A stretch of DNA of 64,000 nt from Chthoniobacterales bacterium (GTDB lineage Bacteria; Verrucomicrobiota; Verrucomicrobiia; Chthoniobacterales; JACTMZ01). Below the pieces are notes generated by a model. That model was not told the DNA's origin, made no database searches, and worked only from the letters and a program-made list of their open reading frames with translations. Both the position numbers and the translations under genes were made by a program. This document shows positions 1 to 64,000 of the stretch, in pieces. How positions within the stretch are numbered: position 1 is the first letter of the stretch; each line of letters starts with the position of its first letter. The DNA is taken from NCBI GenBank assembly GCA_018883245.1, contig VEQL01000001.1, forward strand, positions 1-64,000. The letters are read 5' to 3'.

Positions 1-2
1 TG

Positions 3-227
3 GTGCGGGAGGAATTCGTATTTTGGCCTTTCACGGAAATCATCCGCGGCGAAGGGCACTACGTGGTGCCGGACTATTCCTTCGGCAAGCGCAGCATGTG
101 GCGCATCACCCTGCCGGACGGCAACACGATCACGATCGCACAGAACCATGTCGAATCCGGCGGCCTGCAAGCGAAGCTAACCGACGACGCCGGCGCTCCC
201 TCCGTGACAGAAGAGCCAGCCGCCTAA
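3..227 (+). CDS. Hypothetical protein, C-terminal part (cut by window edge)
   Basis: An open frame enters from the left edge and stops with TAA at 225-227, giving 74 visible residues. The visible part is mostly beta-type, with the stretch YVVPDYSFGKRSMWRITLPDG, then a polar, acidic tail ending TEEPAA. A GTG at position 3 could be read as a start, but there is no visible upstream sequence, so the true start is probably outside the window. I do not recognise a family. It points toward the minus-strand PEP-CTERM remnant that follows and shares its 3' side with that remnant's terminator. Confidence 0.55.
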   Translation: MREEFVFWPFTEIIRGEGHYVVPDYSFGKRSMWRITLPDGNTITIAQNHVESGGLQAKLTDDAGAPSVTEEPAA

Positions 228-234
228 AGACAAA

Positions 235-256
235 ACCCGCACGTTGCCGCGCGGGT
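235..256 (-). terminator. Rho-independent terminator, copy A of a repeated PEP-CTERM 3' block
   Basis: The stem ACCCGCACG at 235-243 pairs with CGCGCGGGT at 248-256, with one A-C mismatch and a four-base TTGC loop. Reading leftward on the minus strand it is followed by a T-rich run (complement of gacaaaa at 229-235). The same hairpin recurs at 1477-1502, 3012-3037, 6270-6295 and 10255-10280, each time just downstream of a PEP-CTERM tail. Confidence 0.7.
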
Positions 257-284
257 GTCGCGAAGTGAGCAGCGCTTTGGTCGC

Positions 285-401
285 TTAAGAAACCTTCGCG
301 CGCTTGCGCCAGCGGGCGAAGGCCGCACCGCCGGCGAGTAACGCCGCCGCGACCCAGGTGCCGGGTTCGGGGACGGCGGCGGCAAAGCGATCGTCATAGC
401 T
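285..401 (-). pseudogene. Orphan PEP-CTERM sorting tail (gene body missing)
   Basis: On the minus strand an open stretch of 38 codons encodes SYDDRFAAAVPEPGTW followed by a hydrophobic segment and the basic end RWRKRAKVS, then TAA at 285-287. This is a complete PEP-CTERM signal: VPEP motif, about 17 hydrophobic residues and an Arg/Lys-rich end, as needed for exosortase processing. The frame closes at a TAG at 402-404 and has no start codon, signal peptide or ectodomain. It is therefore the 3' remnant of a surface-protein gene, or a transferred tail cassette. Its DNA continues into terminator copy A and resembles the 3' ends of the genes ending at 6322, 9339 and 10306. Confidence 0.75.
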
Positions 402-503
402 CTAGACCAAAGACAATCCGTCATGCCGCTGAAACCGTGACCGGCCCCGCCCTTCCCCACACCCGCGCAGCCACGCACGTTCCCGTGACATGGTCATTGA
501 CAC

Positions 504-1115
504 TTGCGGCACGCCGTCGATGTTCATTTTGTGTCTTCCGAGCGAGCACCGATCATCTACCTGATCGCCGGTCCTAACGGTGCGGGCAAAACGACTTTTG
601 CCAAGGAGTTTCTGCCCTCCGCGCATGTTGTCGAGTTCCTCAACGCAGACCTCCTCGCGGCTGGACTCTCTCCTCTGCGCCCAAAGGCGATGTCTGTCCG
701 CTCAGCGCGGCTTATTCTTGCGCGATGGCGTGAGTTGGTCGCCATGCGCCGTGACTTTGCCTTCGAAAGCACGCTGAGCGGCCGCACCTACGCATCCATG
801 CTTATGGAGGCGAAAACCGCCGGTTACCGCATCCGCCTTGCCTACCTTTGGCTGCCGCACGTGCGGATCTCGCTGCGCCGTGTGAAACAAAGAGTCCTCA
901 CTGGCGGCCACGATGTTCCGGAGCGTGATGTGCGGCGGAGATTCATTCCGAGTCTCGTCAATTTCTTCCACAAATACCTCCCGCTCGCCGATGAAGCTCT
1001 CCTCTTCGATGCCGCATCGCATCCTCCACGACTGATTGCCCGCTGGGCAGGGGACCAAAAAGAGGTTAAAGATGAGGGGATCTATGAAGGCGTCGTTCGC
1101 CAAGCCAAAATCTGA
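504..1115 (+). CDS. Zeta-toxin-like P-loop kinase (COG4185-type)
   Basis: The 203-residue product has a Walker A motif GPNGAGKTT at about residues 23-31 directly after a hydrophobic beta strand, and the segment FAFESTLSGRTY at about 85-96, which is typical of the predicted ABC-type ATPase/zeta-toxin group (COG4185). Zeta toxins phosphorylate UDP-N-acetylglucosamine or nucleotides; the substrate here is unknown. The longest frame opens with TTG at 504, right after an in-frame TGA at 498-500. A GTG at 531 is an alternative, and neither has a clear ribosome binding site. The 3' end overlaps a small basic gene that starts at 1072. This suggests a two-gene toxin-antitoxin unit in which the kinase comes first, the reverse of the classical epsilon-zeta order. 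Confidence 0.75.
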   Translation: MRHAVDVHFVSSERAPIIYLIAGPNGAGKTTFAKEFLPSAHVVEFLNADLLAAGLSPLRPKAMSVRSARLILARWRELVAMRRDFAFESTLSGRTYASMLMEAKTAGYRIRLAYLWLPHVRISLRRVKQRVLTGGHDVPERDVRRRFIPSLVNFFHKYLPLADEALLFDAASHPPRLIARWAGDQKEVKDEGIYEGVVRQAKI

Positions 1116-1245
1116 ATCCCGCGCCAAGCGTTCGTCCTCGTCGGACTTCACGCGCAAAGCCGTTGCCGCCATGCGGCGAGCGCAGAAAGTCGCCGAACGT
1201 GAAAATGCGCGCTTCGGGCTCAAGTTGGTCGTCCAGGAATGCTAA
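1072..1245 (+). CDS. Small basic protein overlapping the zeta-like kinase, putative antitoxin
   Basis: This 57-residue protein starts at ATG 1072, 44 bases inside the kinase gene. An AGAGG stretch at about 1061-1065 serves as a plausible ribosome binding site. The N-terminal half is rich in Ser, Lys and Arg, and the C-terminal half is a probable amphipathic helix (FTRKAVAAMRRAQKVAER) followed by the sequence FGLKLVVQEC. I do not recognise a named family. The overlap implies translational coupling to the kinase, and by position it is the obvious antitoxin candidate. Its high positive charge could also mean nucleic-acid binding. Confidence 0.6.
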   Translation: MRGSMKASFAKPKSESRAKRSSSSDFTRKAVAAMRRAQKVAERENARFGLKLVVQEC

Positions 1246-1288
1246 TACCAAAGGCGAAAGGTTTTTTACTTTTCACCACCTTCGGTAG

Positions 1289-1378
1289 GGACGGCTGGCC
1301 CAGCCGTCCGCACGCCAAGCAGAGAGATGCAGCAGTCCGGTGGCCTCCTGCTCGTAGAGCCTACGGCTCGGAGAGGCC
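1289..1378. repeat. Two adjacent hairpin repeats in a non-coding stretch
   Basis: Between 1246 and 1470 there is no convincing gene. At 1289-1309 lies a near-perfect palindrome, GGACGGCTGG against CCAGCCGTCC. At 1342-1378 a nested hairpin has outer arms GGCCTC/GAGGCC and inner arms GAGCC/GGCTC. Both lack a following T-run on either strand, so they look like REP-type intergenic elements and not terminators. They sit between the zeta-type module and an orphan PEP-CTERM tail. Confidence 0.5.
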
Positions 1379-1476
1379 AGCGGACCCCACCGCGAGAGAA
1401 TGCTGTTAAGTTAACGTTCTTGGGGACGTTGTTATGAGTGCAGCTTCGTTCGCTGAGCCGACCCCTCGACAAAAAA

Positions 1477-1502
1477 ACACCCACACGTTGCCGCGCGGGT
1501 GT
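1477..1502 (-). terminator. Rho-independent terminator, copy B
   Basis: ACACCCACACG at 1477-1487 pairs with CGCGCGGGTGT at 1492-1502 around a TTGC loop, with a seven-base A run at 1471-1477 that becomes a U-tract on the minus strand. It no longer serves an intact gene: only a stub of a PEP-CTERM tail lies upstream of it. Confidence 0.65.
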
Positions 1503-1528
1503 CGCGAAGTGAGCAGCGCTTTGGTCGC

Positions 1529-1573
1529 TCAAGAAGCTTTCGCGCGTTTGCGCCAGCGCATGAAGCCTGCCGC
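1529..1573 (-). pseudogene. Second orphan PEP-CTERM tail stub
   Basis: The minus strand encodes AAGFMRWRKRAKAS and then TGA at 1529-1531. This is the last part of a PEP-CTERM tail (end of the hydrophobic segment plus the basic cluster), without the VPEP motif or any protein upstream. The homology to other tails ends at about 1573. The stub and the adjoining copy B terminator therefore form a fragment of the same 3' block seen behind intact genes. Confidence 0.7.
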
Positions 1574-1776
1574 AAAAGAGCACGCTAAACGGCAACCATC
1601 GTCATGCCGAAGAAAATGTCCCTCAGGCTGAAGGCTGCCGACTGACCTCTGAAAACTCCGCGCCTTGCGCGTTTCGATACGATCCAGATTTGGAAACCGC
1701 GCTTGGTCACGAGGTCAGAGGCTGGAAGGGGGAATCCACGTTTGCGATACCTCCCCTCGCACGCTAATCTTCCCTC

Positions 1777-1992
1777 ATGAGCACCTTGGCCGAAATCGAA
1801 CAGGCCATTGAAAAATTGCCGAACGAGCAGCTTTTTCAACTGACGGACTGGATCTCCGAGCGCTTTTCCGACGCGTGGGATCGTCAGATCGAGCAGGATA
1901 TTGTCGCGGGTAAACTCGACGACTTGGCCGCGGAAGCGATCGCCGAACATCGTGCCGGCCAGAGCTTTCCCATGCCGGCCGATAAAGAGTAA
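1777..1992 (+). CDS. RelB-type antitoxin (addiction-module component family)
   Basis: A 71-residue acidic helical protein beginning MSTLAEIEQAIEKLPNEQLF. The pattern of a short N-terminal helix with the sequence EKLPxEQLxxLxxWI and a C-terminal part ending in D/E-rich residues is that of small addiction-module antitoxins encoded directly upstream of RelE/ParE toxins. A remnant of such a toxin follows in another frame (1988-2242). The partner is broken, so this gene is now an orphan antitoxin. The start ATG 1777 is the only suitable one, and no strong ribosome binding site is visible. Confidence 0.7.
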   Translation: MSTLAEIEQAIEKLPNEQLFQLTDWISERFSDAWDRQIEQDIVAGKLDDLAAEAIAEHRAGQSFPMPADKE

Positions 1993-2242
1993 AGCGGGCC
2001 AGAAGTTCTGGAAAAATTTCAGGCAACTTCCGGTGCCCATTCAGAGGTTGGCCGCCAAGCAATAAAAGCTGTGGGCCAAAGATCCCGGACACCCTTCGCT
2101 GCAATTCAAGAAAGTGCAGAACTATTGGTCTTGCCGGGTCACGGATTCTTATCGCGCGCTCACCGTGGTTGATGGTGATACGGCGCTCTGGTTCTGGATT
2201 GGCTCGCACACCGCGTATGAGCGACTAATCAAGCGGCGCTGA
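1988..2242 (+). pseudogene. RelE/ParE-type toxin remnant with internal stop
   Basis: In the frame ending with TGA at 2240-2242, the translation contains KFWKNFRQLP, then HPSLQFKKVQNYWSCRV, SYRAL, TALWFWIGSHTAYERLI and KRR. These are hallmarks of a RelE/ParE-like mRNA interferase (HPSLxFK, YWSxRV, YRAL, WFWIGxHxxY). A TAA at 2063-2065 interrupts it at a place where related toxins commonly have Tyr, which one base change (TAC or TAT to TAA) would explain. No ATG, GTG or TTG start lies in frame at the expected position behind the antitoxin. I read it as an inactivated toxin. A sequencing error could explain the stop but not the missing start. Confidence 0.7.
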
Positions 2243-2300
2243 AGCCGCCCCGACTAACGCGTTCCTGCACGCCCACATCCTTGCGCTGACGCGCGCTTGA

Positions 2301-2705
2301 TCAGTCCTCGGCCTGACTGCACTCCCAAAACGCGCGGGGAGTCATGATCGCTGCGCCCTTGGAACTTTTCAGCACCAGCAAGTCCTTGTCGCCTGTCACG
2401 ATAGCTTGTGCAGCTCCCGGCGAAACCAACCCAAGCACGATGAGGTCCTTCGGATCGCGACACGTCTTGGGATCAAGTTTCTCGGGCCTCACGAGATCGA
2501 CGTGTTGTCGCAGGAACTTGACGTATTCTGCAACCACGCGGGACGGAACCTTGAGCTTGGTCGTGAGTTTGGTCTCCACCTCATCGAGAATTCCCTCGCC
2601 CGCAATCAGGCTGTGTCGCTCAAGGCAAAGTTCTACGATCGCTTCGCACAGACCGCGGGAGGCAACCGCTGCGATGAATACGTTCGAATCAAGGATGACC
2701 CTCAT
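2301..2705 (-). CDS. PIN-domain toxin (COG1569-type)
   Basis: The 134-residue product begins MRVILDSNVFIAA, the first acidic motif of PIN nucleases, and has later acidic positions in RDPKDL and VTGDKDLL that complete the predicted metal site. This matches the COG1569 group of putative toxin components, which cut RNA. Its start overlaps the stop of the ribbon-helix-helix gene at 2702-2917 by four bases (ATGA), so the antitoxin is translated first. Length and motifs are complete, and the module appears intact. Confidence 0.8.
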   Translation of the reverse strand: MRVILDSNVFIAAVASRGLCEAIVELCLERHSLIAGEGILDEVETKLTTKLKVPSRVVAEYVKFLRQHVDLVRPEKLDPKTCRDPKDLIVLGLVSPGAAQAIVTGDKDLLVLKSSKGAAIMTPRAFWECSQAED

Positions 2706-2917
2706 GAGAGAGCCTTGAACACATCCTCGTCACTTAGGAGCCCCTGGGCCTCGGCAAACGGCAGAATTTTTTTCCGGACCGCGCGAAATTTCTCCACGGC
2801 CACGTAGCGGCGCAATGATTCACGGACCATGTCGCTCACGGCCTTGTTCTCCCTGCGACTGAGCTTGTCGAGGTCGCCCTTCAGTGTGTCGGGTAGGCGG
2901 ATGGTCAAAGTTGTCAT
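2702..2917 (-). CDS. Ribbon-helix-helix antitoxin
   Basis: A 71-residue protein whose N-terminus TTLTIRLPDTLKGDLDKLS is a ribbon-helix-helix DNA-binding motif of the CopG/Arc type, followed by SDMVRESLRRYV and an extended C-terminal part that would wrap the toxin. It lies immediately upstream of, and overlaps, the PIN toxin gene. Such antitoxins usually repress their own promoter, which would lie in 2918-3000. The pair is the only one of the three canonical types in this 6-kb area that looks fully intact. Confidence 0.8.
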   Translation of the reverse strand: MTTLTIRLPDTLKGDLDKLSRRENKAVSDMVRESLRRYVAVEKFRAVRKKILPFAEAQGLLSDEDVFKALS

Positions 2918-3011
2918 AACGTGTAAGACACCGTAGTGCGTCTTGGCGAAGGAGTCAACCCCACGCTAACGGCGACTCAGGGCGCGTCACAAATCCCACA
3001 GCAAAAACAAA

Positions 3012-3037
3012 ACACCCGCACGTTTCCGTGCAGGTGT
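3012..3037 (-). terminator. Rho-independent terminator, copy C, of a PEP-CTERM operon
   Basis: ACACCCGCACG at 3012-3022 pairs with CGTGCAGGTGT at 3027-3037 (one mismatch), loop TTTC. On the minus strand it runs into TTTTGTTTTTG. It ends the three-gene PEP-CTERM operon that starts at 5417. Confidence 0.8.
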
Positions 3038-3062
3038 CGCGAAGTGAGCAGCGCTTTGTCGC

Positions 3063-3788
3063 TTAAGAAACTCTCGCGCGTCTGCGCCAGCGAACAAATC
3101 CCGCGGTCAGCGCGAGCAAGGACGACGCGGCCCATGTGGCGGGCTCGGGGACGGCGGCGGTGGCGTTGATAGACCAATAAACGTTCGAGGCTTGCGTGGT
3201 GTCCTGGATGTCGCCGCTGGCGCCGTAATCGGGGAACATCAGGCCGAGGTTGGTGCCGCCATCGATCCACCCTTGGATCAGCGAGGGCGAGAAATCCCAT
3301 ACCACCGTGTCACCCGAAATGGTCCCCGTGGAAATGGGTGAACTCGCCCAGTTGGTGCCCGCCGCGCCGCCATAATTGAAGTTGTTCCATGTGACCGTCG
3401 CGGGGTTGTAAGCGGTCAGAACTTCATAGGCGCCCTTGGCTCCCAACGAAATATAAGGACCATAACTGTCCACGTTCGTGCTGGAACCGACGATGAGTTG
3501 CACCGAGTTGATCGTGTAGTTCGCGCCCAGAGCGCCCACCAAAGCGTTTTCGAAATCACTGCCCGGGGTGTAGATCATAGAGCGCTGGTAGTTGTAATTG
3601 GGCGCAGGATTGTAATGAGTGCTGAAATAGTCGTTCAGGAAAACGGTATCTTCGAACGGATACCAGACGTAGCTGATGATCCGGTTCACATACGTCGGAT
3701 TCATGACGATAAGTTCGGCCCGCGAGGAGACCGCCCCGAGAAGAAGACATGCCCACACCAAGAAAAAATTGCGGAGGTGACAGAGCAT
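3063..3788 (-). CDS. PEP-CTERM surface protein with a DNRLRE-like domain
   Basis: The 241-residue product starts at ATG 3786-3788, with a signal peptide (NFFLVWACLLLGAVSSRA), and ends with AAVPEPATW, a hydrophobic stretch and RWRRRARVS. The ectodomain contains ATVTWNNFNYG, VVWDFSPSLIQGWIDGG and TNLGLMFPDYG, the signature of DNRLRE/CBM96-like beta-sandwich domains found in secreted wall- or polysaccharide-binding proteins. It is expected to be exported by Sec and processed at the PEP motif by an exosortase, none of which is encoded in this window. The start lies one base from the stop of the upstream gene, so it is translated as the last cistron of a three-gene operon. Its tail DNA is nearly identical over about 40 bases to that of the gene ending at 4653. 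Confidence 0.8.
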   Translation of the reverse strand: MLCHLRNFFLVWACLLLGAVSSRAELIVMNPTYVNRIISYVWYPFEDTVFLNDYFSTHYNPAPNYNYQRSMIYTPGSDFENALVGALGANYTINSVQLIVGSSTNVDSYGPYISLGAKGAYEVLTAYNPATVTWNNFNYGGAAGTNWASSPISTGTISGDTVVWDFSPSLIQGWIDGGTNLGLMFPDYGASGDIQDTTQASNVYWSINATAAVPEPATWAASSLLALTAGFVRWRRRARVS

Positions 3789-3789
3789 T

Positions 3790-4647
3790 TTACGAAATTT
3801 TCGCCCGTCTGTTCCAGCGAACGTAACCCGCCGCACCGAGGAGCATCGCCGCAGCGCCCCATGTGCCCGGCTCGGGGACAGAGCCTGCACCGGGATCCTG
3901 GAGAAAAGTGATTGCATCTGCACTCGTGGAGGCCATGACGAGGTTATCGTAGGACTGCACGCCAAATTCCCCAGCCAATCGGAGCGAGCGGATGGCCTGG
4001 CTCGAGGTGTTGCCGAGGTCGAACCCGTAAACCACCGCGTTGGACTGCGAGACACCCTGGAAAAGGGGGGACGTGAGATCGGACTGCACCCAGAGGTCCG
4101 CCGTGTCATAGACACCGCTGGCACTGTTGTCGTAGACATGGGCGAGGACGGCGACCTGCTGTCCGTTGGTGAGCGCAAACGAGTTTGTCGCCCATCCGCT
4201 CCAGTCCGAGTTTATCAGCGTTACGTTCGGCTCGGCGGATGCCACTTGATAGGACCCAACCTGCCCGAACCAAGGACCGGTGTATTGGACTTCAAGATTG
4301 TTCGTTCCGCCCATGAGACCGACGCCGCCCAACCACGGTGTGCCGGAGTCGTTGCGGAGCAGAAATCCCAACCACACGCTGGGGTTGACCGAGGCTGCCG
4401 CGGGCATGACCAGCGTGGCCGGATAATTATAAGAGGACAGGTAGGAGCCCATTGACGTGCCTCCGACAACGAAGGGAGCCGCAGCCTCGAGCGTCGCGCC
4501 GACCGATGCGGGAGGAGCGTTCAATTGCGAAGTCCAACCGCTCGTGCTGTCAAAGCTGCTGCTGTAAAAAATAATTCCCCCGAAAGTGGTTTGCGCGAGC
4601 AGCAAACACGCGAGAAATACGCATGACTTCGACGCCGCATTTTGCAT
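3790..4647 (-). CDS. PEP-CTERM surface protein
   Basis: The 285-residue product starts at ATG 4645-4647, has a signal peptide (SCVFLACLLLAQTTFG) and ends in SVPEPGTWGAAAMLLG followed by RWNRRAKIS. The ectodomain (FYSSSFDSTSGWTSQLNAPP at the start, later WLGFLLRNDSG and SYDNLVMAST) reads like a concanavalin-type jelly roll of the kind seen in other PEP-CTERM proteins, but I cannot name a family with confidence. It is the middle gene of the operon, five bases after the upstream stop and one base before the next start. The tail has Asn in place of the usual Arg in RWRKR. Confidence 0.75.
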   Translation of the reverse strand: MQNAASKSCVFLACLLLAQTTFGGIIFYSSSFDSTSGWTSQLNAPPASVGATLEAAAPFVVGGTSMGSYLSSYNYPATLVMPAAASVNPSVWLGFLLRNDSGTPWLGGVGLMGGTNNLEVQYTGPWFGQVGSYQVASAEPNVTLINSDWSGWATNSFALTNGQQVAVLAHVYDNSASGVYDTADLWVQSDLTSPLFQGVSQSNAVVYGFDLGNTSSQAIRSLRLAGEFGVQSYDNLVMASTSADAITFLQDPGAGSVPEPGTWGAAAMLLGAAGYVRWNRRAKIS

Positions 4648-4652
4648 AGCAA

Positions 4653-5417
4653 TCAAATGCGCTTGCGCCAGCGAACAAATCCCGCGGTCAGCGCGAGCAA
4701 GGACGCTGCGGCCCAACTGCCGGGCTCGGGAACAACACCGCCGGTGATCGGGCCGATGCTGTTGATCGCGTTCGCCGGATAACTCGGCGCGTTCGTCGAA
4801 AGACCGAAGTAGATGCTGTCGATGGCGAAATCGTTCCCGCCTTCGGCGGAGACCGTGTTGCGCAGACGGAAGGAAATCGTGGTCGGCGCGGACAGGAAAT
4901 ATCCGTCGCGATAAGTCAGATACCAAATGTCGATGGAATTCGTAGGGATAGTGACGGAGGTGGTGAGTTGTTGCCACGCACCCGAGTTGTTCAGGCTCAT
5001 CTCGAAGGCCAATTGCGGCGGCGCGGCGGGATAGACGCTGGCGATATAGGCTTGGAAGCGGTAATAGACCGGCGCATTGGTCGTGCTCACGGTGATGTCG
5101 CCCGGATTGACCGTGATCGTCTGCATCCAAGGCGAAGCGTTGGTGTCGGTCGATCCGTTGGCGGCAAGATAGTTTGTGCCGCTCTGCGCGGAAAGACTGC
5201 CCGCCCCGGCCCAGATGGAATGCACCTGATTCAGGCTCTGGATGACGCTGTATTCGCCCGCATTCATGAGACCAGGCGAGTTGGGGACTTTGTAGGTGTA
5301 GTCGCTGGTGAAGCCGGTATTCCCCGACTCGAAGCTGCCGTTGACGATGAGATTGGCGTGGCCCACAGCGAGAGTAGAGAGGAGCCAAACGGCGGCGGAG
5401 AACACGCCAAAGCGCAT
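4653..5417 (-). CDS. PEP-CTERM surface protein, ectodomain duplicated at 14254-15030
   Basis: The 254-residue product has a signal peptide (MRFGVFSAAVWLLSTLAVGH), an ectodomain that opens NLIVNGSFESGNTGF (carbohydrate-binding-like beta sandwich) and a tail VVPEPGSWAAASLL...RWRKRI. The 614 bases at 4726-5339 are identical by eye to 14336-14949, while the signal peptide and the tail differ from the paralog. The tail instead resembles that of the gene at 3063-3788. It is the first gene of the operon, and no Shine-Dalgarno sequence precedes the ATG. A promoter-like pair lies so close that the transcript could be leaderless. It probably binds a surface glycan, but this is only inferred from fold-like features. 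Confidence 0.8.
   Translation of the reverse strand: MRFGVFSAAVWLLSTLAVGHANLIVNGSFESGNTGFTSDYTYKVPNSPGLMNAGEYSVIQSLNQVHSIWAGAGSLSAQSGTNYLAANGSTDTNASPWMQTITVNPGDITVSTTNAPVYYRFQAYIASVYPAAPPQLAFEMSLNNSGAWQQLTTSVTIPTNSIDIWYLTYRDGYFLSAPTTISFRLRNTVSAEGGNDFAIDSIYFGLSTNAPSYPANAINSIGPITGGVVPEPGSWAAASLLALTAGFVRWRKRI
4726..5339. repeat. 614-bp block identical to 14336-14949
   Basis: Line-by-line comparison shows no difference between 4726-5339 and 14336-14949 (constant offset of 9610). The block starts just inside the PEP motif codons and ends just inside the mature N-terminus, so it covers the ectodomain only. Sequence outside the block diverges at once on both sides. Confidence 0.9.
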
Positions 5418-5422
5418 AACGT

Positions 5423-5451
5423 AATATTCGTAAAATTTACCCTCTTGTCAA
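5423..5451 (-). promoter_or_regulatory. Candidate sigma-70-type promoter of the three-gene PEP-CTERM operon
   Basis: On the minus strand a perfect -35 TTGACA (5446-5451) is separated by 17 bases from AATATT (5423-5428). The ATG of the first gene begins only five bases after the -10 box, so this promoter would give a leaderless mRNA, in keeping with the absence of a ribosome binding site. Confidence 0.45.
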
Positions 5452-5524
5452 ACCGCCGCCGCGCTCCCGGAAGAAGCCAATGCCACGCGTTGACGCGCAC
5501 CGCAGGCCATGCGAGAACAGGCTC

Positions 5525-5695
5525 ATGAGTCGCAGTCGGCCCAGCACAAAGCCTCGCTCCAGCGCATCGGCCGCCGCCGCGCGCCGCTCCGATATGCGCC
5601 GCATCGAGGCCATGTCGGTCGAGGAACGCATCCGCGCGGCACTTGGGATGCGTCGGCGCTTCGCCCGGCTGAGCCCCGCCCCAATCACGGCTTGA
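5525..5695 (+). CDS. Small protein upstream of a nucleotidyltransferase, putative antitoxin
   Basis: A 56-residue, Arg- and Ser-rich protein starting at ATG 5525. The part RRIEAMSVEERIRAALGM followed by RRFA and PAP resembles small proteins that commonly precede AbiEii/MNT-like nucleotidyltransferases. It ends five bases before the GTG start of the next gene, so the two are a coupled pair. An antitoxin role is inferred from position and small size only. Confidence 0.6.
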   Translation: MSRSRPSTKPRSSASAAAARRSDMRRIEAMSVEERIRAALGMRRRFARLSPAPITA

Positions 5696-5700
5696 GACCG

Positions 5701-6264
5701 GTGGAAACGCCGCCGGACATTCTCGACGCGGCGGAAAACGTGCTGCAGATCATGCAACGGCATCGCATCGATGCCGTGGTCATCGGCGCTGTGGCCTTGG
5801 CGGCCCACCGCTACGTGCGACAGACCGAGGATCTCGACATGGCGGTCAACGCCGATCTGGAACACCTGCGGCTGCTTGCTGCCACGCTGAATACCGAGGG
5901 GTATCGTGCCTCACTGCACGAACCCGACGCACAGGATGCACTGGGAGGCGTCATCGATGTGGAGGGCCCGTTCGGCGTTCTGCAGATCATCAGTTACGCG
6001 GGTAAATTTCCGGCCGTCATTGAGGATGCTTTACGCGAGGCCAAGATGTCGGTGCGCGCAGGCAGTCCATTGAAGCTTGTTCCGCTACCGCACCTCGTTG
6101 CACTCAAGCTCTACGCGGGCGGGATGAAGTCGAAAGCGGATGTCGTCGAAGTGTTGTTGCGCAACCCCGATGCCGACCTGGATGCCATGCGCAGGCTCTG
6201 CGCTTCGTATCGGTTGGCGGGTCTGGAGGAACTGATCGACGAGGCGAAGTCTCAGGCATCCTGA
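5701..6264 (+). CDS. Nucleotidyltransferase-fold protein (MNT/AbiEii-like)
   Basis: The 187-residue product starts at GTG 5701. The motif VIGAVALAAHRYVRQTEDLD at about residues 25-44 fits the pol-beta nucleotidyltransferase core: a Gly-Ala turn, then a DLD metal-binding pair. Downstream LKLVPLPHLVALKLYAG is a typical helix of this group. Relatives act as toxins that add nucleotides to tRNA or to the partner protein. The gene forms a pair with the small gene at 5525-5695 and lies tail to tail with a PEP-CTERM gene whose terminator (6270-6295) starts six bases after its stop codon. Confidence 0.7.
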   Translation: METPPDILDAAENVLQIMQRHRIDAVVIGAVALAAHRYVRQTEDLDMAVNADLEHLRLLAATLNTEGYRASLHEPDAQDALGGVIDVEGPFGVLQIISYAGKFPAVIEDALREAKMSVRAGSPLKLVPLPHLVALKLYAGGMKSKADVVEVLLRNPDADLDAMRRLCASYRLAGLEELIDEAKSQAS

Positions 6265-6269
6265 ACAAA

Positions 6270-6295
6270 ACAACCGCACGTTTCCGCGCGGGTGT
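6270..6295 (-). terminator. Rho-independent terminator, copy D
   Basis: ACAACCGCACG at 6270-6280 pairs with CGCGCGGGTGT at 6285-6295, loop TTTC, with mismatches. It lies 26 bases beyond the stop of the PEP-CTERM gene at 6322 and is followed by TTTTGTTC on the minus strand. Confidence 0.7.
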
Positions 6296-6321
6296 CGTGA
6301 AGTGAAGCGGCGCTTGGATGA

Positions 6322-7014
6322 CTACGAAACTTTGGCGCGTTTGCGCCAGCGCATGAACGCCGCGCCACCGACGAGCAGCGCCGCCGCGGCCCATGTGCCG
6401 GGTTCGGGGATCACTGCAGCCGGCGTGTATTCGTAAGTGAGGTTGATGGTCCCTCCTGCCAGGACTCCAGCAGTATCCGTATTAAAAGCCGTGCCGCTGA
6501 CGGCGAGACTTACCACACGCAAGAGGCTGCTATTAAAGGTTCCGCCGCCGATCGCGCTGTAGTAAGCAGCATTGGCAAGTTGATCACTGCTGAAACTGGA
6601 CTCGTTGACACCGGCACCACTTAATAGAGTGAAGGTTTGCAAGGTGTCGGGGGCTATGGTTTGCCCCGAGGTAGAGACTGGTGAAGTGCTCAGCGGGTCG
6701 ATCAGTGAGCCATTGATGCCGGTCGGCGCGCCCACTCCCGAAAAGGTCAGGCGTATGCGTCCACGAGAATTTAGAACCAGGGTCGCCGGAGCCTCGAGAT
6801 CGAGGTTATCAACATCGTAGGAACCGCTGAGAACCCCCGTTGCTTCGAGTGTGATCGCTGTGAGTGTTCCAAGGTTCAGGTCAAATTTGTTCCAAGTAAG
6901 GAGGGCCGCCGTCGAACCCACGTTGCTGTAATTTTGCGTCTGCAAAACGATCGCAGAGTGGGCACTGACAACGGAAAGCATTGCAGCGGCGGCGAGGGCA
7001 AAGGCTTTTTTCAT
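6322..7014 (-). CDS. PEP-CTERM protein, choice-of-anchor E type
   Basis: The 230-residue protein has a signal peptide (MKKAFALAAAAMLSVVSAHS) and a tail AAVIPEPGTWAAAALL...RWRKRAKVS. The middle part, with LLTWNKFDLNLGTLTAITLE near the start and INLTYEYTP near the end, fits the choice-of-anchor E domain found in proteins with different C-terminal anchors. It is exported and presumably processed by an exosortase encoded elsewhere. It is monocistronic: a promoter-like pair lies at 7036-7063 and terminator copy D follows. Ile replaces Val before the PEP motif, a conservative change. Confidence 0.8.
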   Translation of the reverse strand: MKKAFALAAAAMLSVVSAHSAIVLQTQNYSNVGSTAALLTWNKFDLNLGTLTAITLEATGVLSGSYDVDNLDLEAPATLVLNSRGRIRLTFSGVGAPTGINGSLIDPLSTSPVSTSGQTIAPDTLQTFTLLSGAGVNESSFSSDQLANAAYYSAIGGGTFNSSLLRVVSLAVSGTAFNTDTAGVLAGGTINLTYEYTPAAVIPEPGTWAAAALLVGGAAFMRWRKRAKVS

Positions 7015-7035
7015 GGGTTACGAAATTTGCATAGG

Positions 7036-7063
7036 AAAATAACACCCTTGAAAACCAAGTCAA
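7036..7063 (-). promoter_or_regulatory. Candidate promoter of the PEP-CTERM gene at 6322-7014
   Basis: On the minus strand TTGACT (7058-7063) and TATTTT (7036-7041) are spaced by 16 bases, 21 bases ahead of the ATG at 7014. The stretch 7064-7238 shows nothing else I could identify. Confidence 0.45.
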
Positions 7064-7298
7064 CGCAATATCGTAACTTTCATGTTGCTTGGACAATTCG
7101 CTGTTATCAAGTGCTTTACACATAATTTGGTCACAGCTGGAACCTGTTACCCCTTGACTGAGTCCGGCCCGAATTCTTGACCTACGCCAAAAAGGCTTTC
7201 GGCTCTCGTTCACAGGAATCTTTTCGCTTTACGGTCCGTATAATATGCATAACGATCTGTCATTATTACGCATCGGTTACCCCCAAGGGCAATAGCTG

Positions 7299-7559
7299 AT
7301 GCTCAAACCAAAAGCTCGGACATTTCCCACCACCGTGAATACCCCGCAAGCTGCCAACTACCTGACGGAGAACCTACTGGTGGGCACTTACACGATGATT
7401 CAATCGGCCACGGGCGGAATGGCTCGGTTCGCTTTTGTGAACAAACGCTTTCTCGACCTGACAGGACTCGACCGTGAAACGGTCACCGCAGATCCTTTGA
7501 GCTTCTTTGCCTGCTTCCACCCCGGAGCCGGAGAAGGAGGGCATATTCGGCCGGAGTGA
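7299..7559 (+). pseudogene. Truncated PAS-domain sensor gene
   Basis: The frame starts at ATG 7299. It encodes LVGTYTMIQSATGGMARFAF, then VNKRFLDLTGL and FFACFHP. This is the first two-thirds of a PAS domain as found at the N-terminus of sensor kinases or cyclases. Homology stops right after CFHP (about 7520), where a DD motif and the rest of the domain would be expected. The frame then runs through unrelated codons to a stop at 7557-7559 inside the opposite-strand TPR gene. A TATAAT at 7239-7244 could be its -10 box. It is a 5' fragment left by a deletion or rearrangement, and function is unlikely. Confidence 0.65.
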
Positions 7560-9225
7560 GGAGATCGGGATTGATGGAAGCGGCGGCACCGCGGGCTCTC
7601 GCTGTATCGCCATTGGCGGCGAGGACGGCGGCAAGGACCGACAGTTGTCCGGGCGGGAGGCGGTCGGCAAAGACAGTGATGTCGTCGAAAGTTTTCAGCG
7701 CTTCGGTGGGCTGGTTGCTTTCCAGCAAATTCAGGGCGTGGGTGATGCGAAAGGTGACATTGGCAGGCTCGGCCGCGCAGGCCGCAGCGGTGTCCTCGAG
7801 GCTGACCGTCCCATCTCCGATCAGCGCGGAATAGCGCAGGTAATCCTGCACGGCAATACTCTGCGGCGAGGCGCCGCGGGCCCGCTCAAACGCGGCGGAC
7901 AGAAGCGAGGCGCGGCCGTTGCGGCTGAACCGATCGCGGGCTACGCGGAAAACATAATCAGTCACCGCCGGATCGCCGCAAAGCTCGGCCAGTTTTTCAT
8001 CGACCACATTGGAAGCACCGAGCGAATCGCCCGTCGGAACAATGAATTCAAGGCGACCGCTCTTGGCCGCAGCGTCCATCGCTTCGCGAAGGGCCTGCGC
8101 TCCTCCCGCATCGCGTCCGCGCGCGTATTCCGCACGGGCTCTCACGGCAAGGAGCACGTCCGCATCGACATTGCCTCGGGCCTCGACTGCAGCGAGCACG
8201 GCATCGAGGTTCGACATGCCGAAGAGCGCTTCGGTGCGCGCCCCGAAAGCGGCGGTGGATTCTCCGGCTTCCTGCGCGGTGATGAGCGTGAGCGCTTCTT
8301 TGGGCATCCCGACACCGGTCAACCAGAGTGCATAGGCGGCGCGGCGCTCGAGTGGCGCGGCGTCGAAGATCGGACGCAGTTGACCGTGGATCTGCTGCGG
8401 CGTTTTTTGTCCGGACCGCACAAGCACGGCCGCCGCCGGCAAGAGCGCGGGATTGTCGGTATCGATTTTTTCCATGGCGGCGGCCGCCCAGCGCTGGCGG
8501 TTCGCCGGTGTCGCGTTGAACTGATTAAGCCCGAAGGCCAGGGCCTCGTTGCGCAACGGCGTGTCGAGCAAGCCGTCGATCAACTCCACCGTCTCGGCCG
8601 CACCGGCGACGGCTTCGGAGCTGGGTGTTTTGCCGGGTCCCGACTCCGGCTGGTAGCGTTGCACAAGCAGACGGGCCAAGGCCAAGCGGAGCGCGGGATC
8701 GTCCGAAGCCCGGGCCGCGATGCGTGCTTCGGTGACGGCACGGTCGATATCGCCTTTGCGCAATTTGCGGGCGGTGCGCAGCGATCCCGCTTCCGAAGAA
8801 AAACCGGCTTTTTCCAAATCGGCGACCGCTGCGTTGAACCGGGTATCGTCGCTGAAACGCATGGCGATCTGAGCCCGCGACTTGAGATCCTCCGGTGTGA
8901 GATCGCTTTTGACCGAGAGCTTTTCGTAGTGGTCGAGCGCATCGGCCCGGCCCATGGCGCCCTCGATCAAACCAAGCACACGCAGCACTTCGGGATCCTC
9001 GCCGCGCAACTCCTTGGCCGAGTTGATCTGCAGCCACGCCATGCGGTAGTTGGCTTTTTCGAAATTCTCTTTCGCTTTGGCGGCCAGATCGCGTGCGCGC
9101 CAGCCGGTGAAAAAGTGGTAACCTGCGGCACCGACCAGACCGACCAGCAACACCGCGACGACGAAAAAGATCAACGCGCGACGGAGCTTCAGTTGGCTCA
9201 CGCTTTGGGTGGCATTGCTACTCAT
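7483..9225 (-). CDS. Membrane-anchored TPR-like protein, 3' end probably altered
   Basis: The 580-residue product starts at ATG 9223-9225. It has a short cytoplasmic part, one membrane segment (ALIFFVVAVLLVGLVGAAGY at about residues 17-36) and then about 530 residues of Ala-rich helical repeats of TPR type (for example ENFEKANYRMAWLQINSAKE and ADALDHYEKLSV). Such anchored TPR proteins act as scaffolds in export or exopolysaccharide systems; the partner here is unknown. The last residues RGGSRQRSSKDLR follow the repeat LTPAEYALLLRL and look non-native, because the opposite strand carries a truncated PAS gene ending at the same place. No ribosome binding site is evident. A longer start about 23 residues upstream is possible but would add a poor N-terminus. 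Confidence 0.75.
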   Translation of the reverse strand: MSSNATQSVSQLKLRRALIFFVVAVLLVGLVGAAGYHFFTGWRARDLAAKAKENFEKANYRMAWLQINSAKELRGEDPEVLRVLGLIEGAMGRADALDHYEKLSVKSDLTPEDLKSRAQIAMRFSDDTRFNAAVADLEKAGFSSEAGSLRTARKLRKGDIDRAVTEARIAARASDDPALRLALARLLVQRYQPESGPGKTPSSEAVAGAAETVELIDGLLDTPLRNEALAFGLNQFNATPANRQRWAAAAMEKIDTDNPALLPAAAVLVRSGQKTPQQIHGQLRPIFDAAPLERRAAYALWLTGVGMPKEALTLITAQEAGESTAAFGARTEALFGMSNLDAVLAAVEARGNVDADVLLAVRARAEYARGRDAGGAQALREAMDAAAKSGRLEFIVPTGDSLGASNVVDEKLAELCGDPAVTDYVFRVARDRFSRNGRASLLSAAFERARGASPQSIAVQDYLRYSALIGDGTVSLEDTAAACAAEPANVTFRITHALNLLESNQPTEALKTFDDITVFADRLPPGQLSVLAAVLAANGDTARARGAAASINPDLLTPAEYALLLRLRGGSRQRSSKDLR

Positions 9226-9338
9226 GACGGGCGATTTTCGGGGCGAACGCTCATCGGGTAAAGACCGCGCGGCACGCTTGATGAAAAACCCCATCCCTCG
9301 CCTGCTGGGCGGATGCGTGAGCCGAAGATTGAAAAATC

Positions 9339-10028
9339 TCAGGAAACCTTCGCGCGCTTGCGCCAGCGGGTGAAGGACGCACCCCCAGCAAGCAACGCCG
9401 CTGCAGCCCACGTGCCGGGTTCAGGGACGGCAGCGGGCGCAGAAGTGATCTCGAGGTATGTCTGTTCGGGCAGGACGAATCCACTATAGCCGAAGGTGTA
9501 GCCGGTTCCCGTGGCGGCACCGCCGATGTTGAAGAAGCCGCTGCCCCAAGCCGTTTGCAGATCGGACAGACCGGAGACGTTGAGTTCGATGATCATGTAG
9601 TTGCCGTTGTCCGCCGTGGAATATCCCGTCGAGCCGTAGGAAGTGCCGCTACCGAGGTCTGAAAAGACGCCCACACCCGGGGTAGTATTGCCGGAATTCA
9701 GGGTGGCCTGGCTCGCAGGGCTGACATCGTAGATGGTGAAAGTGCCACTGCCGGTGACGCCATCGAGTTCGTTATGAAGATAAAGTTTTGCCGAGGTGAT
9801 GGTGGTTGGACCTTGACTGGCGAGATTAAATCCAAACCAGTTGTTGTAACTGCCTTGCTCCGCTTTAAAATTATTTTGCTGATACGCACCGTTTCCGATG
9901 CCATTGCTCTCAACATTGCCGCGGTAGGTTACCGGAATAATAAGGGCGGCTTGCAGCGGGAGGGCCATTGCAACCAAGGCGAGAGTCAGCGTGAGGATAT
10001 TTCGGTGGAGAGACGTGCACGTGTTCAT
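9339..10028 (-). CDS. PEP-CTERM surface protein
   Basis: The 229-residue product starts at ATG 10026-10028, preceded by GAGGGG as a possible ribosome binding site. The signal peptide is NILTLTLALVAMALPLQAA. The ectodomain includes WFGFNLASQGPTTITSAKLY, the type of strand pair seen in DNRLRE-like domains (residues joining with SGTFTIYDVSP). The tail is AAVPEPGTWAAAALL...RWRKRAKVS. Unlike its neighbours it has no terminator of the repeated type: 9226-9338 holds only the weak inverted sequence GATT/AATC and separates it from the TPR gene, which may be co-transcribed. Confidence 0.8.
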   Translation of the reverse strand: MNTCTSLHRNILTLTLALVAMALPLQAALIIPVTYRGNVESNGIGNGAYQQNNFKAEQGSYNNWFGFNLASQGPTTITSAKLYLHNELDGVTGSGTFTIYDVSPASQATLNSGNTTPGVGVFSDLGSGTSYGSTGYSTADNGNYMIIELNVSGLSDLQTAWGSGFFNIGGAATGTGYTFGYSGFVLPEQTYLEITSAPAAVPEPGTWAAAALLAGGASFTRWRKRAKVS

Positions 10029-10254
10029 GAATCGAATTTCCCCTCGCAGCACGTGGAACGACAATGGAAATGTGACGAATCCGTAGAATAGCGTGACGAA
10101 ACGGCTGGGCGCGGGGAGCACTGGTGACCCCCGCAGCTTTTCACTCAAGCGTCAAACTCAAGTCTCCGCCCTCTCTTTCGCATTCAACTCGCCTTCTATC
10201 CTCACCGTGCAACCGGTGGCCCGCGTTTTTTGACTCGCGCCTGCCAAGAACAAA

Positions 10255-10280
10255 ACACCCGCACGTTTCCGCGCGGGTGT
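10255..10280 (-). terminator. Rho-independent terminator, copy E
   Basis: ACACCCGCACG at 10255-10265 pairs with CGCGCGGGTGT at 10270-10280, loop TTTC, followed on the minus strand by TTTTGTTC. It lies 25 bases beyond the stop of the gene at 10306. Positions 10029-10254 hold no gene; a promoter for the gene at 9339 should be there but I see no strong match. Confidence 0.8.
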
Positions 10281-10305
10281 CGTGAAGCGAGCGGCGCTTT
10301 GTCGC

Positions 10306-11199
10306 TTAAGAAACTTTCGCGCGCTTGCGCCACCTCATGAAGCCTGCGCCGCCAGCGAGCAAAGCCGCCGCGGCCCACGTGCCGGGTTCGGGCACCGCGG
10401 CTGGACTGGAAGCAAGACCCACTGCACCGGAGAAACCCGAGCTAAACTCGGTCGGCAATCCGGTGATCGTTCCCATCAGGGACAGTGAAGCATCGGACAA
10501 GTTGACCTGATACAGACGATTTTCGTTGAGCAAGTAGGAGTTCACTCCGGAACTAAAGAGGGTGTTCCACCCGTTCTCGTCATAATTTGTCCCCGCGAAA
10601 TCACCGACCGGCGTGTCCGTTCCGCCGGCCGTGATACGGTAAAGCGAACTGGGATAAGAGGAGGCAAAGTAAAAATTTCCGTCGGAGGCGTAGGCCAGAC
10701 CGCCACCGAACTGCGAGTAAAGCGAGTTAACAACCGGCGCAGTGCTGGTGGTCGAGCCTGTCGAGGAATCGAGCGTATACCAGTCGGTGCTATACGCTCC
10801 GTAGAGATTGCCCGAGTTGTCGAAGGACATACCGAAGAGTGTGTCCATGGCCCCGAGGCTGGAGCCGCCGACGACGCCACTGGTGCTGACCGTGCGGTAT
10901 TCGTTGAAGAAGTATTGCACATACATCTGCGAAGTGACCGGGTTGAGGGCGAGATTGGCCAAAGGCTCGGACGAGGCGCTGCCCAAACTGGTCCAAGCAT
11001 ATTGGTAAGAGCCTGGTGATCCGGTCGGGCTGCCGAGGTCGAAGACTCCGAATTGGTAGCCGCTGAAGGGCGGACCTTCCGCGTAGCTGAGTCTCGCAAC
11101 CGCGTAAATCGGGGTGACGATGGACGCACGGAGCGAAGTGCCCAGCGCCAGAGTAACAAAACAAACGACGGCAAGGATCTGGAGGATTTTTGTTTTCAT
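10306..11199 (-). CDS. PEP-CTERM protein with beta-propeller-like repeats
   Basis: The 297-residue product starts at ATG 11197-11199 (MKTKILQILAVVCFVTLALG, a signal peptide). An in-frame ATG 45 bases upstream would add a charged, unlikely leader. The ectodomain has repeated short blocks such as FGMSFDNSGNLYGAYS, GGLAYASDGNFYFASS and LYRIT, which resemble NHL/SMP-30-like propeller blades with the pattern GLAYxxDGxxY. The tail is AAVPEPGTWAAAALL...RWRKRAKVS, followed by terminator copy E. The role is probably surface binding; no enzyme motif was seen. Confidence 0.8.
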   Translation of the reverse strand: MKTKILQILAVVCFVTLALGTSLRASIVTPIYAVARLSYAEGPPFSGYQFGVFDLGSPTGSPGSYQYAWTSLGSASSEPLANLALNPVTSQMYVQYFFNEYRTVSTSGVVGGSSLGAMDTLFGMSFDNSGNLYGAYSTDWYTLDSSTGSTTSTAPVVNSLYSQFGGGLAYASDGNFYFASSYPSSLYRITAGGTDTPVGDFAGTNYDENGWNTLFSSGVNSYLLNENRLYQVNLSDASLSLMGTITGLPTEFSSGFSGAVGLASSPAAVPEPGTWAAAALLAGGAGFMRWRKRAKVS

Positions 11200-11251
11200 G
11201 CGTTTGACGGTATTTTTTTCAACATCTCTTGTTCCTCTTGTCATAGCAAGG

Positions 11252-14073
11252 TCATGAATTGCGTTTCCGCCAGCGAACGTAACCGGCAGCTCCGACCATC
11301 AGCGCCGCCGCGGCCCATGTGCCGGGTTCGGGGACGGCGGCGGTGGCCGAGGTGAATACGAGGTTGAGGTTATTTCCGCTCTTCACGATAGAAAAGCTTC
11401 CGCCATCGAGCAGGTTGGCAAATCCGGCGGTGCCGTTGATCGCGTTGGTGTTGATCAAAAATTGGCTGGTGCCGCTGTAGCCGCTAATACCGCCCGATGC
11501 GGTGGCGATGGTCCAAGCGTAATTCTGCGCCGGGTTGAAGTTGATCGCTTCGCCTTCCACGTCGGGTGTGACCTGCGACAAGGACCATATGTTGATGTTG
11601 AATTCGCTGCCGACGGAAAGTGCGGAAAGGTCGAGTGTTCCGGTGACGGTCAACAAGTCCCAGCCTGTGCCGGCGGCGCCCGCTGCGTTATAGATCTGCC
11701 AGTTGTAATTGCCGCCGGAAGACCAGTTCAGGTCACCGTTGATGGTGATCGTGCCTGGCGAATTACCGGGACTGATGGTCGCGCCGTTGGCGATGGTCGT
11801 CTCACCGACCGTGCCGCTGCCGCTCAAGACCGTGCCGGTCGACATGGTGACGGTGCTGTTGGAGATGGAACCGTTTACCTTGAGCGTGCCACCCGTGACC
11901 GTGGTCGAACCGCTCAGATTGCCGTTGCCGGTGATGGACAATGTGCCGCTGCCGCTTTTGTTGAAGTTCTCGGAACCATTGACCGCAGAGAGGTTCAATT
12001 TGCTGTTGGTCGCAACGATGACTTGGGTGGCGCGGGCCAAAGAGACAGCCGGACTGACCGTGTGCTCGCCCGCTCCGTTCGAGATGATGGTCTGCGAGGC
12101 GGTGGGAGTGCCCATGGTGATAGAACCGCCCGAGCCCTGTGCGATGGTATAGGAGGCTGACGCGTTGGAGAAAGCGAGCAGAGTGAGGACGGGGATTTGC
12201 CCGTTGAGGCTCACGGTGCGCGCAGTGCTGATCGCACTGCCGAAGCTGGCCTGGTCGTTCGTGCTGAGCAGAGCGCCATCGATGCCGGGCGTGCCGCCGG
12301 GGACATCCCAATTGTCGAAATTATTCCACGATCCTCCGGCATCGGTGTTCCAGAATGCCTGACCGCTATAGCCTTGCGCGCTGACGTTGACCACCTGCGT
12401 GCCGATGTTCGTTGCGGCGAGTCCGCTTGTGCCGGTGCCCGAGGATTGGAAACCGAGGGTGACCGAACCGCTGTTTGCTCCCACCGACGCGACAGACCCG
12501 AGGCCAAGAGTGATGTTTGCGTTGGCACCGGCGGCGATGGGGCTGCCGGGAATGCCGCTTGCCGTGGCACCGCCGGTATTTCCGCTGTTCGCCACAGCCA
12601 GACCTTCGCTGAATCCATCCGCCGTCGCCGTGTTGGTGATACCAACTGTCCCCGAGAGCGAACCCATGTTCGTGGTGTAGCCGATATGAAAACGACCAAG
12701 GCTGAGGTTGGTGGTGCTGACGGCGTCCTGCGCCAAACGGTAACCGACGGCGTAGACATTGATATTGGTTGTGCCGATGTTGGTCGCAGCGAATCCGCTG
12801 GTGCCGGTGCCCGAAGATTGGAAACCGAGGGTGACCGTGCCGCTGTTGGTGCCCGCGGTGGAGACGCTGCTCAGACCGACCGTGATGGTGGCATTGCTCC
12901 CAGGGGTGATGAGCGAGCCGGGGATATTGGTCACGGTGGCACTGCCGGTGATGGCGCTGTTGGAAACTCCAAGCTTCTCGCTGTAACCGTCGTTGGCCGC
13001 CGTGTTGGTGATGCCAACGGCGGAGGTGACGTTGCTGGCGCCGAGGCGGAAATTGCCGAGCGCGACATTCGTGGTGCTGACGCTATCGGTGGCCAAGCGG
13101 TAGCCCACGCCGCTGACGGTGATTTGTTGGGAACCGACGCCGACCGGATTTGTGCCCAAGCTGGCTGGACGCGTGGAGGCTGTGCCGTTGGAAACGGAAT
13201 TATAGGTCAGCGAGATCACGCCCGAATTGGAGCCGACGTTCGCGGAGGACATGCCTACCGTGAAGTTGGTCGTCTGGCTTACCGAAACGGGATTTGTGCT
13301 CAGGCCGGAGACGGTCGCTGAGTTTGTTGTGCTGGTGGCGGCGCTCAGTCTTTCAGTGACAACGCCGCCAGAAGCATTGGTCGCGTAGATGGCGTTGTTC
13401 GTCAGGGTGACTAACGTGCTCAATGTCTGACCGATGCGATAGTTGCCGTAGTTGATGCTGTTCGTCGTGATCTGGTAGTCCGCGAGCACGAAGCTCGCTT
13501 GGAAATTTGTGCCGGCCGTTCCGCTCGTGTTGTTGTCTTGCACCCAGTAAGTCAGGGGCAGCGGAGCGTTGTTGGAATCGATCAAACCGAGAGTGCCTTG
13601 GCGCAGGGTGTATTGCGTGCTGCCACCGGAGGCTGCGGAAGTAGAAAGAGTCAGTGAATAATTGCCATTGGTAAGATAGAGGCTGTTCTGGAACAGCAGG
13701 TTGAACAGTCCCATGCTGGATCCGATGTTGGTCGCGGCCACCGTGAAGTTTGTCAGCAGCGGGCCAGTTGCCCCCAAGCCACCGTAAATCGCGACACTGA
13801 ATGGCTGCGTGGTGCTGTTGCCACGGTCCATGTAGATGCCGATGTTGGTCAGCAGGGCTGACCGCCGCCGAGAGTAGTGATGCCGAAATTGTAGCTGTAG
13901 GACTGATTCGTGTAGAGCTGCGCAATGGCCGAGCCGGAGTTCGAGGAAATCAGGATGCTCTGGGCCTGGACGGAGGAGGAGATACCTGTCCACAAGCCGG
14001 AGCAAAGAGTAGCGAAGAGGCCAACTCTGAAAGCGCAACCTACGGCACGAAGTATGAAACAACTTTTTGTCAT
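11252..14073 (-). CDS. Large PEP-CTERM protein with choice-of-anchor D repeats and a beta-helix part, frameshifted
   Basis: The gene starts at ATG 14071-14073 with a signal peptide ending SSSVQAQS. At about 13,858 the reading frame breaks: one frame ends GITTLGGGQPC and stop, and the next continues SALLTNIGIYMDRGN. A one-base loss in the GGCGGCGGT stretch explains it. After the break the product has a beta-sandwich, two repeats of about 120 residues of choice-of-anchor D type (starting GYRLATDSVSTTNVAL and GYRLAQDAVSTTNLSL), a segment of autotransporter-associated beta-strand type (GGNLxxSGxxTVxGGTLKVNG-like, about residues 690-760) and the tail AAVPEPGTWAAAALM...RWRKRNS. The intact protein would have about 940 residues. 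Either the gene is inactivated or the base is a sequencing error. Confidence 0.75.
12375..13120. repeat. Two tandem repeats of about 370 bp inside the large PEP-CTERM gene
   Basis: Each unit encodes a choice-of-anchor D type domain. The best conserved part, encoding LGFQSSGTGTSG and NIGT, occurs at about 12411-12476 and 12783-12848 with only a few base changes, 372 bases apart. A related, weaker copy precedes them. Such repeats allow unequal recombination and length change of the protein. Confidence 0.7.
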
Positions 14074-14088
14074 ATCTCTGATGTCGGT

Positions 14089-14117
14089 AAAATAGTTCAC
14101 TTCTGTGTGTTTTTCAA
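14089..14117 (-). promoter_or_regulatory. Candidate promoter of the large PEP-CTERM gene
   Basis: TTGAAA (14112-14117) and TATTTT (14089-14094) on the minus strand are separated by 17 bases and end 15 bases before the ATG at 14073. The rest of 14118-14253 holds nothing I could identify, and no terminator of the repeated type follows the gene at 14254. Confidence 0.5.
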
Positions 14118-14253
14118 ACGGTTGTGACGACGAATTGCGCGCGACGGCTGATTGTTTGCTAAAACTGCATAAGTGGGATGACCGCAGAGCGGATCGACCA
14201 TCATAACGAAGCACAATCCCCTGCGATCGGATGAGCCATGGGTCGAAGAAAAA

Positions 14254-15030
14254 TCAGGACAGCTTGGCGCGTTTCCGCCAGCGGATGTAGCCCGCCGTTC
14301 CGGCGAGCAGCGCCGCCGCGGCCCATGTGCCGGGTTCGGGAACAACACCGCCGGTGATCGGGCCGATGCTGTTGATCGCGTTCGCCGGATAACTCGGCGC
14401 GTTCGTCGAAAGACCGAAGTAGATGCTGTCGATGGCGAAATCGTTCCCGCCTTCGGCGGAGACCGTGTTGCGCAGACGGAAGGAAATCGTGGTCGGCGCG
14501 GACAGGAAATATCCGTCGCGATAAGTCAGATACCAAATGTCGATGGAATTCGTAGGGATAGTGACGGAGGTGGTGAGTTGTTGCCACGCACCCGAGTTGT
14601 TCAGGCTCATCTCGAAGGCCAATTGCGGCGGCGCGGCGGGATAGACGCTGGCGATATAGGCTTGGAAGCGGTAATAGACCGGCGCATTGGTCGTGCTCAC
14701 GGTGATGTCGCCCGGATTGACCGTGATCGTCTGCATCCAAGGCGAAGCGTTGGTGTCGGTCGATCCGTTGGCGGCAAGATAGTTTGTGCCGCTCTGCGCG
14801 GAAAGACTGCCCGCCCCGGCCCAGATGGAATGCACCTGATTCAGGCTCTGGATGACGCTGTATTCGCCCGCATTCATGAGACCAGGCGAGTTGGGGACTT
14901 TGTAGGTGTAGTCGCTGGTGAAGCCGGTATTCCCCGACTCGAAGCTGCCATTGACGATGAGGTTGGCCAAGCCGGTGTGCGCAACGACGCTCACCGTGAC
15001 GAGCGCGAGTAGAAATTTGGCGGTATTCAT
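14254..15030 (-). CDS. PEP-CTERM surface protein, ectodomain identical to the gene at 4653-5417
   Basis: The 258-residue protein starts at ATG 15028-15030 with the signal peptide MNTAKFLLALVTVSVVAH and ends VVPEPGTWAAAALLAG...RWRKRAKLS. Between the two ends its sequence is the same as that of the gene at 4653-5417 at DNA level (614 bases). The signal peptides and the last 25 residues differ. The tail DNA is of the common AAAALLAG type, unlike the ALTAGF type of the other copy. The gene appears monocistronic. Upstream, 15031-15151 includes a short imperfect palindrome CCCACTATAGGGT at about 15092-15104 that could be a regulator site. Confidence 0.8.
   Translation of the reverse strand: MNTAKFLLALVTVSVVAHTGLANLIVNGSFESGNTGFTSDYTYKVPNSPGLMNAGEYSVIQSLNQVHSIWAGAGSLSAQSGTNYLAANGSTDTNASPWMQTITVNPGDITVSTTNAPVYYRFQAYIASVYPAAPPQLAFEMSLNNSGAWQQLTTSVTIPTNSIDIWYLTYRDGYFLSAPTTISFRLRNTVSAEGGNDFAIDSIYFGLSTNAPSYPANAINSIGPITGGVVPEPGTWAAAALLAGTAGYIRWRKRAKLS
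14336..14949. repeat. 614-bp block identical to 4726-5339
   Basis: Second copy of the ectodomain block, same orientation, offset 9610 bases. The first differing bases are T for C in the PEP motif region on the left and A for G at 14950 on the right. Confidence 0.9.
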
Positions 15031-15151
15031 CGAAACAAGACTCGGGTCGGAGCCGTGAGTGCAATTTACGTCCTTGGGAGTGACTCCACAATACCCACTA
15101 TAGGGTAAAATCCACCGGCAGCCTGATTCGTAAAATTACAAGCCTTACAGC

Positions 15152-16423
15152 CTACCCCGCGTAGCGTGCGAACTTCGTCTCCAGCGCGGGCGGGATGTGC
15201 GCCGTGACCAGGGCATCGTCGCCTTCGTAGCGGATTTCCACCACGTGACCCGCGCGATGCAACTCGGCGAGCGCGGCACTGTCGGACTGAGGGATGCGGA
15301 ACTTCTGGCGCATGCGCCATGAGGAAAGCTGGTTTTGCAATTCATCGACAAAGTCAGCGAGATTTTCACCGGTCTTCACCGAGACGGCGACGCTGTGCGG
15401 GTAGCGGGCCAGCGCGGCTTCGACGGCCTCGGGATTTGTGACGCGGTCGATCTTGTTGAAAACGACGAGCGTGTGCTTGCCGTCGGCCTCGAGTTCGCGG
15501 ATGACGGCGTCGGTCGCGGCGATGTGTTCCTCCCACTGCGGATGGCTCACATCGACCACATGGACGAGAAGGTCGGCGGATTTCAATTCCTCGAGCGTGG
15601 CCTTGAACGACTCGACGACCGTGTGGGGGAGCTTGCGGATAAAGCCGACGGTGTCGGTGAAGAGGACCTTCAATTTGTTGGGGAGGACAAATTGGCGTGT
15701 GGTCGGGTCGAGCGTGGCGAAGAGTTTGTCCTCGGCGACGACGCCGGCGTTGGTGAGACGGTTGAGGAGCGACGATTTTCCGGCATTGGTGTAGCCGACG
15801 ATGGCGACGACCGGCCATTGATGACGGGCACGGCCTTCGCGCTGGATGGCACGGTGTTTGCGCACTTCTTCCAGCTCGCGTTGCAGACGCGCGATGCGCT
15901 CCTGCACACGGCGGCGGTCCACTTCGAGCTGGGTTTCACCCGGACCACGCGTGCCGATGCCGCCGGTCTGGCGGGAAAGGTGCGTCCACATGCGGGTGAG
16001 GCGCGGCAGGAGGTATTGAAGTTGCGCGAGTTCGATCTGGAGGCGCCCCTCGCGGCTTCGCGCGCGACGGGCGAAGATGTCGAGGATGAGCTGGGTGCGA
16101 TCGAGAATTTTCTTCGAAGTGACATTCTCGAGATTGCGCCCCTGGGCGGGAGACAATTCGTCGTCGAAAATGATGGAGCCCGCACCGTGCTCGGCGCAAC
16201 GGGCGGCGACCTCCTCGGCTTTGCCTTTGCCGATGTAATAGGGGGCGGTGGGGTGCTGGAGTTTTTGCGTGACGGTATCAACCACGGTGGCCCCGGCAGT
16301 GGCGGCCAGCTCGCGCAACTCGGCCAGCGATTCCTCGAGATCCCACTTGGTCACGCCATCGTGCTCCAGCCCGACAAGGACGGTTTTTTCCGTGGCTTTG
16401 GGAGGGGGGGCAGTGACGATCAT
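15152..16423 (-). CDS. hflX: GTPase HflX
   Basis: The 423-residue product starts at ATG 16421-16423, which overlaps the miaA stop (ATGA). The N-terminal HflX domain contains TAPYYIGKGKAEEV and IIFDDELSPAQGRNLE, the linker has the signature GIGTRGPGETQLEVDRR, and the G domain has GYTNAGKSSLLNRL (about residue 210), DTVGFIRKLPH and FNKID. HflX binds ribosomes and rescues or splits stalled and hibernating 70S particles after stress. The pairing with miaA is a common arrangement. The C-terminal part, ending KFARYAG, is of normal length. No separate promoter is visible, so it is translated from the miaA mRNA. Confidence 0.95.
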   Translation of the reverse strand: MIVTAPPPKATEKTVLVGLEHDGVTKWDLEESLAELRELAATAGATVVDTVTQKLQHPTAPYYIGKGKAEEVAARCAEHGAGSIIFDDELSPAQGRNLENVTSKKILDRTQLILDIFARRARSREGRLQIELAQLQYLLPRLTRMWTHLSRQTGGIGTRGPGETQLEVDRRRVQERIARLQRELEEVRKHRAIQREGRARHQWPVVAIVGYTNAGKSSLLNRLTNAGVVAEDKLFATLDPTTRQFVLPNKLKVLFTDTVGFIRKLPHTVVESFKATLEELKSADLLVHVVDVSHPQWEEHIAATDAVIRELEADGKHTLVVFNKIDRVTNPEAVEAALARYPHSVAVSVKTGENLADFVDELQNQLSSWRMRQKFRIPQSDSAALAELHRAGHVVEIRYEGDDALVTAHIPPALETKFARYAG

Positions 16424-17328
16424 GAAAGGCCCAAGCGGAGGGCGAGGCGGTCCAATGCGGCGGGCGTCACGGTGGAAAGATTTTCTACGGGAAAAGTGGA
16501 CTTGGCCCGGAACCACGTCAACTGCCTTTTGGCATATCGGCGGGTGGCGGCGGTGAGAAGTTCGCGGCATTCATCGAGCAATATTTTTTGCCCGAGGTAA
16601 TCGTTGATTTCACGCCAGCCGAGAATCTGCCGTGCTGTGCCGCCGGCGATCGACTGCGCGGCGCGGACCTCGTCGATCGCCCCGCGTGCGAGGCGTGCGT
16701 CCACCGCGGCCGCGATGCGCGCGTGCAGATCCCCGCGGTCGCGCGTGAAAACGACGCCGCGCAAACCTTCTGGGATGGCGGGCGGGACGAGAATTTCCGA
16801 CGCGGGGCGCCCGGTTTGCAGACAAAGCTCGAGGCGACGCGCCACGCGGCGGGGATTGTGCACGTCTATGACACTCAGGCTGGCGGGATCCAGTTCCCGC
16901 AAACGCGCGAGCATTTGCCGCAACGTCATGGCTCTCACCCCGTCGCGGACAGCGGGATCGATCGCGGGCAAGTCCGGCAGGCCGGCGATGAGCGCCTGGA
17001 GGTAAAGTCCGCTCCCGCCGACGACGAAGGGAATGCGGCCGCGCGCGGCGATGTCCGTCACCGCGACGCGGGCCAGCGCGGCATAGCACGCTGCGTCCAT
17101 CTCCTCCGCGCAGGAAACGGATCCGAACAAGTGATGGGGGACGGACGCCTTGTCTTGTGCGGCGGGCTGCGCGCTCAGCACGGGAAATTCACGGTAGAGC
17201 TGGAAGGCATCCGCGCAGACGATTTCGCCCCCGTGTTTTTGCGCCAGACGCAGCGCGATCTCCGACTTTCCCACCGACGTGGGGCCGGCGACGAACACGG
17301 CGCGTCGCAAAGCCGTCCCTGCGTTCAC
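16420..17328 (-). CDS. miaA: tRNA dimethylallyltransferase MiaA
   Basis: The 302-residue enzyme transfers a dimethylallyl group to A37 of tRNAs that read UNN codons. It has the P-loop GPTSVGKS at residues 15-22, the catalytic-region motif VCADAFQLYREFPVLSAQP where many homologues have D-S-x-Q-x-Y, VVGGSGLYLQALI, and the C-terminal TRRYAKRQLTWFR that contacts tRNA. Here Ala replaces the usual Ser in the DSxQ motif (DAFQ), which occurs in some lineages. It overlaps hflX by four bases. A strong hairpin at 17340-17374 separates it from the upstream RRM gene, so its promoter must lie close to the start or transcription reads through. Confidence 0.95.
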   Translation of the reverse strand: MNAGTALRRAVFVAGPTSVGKSEIALRLAQKHGGEIVCADAFQLYREFPVLSAQPAAQDKASVPHHLFGSVSCAEEMDAACYAALARVAVTDIAARGRIPFVVGGSGLYLQALIAGLPDLPAIDPAVRDGVRAMTLRQMLARLRELDPASLSVIDVHNPRRVARRLELCLQTGRPASEILVPPAIPEGLRGVVFTRDRGDLHARIAAAVDARLARGAIDEVRAAQSIAGGTARQILGWREINDYLGQKILLDECRELLTAATRRYAKRQLTWFRAKSTFPVENLSTVTPAALDRLALRLGLS

Positions 17329-17339
17329 GGGAAATAAAG

Positions 17340-17374
17340 GCGCCCGTTCCCGGCGATGAACCGGGGACGGGCGC
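17340..17374 (-). terminator. Strong rho-independent terminator of the RRM gene
   Basis: The 14-base arm at 17340-17353 (GCGCCCGTTCCCGG) pairs with 17361-17374 across a seven-base loop with only one G-T wobble. On the minus strand the stem runs into CTTTATTT. It lies between the RRM gene stop (17395) and the miaA start (17328). Confidence 0.85.
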
Positions 17375-17394
17375 GATGATTTTTCAAAGCAAGA

Positions 17395-18024
17395 TCAGGC
17401 CTGCCGGGCGGACTCTTCCTGCGCCGCCGCGATTTCCCCGGCGGGCGCGGCATCGCCGCTTTCCCGACCGATGGCACGATCCGGGGGCAGCTTGGCTCCG
17501 CTGACGACGAGCTTGCGGCCCATGTAGTCCTTGTCATGCAACTCGTCCACGGCGCGTTTGGCCTCGGAGACGCTCGTCATCTGGACGAAGCCGAAACCCT
17601 TGGAGCGCTGGGTATGCTTGTTGGTGACGATCTCGACATTGGCCACGGTTCCCACGCCGGAGAAGAGATCGAAAAGATCGCTCTCCGCGGCGTCGTAGGA
17701 CAGGTTCCCGACGTAGAGGCGCGGCGACGTGACTTCGACGGCTTCGGGTTTCCGCGGTTCGCGGGGCGTGCGCGGCTCGCGCTGCGGACGGGCTTCGCGG
17801 GATTCGTCGCGGGTGCGCTCGCGGCGCTCCTGTCCGCCTTCCGACGGTTTCGCGGGCTGCGGCGCGAGGCCGAAGAACGCTTTGATTTTATCCCACAGGC
17901 CGGCCGGCTTGCGGGGTTCGCGGCGGACGTGAAACGTGTCGCCTGAACGTGGACGTGAGGACGAGCGGGAACGACCACCGCGACGGCGGCGACGCGATCC
18001 CGGACCGGAATGACGTGATTGCAT
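17395..18024 (-). CDS. RRM-type RNA-binding protein with a basic N-terminal extension
   Basis: The 209-residue product starts at ATG 18022-18024. Residues 1-30 are Arg/Ser/Gly-rich, residues 45-115 are a charged linker with the amphipathic helix GLWDKIKAFFGLAP and many REPR-like repeats, and residues 120-195 are one RRM domain with RNP2 (LYVGNLSY) and RNP1 (KGFGFVQM). Bacterial RRM proteins of this type bind single-stranded RNA and are often cold-induced. The long basic extension is more than most bacterial RRM proteins have and may aid RNA binding or condensation. The gene is monocistronic, with a leader region of up to 275 bases (18025-18299) and a strong terminator. Confidence 0.85.
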   Translation of the reverse strand: MQSRHSGPGSRRRRRGGRSRSSSRPRSGDTFHVRREPRKPAGLWDKIKAFFGLAPQPAKPSEGGQERRERTRDESREARPQREPRTPREPRKPEAVEVTSPRLYVGNLSYDAAESDLFDLFSGVGTVANVEIVTNKHTQRSKGFGFVQMTSVSEAKRAVDELHDKDYMGRKLVVSGAKLPPDRAIGRESGDAAPAGEIAAAQEESARQA

Positions 18025-18299
18025 TTGAGTATTCGATGCTGTTTGTGGTGATTCGCGGGGTGCGCCGATTGCGCATAGAGATGATCCCGCGGATTGTGGT
18101 CGGCTGCCGCGCCATCCCAGCGCTGTATCCCGCCGATGCGGGTGAAGCCGTGTATTTTCCGGGCAGGAAACCGCAGAGGTCGGATTTGGGGCAACCGAAC
18201 TTGCAAAGTGCCTGCAGCCAAGAGGATACAAATACCATGACTGTGACCTCGGAAAAGACCACGTAAATTATCCCCCACCCCAAGCGGAAGCAACAAAGA

Positions 18300-18325
18300 A
18301 AATCGCCGCTGAGAGGCGGCGATTT
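18300..18325 (-). terminator. Rho-independent terminator of the regulator-kinase-Spy operon
   Basis: AAATCGCCGC at 18300-18309 pairs perfectly with GCGGCGATTT at 18316-18325, loop TGAGAG. On the minus strand it continues TTCTTTG. It stands 24 bases beyond the stop of the gene at 18350. Confidence 0.85.
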
Positions 18326-18349
18326 CTTGAGACAGATTCCGGACCGGAT

Positions 18350-18964
18350 TTACTCCCCGCCCGGTGCACCTCCCGGAGGTGGTCCGTCGGGGCCATCGTG
18401 CTTGGGCCGGATTTTCTCGATGAGAGGAGCGAGGTCCGGATTTTGTTTCACCATGGCCGCCTGCATGGCCTCGTGCATTGCGCGTCTGGCCTCGCGCTTG
18501 GCCTCCGGGGTCTGGGCCGCCTGCATCTTTTCACGGGCTGCGGCGACGGCAGGATCGCTCTTCGCCGCCTCGCGGGCCGCTTTGAGCTTTTCTCTCTGGT
18601 CGGGCGTGAGCGAGTCGAAACGGTCGCGCATGCCCTTGGCCTCGGTGCGGGCCTGCTTGATCTTTTCCAGGACGGGAGCAAGGCCCGGATCCGCCGCCAC
18701 GATGGCTGCGTCGAAGGCTTTCTCGAGTTGATCGTTCAAGGCCTTGTGCGACTCGCGCAAGGACTTGATGGTCGGGTCGTCTTTGACTTTCTCGCGGGCC
18801 GCGGCCAAACGCTGGGCCTCATCGGGCGAGAGCTTGGCTTCGATCCAAGGCGGGGGACCTTTTTTATGGGGACCGCCAGAGTGGCCCGGGCCTTGCGCCT
18901 GTGCCGTCGGCAAGGACAATGCGAACGCTGTGCCGCAAATCGCGGCGGTGATGAGATGTTTCAT
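18350..18964 (-). CDS. CpxP/Spy-like periplasmic helical protein
   Basis: A 204-residue protein with a signal peptide (MKHLITAAICGTAFALSLPTAQA). The mature part is almost all helix and very rich in Ala, Lys and Glu, with LSPDE at residues 45-49 and LTPDQ at 119-123. These resemble the LTxxQ motifs of Spy/CpxP proteins, which act as periplasmic chaperones or as inhibitors of the Cpx kinase. The ends are Pro/Gly/His-rich, which might bind metals. It follows the kinase gene by 23 bases, as in a cpx-type operon. The family assignment rests on motif and context, since the body is longer than in Spy. Confidence 0.6.
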   Translation of the reverse strand: MKHLITAAICGTAFALSLPTAQAQGPGHSGGPHKKGPPPWIEAKLSPDEAQRLAAAREKVKDDPTIKSLRESHKALNDQLEKAFDAAIVAADPGLAPVLEKIKQARTEAKGMRDRFDSLTPDQREKLKAAREAAKSDPAVAAAREKMQAAQTPEAKREARRAMHEAMQAAMVKQNPDLAPLIEKIRPKHDGPDGPPPGGAPGGE

Positions 18965-18987
18965 AACACTGGCTGAAACCCCGGCCG

Positions 18988-20283
18988 TCAGTCGGGGTTG
19001 CGGTCTTTTTCCGCCGACGGCACCGGACGCACGGGCAGGACGATGCGGAACGTCGAGCCTTGGCCCGGCGTGCTCTCCAGGGAAACGCGACCGCCGTGCG
19101 CCTGCACCACGTTTTTCACGATCGCGAGACCGAGTCCGGTTCCACCGGTTTCGCGCGAACGGTGCTTCTCGACGCGGTAAAATCTTTCAAACACATGCTG
19201 TTGGTCGCCGTAAGGAATGCCGATGCCGTTGTCGGCGACTTCCACGCTGATTTCTTCTTCGCCGCGCGTTGCGCGCAATTCCACGGCGAGGGGCCGGCGG
19301 TTGCCGTGCTTGATCGCATTTTCGACAAGGTTGAGAAAGACCTGCTCGAGACGGCCGGCGTCCGCCTCGATCGCGAGATCATGGCCGCCGGCAACTACGC
19401 GCACCGCGGCTTCGTGCGCGCGGATCGGCTCCTCCAATTGACGCACCACGCGATCGAGCAAATCGCGGACATCGACACGGCCGGCTTGCAGTGCCAAGGA
19501 CTGCGACTCCGACTCCGAAATGACAAGCAGATCGTCCACCAGGCGCTTGAGGCGGTCGGTGTGCTTCGACATCACATCAAGGGCGTTGGCGGCGAGAGCA
19601 CGGTCATCGATGCCTCCATCGGACAATGTCTCGAGGTAGCCATTGATGATGGTGAGAGGGGTGCGCAGTTCGTGCGAAACATTGGCGACGAATTCGCGAC
19701 GCAAGCGCTCGAGATTGCGGATGCGGCTGACGTCGCGCATCACCACAACGGCACCGCGTTGGCTCTCCGCCGTTTCCGGGAGGGGCGAGACGGCCACTTC
19801 ATAGACGGCAACCTCGCGGCTGCGGTCGAGCGTGACTTCCCCGGAGAGCAGGCGACCGGACAGCACCGCCTCCCGGACGAGATGATGCATGTCGGCATTG
19901 CCGAATGCTTCGACGATCGTGCGCGCGGATAGCGGACCGGGCGACGGCGCCATGGCCTCCGCGGCGGGGTTGGACATGCGGATGCGCAAAGCCTGATCGA
20001 CGACGAAGACACCTTCCGCAATGCCGGAGAGAATCGTTTCCAAGCCGAAACGCTCTCCGCGGGAGACGCGCTCGAGTTCTTCAAAGCGCAGCGCGACCGT
20101 GCGTAGGTCGAGTTCGGCAGGGCGCAGCGCACGGGGCAACTCGAGCATCAGCGGAAAGTTGGTGTCCCCGGCCGCCAATCGCCGGAGACCCGAGCGCAGG
20201 ATGGCCAAGCCCCGCGCGTAGCGGTAGGCGAGCAACAACAATACGCCCGCGACCGCGAGAGCGCCGATCATCCACCAGCTCAA
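18988..20283 (-). CDS. Sensor histidine kinase, PhoR-like
   Basis: I place the start at TTG 20281-20283, which overlaps the regulator stop by four bases and follows GGAGG at four bases; ATG 20271 is the alternative. The 431-residue product has one membrane segment near the N-terminus (IGALAVAGVLLLLAYRYA), no periplasmic domain of any size, a PAS domain (about residues 85-185, ILSGIAEGVFVVD), a dimerisation helix with the phospho-acceptor H in NVSHELRTPLT, and an ATPase domain with NLVENAIKH, DNGIGI and GGTGLGLAIVKN. This matches PhoR-like kinases. It is coupled to the OmpR-type regulator upstream and to a CpxP/Spy-like gene downstream. Confidence 0.9.
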   Translation of the reverse strand: MSWWMIGALAVAGVLLLLAYRYARGLAILRSGLRRLAAGDTNFPLMLELPRALRPAELDLRTVALRFEELERVSRGERFGLETILSGIAEGVFVVDQALRIRMSNPAAEAMAPSPGPLSARTIVEAFGNADMHHLVREAVLSGRLLSGEVTLDRSREVAVYEVAVSPLPETAESQRGAVVVMRDVSRIRNLERLRREFVANVSHELRTPLTIINGYLETLSDGGIDDRALAANALDVMSKHTDRLKRLVDDLLVISESESQSLALQAGRVDVRDLLDRVVRQLEEPIRAHEAAVRVVAGGHDLAIEADAGRLEQVFLNLVENAIKHGNRRPLAVELRATRGEEEISVEVADNGIGIPYGDQQHVFERFYRVEKHRSRETGGTGLGLAIVKNVVQAHGGRVSLESTPGQGSTFRIVLPVRPVPSAEKDRNPD

Positions 20284-20987
20284 TGTTCCTCCCCTGCGCG
20301 GAAGCGGTAGCCTTCTCCCCTCACCGTTTCGAGGCAAGCGGCACGCTTGCCGAGTTTGGCGCGCAGGCGGCGCATGTGCGTATCGACGGTGCGGCTGTCC
20401 ACCATGCTTCGGTAACCCCAGACGTCACGCATCAGGCGGTCGCGTCCCAAGGTGCGGCCGTGGTTTTCCATCAGCATGGCAAGCAACTTGAACTCCATCG
20501 CGGTGAGGTCGAGTTTGCTGCCGTCCATGCGGATGTCGAATTTTCCGCGATCCAACTCGAAGGGGCCGGCCGCGAGCTTTTCCGCCGGAGCAGACGCAAC
20601 CGAGCGCCGCAGCAGTGCTTGCACGCGAAGAACAAGTTCGCGGGGGCTGAACGGCTTGGTCAAATAATCGTCGGCCCCGAGTTCGAGGCCCGCGACCCTT
20701 TCCTCCTCGCGCGCTTTGGCCGTGAGCATGATGACCGGGACGGCAGCCACCGGGGGATGCGCTTTGAGCGCGCGACAGACATCCTCGCCGCGCATCTCGG
20801 GCAACATGAGGTCGAGAATGACGAGATCGGGCACTTCCTCCTTGGCCGCGGCCAATCCCGACAAACCGTCGGAGGCCTCGCGCAGACGGTAGCCGGCCTT
20901 TTTCAAATGCAGGCAGATCAGATTGCGGACGTCTGTCTCATCCTCGACGACGAGAATTCGCGGTTTTGAGTCCTGCGTCGAGGGCAT
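20280..20987 (-). CDS. OmpR/PhoB-family response regulator
   Basis: The 235-residue protein has a receiver domain (phospho-acceptor D59 in VILDLMLPE, acidic pair E15-D16, T89, K111) and a C-terminal winged helix with MEFKLLAMLMENHGR, RDVWGY and SRTVDTHMRRLRAKLG. The last motif is typical of PhoB/OmpR transcription factors. It is the first gene of a three-gene operon with the kinase and the Spy-like protein. Direct targets cannot be told from the sequence. The first codon ATG 20985-20987 is well placed, and the divergent region 20988-21262 contains a large inverted repeat. Confidence 0.92.
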   Translation of the reverse strand: MPSTQDSKPRILVVEDETDVRNLICLHLKKAGYRLREASDGLSGLAAAKEEVPDLVILDLMLPEMRGEDVCRALKAHPPVAAVPVIMLTAKAREEERVAGLELGADDYLTKPFSPRELVLRVQALLRRSVASAPAEKLAAGPFELDRGKFDIRMDGSKLDLTAMEFKLLAMLMENHGRTLGRDRLMRDVWGYRSMVDSRTVDTHMRRLRAKLGKRAACLETVRGEGYRFRAGEEH

Positions 20988-21034
20988 CCCACGAACCTAA
21001 AAACGAAGCGTCTCGCCCTCAAACGCAAAAAAGT

Positions 21035-21088
21035 GAGCCGCCGGTATTCCCAGTCAGAAAACAAGAAAACTGACCGGCCCGGCGGCTC
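21035..21088. repeat. Long inverted repeat between divergent operons
   Basis: GAGCCGCCGG at 21035-21044 is the exact reverse complement of CCGGCGGCTC at 21079-21088. Inside the loop CAGTCAG (21051-21057) pairs with CTGAC (21070-21074), so the whole forms one extended hairpin with an A-rich tip. It lies 47 bases upstream of the response-regulator start and 175 bases upstream of the L,D-transpeptidase. It could be a leader structure, a small RNA or a protein site. I see no gene elsewhere in 20988-21262. Confidence 0.6.
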
Positions 21089-21262
21089 TTGGCGCAAACC
21101 AAACCATGTGTTTCGACCGCTCCCGGCCTCGGGCGTTCAAAAAAAGAATCCGGTAAAAGCGAATGACCCCGGCAGCAGGTTTGCGAATAATTTATCATGG
21201 CGAACATTGCCTTCCGTTGGCCCTTTTTCCGGCGGGCATCCGTGCTAAAGTCCGGAGATTCC

Positions 21263-21910
21263 ATGATGAAACGCTTCTATCCTGTTGCAGCGTTGGTCGC
21301 CGTTGCTTGGCTTTCTGCCTGCAGCCCGATGGACAAACGGCATGTGATCCATGTGAGCGTTGCCGACCAGAAAATGCTGGTCACCGACCGCGGCGAGGCG
21401 GTTTCCACCTACCCCATTTCGACTTCGAAATACGGCCTGAGTTCGCGCCCGGGCAGCTACGGCACGCCGCTGGGCAAGCACCGGGTCGCGAGAAAAATCG
21501 GCCACGGCCTGCCACTGGGTGCCGTCCTGAAATCACGGCGCTTCACCGGCGAGATTCTTCCGGTCGATGCACCCGGACGCGATCCGATCGTCACGCGCAT
21601 CCTGTGGTTGCGCGGCGTGGAGCGCGGCAACGGCAACAGTTTTTCGCGGCTCATTTACATCCACGGCACACCCGAGGAACGCAACATCGGCTCGCCGTCC
21701 AGCTACGGATGCATCCGCATGCGGTCGAAGGACGTGACCGAATTGTTCGCCCGTGTCGGCGTCGGTGCGAAGGTGGATATCTTCCGCGATCCGCTGGCCG
21801 TTCGCTTCCCGAAGCTCTTCAAACAGCAGGAGCATGCTGCTCCAGCCCCGCAGCCTGCCGCGACTCCCGCAGAAATGGCGGCGATCCCGGCGGCGGCCCG
21901 CGAACTTTGA
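21263..21910 (+). CDS. L,D-transpeptidase (YkuD-fold) lipoprotein
   Basis: The 215-residue product starts at ATG 21263 (MMKRFYPVAALVAVAWLSAC), which ends in a lipobox with Cys at about residue 20, so it is membrane anchored. The YkuD domain begins with HVIHVSVADQKMLVTDRG and contains the catalytic part IHGTPEERNIGSPSSYGCIR with the active Cys. These enzymes cross-link peptidoglycan 3-3 or attach proteins to it. The C-terminal 30 residues are Ala/Pro-rich. CGGAGA precedes the start as a ribosome binding site. It is the first gene of a plus-strand operon with the VanZ-like gene, ligA and xth. Confidence 0.9.
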   Translation: MMKRFYPVAALVAVAWLSACSPMDKRHVIHVSVADQKMLVTDRGEAVSTYPISTSKYGLSSRPGSYGTPLGKHRVARKIGHGLPLGAVLKSRRFTGEILPVDAPGRDPIVTRILWLRGVERGNGNSFSRLIYIHGTPEERNIGSPSSYGCIRMRSKDVTELFARVGVGAKVDIFRDPLAVRFPKLFKQQEHAAPAPQPAATPAEMAAIPAAAREL

Positions 21911-21939
21911 ACCGCCTGCGAGAGCCCGCGGAGTCCGGC

Positions 21940-22341
21940 ATGCTCCGCATTGTTTTGACATGGATGCTGTGGCTGGCGCTGCTCGCGTGGGCCGCGACAA
22001 TCCTGTTTATCTCATCCCTCACCCCGGAATCTCTTCCGCGCGCCGCATTCGTCACATGGGACAAGCTGAACCATCTGGCCGCCTTCGCCGCGGGCGGATG
22101 GCTCGCCGCCAGTGCCCTGCGATCCACGTGGCCGGAGCGGCCCGTCCGCGGGCTTCTTGTGTCCGCCGTGCTCTTGGTCGCCCTTTTCGGCGCCTTCGAC
22201 GAAGCCCTCCAGACATTCACCCCGGGCCGGTCCGGCGGTGACATCTTTGATTGGATCGCCGATCTTCTCGGCGCCATGCTCGGCACGCTGCTGAACCTTT
22301 TGACCCATGCCCGACTCCAACGTCTCGTCACGCGTCGCTAA
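21940..22341 (+). CDS. VanZ-like membrane protein
   Basis: The 133-residue protein starts at ATG 21940 and has four predicted membrane segments. The first is preceded by few residues (MLRIVLTWMLWLALLAW), and the motifs DKLNHLAAFAAGGWLAA and FDEALQTFTPGRSGGDIFDWIAD are typical of the VanZ family, which includes proteins linked to teicoplanin resistance, though most members have no known role. It lies 29 bases after the transpeptidase stop, and its last 35 bases overlap ligA in another frame, so translation is probably coupled. A cell-envelope role is inferred from the neighbour. Confidence 0.85.
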   Translation: MLRIVLTWMLWLALLAWAATILFISSLTPESLPRAAFVTWDKLNHLAAFAAGGWLAASALRSTWPERPVRGLLVSAVLLVALFGAFDEALQTFTPGRSGGDIFDWIADLLGAMLGTLLNLLTHARLQRLVTRR

Positions 22342-24310
22342 ACTGCGGCGCGAGATCGCGCGGCACGACCGCCTCTATTACGAGCAGGCTGCGCCGGAAA
22401 TAACCGACCGGGAATATGACACACTTTTGCGCGATTTGCGCGATCTCGAGGACGCGCACCCCGCGCTGCGCACGCCCGACTCGCCCACCCAGCGCGTCGC
22501 CGGAAAACCGCTCGATGGCTTCCGGCAGGTGCGACATCGCGCCGCCATGCAGAGCCTGGACAACACCTACTCGCTGGAAGAGGCGGATGCGTTCATCGCA
22601 CGCGTGGAAAAGCTCCTGCCGGGAGCGGAGCTGCGCTGGACCATCGAGCCGAAGGTGGATGGTGTCGCCATCTCTCTGACCTACCGCGACGGGGCCCTCG
22701 AACTGGCGGCGACCCGCGGCGACGGCACCACGGGCGATGACGTCACGCAGAACATCCGCACCATCCGTTCGATTCCGCTGCAACTCGGGGGCAAGGCTCC
22801 CGAAGTCGTCGAAATCCGCGGGGAAGTTTACCTGCCGAAGAAAAAATTCGCCGCGCTCAACGAGGAGCGTGAGAAAAACGGCGAGCCGCTGTTTGCCAAC
22901 CCGCGCAACGCGGCAGCCGGATCCCTCAAACTTCTCGATTCCTCGGTCGTCGCAAGGCGCGGACTCAACGCGGTGTTCTACGGACTCGGGGCCGTCGAAG
23001 GCGGATCGGCACCTGCCACGCAGGTGGAATTGCTCCATTGGCTGCAAGAATCCGGATTGCCCATCGTGCCGAAATTCTGGGAAGCCGACAGCCCGCGAGG
23101 AATCCGTGAAGCCGTTGCCTCGCTCGAAAACATCCGCAACGACTTCGCCTTCGAGACCGACGGTGCGGTGATCAAGCTCGATGACTTCCGGCGACGCGAA
23201 CAGGCCGGTGCGACTTCCAAAGCGCCGCGCTGGGCGATGGCCTACAAATACGAGGCTGAACGCGCACGCACGCGGCTCAACGACATCACCGTGCAGGTCG
23301 GACGCACCGGAACGCTCACCCCCGTGGCCGAACTTGAGCCCGTGCAGATCGCCGGAAGCCGCGTGGCCCGCGCCACGCTGCACAACGAGGAGGAAATCGC
23401 CCGCAAAGACATCCGTATCGGCGACCACGTGTTTGTCGAAAAAGCCGGCGAGGTGATCCCCGCTGTCGTCGGCGTCGATGTGAAGGCACGCACCGGACGC
23501 GAAGAGAAATTCCGCATGCCCGACAAATGCCCGTCGTGCCGCAGCGAAGTTTTCCGCGATCCCGAACTCACGGCCGTGCGCTGTATCAACCCGGATTGCC
23601 CCGCGCAAATCCGCCGCCGGCTCGAGCACTTCGCCGCGCGCGGTGCGATGGATATCGAGGGGCTGGGCGAAGCCATGGTCGATCAACTCGTCACCACGGG
23701 ATTGGTCAGCGCCCTGCCCGACATTTACGCGCTGAAGTCCGATGAAGTCTCCGCCCTCGAGCGCATGGGCGACAAAAGCACTGCCAATCTGCTCTCCGCA
23801 ATCGAAAGCAGCAAAAAGCAGCCGCTGTGGCGTCTGCTCTTCGGTCTCGGCATCATGCATGTGGGGGCATCCCTCGCCCGCAGGCTCGCCGGCAAATTCC
23901 GCACGCTGGACAACATCGCCTCCGCATCGGTGGAGGAACTCCTCGGCACGGAGGATGTCGGCGAAATCGTGGCCGAAGAAATCCACGGCTTTTTCCGGTT
24001 GCCGCACAACAAGAGGCTGATCGAGAACCTGCGCGGACACGGGCTCAACTTCGGCGAACATGACGAGAGCGCCGCACCTGCATCGCAGGAACTCGCCGGC
24101 GAAACATGGGTGATCACCGGCACGTTGAGCCGCCCCCGCGACGAAATCGCCGAACTCATCCGCCGCCACGGCGGAACGGTCAGCGGCAGCGTGAGCAAAA
24201 AAACATCGTTCGTCCTCGCCGGAGAAGAAGCCGGCAGCAAACTCGAGAAGGCCAAGTCCCTGGGTGTTCCCGTGGCCGATGAGGAAACTTTGCGCGCACG
24301 TCTGGCATGA
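22307..24310 (+). CDS. ligA: NAD-dependent DNA ligase
   Basis: The 667-residue enzyme joins DNA nicks using NAD. It has the adenylation motif with the active Lys in EPKVDGVAIS (about residue 115), the OB-fold (GRTGTLTPVAELEPV), the four-Cys zinc finger (CPSCRSE and later CINPDCP), helix-hairpin-helix repeats and a C-terminal BRCT domain (about 590-667, ETWVITGTLSRPR, FVLAGEEAGSKLEKA). Length is normal. The ATG at 22307 lies within the VanZ-like gene. It overlaps the next gene by four bases (ATGA). Full domain content means the gene is intact. Confidence 0.97.
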   Translation: MPDSNVSSRVAKLRREIARHDRLYYEQAAPEITDREYDTLLRDLRDLEDAHPALRTPDSPTQRVAGKPLDGFRQVRHRAAMQSLDNTYSLEEADAFIARVEKLLPGAELRWTIEPKVDGVAISLTYRDGALELAATRGDGTTGDDVTQNIRTIRSIPLQLGGKAPEVVEIRGEVYLPKKKFAALNEEREKNGEPLFANPRNAAAGSLKLLDSSVVARRGLNAVFYGLGAVEGGSAPATQVELLHWLQESGLPIVPKFWEADSPRGIREAVASLENIRNDFAFETDGAVIKLDDFRRREQAGATSKAPRWAMAYKYEAERARTRLNDITVQVGRTGTLTPVAELEPVQIAGSRVARATLHNEEEIARKDIRIGDHVFVEKAGEVIPAVVGVDVKARTGREEKFRMPDKCPSCRSEVFRDPELTAVRCINPDCPAQIRRRLEHFAARGAMDIEGLGEAMVDQLVTTGLVSALPDIYALKSDEVSALERMGDKSTANLLSAIESSKKQPLWRLLFGLGIMHVGASLARRLAGKFRTLDNIASASVEELLGTEDVGEIVAEEIHGFFRLPHNKRLIENLRGHGLNFGEHDESAAPASQELAGETWVITGTLSRPRDEIAELIRRHGGTVSGSVSKKTSFVLAGEEAGSKLEKAKSLGVPVADEETLRARLA

Positions 24311-25068
24311 AACTCGTCTCTTGGAACGTCAACGGCATCCGCTCGATTCTGGGCAAAGGGTTGCTGGATTTTTGGGGCGCCGAGCGGCCCGATGTGCTCT
24401 GCCTGCAGGAGACCAAGGCGAAGCCGGAGCAGGTTGCCGACGTGGCATGGCCGCGGGGATTCGAACCGCATTGGAACAGCGCGGAGAAGCCCGGTTATTC
24501 GGGTGTCGCCGCCTTCGCAAAAAAGAAGCCGTTGCGCGCAACCCGCGGCATCGGTGTGGAGGAACATGACCGCGAAGGGCGTGTCGTCACGCTGGAATAT
24601 GACACATTTTTCCTCGTCAACGTCTATACGCCGAATTCCCAGCGCGAACTCACTCGGCTCGAATACCGCACGGAGAAGTGGGAACCCGCGTTCCGCAGCC
24701 ACCTCAAGAACTTGGAAAAGAAAAAACCGGTTATTTTCTGCGGCGACCTCAATGTCGCGCACACCGAGTCGGATCTCGCCAATCCGAAGACCAACCGGCG
24801 CAATGCGGGTTTCACCGACGAGGAGCGCGCGCAATTCCAAGCCCTGATCGACGCGGGCTTTGTCGATACCTTCCGGCTCTTCACCGAAGGAAACGGCCAT
24901 TACACTTGGTGGAGCTACATGAACAACGCGCGTCCGCGGAATATCGGGTGGCGCATCGATTATTTTCTCGTATCGAAGGAACTGGTGCCGCGGGTGAAAT
25001 CCGCGCGCATTTTGCCCCACGTGCCCGGCTCGGACCACTGCCCGGTCGTTTTGGAAATCAAGGACTGA
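24307..25068 (+). CDS. xth: Exodeoxyribonuclease III
   Basis: The 253-residue endonuclease/exonuclease/phosphatase-fold protein acts as an AP endonuclease and 3' exonuclease in base-excision repair. It contains LVSWNVNGIRS, LCLQETKAKPEQ, the segment YTPNSQRELTRLEYR, FCGDLNVAHTESDL and the final SDHCPVVLEI with the catalytic His. The ATGA overlap with ligA places two DNA-repair steps on one mRNA. The 3' end overlaps the convergent nuclease gene by 11 bases. Confidence 0.95.
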   Translation: MKLVSWNVNGIRSILGKGLLDFWGAERPDVLCLQETKAKPEQVADVAWPRGFEPHWNSAEKPGYSGVAAFAKKKPLRATRGIGVEEHDREGRVVTLEYDTFFLVNVYTPNSQRELTRLEYRTEKWEPAFRSHLKNLEKKKPVIFCGDLNVAHTESDLANPKTNRRNAGFTDEERAQFQALIDAGFVDTFRLFTEGNGHYTWWSYMNNARPRNIGWRIDYFLVSKELVPRVKSARILPHVPGSDHCPVVLEIKD

Positions 25069-25897
25069 CCGAGAGCAGCGGCTTCAGCGCCTCGAATTTT
25101 TTCGAGGTGAGGCCATAAACCCGCTGCACATCATCGACTGTCGCATAAGGGCGGCCATCGATGATTCTTTGCGCCAGGGTTTTCCCCACCCCGGGCAGGC
25201 GCTCCACATCCTCGAACGACGCGGTGTTCACATCGACCATCCCTCCGGGTTGCGCGCCGAACTCCTCTTCGAGTTCGCGCTTTTCCTCGCGGCGCTCTTC
25301 CCGCATCGCGGCGAGTTTCGACGGGTTGGTCTTCGCCCAAAGCCCCTTCTTTTCCAACGCGGCCTGCAACTCGATGTCATCGATCCTGGCCTTGGCGTCA
25401 TCATCGGACAAACCTTCGGGTGAAGTGCGCCCCACGCCGTAGCTGCGGGCAAGGCCGTTTTCCACGAGCCAAGAGGCGAGATCTTTGCCGTCCGAAGTGG
25501 TGACGAAGGCGTAGATGCGCGGCTTTGCCGAGCGCCCGAGAGCGCGGGAGAACGCGGTTTGCACCGTGAAAGCTTTCGAGAGAATGCGCGCGACTTCGTC
25601 TTTCGCCTTGCGTCCGAATTCCAGGGTCACTTTCGGATCCTCGACGCCGAAATAGGCCGACTGCTCGCGCACGCGCCGCTGGTCGCTTTCGGTGCCGGCC
25701 GATGTTTCCGGGCAATCGACGAAATAGAGTCGCACCACTTCCTCGCGACCCGGGCCGATTTTCACCGGGAAGCTGTCGCCATCCGCCCACTCCGAAGCTG
25801 CGAGGGTGCAATTCTCGAACCTCTGCAAATCCGGCACCGGCACCGCGCGAACCGTCGCCGCAAGACATAGCATGAAGGGGAACAACCGTCGCGTCAT
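25058..25897 (-). CDS. Secreted thermonuclease-like protein with a C-terminal helix-hairpin-helix
   Basis: The 279-residue product has a signal peptide (RRLFPFMLCLAATVRAVP) and an SNase-like domain (about residues 35-180): DGDSFPVKI, VVRLYFVDCPET, LEFGRKAKDEV, RIYAFVTTSDG and LVENGLARSYG keep the known Asp, Arg and Glu-type positions, although the second catalytic region is altered. A charged helix (about 190-225) links it to a helix-hairpin-helix at 228-275 (DVNTASFEDVERLPGVGKTL), a ComEA-like DNA-binding unit. It may degrade or capture extracellular DNA. Convergent with xth. Confidence 0.85.
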   Translation of the reverse strand: MTRRLFPFMLCLAATVRAVPVPDLQRFENCTLAASEWADGDSFPVKIGPGREEVVRLYFVDCPETSAGTESDQRRVREQSAYFGVEDPKVTLEFGRKAKDEVARILSKAFTVQTAFSRALGRSAKPRIYAFVTTSDGKDLASWLVENGLARSYGVGRTSPEGLSDDDAKARIDDIELQAALEKKGLWAKTNPSKLAAMREERREEKRELEEEFGAQPGGMVDVNTASFEDVERLPGVGKTLAQRIIDGRPYATVDDVQRVYGLTSKKFEALKPLLSVSP

Positions 25898-25943
25898 GAA
25901 CGGAGACTACCACTGCCGGCGGGGCGGAACCAGAGCATGGCGT

Positions 25944-28900
25944 TTATTGGTTCGTGAAGAGGACGCGGTAAAAATTGTTGGTGCTGCCGAGCGGGACGGA
26001 GAATTCGCGACGCTCGTAGGACGAAGGGAGAAGCACGCCGCTTTGGTCGGCGGAGGTGGCAACCGGAATCGCGGTGTTGGTGAAGACGGAGGTGCTCAGA
26101 TTTGTGCTGTTCTGCACCGCGTAGTTGCCGGCTGCGCCTTTGAGTCCGACAAAGCGGAACACGACAAACGCACCGCTGTTCGAGGAAGCGAGAAGCGAAG
26201 GCGTGCCGACCGTCGGATTGCCGTCGAAGGCGTATTCCTTCACATTGCTGAAACCGTCCCCGTCGGGATCGGCGCCCGGGGAGGTGTTGGTCAGACCGGG
26301 ATAAGCAGTAAGCCAAGTATTGTAGGCGAGGAACGACGAAGGGTTGTCGGTCGGCGTGCCACTCACGGCAGTGGAAGCCGCGCCATGGCCGGCCAAATTC
26401 ACGGCCCGGATTTTGAGCTGATAGGTCGTGCCGTTGCTCAGGCCGGTAATGACCAGCGGACTGGCGGCCGAGGCGGGTTCGCGCCGGGTCCAGACCGCGC
26501 CATTGCTGGTGGAAAATTCATAGTTGTTGACGGGCGCGCCGCCATCGTCGGCAGGCGGCAGGAAATCGACCGTCAGTTGACCGTTGCCCGCCTGCACGAG
26601 AGTGATCGATGGGGCAGACGGAGGGGCAGGCACCGGCGAACCGGTCGGAGTTCCCTCGACAGGATTGGAATCATCGCCCGGGCCGGCCGCATTCACCGCG
26701 CGAATGCGGACCGTGTAATCGACACCGTTGGTGAGACCGGTGATGACGACCGGGCTGGTCGTCACGGCGGGAACATGCGGGTTCCATGATGCGCCGTTGT
26801 CGGTCGAATATTCGTAGTTGGTGACCGGGGCACCTCCGTCATACACAGGCGCGGTGAAGACAACCGACAATTGCTGGTTTCCGGGCAGAATGGAAGTGAT
26901 CGTCGGCTCGGACGGTGTGTCCGGAACCGGCGTGCCATTCACCGCATTGGAGGCCGCCCCGTATCCCGCGGAATTCAACGCGCGGATACAAACAGCATAC
27001 GTCGTTCCGTTGGCGAGACCCGTGATGGAAATGGGGCTGCTCGTGGAAGCGGGCGAACGCCGGTTCCAAGTCGTGCCGCCGTCGGTGGAATACTCGTAGT
27101 TTGTGATCGCTGAACCGCCGTCCGATGAGGGCGCGGTGAAAGACACTGTCAGCCTTTGATTGCCGGGGATAATCGAAGTGATCGTCGGCGCACCGGGTGG
27201 AACCGGTGCGGGCGTTGCGGTCGGAGTGCCGTTGACCGTCGCCGAGGCGGCACCGGATCCGGCGGTGTTCACCGCGCGGATTTGCACCGGGTAAGTTGTT
27301 CCGTTGACCAAACCCGTGATGATCAACGGGCTGCTGGTCACGACGGGGGCGTGCGCGGTCCATGTGCTCCCGCCATCGGTCGAATATTCGTAATTGTTGA
27401 AAGGTGCGCCGGACAAAGGCGGGGTGAAGGCCACCGCAAGTTGACTGTTGCCGGGCGTGATACCCGTGATGGTCGGCGCGGAGGGCGGAGCGGGTGCAGG
27501 CGCACCGCTAACCGTGCCGGTCACGGCAACTTGCGTCGAAGGAACACTCGAGCTGGCGACGGTCACATTGCCCGACAGCGTGCCGGCGGTTCCGCTGGCG
27601 GCCAGACGCACATACACAGGCACCGGCGCGAGATTCGTAGTGAGCAAGGACGGAGCATTGGTCGCCGTCAACGTTGCCGTGCCACCGAAACCGGTGACGC
27701 TGTTGGTCGAGACTTGGAATCCCGCCGGAGCCGTGACGGTCACGGCGGTATTCGAGAGGTTGACGCCTTGGACGAGGAAAGAAGCCGGTGACGAAGGCGC
27801 GTTGAGCAGGGCAGTCATAGGCGCGACAGGCGACGGCACAGCGACCAATGTGGCTGGCGTGTTGGCCGGTGCTACGCCCGTCGTTGATACCTGGACGTAA
27901 AAGCCCTTCGTGTTGAGCGGACCGGAAACGTTGGTTGCGACCAAGTCATAACTGTTCGACATGATGGCGTTCACCGCGTAAATGCGCGGCGGATTGAGTC
28001 CGGATCCGGCGGCCGGAGTGCCGCTGATCGAACCGTAAACGATGCCGTTGTTCGTCTTGTTGGAAAAGGTCACGCCGGCGGGCAATCCTTGCACAACCCA
28101 GGAGGCAGGGGCCCGCATTTGCAGCGCGGAAAGCTCGCTCGGCCCGTAGGCATTGCCTTCGGTCAGTCCCTGCGCGGCGGAATACGCGTTGGTGGGAGCC
28201 TGGTAGACCGGCACCGCACCCGGATCCGGAGGAAGCACGGGTTGCGGCGCACTGAGCAGGCCGTCATACATCTCGATCTCGACGACAAAAATCGGCGGTA
28301 TGGCGTTGGTCGCCGTGGACGGCTGAAGCTGCTGCTTGGGCGTGCCCGCCGCGACCGCTTGTCCTCCGTAAACCTGCATGCGGTCGTAAATGGGATGCAT
28401 GTAGGTGAGCTTTGTTCCGCTGTCATGGATCATGCCGCCGAACTCGCTGTAAAACGTGTTGTTGTTGGTGCTGCGAGCGGGTTGGACACCACCGAACGCC
28501 AGACGGTTGGTTCCGCAGAGCGGAAACAAATTACCTCCCCACCATGAACCGCTGGGACTGTCGCCATAAGCGGTATTCGAGCCGCCCGCGTAATTCGCCG
28601 TGTAGGCAGGATTGACGACGCTGCTGTTGACGAAGCCGAGGGCGAAGCCGGCCGCCAAGTCGCCGAGAATGCGGCCCATGATGGCGGTGCCGAATTTGTT
28701 GTTGTAGAGCGCGATGTCATCGGCGGCGGTGTAGCCGCTGAAAGCCGCGACCGAGGTCCATCCCGCGCTCGTTTTCAACACGCGCTCGTTCGTGAGGTTG
28801 GACGGCACCCACGAGTTTGTGGAGTAGCGGAGAAGATGGTTCGGCGTGGAAGAGTTCGACGCCCACGTAAAACCCGCGGGCGTGGGCGCGGTGTAAACGG

Positions 28901-30362
28901 TCCACGTGGCCCAGTTGTCGGTCGGCCCACCGGTGTCGGCTCCGATCTCCATGGTCAGACCCGTGGCGTTGGTGTTCAGGCCCGCATTGGGACCGTTGGT
29001 CGAATTGTTCGTGGTGAAAATTTTCCCGGAGAGCAGCAGCGTGTTGCTGGCCGTCACAGCCAGATCGAAGTCGTAAAAGAAAAGCCACGCGCCGTTGCCG
29101 CCGTTGGTGTCGTCCAAAGAAATCATGTCCTTGATCTTGTTGGTGCGCGCCGTGTTCGTCTTGACCGCGTTGAAGTAGTCGGCGAAGAGCGGGAACGAGT
29201 TCGGAGTCGACGGGGTGTAGGCGGCGGGTATGGGCGTGACCACGCTGCCGGCAGCGGCGGAACTGGGGAACGCCACGAGCACGGCGTTGCTGCCGTTCGG
29301 CGATCTCCACAGGGCATTGGTGAACCTCGTGATCATGTTGCTCGCAAGAATGTTGAAGTTCGACTTGCTGAAATTGGTCCACCCCCCGTGCTGGTAATAT
29401 TTCGTCGAGTCATTCGTCACGCTGGTGAAAACGCGCATGGCCAGAGGGATGGAGAATTGGTTGATGTAGGTGGTGTCGCCGACGTCTTGCGCGCTGCCGT
29501 CCAGGGTGACCTCGAAGGTGTTCCACTGGTGGAAGCCCCACGGCCCGGAGGGCGTCCCGGCGTTGGGAGGTGCGCCGATGAGCGTGGTCCCGTCCCACGC
29601 TCCGGTTCCGTTGGTCGGCGCCGGCAAATGTCCTCCGCCATAGCTGACCCACCAGGCGGCATTGTTGAAGTTGGTCGTATAGACCGAATAGTAAGACTGC
29701 CCCGCGGTGTTGGTCCCGGTTACGCCGATATCAGCGAGGGTGACGGTCATTTTTTTCGTCGTAGCCATCCAATTGGTCCATGAATTGGCGCCCGTGTTGG
29801 TGTTCGTCCACGTGAAGTTCGGATTCGGCGGGTCTTGCTTGGCGTTGGGCAGGATGAATACCTGGCTCGCTGCGTTGGTGCTGCTGTTGTAAAAGCGGAT
29901 CTCGAGCTGCGCGGGGCTGGGAAAAACGACGATGTCGATGTTGGTCGAAGCGCCGGTTGCGCCCGGGGAATTGGTCAGCGCAATCTGCACCGTGTTCGTA
30001 AACGGGGCCGCGTTGGTGCCCGGAGTGAAATACAAAATCAGGCTGTTGCTCCCCGCCCCGTCGCCGGAAACGGGTTGCGTGGTGCCGGGAGACGGACTCA
30101 CCTGGAAACCGGTCGTATTCGCCGGCACGCTCGAAGAAACCAAGCTCGCCGTGGCGCTGGTGATATTCGTGACCGGCAAATTGGAATAGAGCACCTGCAC
30201 CGTCCCGCTGTTGGCCTCGATGCGCGAGGGCCAGTTGTTATCGAATCCCGCCTGCAAAGCGTGGGAGGCGTGCATGAAGGCTGCAAGCAGGAGAACCGGG
30301 AGGCAGAACTTCGCGGAGCGCGGGAGCGAGCTCACGAAGGCAAGTTGCAACATGTTCATCAT
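25944..30362 (-). CDS. Giant secreted protein with four fibronectin-type III repeats and a DPDGDG-type C-terminus
   Basis: The 1472-residue product starts at ATG 30360-30362 (MMNMLQL), with a signal peptide ending ASHA. Residues about 140-690 resemble, in the pattern LEIRFYN, FEVTLDGS, INQFSIPLAMRVF and GRILGDLAAGFALGF, the beta-1,3-glucanase/thaumatin-like group (GH64-type), but I cannot confirm catalytic residues. A cadherin-like putative Ig part follows (GLPAGVTFS and SISGTPAAG), then four fibronectin type III repeats (about 965-1345) and a C-terminal region with DPDGDGFSNVKEYAFDGNP (calcium loops) ending FYRVLFTNQ. It has no PEP-CTERM tail, so a different surface attachment or secretion is likely. 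Its neighbour 30557-34336 has the same overall plan. Confidence 0.7.
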   Translation of the reverse strand: MMNMLQLAFVSSLPRSAKFCLPVLLLAAFMHASHALQAGFDNNWPSRIEANSGTVQVLYSNLPVTNITSATASLVSSSVPANTTGFQVSPSPGTTQPVSGDGAGSNSLILYFTPGTNAAPFTNTVQIALTNSPGATGASTNIDIVVFPSPAQLEIRFYNSSTNAASQVFILPNAKQDPPNPNFTWTNTNTGANSWTNWMATTKKMTVTLADIGVTGTNTAGQSYYSVYTTNFNNAAWWVSYGGGHLPAPTNGTGAWDGTTLIGAPPNAGTPSGPWGFHQWNTFEVTLDGSAQDVGDTTYINQFSIPLAMRVFTSVTNDSTKYYQHGGWTNFSKSNFNILASNMITRFTNALWRSPNGSNAVLVAFPSSAAAGSVVTPIPAAYTPSTPNSFPLFADYFNAVKTNTARTNKIKDMISLDDTNGGNGAWLFFYDFDLAVTASNTLLLSGKIFTTNNSTNGPNAGLNTNATGLTMEIGADTGGPTDNWATWTVYTAPTPAGFTWASNSSTPNHLLRYSTNSWVPSNLTNERVLKTSAGWTSVAAFSGYTAADDIALYNNKFGTAIMGRILGDLAAGFALGFVNSSVVNPAYTANYAGGSNTAYGDSPSGSWWGGNLFPLCGTNRLAFGGVQPARSTNNNTFYSEFGGMIHDSGTKLTYMHPIYDRMQVYGGQAVAAGTPKQQLQPSTATNAIPPIFVVEIEMYDGLLSAPQPVLPPDPGAVPVYQAPTNAYSAAQGLTEGNAYGPSELSALQMRAPASWVVQGLPAGVTFSNKTNNGIVYGSISGTPAAGSGLNPPRIYAVNAIMSNSYDLVATNVSGPLNTKGFYVQVSTTGVAPANTPATLVAVPSPVAPMTALLNAPSSPASFLVQGVNLSNTAVTVTAPAGFQVSTNSVTGFGGTATLTATNAPSLLTTNLAPVPVYVRLAASGTAGTLSGNVTVASSSVPSTQVAVTGTVSGAPAPAPPSAPTITGITPGNSQLAVAFTPPLSGAPFNNYEYSTDGGSTWTAHAPVVTSSPLIITGLVNGTTYPVQIRAVNTAGSGAASATVNGTPTATPAPVPPGAPTITSIIPGNQRLTVSFTAPSSDGGSAITNYEYSTDGGTTWNRRSPASTSSPISITGLANGTTYAVCIRALNSAGYGAASNAVNGTPVPDTPSEPTITSILPGNQQLSVVFTAPVYDGGAPVTNYEYSTDNGASWNPHVPAVTTSPVVITGLTNGVDYTVRIRAVNAAGPGDDSNPVEGTPTGSPVPAPPSAPSITLVQAGNGQLTVDFLPPADDGGAPVNNYEFSTSNGAVWTRREPASAASPLVITGLSNGTTYQLKIRAVNLAGHGAASTAVSGTPTDNPSSFLAYNTWLTAYPGLTNTSPGADPDGDGFSNVKEYAFDGNPTVGTPSLLASSNSGAFVVFRFVGLKGAAGNYAVQNSTNLSTSVFTNTAIPVATSADQSGVLLPSSYERREFSVPLGSTNNFYRVLFTNQ
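26350..27490. repeat. Four tandem fibronectin type III repeats at DNA level
   Basis: Units of about 280 bases encode the recurring pattern APTITxIxPGNxQLxVxF, NYEYSTDGG, SPxxITGLxNGTTY and IRAVNxAG. Similarity between units is high enough for slippage or recombination. They separate the N-terminal domains from the calcium-loop C-terminus. Confidence 0.7.
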
Positions 30363-30556
30363 TGCGGCCAGTGAAAAGTCGCCTGCACAGCAGGAAATAT
30401 TCTTTGGTTCCAATGAAAAGCCCTAAACGCCGGCGATTTCGCCGGGGGCAAAAAACCGCTACAAGCAGTCAGGCGCACCGCGCGCAACACAGACATCCAT
30501 TAATGCGCCGCAGCCTGCCCCTGACTACCCGACGCGAAGCGGCCTGGTGCGAAGGC

Positions 30557-33500
30557 CTACTGGTTCGTGAAAGTAACGCGGTAGAAATTATTCGTGCCCG
30601 GGGTGATGGGAACGGTAAATTCTTTGCGGTGGTAGTAGGCGGGCAGCGGGATGTTGAGCTGGTTGGTCGCGTTCGTCACCGTGGCACTGTAGTTCGTCCA
30701 CGGACCGGTCGAGAGATTGGTTGTGTTTTGCACCGAGTAGTTGGTGCCGGCGTTGGTGAGTCCGACGTAGCTGATGTTCGATCCGGAGATGTTGATGAGA
30801 TACGGCGTGGGGTTGGTCGGGTTGCCTCCGAACGCGTATTCGTCATAGTTGTCATAACCATCCCCGTCGGGATCGGCCGTGGTGTTGGTGTTCGACCCGG
30901 AAAGCGCCCAAGCGCCGACCCAGTTGCTGTAAGTCAAATAGGACGACGGTGTGGCGCCAAAATTGAAGGTGATCGTGTTGATGTTAGTCGCCGGCATGCT
31001 GTTGTAGGGGGAATTGCTGCTCAGCACATTCACGGCATAGACGGTGGCAGTCATGGTGCCGCTGCCGTTGGTCGGTGTGCCGACGATGGAGGCCTGCACA
31101 TCGGTGCCTTCCGGATTGAGATCCACGCTCAATGCGAGGCCCGCCGGCAAGCCCGTCGCTTCCCAATAGGACGGCGTGTTGGAGTAATAAAGGGCGTTGC
31201 TGAAGTAGAGCGCGTTGGTGGCGTTGAAAGTCGTGGTGCCGTAAGGAACGGGCGCGTTGGTGTTGGTGCTGGAGTTCGGATAGGGAGCGTTTTTACCGCT
31301 GACCACCAACTCCAGAACAAAGTTTGTGTCGTTCGTTTGCCCGACAAAATTGTAAGCTGTGATAGATGAAGTCTGCGCGTAGACCTTCGTGAACGTCGAG
31401 GACATCAAAAGGGGGCACTGGTCAACCATCCGTCCGACGATATAGCCCTGCCACGAGTTACTCACCACACCAGGCGTGTTGTTAGTGGTGACCCAGCGGT
31501 TTATGAGGTGCAACCCGCGGGGAAGGTTTGTCGAGTAGTAGCCGCTGGAACCGACTGCGGGATCGGTCATGGATTGCTGCCAATTCAGCACAGTCAACTG
31601 CATTGTATCCAGATCCTGCCAATTCGCATTCGTCGTGAACAAATGTCCCAACCCGATACCCGAGAAGTTATACCCTCCCCCCCCTTGGGGGACTTGCCAG
31701 AAGCCTGCGGGGGCGGGCAATACCGTAAAAACGTCCGTGCTCCCGACGCCACTGAGGATGCCTTCGCCGTTGGTGACTGCCACAAGGATCGCGCCGGTAG
31801 AAGCCCCCGATGGGACGACCGCGGCCAAGGCATTTGAGTCAACCTGACCGAGATTATTCGTGTAGGGCCAAGTGTATTGCGCTTCGACCCAGTAGCCGAC
31901 CGGAGAATTATAAACTGACGAGGAAAAATAGACCGCGTTGAAATTCTGCAAAGCAGGTCCTTCGGCCTGCGGCTTGACGAAGTTGGCCCCCAAAATTTTA
32001 ACTTTTGTTCCCGGGCCGCCTGCGACGGGATCGAAGCCGAGCACCGTCGGCCCGGGTTGGGTGCCATTGACGAAAATGGGTATCTCGTTGACGGTCACGT
32101 CCAGCTCTCCCGTGTTGTTGGTGCCGTAGGTCATCACGCCGATGCTGGCGATGGGGGCAGCCCCGTTCGGACCCATGCCGCTGTAGTTCACAACCGAGAC
32201 TGCGCCGCCCGCAGCCGGCGCGACATACGATTGCGGAATCAGATGGCCGGAAAGTGTCAACGTTCCGTCTTGATTGGTCGTGGCGATCACGCCGTAGGGC
32301 AACGCGCTGAGCCAGACGCCACCACCGTTGGTATTGGTCGTGGTGATCGTGATCTCGGGGATCGGCACGTTGGTCAAACCGCCTCCACTTTGGGGCGTCG
32401 AAGTGTTGGTCAACACAATCATGTTGTTCTGCCAGAAAGCCGGCGAAGTGCCCGAGCCGTTGGCGGTGGGGACAAAACCGAAGGGAAGTTGGTTGGTCGG
32501 AACAATCTGACCTCCTGCATTGGTGTTGGTCATGACCACGAGGTTGCCGCCTTGATTCGAATAAACCAGACCAACGGGAAGGTTGGTATTGAAGGAGACC
32601 GACGAGATCCCAGGACGCGATGCGCCCGCGGGGGGCGCGGAGACGGCATTGGTGAGATGGATTTCGAGCCAGACATTGGTGCTGCTGTGGGCTTGATAGA
32701 GCGGGACGCCTGGCGTGTAAGCGGCGTAAAGCATGCGGTCGCTGATCGGGTGACTATAGAGGGTGGGACTGAGCAGGAAGATCTGGTTGCCCCACGCAGA
32801 GTAACAACCGTCGTCATTGGTCCTGTTGGCGCGGTAAAGGCCGTTGGTCTGATCCCACCACTGCGTGGAGTTCATCCGGCCGATGAGGACGTTGGGCGAA
32901 CCGCTGTTGCTGTTGTTTGTGATTTTGCCGTCCGAGTTGTATTGCCAGCCGTTGGTCCAACCGTTGACCGGGCTTTGCACAAAGCCGCCGGCGAATCCGA
33001 AAGCGATTTCGTTGAGGAAGCGGTCGAGCACACTGGGGTAAAAGTGTTCGCTTCCCAATGCCGCAACATTGGTGATCCAGTTGTTGGCCGCACCTCCGGA
33101 CCAGAAGCTGACGTAACCCTGATTGCTGCTGCCAATGAAGCTTGCGGGCGCACTGTAGATGTATCCGGAGAAGACCGCATTCTGCGGGTTGCCGGAGTCG
33201 GGCGTGTATTGGATGGTCCAACCGAGACTCGCGGGAAAGTTCGTTATCGGCGTCGCACCGCTGGTGTAAGCACCGTAGTTGCTGTAGACCCCGACGGAAA
33301 CATTCGTCAGCACCGGAACGGGAGTGACGTAATTAGTATTGGCGTAGGATGAAACGGCTTGGGCATTGGTGTTCGGCTGGAAGGTCAAATCCGCATTCCA
33401 GACAAAGAAGTAGCCACCGGGCACGGGATCGCCGACCTCGGCATGAATTTTCGTCATGCCCCACGGCGTTCCGTCGGGGGCGTTCGCATTGTTCGTGGTG

Positions 33501-34336
33501 TTGTAAGCCACTTGGCTGACGTATCGGGAAAGTGATGGCGCGCTGAAGCCGGGCCATCCTTGGAGAAAATTGACCGTGCCCGAGGCACCGGGCCCCAAAT
33601 AGGCACCCATGGGCATCATCAAGCCGGGAGCCGCCGCGCTGCTCGGGCCGACCAAGCGCAACGTGTTGTTGTTCGTGGCGGACCCGAACCAGTTGACTCC
33701 CGGGGTCATGCGAAGATTCGTCAGGACCGTGGGAAGAATGGCGCCGTTGGTCGCCCCCGCGGGACCCTGCAGTATGACGGGCGACGTTGTATTCGAGCGC
33801 ACCACCGCATACGTCGGAACGGATAGTTCGTTGATGGCCGTCACGTCCACGGTGTCGAACCCGCTGCCGAAGTAGGCGTATTCCACCTGGACGAATGGCG
33901 CCATGCCCCACTGATTGGTGGACGGGCCGACCGGCGAGGGATTGCCGCCCTTGTTGGCGCCGGTGCTGTATTGCTGGTTGGTCAGCCCAACCCAAAAAGA
34001 ACCGCTTTTAGTGTATTGCACATAAAGACGACGGTAGGTGCCTGTGGAATCAGTCACAGGTGTGAGATTGGTCAGGGAAACCGACGTTCCGTTCGGCACC
34101 GACGTCGCTATGCCATTCGAAGTATAAACATTGAATTGTGCGGCGTCCGTCGGGTCGGTCCCGGTGACGAGCAACTGGACATTGTCATCGCCGTTCCCGG
34201 TGTTGTTGTAAAAACGAACCTCAAGCGGGTCGTAGGACGGCGTCTGCGCCTGCGTTGTGCGGGGAAGACCGGAAAGAATGACAGAAACCGACAGAGCAAA
34301 ATAAAGCGGCGCGAAGAAGGTGCGTTTTTTGATCAT
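30557..34336 (-). CDS. Giant secreted protein, paralog of the neighbour, with IPT/TIG and cadherin-like domains
   Basis: The 1259-residue product starts at ATG 34334-34336 (MIKKRTFFAPLYFALSVSVI, signal peptide ending TQA). The N-terminal half (LEVRFYNNTGNGDDNVQ, PFVQVEYAYFGSGFDTVDV, INELSVPTY) parallels the GH64/thaumatin-like pattern of the neighbour. Around residues 760-870 lies an IPT/TIG-type domain (GFDPVAGGPGTKVKILGANF). A putative Ig part with GLPAGLALS follows. The C-terminal part has DPDGDGYDNYDEYAFGGNP and ends FYRVTFTNQ. A C7 tract at 31678-31684 (minus-strand G7) lies in the coding region. 30363-30556 contains only a small hairpin (CCGGCGA/TCGCCGG at 30430-30445). Substrate unknown; a laminarin-like glucan is a guess from fold. 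Confidence 0.65.
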   Translation of the reverse strand: MIKKRTFFAPLYFALSVSVILSGLPRTTQAQTPSYDPLEVRFYNNTGNGDDNVQLLVTGTDPTDAAQFNVYTSNGIATSVPNGTSVSLTNLTPVTDSTGTYRRLYVQYTKSGSFWVGLTNQQYSTGANKGGNPSPVGPSTNQWGMAPFVQVEYAYFGSGFDTVDVTAINELSVPTYAVVRSNTTSPVILQGPAGATNGAILPTVLTNLRMTPGVNWFGSATNNNTLRLVGPSSAAAPGLMMPMGAYLGPGASGTVNFLQGWPGFSAPSLSRYVSQVAYNTTNNANAPDGTPWGMTKIHAEVGDPVPGGYFFVWNADLTFQPNTNAQAVSSYANTNYVTPVPVLTNVSVGVYSNYGAYTSGATPITNFPASLGWTIQYTPDSGNPQNAVFSGYIYSAPASFIGSSNQGYVSFWSGGAANNWITNVAALGSEHFYPSVLDRFLNEIAFGFAGGFVQSPVNGWTNGWQYNSDGKITNNSNSGSPNVLIGRMNSTQWWDQTNGLYRANRTNDDGCYSAWGNQIFLLSPTLYSHPISDRMLYAAYTPGVPLYQAHSSTNVWLEIHLTNAVSAPPAGASRPGISSVSFNTNLPVGLVYSNQGGNLVVMTNTNAGGQIVPTNQLPFGFVPTANGSGTSPAFWQNNMIVLTNTSTPQSGGGLTNVPIPEITITTTNTNGGGVWLSALPYGVIATTNQDGTLTLSGHLIPQSYVAPAAGGAVSVVNYSGMGPNGAAPIASIGVMTYGTNNTGELDVTVNEIPIFVNGTQPGPTVLGFDPVAGGPGTKVKILGANFVKPQAEGPALQNFNAVYFSSSVYNSPVGYWVEAQYTWPYTNNLGQVDSNALAAVVPSGASTGAILVAVTNGEGILSGVGSTDVFTVLPAPAGFWQVPQGGGGYNFSGIGLGHLFTTNANWQDLDTMQLTVLNWQQSMTDPAVGSSGYYSTNLPRGLHLINRWVTTNNTPGVVSNSWQGYIVGRMVDQCPLLMSSTFTKVYAQTSSITAYNFVGQTNDTNFVLELVVSGKNAPYPNSSTNTNAPVPYGTTTFNATNALYFSNALYYSNTPSYWEATGLPAGLALSVDLNPEGTDVQASIVGTPTNGSGTMTATVYAVNVLSSNSPYNSMPATNINTITFNFGATPSSYLTYSNWVGAWALSGSNTNTTADPDGDGYDNYDEYAFGGNPTNPTPYLINISGSNISYVGLTNAGTNYSVQNTTNLSTGPWTNYSATVTNATNQLNIPLPAYYHRKEFTVPITPGTNNFYRVTFTNQ

Positions 34337-34468
34337 GGGGTGTTCCGCCTGAAGGGAGACAAGACACCTGTTCGGAGCCAATAGCAAGGGGTTAATAACA
34401 AACTTGGTGAGGTGCTTCCGCCCTTGCTGCCTTGGCAGGCGATCACACCGCACGTAAGCTCCCAAGCC

Positions 34469-34843
34469 ATGAACATGCCACGCATCATCTTTGTCTTTGC
34501 CGTCATCTTTGTCCTCTTGGGAATTGGGGCCTATCTGGTCACCGGGGCGCAGTCTTGGACCGCGCTTATACCAACGATTTTCGGGCTCCTGCTGGCTTTG
34601 GCCGGCGGATTTTCGCTCAAGAGCCTGAAACACGGCGGTCACGTTGCGGCATTGCTTGGAGTAATAGGGTTCCTCGGGACGGCCAAAAGCCTGATCAAAC
34701 TTCCGGCACTTTTTTCTGGCGCTCCGCTCGACCGCCCGGCTGCGGTCGCCACGCAGGCAGTGATGGCGGTGCTGTGCATCGTGTTCATCGCGCTTTGTGT
34801 GAAGTCGTTCATTGACGCGCGGCGCGGAAAGAAAGCCTGGTGA
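34469..34843 (+). CDS. Small four-helix membrane protein
   Basis: The 124-residue protein starts at ATG 34469 (MNMPRIIFVFAVIFVLLGIG) and has four hydrophobic segments with short loops, the second after AYLVTGAQSWTALIPTIFG. A basic C-terminus (DARRGKKAW) suggests an inside end. I do not recognise a family name; such proteins are conserved but uncharacterised. It overlaps the alr start (TGATG), so translation is coupled and the two genes form an operon. Confidence 0.7.
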   Translation: MNMPRIIFVFAVIFVLLGIGAYLVTGAQSWTALIPTIFGLLLALAGGFSLKSLKHGGHVAALLGVIGFLGTAKSLIKLPALFSGAPLDRPAAVATQAVMAVLCIVFIALCVKSFIDARRGKKAW

Positions 34844-35949
34844 TGTCCGCACACCGCTGTTGGGCGGAAATCGACCACGACGCGCTGCGCCACAACACGC
34901 AGGCTCTCCGGCGCACAATCGGCGGGAAATCAGGCATCATTGCGGTGGTCAAGGCCGATGGCTACGGTCACGGCGGACCCGCGGTGGCAAAAACTTTGGC
35001 GCCGCATGTCGAGCAATTCGGCGTAGCCACGCTGGACGAGGCACGGGCCGTCCGCGCTGCCGTGCCGGAGAAAGATATTCTGCTTTTGAGTCCGTGCCTG
35101 CCCGCCGAACGCGAAGAGGTTGTGAAGGTAGGATTCATTCCCGTCGTTTCGAGCACGGCCGAGGCCAAAGCTTACGCACGTCTCGCTCAAGGGAAACCCG
35201 TGCGGATTCATCTTTGCATCGACACCGGCATGGGACGCATCGGCGTGTGGCAGGATGAGGCCATAAAAACCGCGCGGGAAATCGCCGCGATCCCCGGCAT
35301 CGAAGTGGAAAGCGTCTCGACGCATTTGCCCGCGGCGGACAGCGATCCGGATTTCACCTCGGCCGAGCTGGAAGCATGGAACAGAATTGTCGCGCAGCTA
35401 CGTCCGATTTTGCCGTGCGCGAAATTTCACGCACTGAACAGCGCAGCCTCGCTCGAGCGCCCGCAATACGCCGCTGACCGCGTGCGTCCGGGCCTTGCGC
35501 TCTATGGCATTTCTCCCCTCCCCGCGTTCGAAAAGCTGCTCAAACCGGTCATGACTCTGAAAACGCGCATCACGCTGGTGCGCGATTTCGGGCCGGGACG
35601 CGGGATCAGCTATGGACGCGATTTCATCACGCCGAAGCCCATGCGCGTCGCCACGCTGGCTATAGGCTACGCGGACGGCTATCCGCGACAAACCTCCAAC
35701 AAGAGCGCGCAGGTGCTCGTGCGCGGCCGGCGTTGTCCGACCCTCGGTCGAATCACCATGGACCAATTGATGGTCGATGTCACAGACCTGCCGCGCGATA
35801 TCGCACCCGGTGAGGAAGTCGTTCTGTTCGGCAAGCAAGACGGCGGCGAGATCGCGGTCAAGGAAGTTGCGTCATGGTCTGAAACCATCACCTGGGATAT
35901 CTTCACACGCCTCGGACGCCGCGTGCAGTTGGTGCATCTGGAAGTCTGA
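34843..35949 (+). CDS. alr: Alanine racemase
   Basis: The 368-residue PLP enzyme makes D-alanine for peptidoglycan. The PLP Lys is K37 in VVKADGYGHG. The second base is likely the Tyr in ISYGRDF. Other marks are HLCIDTGMGRIGV, RPGLALYGISP, TLAIGYADGYPR and GRITMDQLMVDVTDL. Length and motifs are complete. The ATG at 34843 overlaps the stop of the membrane-protein gene by one base, and a GTG directly in front is less likely. Convergent with cstA. Confidence 0.97.
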   Translation: MSAHRCWAEIDHDALRHNTQALRRTIGGKSGIIAVVKADGYGHGGPAVAKTLAPHVEQFGVATLDEARAVRAAVPEKDILLLSPCLPAEREEVVKVGFIPVVSSTAEAKAYARLAQGKPVRIHLCIDTGMGRIGVWQDEAIKTAREIAAIPGIEVESVSTHLPAADSDPDFTSAELEAWNRIVAQLRPILPCAKFHALNSAASLERPQYAADRVRPGLALYGISPLPAFEKLLKPVMTLKTRITLVRDFGPGRGISYGRDFITPKPMRVATLAIGYADGYPRQTSNKSAQVLVRGRRCPTLGRITMDQLMVDVTDLPRDIAPGEEVVLFGKQDGGEIAVKEVASWSETITWDIFTRLGRRVQLVHLEV

Positions 35950-35959
35950 GCAAAGAGGC

Positions 35960-38011
35960 TCAGGCCGCCGGCAGCGCGACAGCCGGGTCCTCCCGCAGGG
36001 GAATGACGCGGTTCCGCGCGAGGATCAGCCACCATACGCGCGCGGAAGAGAGAACAATCAGCAGAACCAAGACCAGAAACACCGACGTGACCGCGGCGTT
36101 CACGTTGTTGTTCATCAGCAGGTGCTCCCAAGTGGCGAGTTGATCCGACGTGCCGCCCGCGGCGATTTTGCCGCGCAACTCCGCTGCAGCACTGAGAAAT
36201 CCGAGGCGCGGATCCGCGGCAAAAATTTTCTGCCAGCCCGCGGTCATGGTGACAGCCAAGACCCAAGCCATGGGAACGAGCGGGACCCACGCGTAACGCG
36301 CACGTCCCATTTTGAGGAGCACCGTGACACCGAGCGAAAACGCGATGACGGCAAGAAGCTGGTTGGCGATGCCGAAAATCGGCCAGAGCGAGTTGATGCC
36401 GCCGAGGGGATCGATGACGCCCTGGTAGAGAAACCATCCCCACGCGGTGACGAAGGCAATGCTGGCCAGCCAATTTCCGGCTGCGGACTCGGTGTCCCCG
36501 AGCGGTTTCCACACGTGCCCGAGCAGATCCTGCACGAGGAACCGGCCGACACGCGTCCCGGCGTCGATCGTCGTGAGGATAAAGAGGGCCTCGAACATGA
36601 TGGCGAAGTGATACCAGATGGCGATGGCTGTGGGGTTGTTCGTGAGCTTGGAAAACATTTGCGCCATGCCGACGGCGAATGTCGGCGCGCCGCCGGTGCG
36701 TCCGATCATCGACTTCTCGCCGACGCTGGCAGCCAGCCCGGACATTTCCTGTTCAGTGACCGGGAATCCGAGGGCCGTGACTTTTTCCACCACAGCCGCG
36801 GGCTCTCCCTTCATGTTGATGGCGAAATATTCGCCGGGGTTCATCGTGCAGGCCGCGATGAGCGCCATCACCGCGACAAGCATTTCGGTGATCATGGATC
36901 CGTAGCCGACGAAGCGTATGTCGGCCTCGCGCGCGAGGATCTTCGGCGTGGTGCCGGATGAAATGATTGCGTGGAAACCCGAGATCGCTCCGCAGGCGAT
37001 CGTCACGAAGCAGAACGGGAACACGGGACCGGCGAAAACGGGGCCGCTGCCGTCGATGAATCGCGTGAGCGCGGGCATCTGGAGCACCGGCATGATGAAG
37101 ACGATGGCCACCGCGAGAAAACCGACCGCACCGATTTTCAGAAAAGAGCTGAGGTAATCGCGCGGGGCGAGAAGAAGCCAGACGGGCAGGACCGAGGCGA
37201 GAAGACCATAGCCCATAATGAGCCACGCGAGCGTGGTCTCCTTGCAGAAAAACCACTGCTCGAGCGCGGTGCCCTGGATCCAATGGCCGCCCAAGACGGA
37301 GAGGAACAATCCGGCCACGCCGAAGATACTGATGGCTTTCATTCCCGCCGTATTCGTCTTCATCCCCCATCCCATGACCATGGCCAGCGGTATGGTAGCG
37401 GCGATGGTGAAGAGTCCCCACGAGCTTTCAGCCAGGGCCTTGACCACCACGAGGGCAAGCACGGCTAGGAGAATAATCATGATCGCGAGAATGCTCACGA
37501 GGGCCACCCCGCCGGCGAAAGATCCGATCTCGTCGCGCACCATGCGCGCGAGGGATTTTCCCCCGCGTCGCGTCGAGCAGAACATGACGATGCAATCATG
37601 CACCGCACCGCCCAAGGTCGCACCGACAAGAATCCAAAGCAGACCAGGCAGATAGCCGAACTGCGCGGCCAGCACCGGGCCGACCAGCGGGCCCGGTCCG
37701 GCGATCGCGGCGAAATGGTGGCCGAAAACAACCCAGCGGTTTGTCGGGACATAATCACGGTTGTCGTTGCGGAGGACAGCCGGCGTGGCGCGCGCGTCAT
37801 CAAGCGTGAGGACCTTGGCCATAAGCCAGGCGGAATGAAACCTCCACGAGAGGGCGAAGACGCAGAGCGAAGCGATGACGATCCATAGCGCGCTGATGTG
37901 CTCCCCGCGCGCAGTGGAAACAACCGCGAGCGCACCCGCGCCGGCAGCGAACACGGCGAACCAGCCGAGCAGTGCAGGCAGCGACAGGCGACGCGACGTG
38001 GGGTCAGTCAT
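35960..38011 (-). CDS. cstA: CstA-family peptide/pyruvate transporter
   Basis: The 683-residue membrane protein begins at ATG 38009-38011 (MTDPTSRRLSLPALLGWF) and has about 15 membrane segments. Conserved CstA stretches include NRWVVFGHHFAAIAGPGPLVGP, GGAVHDCIVMFCSTRRGGKS, GSGPVFAGPVFPFCFVTIACG, FHAIISSGTTPKI and FEALFILTTIDAGTR. Members import peptides or pyruvate when carbon runs low. It is the last gene of a minus-strand run that contains the complete liv-type ABC transporter, 38 bases after livF. This would let the two systems be induced together. The C-terminal 100 residues are the usual extra part. Confidence 0.92.
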   Translation of the reverse strand: MTDPTSRRLSLPALLGWFAVFAAGAGALAVVSTARGEHISALWIVIASLCVFALSWRFHSAWLMAKVLTLDDARATPAVLRNDNRDYVPTNRWVVFGHHFAAIAGPGPLVGPVLAAQFGYLPGLLWILVGATLGGAVHDCIVMFCSTRRGGKSLARMVRDEIGSFAGGVALVSILAIMIILLAVLALVVVKALAESSWGLFTIAATIPLAMVMGWGMKTNTAGMKAISIFGVAGLFLSVLGGHWIQGTALEQWFFCKETTLAWLIMGYGLLASVLPVWLLLAPRDYLSSFLKIGAVGFLAVAIVFIMPVLQMPALTRFIDGSGPVFAGPVFPFCFVTIACGAISGFHAIISSGTTPKILAREADIRFVGYGSMITEMLVAVMALIAACTMNPGEYFAINMKGEPAAVVEKVTALGFPVTEQEMSGLAASVGEKSMIGRTGGAPTFAVGMAQMFSKLTNNPTAIAIWYHFAIMFEALFILTTIDAGTRVGRFLVQDLLGHVWKPLGDTESAAGNWLASIAFVTAWGWFLYQGVIDPLGGINSLWPIFGIANQLLAVIAFSLGVTVLLKMGRARYAWVPLVPMAWVLAVTMTAGWQKIFAADPRLGFLSAAAELRGKIAAGGTSDQLATWEHLLMNNNVNAAVTSVFLVLVLLIVLSSARVWWLILARNRVIPLREDPAVALPAA

Positions 38012-38049
38012 GGTGCAAACGCATTGCGTAATGCAGCGCGCAGATGCCG

Positions 38050-38766
38050 TCAACCTGCGCCAAGGTAGGCTTCGCGCACCCGCGGGTTGTCGAGAAGTTC
38101 GGACGCGGGACCTTCAAGAACGAGGCTTCCTGTTTCGAGCAGGCAGGCACGGTGCGCGAGGCGCAGCGCCATGTTGGCGTTTTGTTCGACGAGCAGGATC
38201 GTGACCCCGTCGTCGTTCAGTTGCCGTAGCACGGCAAAAATTTCCTGCACGAGTTTCGGCGCAAGGCCCATCGAGGGCTCGTCGAGGAGGAGGACGTTCG
38301 CATCGCTCATCAGCGCGCGGGCCATGGCGAGCATCTGTTGCTCGCCGCCGCTGAGCGTCCCGGCCATTTGCGAGAGCCTTTCGCGAAGGCGCGGGAAAAT
38401 GTGAAGGACTTTTTCCAGATCGCGGTTGCGCGCGGCTTTGTCGCGACGCACCCATGCGCCGAGCTGCAGGTTTTCCATCACCGTGAGGCCGCCGAAAATC
38501 CCGCGCCCCTCGGGAACATGGGCCATGCCGAGGCGGACAATGCGGTCGGCTGTCAGGTCGCCGATATCGCGACCGCCGAGGTGCACGGAACCCTCGTAAG
38601 GCAGCAAACCCGAAAGCGCGCGCAGGGTCGTCGTCTTGCCCGCGCCGTTGGCGCCGACGAGGGCGAGGATTTCACCGCGCATGAGCGTGAAGCCGATACC
38701 TTTCACGGCGCGGATATCGCCGTAGCGGACCACCAAGTCTCTTACCTCAAGCGCCGCTTCACCCAT
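38050..38766 (-). CDS. livF: Branched-chain amino-acid ABC transporter ATP-binding protein LivF
   Basis: The 238-residue ATPase has Walker A GANGAGKTT, the signature LSGGEQQMLAMARALM, Walker B LLLDEPSMGL, and the LivF-typical AHVPEGRGIFGGLTVMENL. It pairs with LivG to drive the LivHM pore. It overlaps livG by eight bases. It is in the conserved order J-H-M-G-F. Confidence 0.95.
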   Translation of the reverse strand: MGEAALEVRDLVVRYGDIRAVKGIGFTLMRGEILALVGANGAGKTTTLRALSGLLPYEGSVHLGGRDIGDLTADRIVRLGMAHVPEGRGIFGGLTVMENLQLGAWVRRDKAARNRDLEKVLHIFPRLRERLSQMAGTLSGGEQQMLAMARALMSDANVLLLDEPSMGLAPKLVQEIFAVLRQLNDDGVTILLVEQNANMALRLAHRACLLETGSLVLEGPASELLDNPRVREAYLGAG

Positions 38767-39535
38767 GGGTGTCCTCCTGTCCGAGGTATGCTTCGATCAC
38801 CTTGGGGTCGCGGCGCACCTCTTCCGCCGTTCCCTCGGCGATGGTCGCGCCGAAATCCAACACGGTGATGCGGTCGCAGAAGCTCATGACCAGCTGCATG
38901 TGGTGTTCGATGAGGAGCATTGTCACCGAGAAATGATCTCTCAGCCACCCGAGGAACTCGACGAGCTTGAGCGTTTCGGCGGAATTCATTCCGGCGGCGG
39001 GCTCGTCGAGGAGCAACAGCGCGGGGTTCAGGGCCATGGCGCGGGCGATCTCCAGCCTGCGCTGCGATCCGTAGGGAAGGTCGCCGGCCCGCTCCCGCGA
39101 AACATCGCCCAGCCCGAATTTTTCCAGCATGTCCTCGCATCGCGCGATCGTCTTCTTTTCGGCGCGGCGCGCCGACGGCAGCTGGATCATGGCCCCGGGC
39201 CACGAGTAGCGCGCATGCGCGTCGTGCGCGATGCGGACGTTGTCGAGGACGGTGAGGTCGCGGAACAGGCGGATGTTCTGGAACGTCCGGGCGATGCCGC
39301 CGCGCGCGATGGCCGAGGGACGCCTGCCGGCGATGGATTCCCCGCGGAAAAGAATGTCACCCTCGGTCGGAGCGTAAATGCCGGTCACGACATTGAACGC
39401 CGTGGTTTTGCCCGCGCCGTTCGGACCGATGATCCCGTGGGCATGACCCTGTTCGACATCGACCGAGAAATCCGACAGGGCAACAAGGCCGCCGAACCGC
39501 ATGGTCACGCGACGCACTTCGAGCAACGCGCTCAT
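38759..39535 (-). CDS. livG: Branched-chain amino-acid ABC transporter ATP-binding protein LivG
   Basis: The 258-residue protein starts at ATG 39533-39535, overlapping the livM stop. It has GPNGAGKTTAFNVVTGIY, the LivG-specific ARTFQNIRLFRDLTVLDNV, the signature region LPYGSQRRLEIARAMA (degenerate LSGGQ as in most LivG) and Walker B LLLLDEPAAGMN. The sequence DDHF-type H-loop is IEHHMQLVM. It forms the ATPase dimer with LivF. Confidence 0.95.
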   Translation of the reverse strand: MSALLEVRRVTMRFGGLVALSDFSVDVEQGHAHGIIGPNGAGKTTAFNVVTGIYAPTEGDILFRGESIAGRRPSAIARGGIARTFQNIRLFRDLTVLDNVRIAHDAHARYSWPGAMIQLPSARRAEKKTIARCEDMLEKFGLGDVSRERAGDLPYGSQRRLEIARAMALNPALLLLDEPAAGMNSAETLKLVEFLGWLRDHFSVTMLLIEHHMQLVMSFCDRITVLDFGATIAEGTAEEVRRDPKVIEAYLGQEDTHG

Positions 39536-40506
39536 TTGCCGTCCTCCTTGCGTTTGAATTCGCGCCGCGGGACAAACCACGCGAATTCACGCATGCCCAT
39601 GATTCCGCGGGGGCGGAAAATCATGAGCAGCACGAGGATAAGGGGCAAGATGACCATGCGCCACGTCCCGAGCGGCTGGAGCAACTGGGCGAGGATCGTG
39701 AAGACCGTGGCGCCGAGGATGGAGCCTGCCAGCGAGCCGACGCCGCCGAGATACACCATGACGAGAATCTCGGTCGACTTGACGATGTCGAACACCGAGG
39801 GGTTGATGAACTGTAGCTGGTGGGCGAAGAGCGCGCCAGCCACGCCGCCGAAGAAGGAGGAGACAACGAAAGCAGCCAGCTTTGCTTTCCGCGTGTCCAC
39901 GCCCATCGCGTTGGCGGCGATTTCGTCCTCGCGCACCGCGACAATACCGCGGCCGAAGCGCGAATAAACGAGATTGCGGATCGTCCAGAGCGTGACGACA
40001 ACCCACAGCGCCGTCCAAAGCAGCGTGGTGTGGCTGCCGATGCCGAGGAATCCGCGCGGCCCGCCCACATACGGGATATTTTCCAAACCCGACTTGACGA
40101 TCATGAGGAAGGCGAGCGTGATGATCGCCAGGTAATCGCCGCGGGTTTTGAACGAAAGCAGGCCGAGAAGGAATCCGACCGCACCAGCCAGCAGTCCTCC
40201 GGCGCAAACGGCGACAGGGAACATCCAGAGCGGGTCGCCCCACTCCAGCCATTTGACCGAGACACAGGCCGAGAGATAAGCACCCAGCGCCATGAAGCCT
40301 GCATGACCGACCGAGAATTCGCCCATCCAGCCGTTCACGAGGTTGAGGCTCACGCAGAGGATGATGTTGATACCGAGGGTGACGAGAACGAAGCGGACGT
40401 AGTCATCGACCAGTCCGAATCTCTCGACGGCAAAGCACGCGGCCAGGCAGACCCCGAGAAGGGCGAGGAGCACGCCGCGCGGCGGGGGTTGTCGCAGCCA
40501 GCGCAT
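39532..40506 (-). CDS. livM: Branched-chain amino-acid ABC transporter permease LivM
   Basis: The 324-residue permease has about nine membrane segments. It contains LVNGWMGEFSVGHAGFMALGAY and the EAA-like loop RGIVAVREDEIAANAMGVD that meets the ATPase, then VYLGGVGSLAGSILGA. The start ATG 40504-40506 overlaps the livH stop by one base. It forms the translocation pore with LivH. Confidence 0.95.
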   Translation of the reverse strand: MRWLRQPPPRGVLLALLGVCLAACFAVERFGLVDDYVRFVLVTLGINIILCVSLNLVNGWMGEFSVGHAGFMALGAYLSACVSVKWLEWGDPLWMFPVAVCAGGLLAGAVGFLLGLLSFKTRGDYLAIITLAFLMIVKSGLENIPYVGGPRGFLGIGSHTTLLWTALWVVVTLWTIRNLVYSRFGRGIVAVREDEIAANAMGVDTRKAKLAAFVVSSFFGGVAGALFAHQLQFINPSVFDIVKSTEILVMVYLGGVGSLAGSILGATVFTILAQLLQPLGTWRMVILPLILVLLMIFRPRGIMGMREFAWFVPRREFKRKEDGK

Positions 40507-41381
40507 CAGACTTTCTGCACCGCGGGACGTCCGAGCAGGCCGTAGGGTTTGAAGACGAGGATGACCAGGAGAAGCGAATAGACGACCAGGTCGCGGTAAG
40601 TCGAGGGCATCACGGTGACGATGAGAACTTCCACCGCGCCGAGCAAATAGCCTCCGAGCACCGCGCCGCGCACGTTGCCGATGCCGCCGATGACAGCGGC
40701 GACGAACGCCTTCCACCCGACCAGGATACCCATGGATGCGCCGATCACCGGGTAGGCCAGTCCGTAGAGCACGCCGGCCGCGCCGCCCAGCGCCGCGCCG
40801 ATCGCGAATGTCACGCTGATGATCGTGTTAACGGGCACACCCATGAGCGGCACGCTGAAGCGGTCCTGCGCGATGGCCCTCATGGCCATGCCGTAGCGTG
40901 TTTTGCGGATGAAGAAATCCAGCGCGACCATGAGTCCGACCGAGACGCCGATGATGAGAAGCTGCAGCGAGGAAATGCTGATCCCGGCCAGATGCCAGGT
41001 CACCGATTTGAAAATTTCCGGCATGCGCTGCGAGTAAGGACTGAGGCTGAGCGTGGTGTTCTGTATGACAAGACCGCAGCCGAGCGCGGTGATGATGGCC
41101 GAAACGCGGGGGGCGTTGCGCAGCGGACGGTAAGCCAGCCGCTCGATGCAGACGCCGAGGAGCGCCGTGGCCAGCATCACGATGAGGAGCGCCGCCACGA
41201 AGGGCACGGGCGCGACGAGAAGCAGGAGGAAGCAGAAGAACGCGCTCACCATGAACACATCACCGTGGGCGAAATTGATCATGACCAGCACGCCATAGAC
41301 CATGCTGTAGCCGAGCGCGATGAGCGCGTAGATCGATCCGAGTTGGACCGCGTTGATCGCCTGCTGCGCGAAATAATCCAT
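40506..41381 (-). CDS. livH: Branched-chain amino-acid ABC transporter permease LivH
   Basis: The 291-residue permease starts MDYFAQQAINAVQLGSIYAL, a typical LivH beginning, and contains VLVMINFAHGDVFMV, GMAMRAIAQDRFSVPLMGV (EAA loop) and VIGGIGNVRGAVLGG. It has about eight membrane segments and is 17 bases downstream of the binding-protein gene, hence the second gene of the transporter. Confidence 0.95.
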   Translation of the reverse strand: MDYFAQQAINAVQLGSIYALIALGYSMVYGVLVMINFAHGDVFMVSAFFCFLLLLVAPVPFVAALLIVMLATALLGVCIERLAYRPLRNAPRVSAIITALGCGLVIQNTTLSLSPYSQRMPEIFKSVTWHLAGISISSLQLLIIGVSVGLMVALDFFIRKTRYGMAMRAIAQDRFSVPLMGVPVNTIISVTFAIGAALGGAAGVLYGLAYPVIGASMGILVGWKAFVAAVIGGIGNVRGAVLGGYLLGAVEVLIVTVMPSTYRDLVVYSLLLVILVFKPYGLLGRPAVQKV

Positions 41382-41398
41382 GCGCGCGGCTCAGACGA

Positions 41399-42562
41399 TC
41401 AAGGCTGCGCGTTCGTCACCCACTGGAAGGCGCCGTCTTTGATCTGGAGGACGACGGCACTCTTGATCGGATCGCCCGAGCCGGGTTCGAAGCGGAAGGT
41501 GCCGGTCACGCCCTTGTATTCGCGGATCTGCGACAGCGCTTCGCGCAAAGCCTCTCGGTCATTCTTGCCGGCTTTCTCGATGGCTTCGGTCATGAGACCG
41601 CAGGCGTCGTAGGTGAGTGCGGCGACGTCGTCGGGCGCCTGCCCGTATTTGGCGGTGTAGTCGGTGACGAATTTCTTGGCTTCGTCGGTGGCGATCTGCG
41701 TGGAGAAGTGGTTGCAGAAATACGAGCCGTCGACATCGGCTCCTCCCAGCTTGATGATCTCGGGCGAACTCCATGCGTCGCTGCCGATGAACGGGACATT
41801 GATCCCGAGGCGGCGCGCCTGCTGGGCGATGAGCGGGACGTCGTTGTAATACGTCGGAAGGAAAATGATGTCGGGGTTGGCCTCGCGGATGTTGGTGAGC
41901 TGTGCGGAGAAATCCTTGTCGCCGGTCGTGAATGTCTCGAACGCGACAATCTCGCCGCCGTTGGCGGTGAAGGTTTCCTTGAAGAGAGCGGATTGCGCCA
42001 CGGGCGCCTCGGAGGCCACGTCATAGAGGACGGCCGCCCGCTTTGCCCCGAGGTTGTTGAGGGCGAACTTCGCAAGCACGAGCGCCTCGAATGGATCGGT
42101 GAAGCATCCGCGGAACACGTAGCGCTTCGGCGCGCCGGAAGTCGTGTCGGTCGTTGTCCTGGGGTTGGTGGACCACGGCGACATCATCACGCATTTGAGG
42201 CTCTCGGCGATTTCCCCGGCGGGAATGGCGCAGGCGCTGGAGTTCGGCCCGATCATCGCGACAACACCCTGGCTGGAAATGAGCTGCTGGGCGACCGACG
42301 CGGCTTGGTCGGCCTTGGCGCCGTTGTCGCGGACAACGAGTTCGACTTTCTTGGGTCCGCCCTCGAGCGCTACGCCGCCCTCCTTGTTGATCTGCTCGAA
42401 GAAAAGCTCCGCGGCGTTTTTGCTGGAGGCGCCCACCGCGGGGATGTCGCCGGTCAATTCGAGGTTCATACCGATTTTGACCGCGTCGCTTTTCGGACCG
42501 CCGCAAGCGGCGAGAAAAACCACGGACAACGCAGCGGAAAACAGCCGTATAGATCTTGTCAT
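41399..42562 (-). CDS. livJ: Branched-chain amino-acid ABC transporter substrate-binding lipoprotein
   Basis: The 387-residue protein has a lipoprotein signal (SAALSVVFLAAC) and a type I periplasmic binding fold: KIGMNLELTGDIPAVGASSKNA, GVVAMIGPNSSACAIPAGEIAE, then AAVLYDVAS and FIGSDAWSSPEI. The ligand could be leucine-type amino acids, but related proteins bind amides, urea or aromatic acids, so the substrate is open. It precedes the permeases directly and follows a second lipoprotein gene by 47 bases; promoter uncertain. Confidence 0.92.
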   Translation of the reverse strand: MTRSIRLFSAALSVVFLAACGGPKSDAVKIGMNLELTGDIPAVGASSKNAAELFFEQINKEGGVALEGGPKKVELVVRDNGAKADQAASVAQQLISSQGVVAMIGPNSSACAIPAGEIAESLKCVMMSPWSTNPRTTTDTTSGAPKRYVFRGCFTDPFEALVLAKFALNNLGAKRAAVLYDVASEAPVAQSALFKETFTANGGEIVAFETFTTGDKDFSAQLTNIREANPDIIFLPTYYNDVPLIAQQARRLGINVPFIGSDAWSSPEIIKLGGADVDGSYFCNHFSTQIATDEAKKFVTDYTAKYGQAPDDVAALTYDACGLMTEAIEKAGKNDREALREALSQIREYKGVTGTFRFEPGSGDPIKSAVVLQIKDGAFQWVTNAQP

Positions 42563-42609
42563 GCGGGGTGTTTAGGCGTGCGCTGCACGACCGGCAAGGG
42601 AATTTGGGC

Positions 42610-43086
42610 TCAACGCGGCGGGGCAAGGATGCGCACGGCGGGATCGAGCGCGCGGCGATCCGGGTAAATCATCGGCGGGGCGTTGGAAACCACCTCGTAT
42701 CCGGTGAGAACAAACTCGGGGTAGAAATCATTGCTTGCGGGTTCGTAAACCTTGCCGCCGGTGAAGCGCCCCTGCAGCCGGTATTCGGTGTTGTTGTCGA
42801 TACCCAGCACGCCCTGTGCGCGGTCCGGCGCGAGCTTGGTGTTCTCGTTCATCATCACCAGCTGGGCCGTGTTCCAAGGCTGGCCCGGGCGGCGCACCCA
42901 GCCCCACATTTTGTAATCTTTTTTGTAATAGCGTCGTCCGATGTAGTAGGCGCCGGGTTTTTCGGCGGCAATCATCGCGGCAGCACGCGGGTCGGGCTTG
43001 GCGGACGTGGATCCGGTGGTCTGGCAACCCGCGAGGCCCAGAAGCGCGGCAAGGGCGGGAAGCACGAGGAAAGCCGTGATACGCAT
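42610..43086 (-). CDS. Lipoprotein of unknown function
   Basis: A 158-residue protein starting at ATG 43084-43086 with a lipobox (LPALAALLGLAGC). The mature part has GAYYIGRRYYKKDYKMWGWVRRPGQPW split by short turns, later MNENTKLAPDR, YRLQGRFTGGKVYEPASNDFYPEF and VSNAPPMIYPD. It looks like an outer-surface domain of beta type with many aromatic residues. No family name comes to mind; similar proteins appear in related bacteria by my memory, but this is not verified. It is the first gene of the run that continues with livJ. Confidence 0.7.
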   Translation of the reverse strand: MRITAFLVLPALAALLGLAGCQTTGSTSAKPDPRAAAMIAAEKPGAYYIGRRYYKKDYKMWGWVRRPGQPWNTAQLVMMNENTKLAPDRAQGVLGIDNNTEYRLQGRFTGGKVYEPASNDFYPEFVLTGYEVVSNAPPMIYPDRRALDPAVRILAPPR

Positions 43087-43168
43087 GGGCGCAACGGTAG
43101 TTTCACCCCGGCGCGGGTCAAGGCATCCTGCATTGGAATCCCCCGCCCTTCCGTGGCATGGTCTGCGC

Positions 43169-44236
43169 GTGATACCGATCCTCGGGGAAACTCTGGATTC
43201 TTTGACTGCCCGGTTGGGAGCCATGGGGCACAAGCCTTACCGCGCGCGGCAGGTCATGGAATGGATCCACGAGAAACGCGCGGCGGATTTCGCGGCGATG
43301 ACCGACCTGCCGGCGGGCTTGCGGGCGCAACTGACCGTGGAATTTCCCGCCGAAAAACTCGGGCAGGTGCGGATGACCGGGTCGGAGGACACCACACGCA
43401 AATTCCTTTTCCGCCTGCCCGACGGCCAATTCATCGAGAGCGTTTTTATCCCCGCCTCGCCCGCACTCTACGGCGAGACATCGGACCGCAAGACGCTGTG
43501 TGTATCCACGCAGGTGGGGTGCGCTTACGGATGCAAGTTCTGCGCCAGCGGTCTGCGCGGATGGAAACGCAATCTGACACCCGGAGAGATCACCGCGCAG
43601 GTCTTCCATGTCGGGCAGGCCACGGGCGAACGCGTGGACAACATTGTTTTCATGGGCATGGGCGAGCCGCTGGCGAATTGGAAAAATCTTTCGGTCGCCA
43701 TCGAGATTCTCAACGCCCCGTGGGGTTTCGAGATCGGCGCGCGCCACATCACTGTCTCGACGAGCGGACTCGTCCCGCAGATCCGCGAGTTGGCCGACCA
43801 TCCCGTGCCGGTGCGGTTGGCCATCTCGTTGCACGGGGCGACGGACGAAGTGCGCGATCAAATCATGCCGGTGAACAAGAAATATCCGCTCAAGGAACTT
43901 TTCGACGCGTGTGCGTATTTCACCTCGCGCCGCAAGCAAAAGCTCGGATTCGAATACATCCTCATCGCCGGGGTGAACGACGCGCCCGAGCAGGCACGGC
44001 GGCTCGCCATGCACGCGCGGCGGCTCGACGCCAAAGTGAACCTCATTCCCTACAACACAGTGGAAGGACTGCCATGGGAACGACCGTCCGTCGCGCGCCA
44101 GCAGGAATTCGCGAAAATTGTCCGGGCCGGCGGTGTGGTGGCAACGATCCGCCGCGAAAAAGGCCACGACATCGATGCCGCCTGCGGACAGTTGCGTTTG
44201 CGCGCCGAGGACGAATTGGCCGCGGCTCAAGCCTGA
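43169..44236 (+). CDS. rlmN: 23S rRNA (adenine-2503-C2)-methyltransferase RlmN
   Basis: The 355-residue radical-SAM enzyme starts at GTG 43169. It carries CxxxCxxC as CAYGCKFCAS at about residues 117-124, the SAM-binding VFMGMGEPLANW, the sequence HITVSTSGLVPQI, the segment LIPYNTVEGLPWERPS and the resolving Cys near the C-terminus (DIDAACGQLR). It methylates C2 of A2503 in 23S rRNA and A37 in some tRNAs. The gene is convergent with a DedA-family gene and overlaps it by ten bases. Confidence 0.95.
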   Translation: MIPILGETLDSLTARLGAMGHKPYRARQVMEWIHEKRAADFAAMTDLPAGLRAQLTVEFPAEKLGQVRMTGSEDTTRKFLFRLPDGQFIESVFIPASPALYGETSDRKTLCVSTQVGCAYGCKFCASGLRGWKRNLTPGEITAQVFHVGQATGERVDNIVFMGMGEPLANWKNLSVAIEILNAPWGFEIGARHITVSTSGLVPQIRELADHPVPVRLAISLHGATDEVRDQIMPVNKKYPLKELFDACAYFTSRRKQKLGFEYILIAGVNDAPEQARRLAMHARRLDAKVNLIPYNTVEGLPWERPSVARQQEFAKIVRAGGVVATIRREKGHDIDAACGQLRLRAEDELAAAQA

Positions 44237-44874
44237 GCCGAGCGGCGCTTGGTCAGCCAAGCCTTCCCGAATTCCCACGCAATCGGCAGCACCGAGACGA
44301 TGATGATGCCGAGGATCACGAGCTTCATGTTCTTCTGCACGATTTCGAGGCCGCCGAAGAAGTAACCGCCGCCGAGGAAAAGCCCGACCCACAAAAAGGC
44401 GCCGGTGATGTTGAAGAACGCGAATTTCGAATAGGTCATCGAGGCGACGCCCGCAACGAACGGGGCGAAGGTGCGCACTATCGGGACGAAGCGCGCGAGG
44501 ATGATCGCGCGTCCGCCGTATTTCTCGTAAAAGGCGTGCGCTTTCATCAAGTGCTCTTTGTTGAAAAAGCGGCTGGATTCGTAGTGGAAAACTTTAGGGC
44601 CCATCCATTTGCCGATCGAGTAGTTGACGGCGTCACCGAGGATGGCGGCGATGAGAAGGAGCGGCGTGATAATGCGCACATCCATCCACCCCTTGGCCGC
44701 CAAGGCGCCGACCGCGAAGAGTAATGAATCGCCGGGGAGAAACGGCGTCACGATCAACCCGGTCTCGCAAAAAATGATGAGAAAGAGCAGCACGTAGATC
44801 CACAGACCGTAGTTGGTAATGAACCATTCGAGATGCCTTTCGGCGTGGAGGAAAAAATCGATGATTTCGGCCAT
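44227..44874 (-). CDS. DedA/SNARE-associated membrane protein
   Basis: The 215-residue protein starts at ATG 44872-44874 and has four to five membrane segments, with FCETGLIVTPFLPGDSLLFA and the RFVPIVRTFAPFVAGVASM sequence that contains the conserved Arg and Pro residues of the family. DedA proteins are thought to move undecaprenyl phosphate or lipids across the membrane and matter for envelope integrity. Divergent from nuoD, with a 231-base intergenic region (44875-45105) in which I see no gene or clear promoter match. Confidence 0.9.
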   Translation of the reverse strand: MAEIIDFFLHAERHLEWFITNYGLWIYVLLFLIIFCETGLIVTPFLPGDSLLFAVGALAAKGWMDVRIITPLLLIAAILGDAVNYSIGKWMGPKVFHYESSRFFNKEHLMKAHAFYEKYGGRAIILARFVPIVRTFAPFVAGVASMTYSKFAFFNITGAFLWVGLFLGGGYFFGGLEIVQKNMKLVILGIIIVSVLPIAWEFGKAWLTKRRSAQA

Positions 44875-45105
44875 GGGACCGCGCTTTTTAGGTCCGGTGC
44901 GAAGCCGTGGCAAACGCAAAGCGCCCGCACTTGGAAATTTTCAAAGCGCACAAACTTGAGGACCAGGAGACCCTCATTTTTCCCGATGGAAAAAGGGACA
45001 ATTTTACGCAGCTGGCAGACAGCCTCACACACGAAAAGGCCAAGGTGCCGACAAACCGACGCCGGAAGTTGCCAAATGCACCCCGCAAACGTAAAAATCC
45101 CCGCG

Positions 45106-46353
45106 ATGTCCACCGTTATCGAGTCACCAGACACTGCATCTCGCGCCCGCGAGGCCGAAAGAAAAGCCCGCGAAAAAGGAGAGCTCCTCGGCGAGACGCT
45201 GACCATCAACATGGGTCCGTCGCATCCCTCGACCCACGGAGTGCTCCGCATCGTGCTGGAACTCGACGGCGAGATCATCACCAAGGCCACCCCGGATATC
45301 GGATACCTTCACCGCGGCGACGAAAAAATCGCCGAGAACATGCAATACAACCAGTTCGTGCCCTACACGGACCGTTTGGATTACCTGGCACCGCTGGCCA
45401 ACAACGTCGCCTACGCACTGGCCGTTGAAAAACTCATGGACTGGACACTGCCCCCGCGCGGACAAGCCATCCGCGTCATCTGCTGCGAGCTGGCGCGCAT
45501 TTCCTCGCACCTTCTCGGCATCGGCTGCTACGCGATGGACATCGGGGCAATGACGGTTTTCCTCTACACCTTCAACCACCGCGAAACGATCTACAATCTG
45601 TGCGAGCAGCTCACCGGCGCGAGGTTCACCACCTCTTACACTCGGGTGGGCGGAATGACCCGCGACATGCCGCCGGGCTTCGAGCAAGGCGTGCGCGCAT
45701 TCATCAAGGATCTGCTCCCGAGCCTCGATGAGGTGGACAAACTTCTCACCCGCAATCCGATCTGGATCGATCGCACGAAGGACATCGGGGTCATCGGCAG
45801 GGAGCGCGCCATCGCCTACGGCCTCACCGGTCCGAACCTTCGCGGCTCGGGCGTGGAATACGACCTTCGCAAGACGCACCCCTACCTCGGATACGAGCAG
45901 TATGACTTCGACGTCCCGGTCGGTTCGACGGGCGACTGCTTCGACCGCTACCTCGTCCGCATGGAAGAAATGCGCCAGAGCGTGCGCATCCTCGAACAGG
46001 CTCTCGCCAAGATGCCGTCCGGCCCCATCCACGTGGAGGACCCGAAAAACATCCTGCCGAAGAAAACCGATGTGATGACCAAGATGGAGGAACTCATCCA
46101 CCAGTTCATCATCACCACGCAGGGCATCGACGCGCCGGTCGGCGAGGTCTATTTCGCGGCGGAAAATCCCAAGGGGGAACTTGGATTTTACATCAACAGC
46201 AAGGGCGGCGGGGTTCCTTACCGCCTGAAGATCCGCGCCCCTTCCTTCGCCAATCTCAGCATTTTGCCGGAGTTGTTGCCGGGGCACTACGTGAGCGACG
46301 TGCCGGCGATTCTGGGCAGCATCGATTTTGTGATGGGCGAATGCGACCGTTAG
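45106..46353 (+). CDS. nuoD: NADH-quinone oxidoreductase subunit D
   Basis: The 415-residue subunit of complex I contributes to the quinone site. Marks: LTINMGPSHPSTHGVLRIVLELDG, the HRGDEKI and QFVPYTDRLDYL motifs, GGMTRDMPPGF and the C-terminal DFVMGECDR. The start ATG 45106 is followed by about 30 non-conserved residues. It stands alone: nuoC does not precede it, and nuoEF lies 6 kb away on the other strand. Convergent with infA. Confidence 0.95.
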   Translation: MSTVIESPDTASRAREAERKAREKGELLGETLTINMGPSHPSTHGVLRIVLELDGEIITKATPDIGYLHRGDEKIAENMQYNQFVPYTDRLDYLAPLANNVAYALAVEKLMDWTLPPRGQAIRVICCELARISSHLLGIGCYAMDIGAMTVFLYTFNHRETIYNLCEQLTGARFTTSYTRVGGMTRDMPPGFEQGVRAFIKDLLPSLDEVDKLLTRNPIWIDRTKDIGVIGRERAIAYGLTGPNLRGSGVEYDLRKTHPYLGYEQYDFDVPVGSTGDCFDRYLVRMEEMRQSVRILEQALAKMPSGPIHVEDPKNILPKKTDVMTKMEELIHQFIITTQGIDAPVGEVYFAAENPKGELGFYINSKGGGVPYRLKIRAPSFANLSILPELLPGHYVSDVPAILGSIDFVMGECDR

Positions 46354-46360
46354 GGCGCTT

Positions 46361-46579
46361 CTACTTTTCGCGGTAGGTGATGCGCGCCTTGGTCAGGTCG
46401 TAGGGCGAAATTTCTATCTGCACTTTGTCGCCCGGGACGATGCGGACGAAATGCTTGCGCATTTTGCCGCCGATGTGGGCAAGGACGACCGTATCGTTCG
46501 GCAATTTCACGCGGAACATCGTGCCGGGCAGAACCTCGACAACAACGCCTTCCGCGGGAATGGAATCTTCCTTGGCCAT
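46361..46579 (-). CDS. infA: Translation initiation factor IF-1
   Basis: The 72-residue OB-fold protein starts [19 protein letters not shown] and contains [21 protein letters not shown] and [21 protein letters not shown]. Length is exactly that of typical IF-1. It lies four bases after the stop of the LuxC-like gene, so it may be read from that transcript. It is the last gene of the run. Confidence 0.97.
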
Positions 46580-46583
46580 GTGA

Positions 46584-47684
46584 TCAGCCAGTGAAGCCGG
46601 AGGACGGCTCGAAATCAACCCACTTGACGAGCGAAGCCAAGCGCCCGACTCCGCCATTGTGCCAAGTCCACGGTGGAAGTTGCATCCGGCCCACGGGACA
46701 GAAGCGCGAAGGTCGCAGAGCCGGGAAACGCCTCACTGTGTCCTCGGTGCACGGGTAAAGGCCGACGGCCCCCAGGTGCGCGGCCGCCGGTCCGAGCGCG
46801 GCGGCAAGATCATCCGGCAAAGGTCGGACAAAAATCACGCGGTTGAGAGGTGACGCGGGAAATCCCGTGTCGTTGTCCAGGACCACAGTCCAATCGAGGT
46901 TGGCTCCACCTTCCCAAATCGCCACCGATGGATCGGCAACGGCACGAAAGCGATAGGCCGCACGGAGATCCGCGATGGCGGCTTTCTCTCCCGCGCCGAG
47001 CGCACCCCGCGGATGCGTGCGGTTGAACTGCTCCATGGCCGCAGCAAGGCCCCCGGCGTATGCACGCGCGAATCCCGGCTCCGGTTCGCGCACATAGAAA
47101 ACCACGGGCGAGAGGCAACCCTGCTGGTCGAACAGCGACGCGTCGCGGGCCGCATCCGCGCAGGAGGAAAGAGCGGGATCGTGCCAGATGATCCCCAGGC
47201 TGACCTTGTGGCCGTAGCCGATGAAGATTTTGTCCGCAGCCAAGCGGGAGCGGATGGTTGCGACGGTTTCGTCCATCCCGAAAACAATCACCGCGTCCGC
47301 CCGCTCCATCCATTCGCCGGGCAAATCTTCCCGTGGTTCAACCTGACCACCCAGCGCATCGGGCAAGCGAGAAACAAATTCATCGACTTCGATCAATCCG
47401 CCCCGCGGCAATTTCAACAAGTTGCGACTGCCAAGGAGAAGTCCACCGACAAGGGATTGCAAGGCCGCGTGCGGCGTGTTGCCGCTGACCACGTGCAGAA
47501 TCGTGCACGGAGCAACAGCTTTGGTTTTGCCGTCGCCGTGCGGCACCCAAGCATCGAGAGCGTTCACATCACCGAGTTCCGCACGCACCCACGCAAGCAG
47601 ATCGTCCGCCGTCGTCGAACCGAGCAGCGCGCGGAATGGCTCCGCTGCAATAGCGAGCGATAGGGCGCGTTGCCGTGTGTTCAT
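46584..47684 (-). CDS. luxC: LuxC-like acyl-CoA reductase
   Basis: The 366-residue product starts at ATG 47682-47684. It belongs to the aldehyde-dehydrogenase-fold LuxC group: [16 protein letters not shown] (Rossmann-type turn), [22 protein letters not shown], and the catalytic Cys in [14 protein letters not shown]. LuxC reduces an acyl group, held on LuxE or CoA, to a fatty aldehyde with NADPH. No luciferase genes are seen, so aldehyde must serve another purpose such as wax or lipid synthesis. A LuxE-like gene lies on the same strand at 50768-51781, separated by hppA and a VapBC module. infA follows directly. Confidence 0.8.
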
Positions 47685-47763
47685 CACGATAAGCAGCAGA
47701 TGTTTCCGCCGGAGCCGCGCACTGGCGAGAACTTTGCACCGCACTACAGGATGCGACGCAAAC

Positions 47764-47851
47764 TTTTTGGAGTGCGGTGGCGTAGGGCAAAGCCCACCTC
47801 GCCGCGTCCGCCAAGAGAAAGCGCCGTCATGCCGGCGCACTCCATAATACC
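47764..47851. repeat. REP-like element, left copy of a repeat pair around VapBC
   Basis: Ends TTTTGGAGTGCG (47765-47776) and CGCACTCCATAA (47836-47847) are inverted to each other, and the 29 bases at 47823-47851 recur at 48524-48552 with one change. The middle contains GTGGCGTAGGGCAAAGCCCAC, itself a hairpin (GTGGG-type arms). Located downstream of vapC and upstream of luxC. Confidence 0.65.
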
Positions 47852-47862
47852 CTCCAACAAAC

Positions 47863-48243
47863 TCAGCTCCCAGCCTTGGCCAAGGCGAGGATCCGGTCGA
47901 AGTGTTTGTCGCAATGCTCCAAGTCCAAACAATGGGCAAGGGCGCACGCGGCGATCACAATGTCGCTGCTCGGAACCGTAAGTCCCTTCTCGCGGCAGCG
48001 GAGTGCGAGCCGCGACGCCATCCTCCACGTTTGCGGATCGACCGGGACGCGGCCGATTTCCTTTTCCATTTCGGCAAGATGTCGCTTTTCATTCGAACCA
48101 CGGACCCCGTGCCAAAGCTCAACGAGCGTCATGTCGCACCATGCGGCGTTGCCGGAGAGGACGAGCATCTCAACACGGTCGCCGACCTCGGAATCGCGCT
48201 CGCGCAGGTATTCCACCCAGCTCGACGTGTCCACCAGAGTCAT
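47863..48243 (-). CDS. vapC: PIN-domain toxin VapC
   Basis: The 126-residue protein opens MTLVDTSSWVEYLR with the first acidic residue of the PIN site, has ELWHGVRGS in the middle with the second, and ends with TVPSSDIVIAACALAH and DLEHCDKHFDRI, completing the metal site. VapC enzymes cut specific RNAs, often tRNA. The start overlaps the vapB stop by four bases. The module sits between two near-identical 29-base repeats. Confidence 0.85.
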   Translation of the reverse strand: MTLVDTSSWVEYLRERDSEVGDRVEMLVLSGNAAWCDMTLVELWHGVRGSNEKRHLAEMEKEIGRVPVDPQTWRMASRLALRCREKGLTVPSSDIVIAACALAHCLDLEHCDKHFDRILALAKAGS

Positions 48244-48461
48244 CGTGCTTTAACCGTATCGGACGCACGTGTTGCCTGCAGTTCCGCTTGTGACATGAAA
48301 TCACGGAAGCGTCCGCGCACCTTCGCATTGAGTTGCTCGAGCCTCTTCAGCTTGTTGAAGGTTTCCAAGGCGGTCACGACTGCTTCGCGCTTGGTGGTGG
48401 CACCGGTGAATTTCATGGCTTCGCGAAGAGCCTCATCCGGAACATCGAGCGTAGTTTTCAT
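48240..48461 (-). CDS. vapB: VapB-type antitoxin
   Basis: A 73-residue protein starting MKTTLDVPDEALREAMKFTG, a beta strand and helix pair of VapB/ribbon-helix-helix type, followed by TKREAVVTALETFNKLKRL and a C-terminal toxin-binding part. It directly precedes and overlaps the PIN toxin. It should repress its own promoter, which would lie between 48462 and 48523. Confidence 0.85.
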   Translation of the reverse strand: MKTTLDVPDEALREAMKFTGATTKREAVVTALETFNKLKRLEQLNAKVRGRFRDFMSQAELQATRASDTVKAR

Positions 48462-48523
48462 GATTCCAAATTAGGCGCGACAGGAATCCTGTCAACGCAC
48501 TGTTGTAATCCACAATCCAAAGT

Positions 48524-48552
48524 GCCGTCATGCCGGCGCACTCCAAAATACC
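48524..48552. repeat. Right copy of the 29-base repeat flanking VapBC
   Basis: Matches 47823-47851 except for one base (AAAATACC against ATAATACC). It contains the near-palindrome GCCGTCATGCCGGC. It lies upstream of the vapB start and 22 bases beyond the hppA stop. Confidence 0.7.
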
Positions 48553-48573
48553 GCCGCGCGACGAATGCCGGTA

Positions 48574-50682
48574 TCAGGAACCGACCCAGAGTTTGATGAA
48601 CACCGGTATGACGAGGATCGCCACGATATTCACGACCTTGATCATGGGATTCACCGCCGGACCAGCCGTGTCCTTGTAAGGATCGCCAACGGTATCGCCG
48701 GTGACGCTCGCGTCGTGCGCCGGCGATCCTTTGCCGCCGTGGCTTCCCAACTCGATGTATTTTTTGGCGTTGTCCCACGCACCGCCGCTCGAGGTCATGG
48801 CAATGCCGATGAAGAGACCCGTGACAATCGTGCCGACGAGCATTCCGCCGAGCACCTTCGGACCGAAGAAGGGCAACCATGCGACGGCAATGACCGTCAC
48901 GACGGGAAGAATGGCGGGCACGATCATCTCGCGCAACGCGGCCTTGGTCACGATGTCCACGCACGTCCCGTATTCGGGGGTGTCGCGACCGTCGAGAATC
49001 CCGGGTTTCGCCGTGATCTGGCGCCGCACTTCCTTGACCACTGCTCCGGCGGCCTTGCCGACGGCGTCGAGGCTGAAGGCCGAGAAAATAAACGGGAGAC
49101 CGCCTCCGATGAAGAGACCGATGATGACGTTCGGGTCCTGTAGATCGAAGGCGAGGTTGAATTGCGCGCCGAGCTGGGCGTAGGCATTTTTAAGTTCTTC
49201 CACATAGCTTCCGAAGAGCACGAGGGCCGCGAGACCCGCCGAGGCGATGGCGTAACCCTTGGTCACGGCTTTCATCGTGTTGCCGATGGCATCGAGGTCG
49301 TCGGTCGTATGGCGGACATTTTTGTCGAGCCCGGCCATCACGGCGATGCCGCCGGCGTTGTCGGTGATCGGACCGAAAGCATCGAGCGCGATGACGATGC
49401 CGGACATCGAGAGCATGGCCATGACGGCGACCGCAATCCCGTAGAGTCCGGCGAAGTGGTAGGACAGCAGGATCGCGATGCCGATGAACGCGACGGGCAG
49501 CGCCGTGGCGTGCAGTCCCGTGGCCAGTCCCGCGATGATGTTGGTGGCGTGGCCGGTCTCCGAAGCCTGGGCGATCAGGCGCACAGGCCGCTGGTCCGTC
49601 GACGTGTAGTAGTTGGTGATGAGCAGCACGACGTAGGTCATGACAAGCCCGATGATCGAGGCCCAGAAGACGCTCGTGGGAGTGCACACGCCTTTTCCTT
49701 GGATCTCGACGCCCTGCGGAAAAAGGGCGTGCGTGAGGGGCCAGAACGCGACGGCCGAAAGAACGGCGCTGGTGAGAACCGCAGCCTGCAGTGCGTGGCG
49801 CGGGGAAAACTTCGTGATATTGGCGAACGCGATGGAAACGATCGCGCCGATGACGGACACCCCGCCGAGAAGGAACGGATAGACGAGCGCGGCCTGCGCC
49901 GCGTCACCTGTGGCCGTGAGAAATCCGATCAGCACCGCTCCGATGAGCGACACCGCATAGGTCTCGAAGACGTCGGCCGCCATGCCGGCGCAGTCTCCCA
50001 CGTTGTCGCCCACATTGTCCGCGATGGTCGCGGGATTGCGGGGATCGTCTTCGTCGAGTTTGCTTTCGATCTTGCCGACAAGGTCGGCACCGACGTCCGC
50101 GGCCTTGGTGTAGATCCCCCCTCCGAGACGGGCGAACACAGAAACGAGAGAACTGCCCAGGGCCGTGCCCACCAGCGCGTCGAGGGCCGCGTGCGTGGGA
50201 TCCGCCGCGGATGAAAAGTGGCGCACGGCCAGGTAGATCAAACCCACCGAAAGCAGCGCAAGGCCCACGACAAGCAGTCCGGTGACAGCACCACCATTGA
50301 GGGCGACGCGCAGGGCGGCACGCGGCGAATGCGTCGCCGCCTGCGCGGTGCGCACATTCGCCCGCACGGCAATCGTCATGCCTATGTATCCCGCCGCCAT
50401 CGAACACGCGGCACCGACGAGAAATCCGACGGCTGACTCGAGACCCCGGCCAGCCCAGACCAAAGCGACGATCACCACCGCGATGCTTCCGACGCTGAGA
50501 ATCTGGCGGTTGAGATAAGCCTTCGCGCCTTGCTGGACGGCGTAAGCAATTTCGCGCATGCGTTCATTGCCGGCCGGCGAGGCAAGAATCCAGCGTATGA
50601 GCCAAGCCGCGTAAACAAGGCCGAGCAGTGCGCAGGCCAGTGAAATGAGCACTCCGTCTGTGACAAGGGAAACTTTAAACAT
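48574..50682 (-). CDS. hppA: K+-independent H+-translocating pyrophosphatase
   Basis: The 702-residue protein has about 16 membrane segments and the pyrophosphate site motifs GGGIYTKAADVGADLVGK, DDPRNPATIADNVGDNVGDC and EYGTCVDIVTKA. In the region GNTMKAVTKGYA (about residue 470) Lys and Thr occupy the two positions that, in the well-studied family, mark K+-independent proton pumps. It recycles pyrophosphate from biosynthesis to build a proton gradient. It lies between LuxE- and LuxC-like genes on the same strand. The upstream gap to luxE is 85 bases. Confidence 0.95.
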   Translation of the reverse strand: MFKVSLVTDGVLISLACALLGLVYAAWLIRWILASPAGNERMREIAYAVQQGAKAYLNRQILSVGSIAVVIVALVWAGRGLESAVGFLVGAACSMAAGYIGMTIAVRANVRTAQAATHSPRAALRVALNGGAVTGLLVVGLALLSVGLIYLAVRHFSSAADPTHAALDALVGTALGSSLVSVFARLGGGIYTKAADVGADLVGKIESKLDEDDPRNPATIADNVGDNVGDCAGMAADVFETYAVSLIGAVLIGFLTATGDAAQAALVYPFLLGGVSVIGAIVSIAFANITKFSPRHALQAAVLTSAVLSAVAFWPLTHALFPQGVEIQGKGVCTPTSVFWASIIGLVMTYVVLLITNYYTSTDQRPVRLIAQASETGHATNIIAGLATGLHATALPVAFIGIAILLSYHFAGLYGIAVAVMAMLSMSGIVIALDAFGPITDNAGGIAVMAGLDKNVRHTTDDLDAIGNTMKAVTKGYAIASAGLAALVLFGSYVEELKNAYAQLGAQFNLAFDLQDPNVIIGLFIGGGLPFIFSAFSLDAVGKAAGAVVKEVRRQITAKPGILDGRDTPEYGTCVDIVTKAALREMIVPAILPVVTVIAVAWLPFFGPKVLGGMLVGTIVTGLFIGIAMTSSGGAWDNAKKYIELGSHGGKGSPAHDASVTGDTVGDPYKDTAGPAVNPMIKVVNIVAILVIPVFIKLWVGS

Positions 50683-50767
50683 AAATTAAAAAATGAGGGG
50701 TTGATACAAGAGCGCGCAGATTAGCCATGCGGCCGTTGCGGACAAGACGAATTGGACGAGCAAGAGG

Positions 50768-51781
50768 TCAGCGGCCCAACCATTCGTCGGCGGCACGCGA
50801 GCAGCCGCGCGGCAAAGCCGCGGGATCGCGCCCCAACAACTCGAAGGCTCCGCCGCGGCGCACGGCAAGATCTCGCGTGCGGACCCCAACCGCCGAGCCG
50901 ACGTTGGCGGTGTCATAAACAAGCAGAATACCCGTTTCCCCTTCCGCCACCTCCCGGGCTGTCACGGGATCGGCCACAACCGCGCGCGCCCATGGCGGCG
51001 CTTGGTGAAGACCGCGGGGGCCGCGTGCGTAAAACTGCGAACTCAGCTCGGTCATGCCGTATTCATTGAAAATGTCTCCCGGCGATATGCCGAGCTTGGC
51101 GCCGAACATTTCATAAAGATCCGCGCGTGAAATATCGCGTCCGCTGCCTTTGTAGCCCCCGGTTTCCATGGCGGAAGAACCGGGTGGCATTGTGATGGAC
51201 GTCCCGCCCATGGCCTCGAACAGCCGCAAAAAACCGAGAGCGGTCCCGAGCAGGCAGACGGGACGGGGGATTTCGCGCAGACGCCGCAGATCGATATTGC
51301 CGCCGGGCGCGACGAACGCATCTTCCGGTGCCAGCGTCGCGAGCATGTGGCTGAGCGAGGAATGCGGGGCTTCGTGCGGATGGGGGGCAATGACGACGAA
51401 CGGCCCGGGCGGCAGGCCGGCCTGTTCCCATCCACGGCGGATGGAGGCCTCGTAGATTTCCAGGGTGCGGAAATGGTGGCGGCCGAATCCCTCGCCGGTC
51501 GTGCCGCTGGTGTGGAACGTTTTGCACGTCTCCGCGGCAGGAAAGCTGCGAAGCTCGGAGTGTTTGAAGGCGTCCTGCGGAACGCACGGGATTTCGCGCC
51601 AATCGGCCACGGCTTCCCCCACCCCCATGCTGCGACAGAACGCGCGATACGGTTCATTGGCCGAGTAGTGGTGCGCATGCAGCGCCGCCGCCACACCATC
51701 GAAAGAATCCCGGGCCGAGCACTCGATCCACCGCAGCACGCGGCGCTCGATCGGCAAGAGTTCGGTCCCTTTTTCGGTCAT
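50768..51781 (-). CDS. luxE: LuxE-like acyl-protein synthetase
   Basis: The 337-residue product starts at ATG 51779-51781. It belongs to the adenylating LuxE family: the P-loop-like THTSGTTGEGFGRHH (here FHTSGTTGEGFGRHH), APHPHEAPHSSLSHML, the segment FNEYGMTELSSQFYA and VYDTANVGSAVGVRTRDL. LuxE activates a fatty acid and passes it as acyl-enzyme to LuxC. The order luxE-hppA-vapBC-luxC on one strand suggests that the two enzymes still work together. No luxD-type thioesterase and no luxAB are in the window. Confidence 0.8.
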   Translation of the reverse strand: MTEKGTELLPIERRVLRWIECSARDSFDGVAAALHAHHYSANEPYRAFCRSMGVGEAVADWREIPCVPQDAFKHSELRSFPAAETCKTFHTSGTTGEGFGRHHFRTLEIYEASIRRGWEQAGLPPGPFVVIAPHPHEAPHSSLSHMLATLAPEDAFVAPGGNIDLRRLREIPRPVCLLGTALGFLRLFEAMGGTSITMPPGSSAMETGGYKGSGRDISRADLYEMFGAKLGISPGDIFNEYGMTELSSQFYARGPRGLHQAPPWARAVVADPVTAREVAEGETGILLVYDTANVGSAVGVRTRDLAVRRGGAFELLGRDPAALPRGCSRAADEWLGR

Positions 51782-51893
51782 GGGGTTATCTTGTCATTTG
51801 TCCGCCACACGGAAACCCATTTCCGGACGCAGGGGAGCCGGACCCGGCAATTCTTTCTCGCCGCGCCGCCGCCGAGGGCCTAGAACGGACGCA

Positions 51894-52610
51894 ATGGTGG
51901 AAATCCTGGAGAAACTTCTCCTTCTGCAAGAGCGCGACCAGCGATTGCAGACGTTCCTTCACGAGATCAACGGTGTTCCCGGCGAGAAGGCAGCGCTGCA
52001 GAGGGAACTCGAGGCCGCGCAGCGCACATTGGAGAACGACAAGACCCGCGCCACCCAGATCGAGATCGAGCGCAAACGCCTCGAGGTCGAGGCCGACGCG
52101 AAGCGCACGCAGATCGCGAAATACCAGACACAGCAACTCGAGACGCGCAAAAACGAGGAATACGCCGCGCTCAAGCACGAAATCGAGAGGGCGGAAAAAG
52201 ACATCGTCGCCATCGAGGACCGCGAACTCGAGCTGATGCAGGAATTCGAGGACCTCAAGCCGGCCATCGCCGCAGCGGATCAAAAATTCACCGCCGAGAA
52301 AAACCGCGTGGCGGCGTTGGTCAAAACGGCCGACGAGAAAGTCGGGGTTCTCCAAGGCCGCGCCGACGAACTCAAAGTCGAGCGCGAAGCCATCGCTGCG
52401 GAGATCAAAGCCGCCGACGAGGACCTGTTCGACCTTTACGAAAAGCTTTTCCGCACGAAAGCCGGACGCGCCATCGTCCCGCTCGAAGGCAACCACTGCA
52501 CGGGGTGCCACATGACGGTCACGCCATCCACGCTGCGCGACGCCAAAGTCGGCGGCAAGGTCGTGTCTTGCGAACAGTGCGGACGGATTATTTACACGCT
52601 GCCGGAGTAA
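51894..52610 (+). CDS. Coiled-coil zinc-ribbon protein (CdsZ-type)
   Basis: A 238-residue protein starting at ATG 51894. Residues 1-180 are long coiled coil (LLLLQERDQRLQTFLHEING onward), and the last 40 have a C4 zinc ribbon with CTGCHMTV and CEQCGRI. This architecture is common in bacteria under the name C4-type zinc ribbon domain protein and may act in secretion or ribosome-linked quality control; role unproven. Divergent from luxE by 112 bases, with no clear promoter seen. Confidence 0.85.
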   Translation: MVEILEKLLLLQERDQRLQTFLHEINGVPGEKAALQRELEAAQRTLENDKTRATQIEIERKRLEVEADAKRTQIAKYQTQQLETRKNEEYAALKHEIERAEKDIVAIEDRELELMQEFEDLKPAIAAADQKFTAEKNRVAALVKTADEKVGVLQGRADELKVEREAIAAEIKAADEDLFDLYEKLFRTKAGRAIVPLEGNHCTGCHMTVTPSTLRDAKVGGKVVSCEQCGRIIYTLPE

Positions 52611-52655
52611 TTGAGGTAGCCGCCGTGTGCGGCAACGGCTAGAGACCGGCGACGA

Positions 52656-54536
52656 TCAGTGCCCGTTCGACCCGTTGGCTGATCCGGCATCGCGCGGCGC
52701 AAACTCCTCCCGGAATTTGGCGACGAAGCTTTGCGTCGGCCAGGAGCACGCCTCGCCGAACGCGCAGATCGTCCGGCCGGCGATGTTGTCGGCGATCCCG
52801 ACAAGCTGGTCGGCATCGGTCGGCTTGATGTCGCCGTGGACCATGCGTGTGGTGACTTTCGACATCCACAGGCTTCCCTCGCGGCACGGCGTGCACTGCC
52901 CGCAGCTTTCGTGCGCGTAGAAGTCGTTGATGTTGTTGAGCACCCAGACCATGTCGCGCGAATCGTCGAGGATCATGACGCCGGCACTTCCGATCATGGA
53001 ACCCGCGGCGGAGAGCGAGTTGGCGTCCATCACGAGATCCATGAGATCAACCTCAACGGTCGTTTCCGCGCCATCCGGCCCCTTGCGCTTCATTTTGTAT
53101 TTCTCGCCGGCGCGCAAAACTTTCGCCGAGCTGCCGCCGGGAATCACCGCTTTGAGTTTGCGCCCGGGTTTCATTCCGCCGCAGACGTCGTTGATCAACT
53201 GGCCGACGGTGACCTGCCCGCACCCGAGTTCGTAATAGCCCGGATTCCGGACGTCTCCGCTGACGCACAGGGTCCGCGTGCCTCCGTCGCCCGGCGAGCC
53301 GAGTTTGGCGAACTCCGCGCTGCCCATGGCGATGATGTGTTTGACGTGGCAGAGCGTCTCGACGTTGTTGACGATGGTGGGGCAATTATAGAGTCCGAAT
53401 ACCGCGGGGAAAAAAGGCGGTTTGATGCGCGGATACGGGCGCTTGCCCTCGAGCGATTCGAGAAGGCTGGTCTCCTCGCCGCAAATGTAGGCTCCCGCAC
53501 CCTGGTGCACGTAGATGTCGCAATCGAAACCGCTGCCAAGGACGTTTTTGCCGATGAAACCCGCGGCCCGGGCCTCGGTGATGGCTTTTTCCACGATGCG
53601 GGCAGCCGCGGGAAATTCGCAACGGATGTAGACATAGCTCAGATGGACGTTGAGCGCCCAAGCGGCAATCATCATTCCCTCGAGAAGCTGGTGCGGATCC
53701 TCGTGCAGGATGTAGCGGTCTTTGAAAGTTCCGGGCTCGGACTCGTCGCCATTGACCACGAGGTAGTGCGGCTTGCCGTCGTCGCGCTTGATGAAACTCC
53801 ATTTGACCCCGGCGGGAAATCCCGCGCCGCCACGGCCCCGGAGATTGGCCGCCTTCACTTCGGCCGTGATTTCCGCGGGCTGCATCTTGAGGGCTTTTTT
53901 CAGCGACTCGTAACCGCCATGGCGCAGGTAGCACTCGAGCGAAGGGTCGTAGTCGGCGCGCCCGGCATTTTTCAGGATCATGCGGCGCTCGAGGGGATGC
54001 GGCGCACGCAGGGTTTTGGCGTAGGAGCGGTCTTGATCGGCGAGCAGGCGTTCGGCATCCGCGGGCTTGAGGCGCTCGTGCAACTTGTCGCCGACAAGCG
54101 CAACCGGAGCCGTCCCGCAACTGGCCAAACACTCGACGAATTCGACGGTGTATCGTCCGTCCGGACTGGTAAGCCCGTGGCCATGGTCGTGCCCGCCGTT
54201 TTCAATCCCTGCCGCACGGCAGAGCGCGTCGCGCACCTCGTGGGATCCGCCCATGGCGCAGGACAGCGTGCGGCAGACCCGGATGGTTGTTTTGCCCGGC
54301 GGCGTCCGGCGGAACCACGGATAGAAGGTGACCAGCTCGAGAATGTTGATCGGCTCCAGATCCAGCCGGCGCGCGATCCAATCGATCCCGCTGTCATCGA
54401 CAAAGCCGAAGTGGTTTTGCCAGAGATGAAGAAGAGGAACCGAGGCACTGCGCTTGGAAACCGGATAATGCGTCACGGTCTCGTCGATCCGCGCCAAGAG
54501 GTCCTGCGGCAGATGGTCGGCTTGGCGGTCACTCAT
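52656..54536 (-). CDS. nuoF: NuoE-NuoF fusion, NADH-quinone oxidoreductase
   Basis: The 626-residue product joins two subunits of complex I. Residues 1-165 are NuoE-like with the 2Fe-2S cysteines in CRTLSC (about 88-93) and CLASC (about 135-139). Residues about 190-610 are NuoF with the FMN/NADH site GRGGAGFPAGVKW, NGDESEPGTFKDR, and the 4Fe-4S Cys set in ESCGQCTPCREG plus CAFGEAC. Fusions of this kind are otherwise known from HoxF-type NAD-reducing hydrogenases and some complex I relatives. No nuoG follows. The start ATG 54534-54536 is the one that begins with MSDRQADHL. Confidence 0.93.
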   Translation of the reverse strand: MSDRQADHLPQDLLARIDETVTHYPVSKRSASVPLLHLWQNHFGFVDDSGIDWIARRLDLEPINILELVTFYPWFRRTPPGKTTIRVCRTLSCAMGGSHEVRDALCRAAGIENGGHDHGHGLTSPDGRYTVEFVECLASCGTAPVALVGDKLHERLKPADAERLLADQDRSYAKTLRAPHPLERRMILKNAGRADYDPSLECYLRHGGYESLKKALKMQPAEITAEVKAANLRGRGGAGFPAGVKWSFIKRDDGKPHYLVVNGDESEPGTFKDRYILHEDPHQLLEGMMIAAWALNVHLSYVYIRCEFPAAARIVEKAITEARAAGFIGKNVLGSGFDCDIYVHQGAGAYICGEETSLLESLEGKRPYPRIKPPFFPAVFGLYNCPTIVNNVETLCHVKHIIAMGSAEFAKLGSPGDGGTRTLCVSGDVRNPGYYELGCGQVTVGQLINDVCGGMKPGRKLKAVIPGGSSAKVLRAGEKYKMKRKGPDGAETTVEVDLMDLVMDANSLSAAGSMIGSAGVMILDDSRDMVWVLNNINDFYAHESCGQCTPCREGSLWMSKVTTRMVHGDIKPTDADQLVGIADNIAGRTICAFGEACSWPTQSFVAKFREEFAPRDAGSANGSNGH

Positions 54537-54649
54537 GAAACGGTTAGTTGTCCGCGAAGGAAGGTCCGGCTTCAAGAAAAACGATGCCGTGGCGCTCTTG
54601 CCAGTGTCCGCACCATCTGCGAAGATCGCATCGAAACGAAAGGAACAAC

Positions 54650-54949
54650 ATGAGCGAACAAGAAACAAAAGAGGCCGCGGAAAAATTCAAGCGCGGAAAA
54701 ACGCACGCCGCCGAAGCGGCCCAAGAATTCAAGGAAGCCGCGTCGGCCAAACTCAACGATTTGCGCGACACGCTGAATCAGCGCGCCGACGAATACCGGG
54801 AGCGGGCCAACCGCGTGTGGTCGGACACGACCGGACGCGCATGCACGCTGACCGAGGACGGCGAGGACTACATCCGCGAAAATCCGCTGCAGGCTGTCGG
54901 GATCGCGCTGGCTGCGGGATTTGTCCTGGGCTTGATCCTGCGCCGCTAA
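54650..54949 (+). CDS. DUF883/ElaB-YqjD-like inner-membrane protein
   Basis: The 99-residue protein starts at ATG 54650 with AAAGGA as ribosome binding site. It has a long amphipathic helix (residues 5-70, many Ala, Glu, Lys) and one C-terminal membrane segment (PLQAVGIALAAGFVLGLILRR), the exact plan of ElaB/YqjD proteins, which bind ribosomes or shape the membrane under stress. It is the first gene of a three-gene set with the holin-like gene at 54965 and the gene at 55366. By context this is a stress-envelope operon. Confidence 0.85.
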   Translation: MSEQETKEAAEKFKRGKTHAAEAAQEFKEAASAKLNDLRDTLNQRADEYRERANRVWSDTTGRACTLTEDGEDYIRENPLQAVGIALAAGFVLGLILRR

Positions 54950-54964
54950 GTTTCCGAAATCTGC

Positions 54965-55369
54965 ATGAGTCCGGACTCCGGCGAAGACCGCACGCCTCCG
55001 CCGGAAGGATTGTCGCTTTCGTCGGCCGGCGGCGACTTTGGCCGGGCGGCATCGGCGTATCTGCGCGCGCTGGGAGGCCTGTTGGGGCTGGAGTTGCGCG
55101 AGTCCGGCAGCCATGTGCTGTTGTTGGCGGGCTTGGCCTTGGGCTTCGCCATTGCGGCCACGCTGGCTTACCTGTTCCTGATCGTGGCAATGGCCGTCTC
55201 TCTCGCGTCATGGATGGGGGGCGGATGGTTTGCCACCGCGGCGATCCTGTTCATCTTCCACCTGCTTGTGGCCGCAGTGCTTCTGCTTGTGCTGGTCAAA
55301 CGCGGACGGCGCCCGCTTTTCCCCGGAACGCGCGAAGCGGTGCGCCGGGAGATCTCACGAATTTCATGA
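54965..55369 (+). CDS. Holin-like membrane protein (phage holin family 3_6-type)
   Basis: The 134-residue protein has a soluble N-terminus, then two hydrophobic hairpins (HVLLLAGLALGFAIAATLAYLF and an ATAAILFIFHLLVAAVLLLV stretch) and a basic end. This plan fits the YqjE/holin-X family often found behind YqjD-like genes. Despite the name, phage lysis is unlikely; a membrane-stress role is more probable. Its stop overlaps the next start (ATGA). Confidence 0.75.
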   Translation: MSPDSGEDRTPPPEGLSLSSAGGDFGRAASAYLRALGGLLGLELRESGSHVLLLAGLALGFAIAATLAYLFLIVAMAVSLASWMGGGWFATAAILFIFHLLVAAVLLLVLVKRGRRPLFPGTREAVRREISRIS

Positions 55370-55698
55370 ACCGCGAGCAATACTTGCGCGAACTCGACTC
55401 GGCAGGGCGCGAACTTCTGGCCAAAGGGCGGCTGCTGGCCGAGGCGGCGAATCCCATCAACCAGCTGCGTGGCGAAGTGGCCCGCGACTGGAAATGGTGG
55501 CTTCCCGGAGCATCGGTGGCCGGCTTCGCCGCGGCCCGTTTGCTTCGCATGCCGCGCGGGAAAACGGCCAAAGGCACTGGTGCACAGCCGCAGAGCGGTG
55601 CGGCTTTCTGGGTGCCCACGCTTTTGAAATTGCTGCCGGCAGTCCTGGCACAACTGGTCCCGCTCTTTTTGAGTTTGCGGTCGGGACACAAACGCTAA
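55366..55698 (+). CDS. YqjK-like companion of the membrane set
   Basis: The 110-residue protein starts at ATG 55366. It has a charged helix, WWLPGASVAGFAAARLL as a possible membrane segment, an Ala/Gly-rich linker and a second hydrophobic stretch near the C-terminus (WVPTLLKLLPAVLAQLVPLFL). Its position as third gene recalls yqjDEK, but the sequence similarity is not enough to name it. It overlaps the preceding gene by four bases. It precedes the first pilT gene by 22 bases. Confidence 0.6.
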   Translation: MNREQYLRELDSAGRELLAKGRLLAEAANPINQLRGEVARDWKWWLPGASVAGFAAARLLRMPRGKTAKGTGAQPQSGAAFWVPTLLKLLPAVLAQLVPLFLSLRSGHKR

Positions 55699-55720
55699 AG
55701 TTTCCTCTCCCACCGCTTCC

Positions 55721-56851
55721 GTGTCCGAGTCGCCACAAGTCGCAGCCGTCGAAGTCGTTTCCGAACAACCGGAATCGGTGCACGTTCTCGGCCACGTCGA
55801 TCAATATTTGTCGATCGGCAAAGAATCGGGCGCTTCGGACATCCATCTCAGCGTCAACATGCCGCCGACTTGGCGGCGCTTCGGGACGCTCGAACCGATC
55901 TGGCTGCAGGCGGACAAACTCTCGGCTGCCGATACCGAGCGGCTGGCCATGGGCTTCCTCAACGACCAGCAAAAGAAACTGCTCGCCGAGCGCGGCGACG
56001 TCGATTTCGCCTACTCCAACGCCGAGGGCCGCTACCGCACGAGCGTCGTCCGTCAGAGACTCGGTTACGATCTCGTCTTCCGCATCATCCAGACCACGGT
56101 GCGCACGATGGACGAACTCGGACTGCCCCCGCAGCTCAAAATGCTCACGCAATACCAGAACGGTCTCGTGCTGGTCACCGGGTCGGTCGGCAGCGGCAAA
56201 AGCACCACGCTGGCGGCACTGGTCGAAGAGGTCAACCGCACGCGGCACGAGCATATCATCACGTTGGAAGATCCGATCGAATACCTTTTCACGCCGCAGG
56301 GCTGCCAAGTTAACCAGCGCGAGGTCCACACCCACACCGAGTCGTTCGGCGCCGCGCTGCGCGGCGCGCTGCGCGAGGATCCCGACGTGATCATGGTCGG
56401 TGAAATGCGCGATCTCGAGACCATCTCGCTCGCCATCACCGCCTCGGAAACCGGGCATCTTGTGCTCGGAACTTTGCACACGGGCAACGCCGCGCGCACG
56501 CTCGACCGTGTGCTCGACGTTTTCCCGGTGGATCAGCGCGAGCAGATCCGCATCATGGTAAGCGAGTCGCTGCGCGGCATCATTTCGCAGCAGCTGGTGC
56601 CGCGAGCCGACGGGACGGGGCGGGCTTTGGCCATCGAGATCCTGATGAACACGCCGGCCGTGGCCAACGTGATCCGCGAGGCCAAGACCTTCATGCTTCC
56701 GGGCATCATCCAAACCGGAAAAAAACTCGGGATGAAACTCATGGACGACTCGTTGGCGGACCTTTTCCGGGCCGGGATGATTTCGGCCGACGAGGCGGTT
56801 TCCCGCGCCGAGCAAAAGCCGCTGATGAAGCAGGTTTGCGGACTCCTCTGA
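55721..56851 (+). CDS. PilT-like type IV pilus retraction ATPase, first copy
   Basis: The 376-residue ATPase starts at GTG 55721. It has a PilT N-domain (SGASDIHLSVNMPPTWRRFG), Walker A GSVGSGKST at about 153-161, the Asp and His boxes in EDPIEYLFTPQ, Walker B with VIMVGEMRDLETI and LGTLHTGNAA, and the C-domain. It powers twitching-type retraction. The N-terminus is about 20 residues longer than in PilT. It precedes a second, distinct PilT gene by three bases. Confidence 0.88.
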   Translation: MSESPQVAAVEVVSEQPESVHVLGHVDQYLSIGKESGASDIHLSVNMPPTWRRFGTLEPIWLQADKLSAADTERLAMGFLNDQQKKLLAERGDVDFAYSNAEGRYRTSVVRQRLGYDLVFRIIQTTVRTMDELGLPPQLKMLTQYQNGLVLVTGSVGSGKSTTLAALVEEVNRTRHEHIITLEDPIEYLFTPQGCQVNQREVHTHTESFGAALRGALREDPDVIMVGEMRDLETISLAITASETGHLVLGTLHTGNAARTLDRVLDVFPVDQREQIRIMVSESLRGIISQQLVPRADGTGRALAIEILMNTPAVANVIREAKTFMLPGIIQTGKKLGMKLMDDSLADLFRAGMISADEAVSRAEQKPLMKQVCGLL

Positions 56852-56854
56852 CCC

Positions 56855-57952
56855 ATGGCTTACATCGACCAATTTTTCCAGGTGCTGATCAACGCGCGCG
56901 CGTCCGATCTGCATCTCGCCGAGGGACAGCCGCCAAAAATCCGCCGCCACGGCGACGTCATTCCGATCCGCGAGGAAATCCTCACGGCGGACGAGATGAA
57001 TTACATGTTGAGCGAGATCTGCACGCCGCGGAACTGGGAGCGATTCCAGCAGAAGGGCGACCTCGACTTCGCTTACGAGATGAACGAGGACAGCCGCTTC
57101 CGCTGCAACTATTTCAAGCAAGTGCACGGGCTCGGCGCCGTGTTCCGGCTGATCCCCACCCGCATCGCCACGCTCGAGGAACTCGGTTTGCCGCCGGTGA
57201 TCAAGGAATTCGGGCATTTGCGCGGGGGCCTCGTGCTTGTCACAGGACCGACCGGTTCGGGCAAAAGCACCACACTTGCCGCGCTGATTGATTACATCAA
57301 CACCAACTTCACGCGCCACATCGTCACGATCGAAGAGCCGATCGAATTCGTGCACTCGAACAAGCGCAGCATCATCACGCAGCGTGAAGTCCCCGAGCAC
57401 GCGATCAACTTTCCCACCGGCCTGAAAGCGGCGCTGCGCGAGGATTCCGACATCGTGCTTGTCGGCGAAATGCGCGACCTCGAGACCATTTCCCTCGCCC
57501 TCACCGCCGCCGAGACAGGCCTGCTCGTCTTCGGAACGCTGCACACGAACAACGCGCGCAAGACCGTGGACCGCATGATCGACGTGTTTCCGTCCGACCA
57601 ACAGTCGCAGGTTCGGACGATGCTCTCGGCCTCACTGCGCGGCGTGGTGGCCCAACTCCTCCTGAAACGCCAGGACGGCGGCGGACGCATCGCGGTGAAT
57701 GAAATCCTTGTGGTCAACAGCGCGGTGGCGGCCATTATTCGCGAGGGCGCCACGCAGAAGCTGCAGGACGTCATCGTGGGAGGAAAATCGCAGGGGATGC
57801 AATTCATGGACGACGCCATCTGGGCGCAACTGCAGCAGGGGCACGTGTCCCCTCACGAGGCGTTTATGAAGGCGATCGACAAGAACCGCTTCAAAGCCTT
57901 CCTCCCGCCGGAGGAGGCCGAACTGGCCAATTCCGCCGGCGGCGCGGGCTGA
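56855..57952 (+). CDS. pilT: PilT-type twitching ATPase, second copy
   Basis: The 365-residue protein starts at ATG 56855 (MAYIDQFFQVLINARASDLH). Walker A is GPTGSGKST at about 130-138, the Asp box TIEEPIEFVHSNK, the Walker B region VLVGEMRDLETI and FGTLHTNNA. It is closer to PilT/PilU of other bacteria than the first copy. The two genes overlap functionally in an operon and might work as a PilT/PilU pair. No other pilus gene except a pseudopilin (60263) lies in this window. Confidence 0.9.
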   Translation: MAYIDQFFQVLINARASDLHLAEGQPPKIRRHGDVIPIREEILTADEMNYMLSEICTPRNWERFQQKGDLDFAYEMNEDSRFRCNYFKQVHGLGAVFRLIPTRIATLEELGLPPVIKEFGHLRGGLVLVTGPTGSGKSTTLAALIDYINTNFTRHIVTIEEPIEFVHSNKRSIITQREVPEHAINFPTGLKAALREDSDIVLVGEMRDLETISLALTAAETGLLVFGTLHTNNARKTVDRMIDVFPSDQQSQVRTMLSASLRGVVAQLLLKRQDGGGRIAVNEILVVNSAVAAIIREGATQKLQDVIVGGKSQGMQFMDDAIWAQLQQGHVSPHEAFMKAIDKNRFKAFLPPEEAELANSAGGAG

Positions 57953-58028
57953 GCAGTCTGTTCCTACCTTGCCGCCATGGGTTGCGGCGGATAATTTGAA
58001 AACCCGGCTCGTGACAGCCTCCTCATCG

Positions 58029-60221
58029 ATGAAGCCGACCGTTCCTCCCGAAGAGCTTGCCGCGTTCCTCGACGCGCGGCACTCCGATCCCTTCCACACG
58101 CTCGGCATGCGCCGCGCGGGCGGCACGGTGGCGGTGCGTGTTTTCCGGCCCGACTTGGCATCGGTCGAAGTGATCGACGCGACAAACAGGACGCGCGCTT
58201 TCAAGGCGAAGAAAATCCACACGGACGGATTTTTCGAAGCCGTCCTTCCCGCCGGCGCGGCGGAGTTTCCCTACTTGCTGCGGATGCGCAGCCACACGGG
58301 AACGGAATGGGAGGAGCGCGATCCTTATTCGTTCGGGCGAATCCTGGGTGACACGGATGTCTATCTGCATGCCGAGGGCAACCACTGGGACCTTTACAAC
58401 AAATTCGGCGCACACTTGACCGAGATCGACGGGGTTCAGGGCACCGTGTTCTGCGTTTGGGCGCCCAACGCGCAACGCGTCAGCGTGGTCGGGGATTTCA
58501 ACCACTGGGACGGGCGCGTCCACGTCATGCGCAGGCTCGTGGGCAGCGGCGTATGGGAAATTTTCATTCCCGGCATCAAGGAGGGCACGCACTACAAGTT
58601 CGAGATCAAGGGCTGCCACGGTGACGTCTTTCTCAAAAGCGACCCGTTCGCTTTCTACGGCCAGCACGGGCTGCAGACCGCCTCCATCGTTTGCGACCTC
58701 GACCGCTTCCAATGGTCGGATGAGGCATGGATGGAATACCGCGCCAAGCAGGCGTGGCACAAAAGGCCCCTGAGTATCTACGAAGTGCACCTCGGGTCAT
58801 GGCAGCGCATGCCCGAGGACAACAACCGCCCGCTGAGCTACATCGAATTGTCGCACCGTCTCATTCCCTACTGCCTCGACATGGGTTTCACCCACATCGA
58901 GCTGATGCCGATAGCGGAGCATCCTTATGACGGTTCGTGGGGGTATCAGGTGGCCGGCTACTACGCGCCGACCAGCCGTTTCGGGAACCCGGACGAGTTC
59001 CGGCATTTCATCGACAACTGCCACAAGGCGGGCATCGGCGTGATCCTCGACTGGGTGCCGGCGCATTTCCCGAAGGACGCGCACGGATTGGCCAGATTCG
59101 ACGGCACGCACCTTTACGAGCACGAGGATCCGCGGCAGGGAGAACACCGCGACTGGGGCACGCACATTTTCAACTACGGGCGCAACGAGGTGCGGAATTT
59201 TCTCATCGCAAACGGATTGTTCTGGTTCGACCGCTACCACATCGACGGCCTGCGCGTGGATGCTGTCGCCTCGATGCTTTACCTGGACTACTCGCGAGAG
59301 CCGGGCCAATGGGTGCCGAATTGCTTCGGTGGCCGGGAAAACCTCGATGCGATTTATTTTTTGAAGCGCTTCAACGAGGTGAGCTACGAGCGCTTTCCGG
59401 GGATCATCAACATCGCCGAGGAATCAACCGCGTGGCCCGGCGTGTCGCGTCCGACTTATCTGGGCGGACTCGGCTTCAGCTTCAAATGGAACATGGGGTG
59501 GATGCACGACTTCCTCCATTACATGAGCCTCGACCCGGTTTACCGGCGCTACCATCAGGGCAGCATCACGTTTTCGCTGCTCTACGCCTTCCACGAGCAT
59601 TTCATCCTGGTGCTCAGCCACGACGAAGTCGTGCACGGCAAGGGATCGCTGCTCGGCAAAATGCCCGGAGACATGTGGCAGAAGTTCGCCAATCTCCGCA
59701 TGTTCTACGGGCTCATGTGGGCGCATCCCGGGAAAAAGCTGCTCTTCCAAGGCGGAGAGTTCGGCCAGTGGGAAGAGTGGCGCTACAACCAGAGCCTCGA
59801 CTGGCACCTTACACAGTTCCCGCTGCATGCCGGGCTCTCACGCCTCGTCCAGCACCTCAACCATATCTATAAAAGCTACCCGGCCTTTTATGAACTGGAT
59901 GATACCCACGAGGGCTTCGAGTGGATCGACTTCCACGATTCGGACAACAGCGTTGTCGCCTTCCTGCGCAAGTCGTTGGACGGCCAAATCCTCGTGTTTG
60001 CCATGAATGCCACGCCGGTGGTGCGTTCGGGCTACAGGATCGGCGTGCCGGAAACGGGCTTTTACCGGGAAATCCTCAACACCGACTCCGAGGTTTATGG
60101 CGGAGGCAATGTGGGCAACATGGGCGGTCTGCCCTCCGATGCCATCCCCTGGCAAGGCCGCGATCACTCCATCCAAATCGAACTGCCGCCTCTGGCAATT
60201 GTGGGTTTTGTGTTGGAATAG
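58029..60221 (+). CDS. glgB: 1,4-alpha-glucan branching enzyme
   Basis: The 730-residue GH13 enzyme makes alpha-1,6 branches in glycogen. I take the ATG at 58029; GTG 58011 would add six residues. Domains: N-terminal N1 (PFHTLGMRRAG), CBM48 (VFCVWAPNAQRVSVVGDFNHW), catalytic barrel with GLRVDAVASMLY (nucleophile Asp about 411), AEESTAWPGV (acid Glu about 464) and LSHDEVVHGKGS. The C-terminal beta sandwich ends AIVGFVLE. The gene is 76 bases after pilT; no other glg gene is near. Confidence 0.96.
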   Translation: MKPTVPPEELAAFLDARHSDPFHTLGMRRAGGTVAVRVFRPDLASVEVIDATNRTRAFKAKKIHTDGFFEAVLPAGAAEFPYLLRMRSHTGTEWEERDPYSFGRILGDTDVYLHAEGNHWDLYNKFGAHLTEIDGVQGTVFCVWAPNAQRVSVVGDFNHWDGRVHVMRRLVGSGVWEIFIPGIKEGTHYKFEIKGCHGDVFLKSDPFAFYGQHGLQTASIVCDLDRFQWSDEAWMEYRAKQAWHKRPLSIYEVHLGSWQRMPEDNNRPLSYIELSHRLIPYCLDMGFTHIELMPIAEHPYDGSWGYQVAGYYAPTSRFGNPDEFRHFIDNCHKAGIGVILDWVPAHFPKDAHGLARFDGTHLYEHEDPRQGEHRDWGTHIFNYGRNEVRNFLIANGLFWFDRYHIDGLRVDAVASMLYLDYSREPGQWVPNCFGGRENLDAIYFLKRFNEVSYERFPGIINIAEESTAWPGVSRPTYLGGLGFSFKWNMGWMHDFLHYMSLDPVYRRYHQGSITFSLLYAFHEHFILVLSHDEVVHGKGSLLGKMPGDMWQKFANLRMFYGLMWAHPGKKLLFQGGEFGQWEEWRYNQSLDWHLTQFPLHAGLSRLVQHLNHIYKSYPAFYELDDTHEGFEWIDFHDSDNSVVAFLRKSLDGQILVFAMNATPVVRSGYRIGVPETGFYREILNTDSEVYGGGNVGNMGGLPSDAIPWQGRDHSIQIELPPLAIVGFVLE

Positions 60222-60262
60222 ATGTTGCCTTTCGTCCCCAAGACGAATAGTTGGGTTGGGGT

Positions 60263-60856
60263 ATGAAAAATCTCCGTCGCTCCCTCCGGGGCTTCACCCT
60301 CATCGAACTTCTTGTCGTCATTTCAATCATAGCCATTCTGGCATCGTTGGCAGTTCCTGCCGTCTCGAGCGCACTGGTGCGCGGACAGATGACACAAACA
60401 CTGAACAACGGCCGCCAACTGACCCTGGCTACTCAAACAATGTCGATCGATACGACGACGGCAGGCAGCGGTGCTTCTTGGACCATGAATGCCAGCAATA
60501 CCGTGCAGACTGTCCCCACATTCAGTCAGGCTCTGACGGATGGCAAATATCTCACAGGTGCTGATCTCCAAAAAATTTATGCAGCTCCCGGCGTGATCGT
60601 GGCCAATACCAATTTCACGGCGACGGGCATCGCTTTTAAGATCATGCAGACAACGGAGTCCAGTCCTTCAGATCAACCCTTCGTGATCACGAAAAACTGG
60701 GGTGCATCTGGCCTTACCACCAACGCTCCCTACGGGGATAAGGGCTTCGTAGTATTCCGCAAGGGTGGGGATGGTGGCGTTTACAACCGCCCGACAGACG
60801 TTACCAATTCGTCTGTAGTTTCGACCAATTACAACAATCTCACGCCGCTCAACTAG
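60263..60856 (+). CDS. Type II/IV pseudopilin
   Basis: The 197-residue product starts at ATG 60263. The class III signal MKNLRRSLRGFTLIELLVVISIIA has the peptidase cleavage G-F with Glu at +5, followed by an N-terminal helix of about 25 residues. The remaining 150 residues are a small beta domain with many Thr/Asn and no close family. It should be processed by a prepilin peptidase and built into a type II secretion pseudopilus or type IV pilus. It ends inside plsC (8-base overlap, convergent). It is less GC-rich than neighbouring genes. Confidence 0.85.
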   Translation: MKNLRRSLRGFTLIELLVVISIIAILASLAVPAVSSALVRGQMTQTLNNGRQLTLATQTMSIDTTTAGSGASWTMNASNTVQTVPTFSQALTDGKYLTGADLQKIYAAPGVIVANTNFTATGIAFKIMQTTESSPSDQPFVITKNWGASGLTTNAPYGDKGFVVFRKGGDGGVYNRPTDVTNSSVVSTNYNNLTPLN

Positions 60857-61475
60857 AGGGGCGATTTTTTTGATCGAGCTTTAAAGCGGCGACCGCGTCC
60901 ATGACGCGGTCGCTTGCTTTTTGGTAGGAGTCGCGGTCGGCGGGAATTTTGTCAAAGTAAAGCGGCTTGCCCACAACAACAGTGATCGGCACCCGGTGCG
61001 GCATCATGCGGTCGCGGGGAAAGGCCTCGAATGATCCGAAGATGCGCATAGGAACCACCGGGGCACCTGTCTTGGCGATAATCATCCCAATTCCCGGTTG
61101 CGCGTGTTGAAGGTGACCGTCCTTTGACCTTGTGCCCTCGGGGAAGATCAGAGCTGCGCCGCCTGCGCGGATCACGCGGATAAGACCCATAAGCGCGCTA
61201 CGCTCCGCGTTTTTCGGATCGACGGGAATGACATTCCACTCGGGCATAATCGGCCCCATGACGGGCCAATCGAGAAGGGATTTGCGTGCGAGGTAATGGA
61301 TGGCTCGCTGGCAAGCGACACCGGCAAGCGGCGGGTCGAGGAAACTGGCATGGTTGGCCGCAATGATGGCCGGTCCTTCTTCAATGATATTTTCCGACCC
61401 GATGACGCGGTAGCTAAAAAAAGTCTTCGCGATAGCCTTGCTCAGCGAATAGCCGAGCAAATACCAGAAGGTCAT
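60849..61475 (-). CDS. plsC: 1-acyl-sn-glycerol-3-phosphate acyltransferase
   Basis: The 208-residue enzyme starts at ATG 61473-61475 (overlap ATGA with cmk; an ATG four codons upstream is possible). It has the acyltransferase motifs NHASFLDPPL (HX4D), VIPVDPKN, and IFPEGTRSKDG. It adds the second acyl chain of phospholipids. In this cluster it follows tyrA-aroA-cmk, an arrangement seen widely. Confidence 0.93.
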   Translation of the reverse strand: MTFWYLLGYSLSKAIAKTFFSYRVIGSENIIEEGPAIIAANHASFLDPPLAGVACQRAIHYLARKSLLDWPVMGPIMPEWNVIPVDPKNAERSALMGLIRVIRAGGAALIFPEGTRSKDGHLQHAQPGIGMIIAKTGAPVVPMRIFGSFEAFPRDRMMPHRVPITVVVGKPLYFDKIPADRDSYQKASDRVMDAVAALKLDQKNRPSS

Positions 61476-62152
61476 TCGTTGCTGCATAAAGCACTTGCGG
61501 CCGGCAGTCCCATTTCGCGGAGTTTGCCGAGTATCGCTGCAACCACGCCCGCCACCGCGAGATCGGACGTGTCGATGACAACCGCCCCGGGCGCAACGCT
61601 CAGCGGTGCGGTGCTGCGCGTCGAATCGATGCTGTCGCGGCGGGCGATTTCCTCCGTCTGTCCCTCGTTGCGGCGCCGCTGCTGGCGCACTTCGGGGCTC
61701 GCATCAATGTAAAACTTGAACGGAGTTTCGGGAAAGACAGCTGATCCGATGTCACGACCCTCGATCACGGTTTGACGGCCTTGCGCATGCTTCCGGATGG
61801 TATCCGTGATGACCGAACGCACTTCGGGAACCGCCGAGACGTGCGATACGTTTGCGTTGACATTCTCGCCGCGCAGATACGGGCGCGCGTCCTCGCCGGT
61901 GATTATCGGAAAATACTGGTGATCATCCGCGGCGATGTCGATTTGCACATTTTCCGAGGCCAACGCGACCGCGCGTGCATCGCGGCAATCCACGCCTTGG
62001 CGAAGGCAGCCCCGCGTCATGGCCCGGTAAAGATCCCCCGAGTTGAAAAACCTGTAACCTAGCCGGCGCGCCAATTCCCGTGCCACCGTGCTCTTACCCG
62101 AAGCAGCAGGACCGTCCATGGCGATTACGACCGTCGAGTCACGCGCGTCCAT
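61472..62152 (-). CDS. cmk: Cytidylate kinase
   Basis: The 226-residue (d)CMP kinase starts at ATG 62150-62152; a TTG two codons upstream is less likely. P-loop GPAASGKST, RLGYRFFNSGDLYRAMT, IEGRDIGSAVFP and the later RRRNEGQTEE with RRDSIDSTRSTAPL are diagnostic. It overlaps aroA by 14 bases and plsC by four, so the four genes form one operon. Confidence 0.95.
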   Translation of the reverse strand: MDARDSTVVIAMDGPAASGKSTVARELARRLGYRFFNSGDLYRAMTRGCLRQGVDCRDARAVALASENVQIDIAADDHQYFPIITGEDARPYLRGENVNANVSHVSAVPEVRSVITDTIRKHAQGRQTVIEGRDIGSAVFPETPFKFYIDASPEVRQQRRRNEGQTEEIARRDSIDSTRSTAPLSVAPGAVVIDTSDLAVAGVVAAILGKLREMGLPAASALCSNE

Positions 62153-63434
62153 CAACAACCTCCCGTAGTTGCCGTTCGAATCCCGGATACGATGTTTCGA
62201 CGCAGGCAGTATCTTCGATCACCGTCTCGCCGTCCGCAAAAAGTCCCGCAATGGCAAACGCCATGGCAATCCGATGGTCCCCATGGCTCGGAAGCGTCGC
62301 TCCACGCAACGGTTTGCCACCGCGGATCTCGAGTCCGTCTTTGTGTTCAGTGACATCGGCTCCCATCGCTTGCAGATGATGCGCCACCACGGCAAGACGG
62401 TCGGACTCTTTGACGCGCAGTTCCGCGGCGTCGCGGATAATGGTCGTGCCCGATGCCAGCGCACCCGCCACCGCAAGCACCGGCAGCTCGTCGATGACAT
62501 TGGGTATTTCTTTTCCTACGATGATTGTCCCCTTGAGCGGACTGCCGGTGATTTCGACAAGGCCGGATGGTTCGCCGGGTCCCTGGCTCCTGTGCTCTTC
62601 CCGGATTCGCGCCCCCATGCGCAAAAGAACGCCGAGAACACCCGTGCGCGTCGGATTGAGACCCAAGTCACGCACGCACAAGCGCGCCCCCGGTTGCGCC
62701 GCGGCGGCAACAAACCAAAAAGCCGCGCTAGAAACATCGCCCGGAACGGTGAAATCGCGGGCCTTGGGAAAGCAGCCGCCGGACACCGTGATGCGATTTC
62801 CTTCTCGGTGAACCGTAACGCCGAAATGGTTAAGCATGCGCTCGGTGTGATCTCGCGTTGCGACCGGCTCGATCACCGTTGTTTTTCCCGAGGCAAACAA
62901 TCCGGCGAGCAGAACCGCGCTCTTCACTTGGGCACTTGCAACCGGCAACGAGTATTCGATGCCTCGCAACGCGGGGTTCCCATCAACAACCAAGGGAGGG
63001 CAATCCCCCGGTCCCTCCGTCCGAAGGTTGCCGCCCATGAGGCCAAGCGGCCCCATGATACGCTTCATGGGACGGCGAGAGAGCGAATCATCGCCGATGA
63101 GCCTGGCACTGAATGGCTGCGCAGCGAGCAAACCGGACATCAGTCGCATCGTGGTTCCGGAGTTTCCGCAATCCAGATCGCCTTCAGGAGCGGTGAAGCT
63201 GCCGCGGCATCCGCGGATCAAAAACTCGCCCGGCCCCGCATCCGTGATCGCGACACCGAGTTGCCGAAGGACGCGGATTGTTCCGAGACAATCCTCACCC
63301 ATGAGAAAATTCCGCACGGTGCAAGAGCCGTCGGAGATCGCCGCCAACATGGCTGCGCGATGCGACATGCTTTTGTCGGGCGGCACACTGATGGCCGCTT
63401 TGATGGGCGGCGCACGATGGACTCTTAAAGTCAT
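62139..63434 (-). CDS. aroA: 3-phosphoshikimate 1-carboxyvinyltransferase
   Basis: The 431-residue EPSP synthase starts at ATG 63432-63434. It has PPDKSMSHRAAMLAAIS, LDCGNSGTTMRLMSGLLA, the SRRPMKRIMGPL region, ELPVLAVAGALASG and ELRVKESDRLAVV, all family hallmarks. The glyphosate-site segment is LDCGNSGTTMRL, of the type with Ala not at position 96-equivalent, so sensitivity cannot be judged by eye. It makes EPSP on the way to chorismate. Start overlaps the tyrA stop by four bases. Confidence 0.97.
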   Translation of the reverse strand: MTLRVHRAPPIKAAISVPPDKSMSHRAAMLAAISDGSCTVRNFLMGEDCLGTIRVLRQLGVAITDAGPGEFLIRGCRGSFTAPEGDLDCGNSGTTMRLMSGLLAAQPFSARLIGDDSLSRRPMKRIMGPLGLMGGNLRTEGPGDCPPLVVDGNPALRGIEYSLPVASAQVKSAVLLAGLFASGKTTVIEPVATRDHTERMLNHFGVTVHREGNRITVSGGCFPKARDFTVPGDVSSAAFWFVAAAAQPGARLCVRDLGLNPTRTGVLGVLLRMGARIREEHRSQGPGEPSGLVEITGSPLKGTIIVGKEIPNVIDELPVLAVAGALASGTTIIRDAAELRVKESDRLAVVAHHLQAMGADVTEHKDGLEIRGGKPLRGATLPSHGDHRIAMAFAIAGLFADGETVIEDTACVETSYPGFERQLREVVDGRA

Positions 63435-64000
63435 GTCGCCCTTTGCCCGACAATTTGGGCCCGATGCTCGGCGGCCGAGCGAAGGAAATCCGAGACGCGG
63501 GTCATGTCGTTATTCTCCAAGGCGATCCTGATGCTTTGCAGAGAGTCGATCAGGCAGCTGATTCCCCGGGCCACCTCAGCCCGGTTCGAGGAAAGGATCC
63601 CGGTCCAAAGATCCGGCGCCCCGGAGGCCACACGCGTTGTGTCACGGAATCCTCCGGCACACATCGTCCGGCACACGGGCTCGCTGGCAAAGACCGTTTC
63701 GACCAGTGCCGATGCTGCAACATGCGGAACATGGCTGACCATGGCGGCGGCTCGGTCATGCTGTTCAGGGGACAGCGTGATAACACGAGCGCCGAGGGCG
63801 CTCCAAAAATCCGAGGCGGCGGCAACCCGATCAGGCCGGGATTTCTCACTCGGCGTCACCGCACAGACTGCTCCTTCGTAAAGATCTTCCCGCGCCGCCG
63901 CGAGACCGGCCTCTTCCGATCCGCACATCGGATGGCTGCCGACAAAATTCCGATGGACCGCAAAAACTTCCTCCAGCTCCCGCACGACTTGGCCCTTCAC
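63431..64000 (-). CDS. tyrA: Prephenate dehydrogenase, C-terminal part (cut by window edge)
   Basis: The visible 189 residues continue past the right edge on the minus strand; the Rossmann NAD part is outside. The visible part holds FVGSHPMCGSEEAGLAAA (catalytic His region), TPSEKSRPDRVAAASDFWSALGARVI, the helix DRAAAMVSHVPHVAASALVE and FRDTTRVASGAPDLWTGILSSN, which belong to the TyrA C-terminal dimerisation domain. It turns prephenate into 4-hydroxyphenylpyruvate for tyrosine. It is the first visible gene of tyrA-aroA-cmk-plsC. Confidence 0.93.
   Translation of the reverse strand: MKGQVVRELEEVFAVHRNFVGSHPMCGSEEAGLAAAREDLYEGAVCAVTPSEKSRPDRVAAASDFWSALGARVITLSPEQHDRAAAMVSHVPHVAASALVETVFASEPVCRTMCAGGFRDTTRVASGAPDLWTGILSSNRAEVARGISCLIDSLQSIRIALENNDMTRVSDFLRSAAEHRAQIVGQRAT

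Follow-up and report, generated by a model that had tools for sequence, protein, structure and literature searches.

Two genes encoding PEP-CTERM proteins, designated A and B, share an ectodomain block of 614 bases without a single difference, whereas their two ends differ. Recent ectopic gene conversion between paralogues is the best-supported reading of this identical middle and these different ends, and we assign it a probability of about 0.6 on the basis of the sequence comparisons reported below. Both genes are located in the window, i.e., the whole stretch of 64,000 nucleotides that was analyzed, which opens contig C1 of the assembly (Table 1). Base-by-base alignment of the two copies revealed 614/614 equal bases, with a difference at the first base beyond either border. 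The sequence-only reading had claimed that the identity extends to all third codon positions, and this was confirmed, since none of the ~145 synonymous sites of the block was changed (95% upper bound of the divergence, 0.5%). The block is also the longest exact repeat in the 277,806 bases of the genome that were compared, including the surroundings of ~40 PEP-CTERM tails. The next-longest exact repeats, two in number, spanned 127 bases each and were located at contig ends. A chance match was ruled out by the complete identity of the copies and by the lack of any comparable repeat in this set.

Table 1. Coordinates of the genes, blocks, flanks, and repeats considered in this analysis (window positions unless another sequence is named)
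Feature	Position	Strand	Remarks
Gene A, PEP-CTERM protein, 254 aa	4653..5417	-	Open reading frame; signal peptide MRFGVFSAAVWLLSTLAVGHA; truncated tail ...RWRKRI*
Gene B, PEP-CTERM protein, 258 aa	14254..15030	-	Open reading frame; signal peptide MNTAKFLLALVTVSVVAHTGLA; tail ...RWRKRAKLS*
Ectodomain block, copy A	4726..5339	-	614/614 identity
Ectodomain block, copy B	14336..14949	-	614/614 identity
Tail A	4653..4733	-	8/75 differences to gene3 tail, 19/75 to tail B, 15/75 to tail C
N-terminal flank, 18 bases, homologous but diverged	5340..5357	-	GCCAAyCTCATCGTCAAy, codons ANLIVN; 2 silent differences
gene2, PEP-CTERM protein, next gene downstream of A	3790..4641	-	Homologue after copy C on C69, dS 0.69
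gene3, PEP-CTERM protein, ectodomain unrelated, tail near tail A	3063..3740	-	Missing from C69 version
Stretch colinear with contig C69 (L090 1397-5645)	1..5273	.	Exact 127-mer at 1-127, exact 77-mer at 5197-5273
Tail-terminator repeat, window	215-305, 1476-1549, 3003-3080, 6265-6342, 10254-10326		
Tail-terminator repeat, L090	2409-2496, 3178-3248, 4083-4155		Further matches on C4, C34, C62

Genes A and B are both complete reading frames, in which a signal-peptide-like start (read by eye from the translations) is followed by the ectodomain and then by a PEP-CTERM tail. Gene B, located 3' of hflX, matched PF07589 in the genome scan with 22.2 bits, above the cut-off. Gene A scored 14.0 bits against the PEP-CTERM Pfam profile, under the 20.7-bit cut-off, and its C terminus has the same layout as that of B, comprising the PEP motif, a hydrophobic helix (residues 232-251 in the predicted model), and a basic end. 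Three PF09721 matches above the cut-off revealed exosortases in the genome. A and B are best explained as paralogous exosortase-sorted secreted proteins. The neighbors of hflX are different in the sister species, indicating that the PEP-CTERM array beside this gene is specific to the present genome among those checked. Synteny with the sister species was uninformative as a test of the conversion, because other genes follow hflX there and the ectodomain is missing; it was absent from all of the ten sister species examined, and no outgroup genome carries gene B. A plasmid search gave no match.

The ends of the two genes had been described as strongly different. This holds for the signal peptides and the upstream DNA, which are unrelated, but the sequences that directly adjoin the block are homologous on both sides. 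The tail of A and its counterpart in B (positions 14254-14343) have 56/75 bases in common and differ at 19/75, a distance usual for the tails of this genome (median identity, 0.75). At the other end, the block begins within the codons ANLIVN-GSFE. The flank of 18 bases found there (positions 14950-14967 in B) was recovered by a DNA search as a match of 93% over 28 bases, part of the block included, and the relatedness of A and B ceases past this flank. No match was found in the genus for the leader of B or for its upstream region. The contrast between the unchanged tract and its diverged flanks was significant on the tail side (Fisher p, ~5e-20) and on the short N-terminal side (8e-4). Ordinary whole-gene duplication, which the sequence-only reading had dismissed on the grounds that it would carry the ends along, was ruled out by the unrelated leaders and upstream DNA and by tails at paralogue distance. 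Gene conversion typically leaves an unchanged tract bordered at either end by homologous sequence that has diverged, as seen here, with a short flank at the N-terminal side, and the proposal that a very recent event of this type fits better than duplication was supported by the 0/614 tract between these flanks. The tail of A is closer to that of gene3, with which it shares a 42-base exact run. A swap of tails between A and gene3 was nonetheless ruled out as the recent cause of the right border of the block, since these tails differ at 8/75 positions versus 0/614 in the block; any such exchange would be older than the block event.

According to the gene conversion reading, homologous recombination, presumably of the RecA type, would have copied the ectodomain of one paralogue onto the other. 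The tract would have halted where similarity fails, namely, at the PEP motif on the tail side and, on the N-terminal side, 18 bases inward of the junction with the signal peptide. It is this loss of similarity between A and B that makes the ends of the block fall at these two elements. The earlier notion of a swap bounded by the signal peptide and the PEP motif is accurate as a description of the geometry, but module-swapping machinery is not needed, since homologous recombination gives the same borders. The donor was probably A and the recipient B, the reverse direction being less likely. Synonymous divergence between the ectodomain of A and a third copy, designated C and carried by contig C69 (dS, 0.79 outside 77 shared bases), is similar to that between gene2 and gene2C, its homologue on the same contig (dS, 0.69). 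Thus, the ectodomain of A appears to be at its native site, and B would be the recipient. As a result, two promoters would drive expression of one ectodomain, joined in each case to a different leader and anchor.

The unrelated leaders and upstream DNA and the small size of the homologous flank on one side, just 18 bases, would also be expected if only the ectodomain had been duplicated, i.e., if a fragment of A had been joined at ANLIVN and the PEP motif into an unrelated PEP-CTERM gene, thereby replacing an unrelated ectodomain. ANLIVN and the tail are present in other paralogues, such as the copy on contig C4. The C4 copy is, however, the only other PEP-CTERM gene of the genome in which an ANLIVNG start was seen, and its ectodomain belongs to the same family. 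This favors a recipient that contained a related ectodomain beforehand, and we regard the capture of a fragment by an unrelated gene as improbable.

Gene conversion between A and B is not the only exchange suggested by the ectodomains of PEP-CTERM proteins. Copies A and B share a 77-base exact tract with copy C within a pair displaying 84% identity, a run that was equaled in 0/2000 permutations. A 71-base exact tract (C1:11556-11626 versus C3:111423-111493) in two PEP-CTERM ectodomains displaying 82% identity (P=0.001) is probably another conversion tract. In the sister species G003, a 77-base exact tract was observed in a pair displaying 73% identity, as a run considered without permutation. 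The borders of these additional tracts are located inside the ectodomains or just before the tail, which favors ordinary patchy conversion among paralogues.

Two further copies of the ectodomain are located outside the window and were thus beyond the view of the sequence-only reading. Copy C displays 84% DNA identity to A and B and, like A, has gene2 (here a homologue) as its downstream neighbor. The fourth copy, on contig C4, is distant (54% protein identity). The first 127 bases of contig C1 are exactly those of C69 at positions 1397-1523, and the final 77 bases of C69, within the ectodomain, are identical to A and B. C69 can be aligned colinearly with C1:1-5273 between these matches, at 73-95% identity and with different inserted genes. 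The two stretches (window 1-5273 and L090 1397-5645) therefore appear as diverged 4-5 kb versions, both with PEP-CTERM and toxin-antitoxin-like genes and only one with gene3. No second copy of C69:1-1396 was found in the genome. As the simplest reading, we slightly favor the view that C69 represents a second haplotype of the left 5.3 kb; copies A and C would then be alleles that share one signal peptide. Somewhat less likely, C69 carries a tandem paralogue and the contigs in between are missing. The high synonymous divergence is somewhat against simple strain alleles, as import of a segment would be needed. It is also conceivable, but in our estimation unlikely, that the A locus is hypervariable, comprising within one population two haplotypes of a PEP-CTERM/toxin-antitoxin island of 4-5 kb between the same flanks, and that copying between A, B, and C spreads ectodomains. 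If true, recombination would be driving the diversification of exosortase-sorted proteins in an environmental bacterium, with leaders and anchors remaining fixed.

The contig ends described above raise the question of the assembly, since A and B were both assembled on contig C1 and the repeat coincides with a junction of the assembly graph. The exact overlaps of 127, 127, and 77 bases presumably reflect the k-mer sizes used by a de Bruijn assembler of short reads. Contig C17, like C1, begins with an exact 127-base overlap to another place, and C69 stops inside the ectodomain with exactly the 77 bases common to A and B. An assembly artifact had been named as an alternative by the sequence-only reading. 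In such an artifact, A and B would be only near-identical and merged, or the starts and tails of A, B, and C would be wrongly joined at the repeat node. The assembly joins three 3' ends (A, B, and C) to only two 5' ends, and two direct copies would form a simple graph loop that the assembler could walk without long inserts. However, contig C1 (166,959 bases) runs far past B, and leader and tail are undamaged and in frame in both genes. A k-mer size of 127 would moreover prevent the merging of many differences, implying that the copies are nearly identical even so. We consider an origin of the pattern in the assembly unlikely, but it is the main rival of gene conversion. Assemblers of the metaSPAdes type collapse strain differences and disconnect the edges of rare strains (PMC8021871). 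Together with the graph junctions at the repeat, this behavior leaves some doubt about whether the copies are perfectly identical and about how their starts connect to their tails, and a few differences may have been merged during short-read assembly. As a difference of several percent should not be mergeable at k=127, recent copying stays the best reading even if a few differences had been lost. The case illustrates that an apparent module swap may be located right at a junction of a short-read assembly.

The sequence-only reading had gone further and regarded the locus as a shuffling system for surface proteins, in which ectodomain cassettes would be moved among genes whose leader and anchor ends stay fixed. 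Certain features could be accommodated by such a system. The tails form a repeated module with a terminator that also occurs without an ectodomain, and, if C69 is an allele, one signal peptide fronts two versions of the ectodomain (84% identity) in a single sample. The comparison of the PEP-CTERM loci argues against it. Among the ~40 PEP-CTERM loci of the genome, A and B are the sole pair that combines identical ectodomains with different ends, and no such pair was found around the 39 PEP-CTERM loci of the sister species G003, in which the closest duplicate (C34, 90%) brings its flanks along. The divergence of C69 extends beyond the ectodomain over the entire 4-5 kb. A and B are both complete and neither resembles a silent cassette; the genome contains orphan tails, but orphan ectodomains were not found. 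In analyses directed at other features, neither a recombinase gene nor a recombination site came to light. Dedicated shuffling is thus very improbable, and this part of the claim is not supported.

Cassette-based antigenic variation is known from pilE/pilS of Neisseria and vlsE of Borrelia. As proposed for A and B, the middle of a surface gene is exchanged there by recombination between conserved ends. Unlike these cassettes, both A and B are full-length genes that have their own starts and leaders rather than members of a silent promoterless library. At the A locus, at most two versions were observed, if C69 is an allele, compared with the series of variants that such systems have at a single expression site. 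A closer likeness is provided by Helicobacter pylori babA/babB and sabA/sabB, in which ectopic gene conversion occurs between paralogous outer membrane protein genes, a tract of one surface gene replacing its counterpart in a paralogue elsewhere by homologous recombination, thereby generating chimeras (PMC3960876). In contrast to the H. pylori genes, A and B encode exosortase-sorted proteins known from one genome, and the homogenized part is the whole ectodomain. The event is thus most likely a known kind of conversion between paralogues, occurring here in an environmental PEP-CTERM family.

PEP-CTERM/exosortase families comprise many paralogues, with a modular tail of ~24 residues, diverse ectodomains, and rapid evolution (Haft et al. 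2006, PMC1569441). The same features of paralogy, modular tails, and diverse ectodomains were found in the present genome, whereas frequent duplication and loss were reported for these families (PMC1569441) and conversion is proposed here. PEP-CTERM proteins are among the fastest-evolving sets of their genomes, and their diversification has so far been ascribed to duplication and loss. The clean, very recent, ectodomain-wide tract of A and B provides a concrete and testable case of recombination diversifying these proteins. Our literature search found no paper joining PEP-CTERM proteins with gene conversion, a weak sign of novelty given that most subscription papers were outside its scope. Since the two 614-base copies are in direct orientation and 9.6 kb apart, we predict that the intervening PEP-CTERM genes should be losable.

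The predicted model of the protein encoded by gene A (mean pLDDT, 75) comprises a β-sandwich up to residue 207, followed by the C-terminal helix. Averaged by block, the ectodomain mostly has pLDDT values of 71-94, with one block at 56. Foldseek returned CBM22, CBM16, and CBM4 as the best matches of the model (E, ~1e-6 to 1e-4), including PDB entries 4xup, 2zez, and 2y6j, with TM-scores by target length of ~0.55-0.69. At the sequence level, 22/40 members of the ectodomain alignment matched PF02018 (CBM4/9) with E values up to 0.01, gene A itself having no Pfam match. The ectodomain is thus predicted to have a CBM4/16/22-like fold, sharing the β-sandwich of carbohydrate-binding modules of families 4/9, 16, and 22, and to be a putative carbohydrate binder. 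In other phyla, relatives of the ectodomain carry PEP-CTERM tails, and they are also embedded in long Bacteroidetes proteins that lack such a tail, indicating that bacteria combine this domain with various anchors. Distant relatives (27-33% identity) are also encoded by the viral contigs L150, L151, and L152.

Several additional repeats and motifs were detected in the course of the analysis. The dispersed repeat formed by the end of the PEP-CTERM tail and a terminator-like hairpin has 13 matches in the genome, some of which are not preceded by a PEP-CTERM gene. A conserved folded RNA was sought in the repeated terminator, and only the terminator-like hairpin was found (z, -0.84). The motif TACCCT-N5-GGGTA, a possible operator, occurs at nine places in the genome (0 in the control), including window positions 15092-15107 and contigs C4, C16, C19, and C22. 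At 4/9 places it is located upstream of PEP-CTERM genes, gene B among them. Pairs of the boxes TTCGTCAC and TTCGTCCC, 21 bases apart, were identified by eye upstream of PEP-CTERM genes at window position 9360, C3:109419, and C3:103759. Finally, a serine-hydrolase-like PEP-CTERM gene on contig C17 has a partial second copy (L122, C17:1-500, versus L123, C17:16623-17120; 96% identity over 497 bases), the shorter copy lacking the N-terminal half and being located at the contig end.

Follow-up and report, generated by a model that had tools for sequence, protein, structure and literature searches.

Two giant genes lying side by side on the minus strand of a 64,000-nucleotide stretch from a Chthoniobacterales bacterium (the whole stretch is called the window here) raise the question of what their secreted products do and how proteins of this size are kept at the cell. 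Verrucomicrobiota are important polysaccharide users and, to our knowledge, the devices by which they retain giant secreted proteins on the cell are PEP-CTERM tails and autotransporter barrels. The joint explanation that we consider best, with a probability of roughly 0.55, is that the two are tandem paralogs combining a GH64-like core, whose aspartate-to-asparagine change would favour glycan recognition or a slow or altered reaction, with a C-terminal module that holds the protein at the cell surface.

The initial annotation of this DNA described a pair of paralogs with common ends and different middle domains, and the two reading frames, with the N-terminal core and the C-terminus common to both, are present (Table 1). 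Protein alignment gives 25% identity over the core of about 550 aa (E 5e-10) and 50% identity over 134 aa at the C-terminus of about 130 aa (E 2e-29); judging by these alignments, P0001 and P0002 are tandem paralogs that arose long ago and have diverged strongly. The second alignment also bears out the DPDGDG and FYRV end reported for both. As a DNA pattern with up to two mismatches allowed, DPDGDG has one match per gene and no other in the window, but two matches are reached in 21 of 100 shuffles, so the shared end rests on the protein alignment and not on the motif.

The remaining features reported for the pair fare unequally. The LExRFYN-type start is found at the beginning of P0002, whereas in P0001 LEIRFYN follows the presumed signal peptide at a distance of about 115 residues. 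The four fibronectin repeats of P0001 are recovered by Pfam fn3 (PF00041) in four stretches (110.4 bits against a cut-off of 25, E 5e-32). The IPT/TIG domain (PF01833) proposed for P0002 finds no support: Pfam gives no match with the whole protein or the segment alone, a genome-wide TIG search yields two weak matches, neither at P0002, and the likeness is one seen by eye only. Both proteins lack a PEP-CTERM tail, as their sequences and a scan confirm, though eight ORFs between 3066 and 15135 carry one in a regular-expression scan of the window; the genome has three exosortase matches. Export would proceed through the N-terminal signal peptides.

Table 1. Positions in the window of the gene pair, its domains and its neighbours.
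Feature	Position	Strand	Remarks
P0001	25944..30362	minus	1472 aa; order: signal peptide (by eye), other region, GH64-like core, other region, four FN3, C-terminal module
P0002	30557..34336	minus	1259 aa; order: signal peptide (by eye), GH64-like core, middle region (TIG-like stretch by eye only), C-terminal module
GH64-like core of P0001 (P0008)	28242..29921	minus	Profile E 4.8e-176, P0008 itself included in the profile
GH64-like core of P0002 (P0007)	32612..34246	minus	Profile searches; Pfam PF16483, 24.3 bits
Codon of conserved catalytic-acid Glu, P0001	29511..29513	minus	Position 137 of P0008
Codon of Asn replacing the GH64 catalytic-base Asp, P0001	29460..29462	minus	Position 154 of P0008
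Codon of conserved Glu, P0002	33881..33883	minus	Position 122 of P0007
Codon of Asn replacing the catalytic-base Asp, P0002	33830..33832	minus	Position 139 of P0007
Four fibronectin type III domains of P0001	26349..27494	minus	Outer bounds approximate, by eye
DPDGDG...FYRV C-terminal module of P0001	25947..26345	minus	
DPDGDG...FYRV C-terminal module of P0002	30560..30949	minus	
Gene downstream of the pair	25058..25897	minus	One side of the syntenic slot; presumably nuclease-like with a helix-hairpin-helix-like end
Divergent gene upstream of the pair	34840..35949	plus	Other side of the syntenic slot; presumably alanine racemase-like

Profile searches support the placement of the P0001/P0002 core in the GH64/thaumatin-like superfamily. 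The A7 profile, built from 21 sequences, finds at the top six PDB sequences, each bearing the name beta-1,3-glucanase or GH64 (E 8.7e-16 to 5.6e-12), the next match standing at E 0.023. With the A2 profile of six sequences, searched against 177,635 PDB sequences, all three matches at E≤10 are beta-1,3-glucanases, and the best is the laminaripentaose-producing glucanase 3gd0 (E 7.8e-5). A genome search with PF16483 reaches P0002 at 24.3 bits (E 2.3e-5), under the Pfam gathering cut-off of 27 bits, and hmmscan at E≤1 gives no GH64 match for P0001, P0002, P0007 or P0008. No further core sequences were found in the viral contigs searched, and AlphaFold, given an alignment of the two window rows only, models the P0002 core at pLDDT 30, too low a value to show the fold.

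Compared with GH64 (LPHase of Streptomyces matensis, PDB 3gd0/3gd9; PF16483), the profile similarity covers roughly positions 1 to 230, the YGF..D region agrees weakly, and the window cores keep the catalytic glutamate. The window proteins differ in falling below the Pfam cut-off, in their giant multidomain architecture and in the asparagine that stands for the catalytic aspartate. A functional analogy only is provided by the fungal SUN domain, presented in PMC13251364 as a thaumatin/GH64-type fold serving glucan binding; SUN domains differ in that they belong to fungi and are joined with a sushi-like domain.

In the alignment, the catalytic acid (Glu154 of LPHase) is kept in 21 of 21 relatives, and the site of the catalytic base (Asp170 of LPHase) holds aspartate in 12, asparagine in eight, both window proteins among them, and alanine in one. 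These acid and base roles are set out in PMC8394091 and PMC4758615, the latter also treating Thr167 of LPHase and the residue roles. Since the catalytic aspartate is asparagine in both window proteins, ordinary GH64 catalysis is doubtful. The earlier wording 'possibly glucan-active' thus survives in part: the GH64 relationship holds by profile, but of the catalytic acids only the glutamate remains, and 'glucan-related, hydrolysis doubtful' describes the pair better.

It has to be asked whether P0001 and P0002 could still be active beta-1,3-glucanases using another acid as base, for example the aspartate five residues before the asparagine. This aspartate, present in eight of eight Asn-type sequences, might serve as base, and both window proteins retain the catalytic glutamate and the threonine equivalent to Thr167; the same aspartate, however, also occurs in 8 of the 12 sequences with the normal base, residues i and i-5 of a strand usually face opposite sides, and all five PDB alignments shown for the A7 profile keep aspartate at the base position, which makes such an activity improbable. 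With the general-acid glutamate kept and an asparagine where the base aspartate sits, the GH64-like core would most likely recognize beta-1,3-glucan or a similar glycan from walls or storage material, or perform a slow or altered reaction, ordinary endo-hydrolysis being the less likely outcome. Glucan binding may thus be expected of both cores, and the Asp-to-Asn branch of GH64 would form a natural set of glucan-binding proteins, missed by the Pfam cut-off in the window.

The second half of the question concerns the C-terminus. The AlphaFold model of the P0001 module (pLDDT 91, pTM 0.80) consists of a DxDxDG helix-loop-helix and an FN3-like sandwich with FYRV at its end; by this prediction, the module is a folded FN3-like domain. 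The structural neighbours are weak and generic FN3/Ig domains in Foldseek (best E 6.5e-3), the best Z in the VIA fold comparison is 5.4, and the weak neighbours include CBM21 domains; residues 1-27, before the second helix, are barely covered by the fold matches listed. Type IX tails and dockerins are absent among these listed matches, an absence that does not amount to exclusion. At E≤0.01, the families matched by any of 39 modules number two in Pfam and four in NCBIfam, none of them a secretion-tail family in this search, which included no known tail as control; both libraries, we assume, contain models of such tails.

TSP3_bac is matched in 5 of the 39 modules (best 5e-6). Like bacterial TSP3 repeats and probably dockerins, the module has a DxDxDG loop between two short helices; unlike them, it carries only one such loop, joined to an FN3-like sandwich whose FxR[VLI] end is conserved. 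The helix-loop-helix, which probably binds calcium, would pack on the sandwich. A generic sandwich with no close PDB match, with TSP3 matches and CBM21 domains among its neighbours, is also what could be expected of an ordinary portable calcium- or glycan-binding beta domain without a localization role, any terminal bias being a domain-order habit of large secreted proteins. This is possible, if somewhat doubtful.

The module is widespread and strongly biased to the protein end: of 85 closed ORFs, 79 carry it at the C-terminus and six, including L077 (iE 8e-38), N-terminally or internally. In 71 of 85 module ORFs vs 16 of 562 other ORFs, the last 14 residues contain a [FY]xR[VLIF] motif, and no PEP-CTERM tail is detected in 87 module ORFs by regular expressions. 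A signal-peptide-like N-terminus, by a simple ad hoc rule, occurs in 47 of 65 module ORFs vs 122 of 603 control ORFs. Of the window pair, only one ORF is counted: the rule covers residues 1-150 of each stop-to-stop frame, and P0002 has its chosen start some 200 residues into its frame. The six N-terminal or internal copies agree with an ordinary domain, whereas the terminal position of the others and the lack of any PEP-CTERM tail argue against it.

The same six copies mean that the module is not a strict terminal signal. An export tag read by a dedicated machine, like the CTD of type IX secretion, would account for the strong terminal bias, the conserved FxR[VLI] end and the exclusivity with PEP-CTERM tails and barrels, but the N-terminal and internal copies and the non-tail character of the six families matched by the 39 modules make it quite improbable. 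A SprA search of the genome gave no match, and the control genomes likewise gave none. The separate C-terminal sorting signal suggested at the outset can therefore be retained only as a localization role, since the module replaces PEP-CTERM or barrel ends in two passenger families and was never seen with PEP-CTERM in the samples; as a folded domain that can stand elsewhere in the protein, it is no strict signal.

The first of these families comprises the PATR-repeat proteins of the genus, sampled as 76 ORFs among the matches listed, of which eight run off contigs. The 68 with a closed 3´ end comprise 45 PEP-CTERM, 12 module, 5 barrel and 6 other ends, the PEP-CTERM assignments being made, as in the window scan and the module ORFs, by regular expressions and not by a profile. 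Each of the five barrels matches Pfam Autotransporter at E 3.8e-42 or better. PEP-CTERM and the module occur together on 0 of 68 proteins against 7.9 expected (hypergeometric 1.9e-7, kinship ignored), and within these samples the two are mutually exclusive. In the second family, the 21 GH64-like proteins, the ends include nine PEP-CTERM tails, five FYRV-type ends and one Pfam-confirmed barrel. This exchange on the same passengers argues against a mere habit of domain order.

Among the PATR ends counted as 'other', L233 and L252 resemble degenerate module ends, and L254 has an FYRV end without a profile match.

A folded surface-attachment module that replaces PEP-CTERM or a barrel is thus our best reading of the C-terminus: it would fill the place of these ends on the same passengers within the phylum, and most likely keep the protein on the cell surface after export. 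Like PEP-CTERM/exosortase tails, it stands at the C-terminus, and on passengers of the same types, in a genome that carries exosortases and PEP-CTERM genes alongside it; the difference is that it is a folded domain of about 130 aa, without a PEP motif or hydrophobic helix, that may be N-terminal. A description of it was not found in the open-licence papers searched, including the available part of PMC4960237. Widespread, found on the same passengers and covered by no whole-length Pfam or NCBIfam model, the module is a testable candidate for another attachment device. A bolder combination, which we regard as tentative and rather unlikely, would make it the recognition part of a third, so far undescribed route to the cell surface in Verrucomicrobiota, alongside exosortase/PEP-CTERM and autotransporter barrels and with passengers interchangeable between them, and would make the Asn-type GH64-like proteins a family of glucanase-derived glucan receptors.

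In the tree of the GH64-like family, from which G134 and G456 were left out, P0002 joins the P0001 group with 92/94 support, but its place is unsure because its branch is very long (2.29); the deepest split has a support of 39/1. The PATR repeats of five members of the family (G054, G075, G092, G060 and G088) would suggest autotransporters, but their gene ends differ: G054, G075 and G092 have PEP-CTERM tails, G088 meets the contig end, and G060 carries a barrel recognized by Pfam.

The two neighbouring genes that the initial annotation described as giant, possibly glucan-active secreted paralogs were both found as long ORFs at the proposed place. P0001 and P0002 have a common C-terminus (50% identity over 134 residues, BLASTP E 2e-29) and a long common N-terminal region (25% identity, E 5e-10), as had been proposed, and the four fibronectin repeats correspond to four FN3 stretches in P0001. 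The IPT/TIG domain assigned to P0002 was not recovered, either with the segment alone or at that position in a genome-wide TIG search, and the full-length protein matched no Pfam family at E ≤ 1. The LExRFYN-type start described for both proteins holds for P0002, while in P0001 around 115 residues lie between the presumed signal peptide and LEIRFYN.

Coordinates of the paired genes in the window
Gene	Position	Strand	Product
P0001	25944-30362	minus	1472 aa, ORF
P0002	30557-34336	minus	1259 aa, ORF

The nearby PEP-CTERM genes were also confirmed: eight ORFs carry such tails and the pair carries none. These eight minus-strand ORFs are clustered (3066-15135) and their tails are very alike, most of them reading VPEPGTWAAAALL.. 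followed by a basic end, perhaps as a result of gene or tail duplication.

By sequence profile, the GH64-like N-terminal core common to both proteins is related to the known family GH64, with an altered active site. In a genome search, the Pfam GH64 model gave 24.3 bits for P0002 (E 2.3e-5), under the cut-off of 27 bits, and it also matched three further genomes of 57. A profile of six core sequences had as its best PDB match the GH64 enzyme 3gd0 (E 7.8e-5), the remaining two matches being likewise beta-1,3-glucanases. A larger profile, made from 21 relatives, matched six PDB sequences annotated as beta-1,3-glucanase or GH64 (E 8.7e-16 to 5.6e-12), followed by a cellulose-binding protein (E 0.023). 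The AlphaFold model of the core, built from a two-row alignment, reached a pLDDT of 30, so the GH64 relationship rests on these profiles. The six-sequence profile detected core relatives in 8 of the 387 phylum genomes searched and in 19 of the 213 searched for the order; both counts include the window's own genome.

According to two published reports, the GH64 catalytic acid is a Glu and the base an Asp 16 residues further on, namely Glu153/Asp169 (PMC8394091) and, in 3GD9, Glu154/Asp170 (PMC4758615). In the 21-sequence core alignment the acid is always kept, and the base position holds Asp in 12 sequences, Asn in eight (P0001, P0002, G008, G240, G007, G499, G501 and G076, the G numbers denoting related genomes) and Ala in one. 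Since all five PDB sequences aligned to the 21-relative profile have Asp at this position, P0001 and P0002 are devoid of the normal GH64 base, and we infer that hydrolysis may have been lost in both. A live alternative is that the Asp at -5, kept in all eight Asn-type sequences, replaces the missing base, although the same residue is also present in 8 of the 12 Asp-type sequences. Fungal thaumatin-like domains, described as binding beta-1,3-glucan in PMC13251364, offer the core a functional analogy only. The Asp-to-Asn change is also seen, together with a PEP-CTERM tail, in a 581-aa GH64-like protein of the same genus (G007 contig 145, loci L062 / L187). A 4490-residue ORF in G060 contig 53 (L181:602-14071) combines a GH64-like N-terminus, with Glu and Asp kept, and an autotransporter barrel confirmed by Pfam (E 6e-51).

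The shared C-terminal module (DPDGDG...FYRV) is predicted by AlphaFold from 39 rows (pLDDT 91, pTM 0.80) to form two short helices on either side of the DxDxDG loop, followed by a beta sandwich. Structure searches gave FN3/Ig-type neighbours, weakly (Foldseek best E 6.5e-3; VIA best neighbour at Z 5.4, rmsd 3.7 over 81 residues). Scans of the 39 copies against Pfam and NCBIfam matched TSP3_bac in 5 and the Amuc_1099 family in 16, the latter, in the member whose extent was checked, across a stretch of 29 residues that surrounds the DPDGDG loop. None of the matched families spanned the full module of that member, and no whole-length family model was found for the 39 copies.

At E ≤ 1e-6, a module profile built from 18 copies found the module in 70 of the order's 213 genomes; the genome of the window has at least seven copies, 19 of its 28 candidates having been scored. 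A wider genome scan yielded at least 168 confirmed relatives, of which 80 loci were kept for analysis. Two of these are named from other phyla (Paceibacterota and Hydrogenedentota), the others belonging, judged from record names, to Verrucomicrobiota in a wide sense, including Pontiellaceae; the best ones come from metagenome genomes named Chthoniobacterales and Chthoniobacter flavus. At iE ≤ 1e-6 the module was present in 87 ORFs from the 80 loci, two with an open 3' end. It is terminal in 79 of the 85 closed ORFs and not terminal in six: in L077 a signal peptide-like start is followed by the module and then by a lactonase-type propeller (Pfam), and in L110, L112, L123, L139 and L141 the module likewise precedes other sequence. 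In 71 of the 85 module ORFs the final 14 residues contain the ending [FY]xR[VLIF], versus 16 of 562 other ORFs (≥ 250 aa), a control that contains many spurious ORFs and serves as a rough yardstick.

Each exported protein in this group seems to take one of three ends: PEP-CTERM, barrel or module. Among the 21 GH64-like family members, with tails judged by eye and the barrel by Pfam, nine end in PEP-CTERM, five in an FYRV-type end, one in an autotransporter barrel and four otherwise, and two run off the contig. Three of the five FYRV-type ends are strong module-profile matches (P0001, P0002 and G008), all of them among the sequences used in building that profile; the end in G013 matches at 1.6e-10 and has a short extra tail, and the one in G240 was recognised by eye only.

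PATR is a passenger repeat usual ahead of autotransporter barrels. Since it was found in 5 of 10 sampled module proteins, PATR ORFs were chosen for a tail count, comprising 76 distinct ORFs among the matches listed from 11 genomes of the genus. The 68 with a closed 3' end comprised 45 with PEP-CTERM, 12 with the module, five with a barrel (all confirmed by Pfam Autotransporter) and six with neither. None carried module and PEP-CTERM together; under independence 7.9 would be expected, with a chance of none of 1.9e-7, kinship among the sequences not being corrected for. Three exosortase matches exceed the Pfam cut-off in the window's own genome, two around 2 kb apart on one contig (G000:C31:17844-21597) and one on contig 11, which means that the same cell also has the means for PEP-CTERM sorting.

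Both PEP-CTERM tails and barrels act as surface devices, and the module, occupying the same place, would most simply serve in surface attachment. As a folded domain that is sometimes found N-terminally, it is read as an attachment or binding domain rather than a cleaved terminal address; the separate sorting signal first suggested keeps its direction and loses its strictly terminal form. The module may represent a new attachment route. It has no whole-length model in the scans above, and a search of open-licence literature found no description of it in the portions of the texts available.

PEP-CTERM-like ends with long basic extensions past the helix, missed by the stricter PEP-CTERM rule, occur in ten loci (L191, L206, L210, L214, L217, L218, L236, L241, L242 and L246), with PEA instead of PEP in L206 and L214. 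Two PATR proteins of different genomes, L251 (G010 contig 35) and L256 (G002 contig 87), have a different end in common, ..DGDLYLNYIYSP, which does not correspond to PEP-CTERM or the module and, under the rule applied, is not a barrel either. The window's own genome (2.9 Mb assembly, 84 contigs) has 85 PATR matches at E ≤ 0.001, the second highest number among the 11 genus genomes (range 5 to 90).

Finally, the slot of the pair, between what we take to be an alanine racemase-like gene and a nuclease-like gene, is variable across the three genomes examined and differs from species to species. The window has two paralogs; G008, of the same genus, has a single P0001-type gene (P0003, 998 aa) flanked by the same two neighbours; and G010 (L052:7676-12174, contig 12) has, in an open frame of 64 codons, a remnant of the P0001 start (57.7% identity over 52 residues), after which comes a large, different ORF of secreted look.
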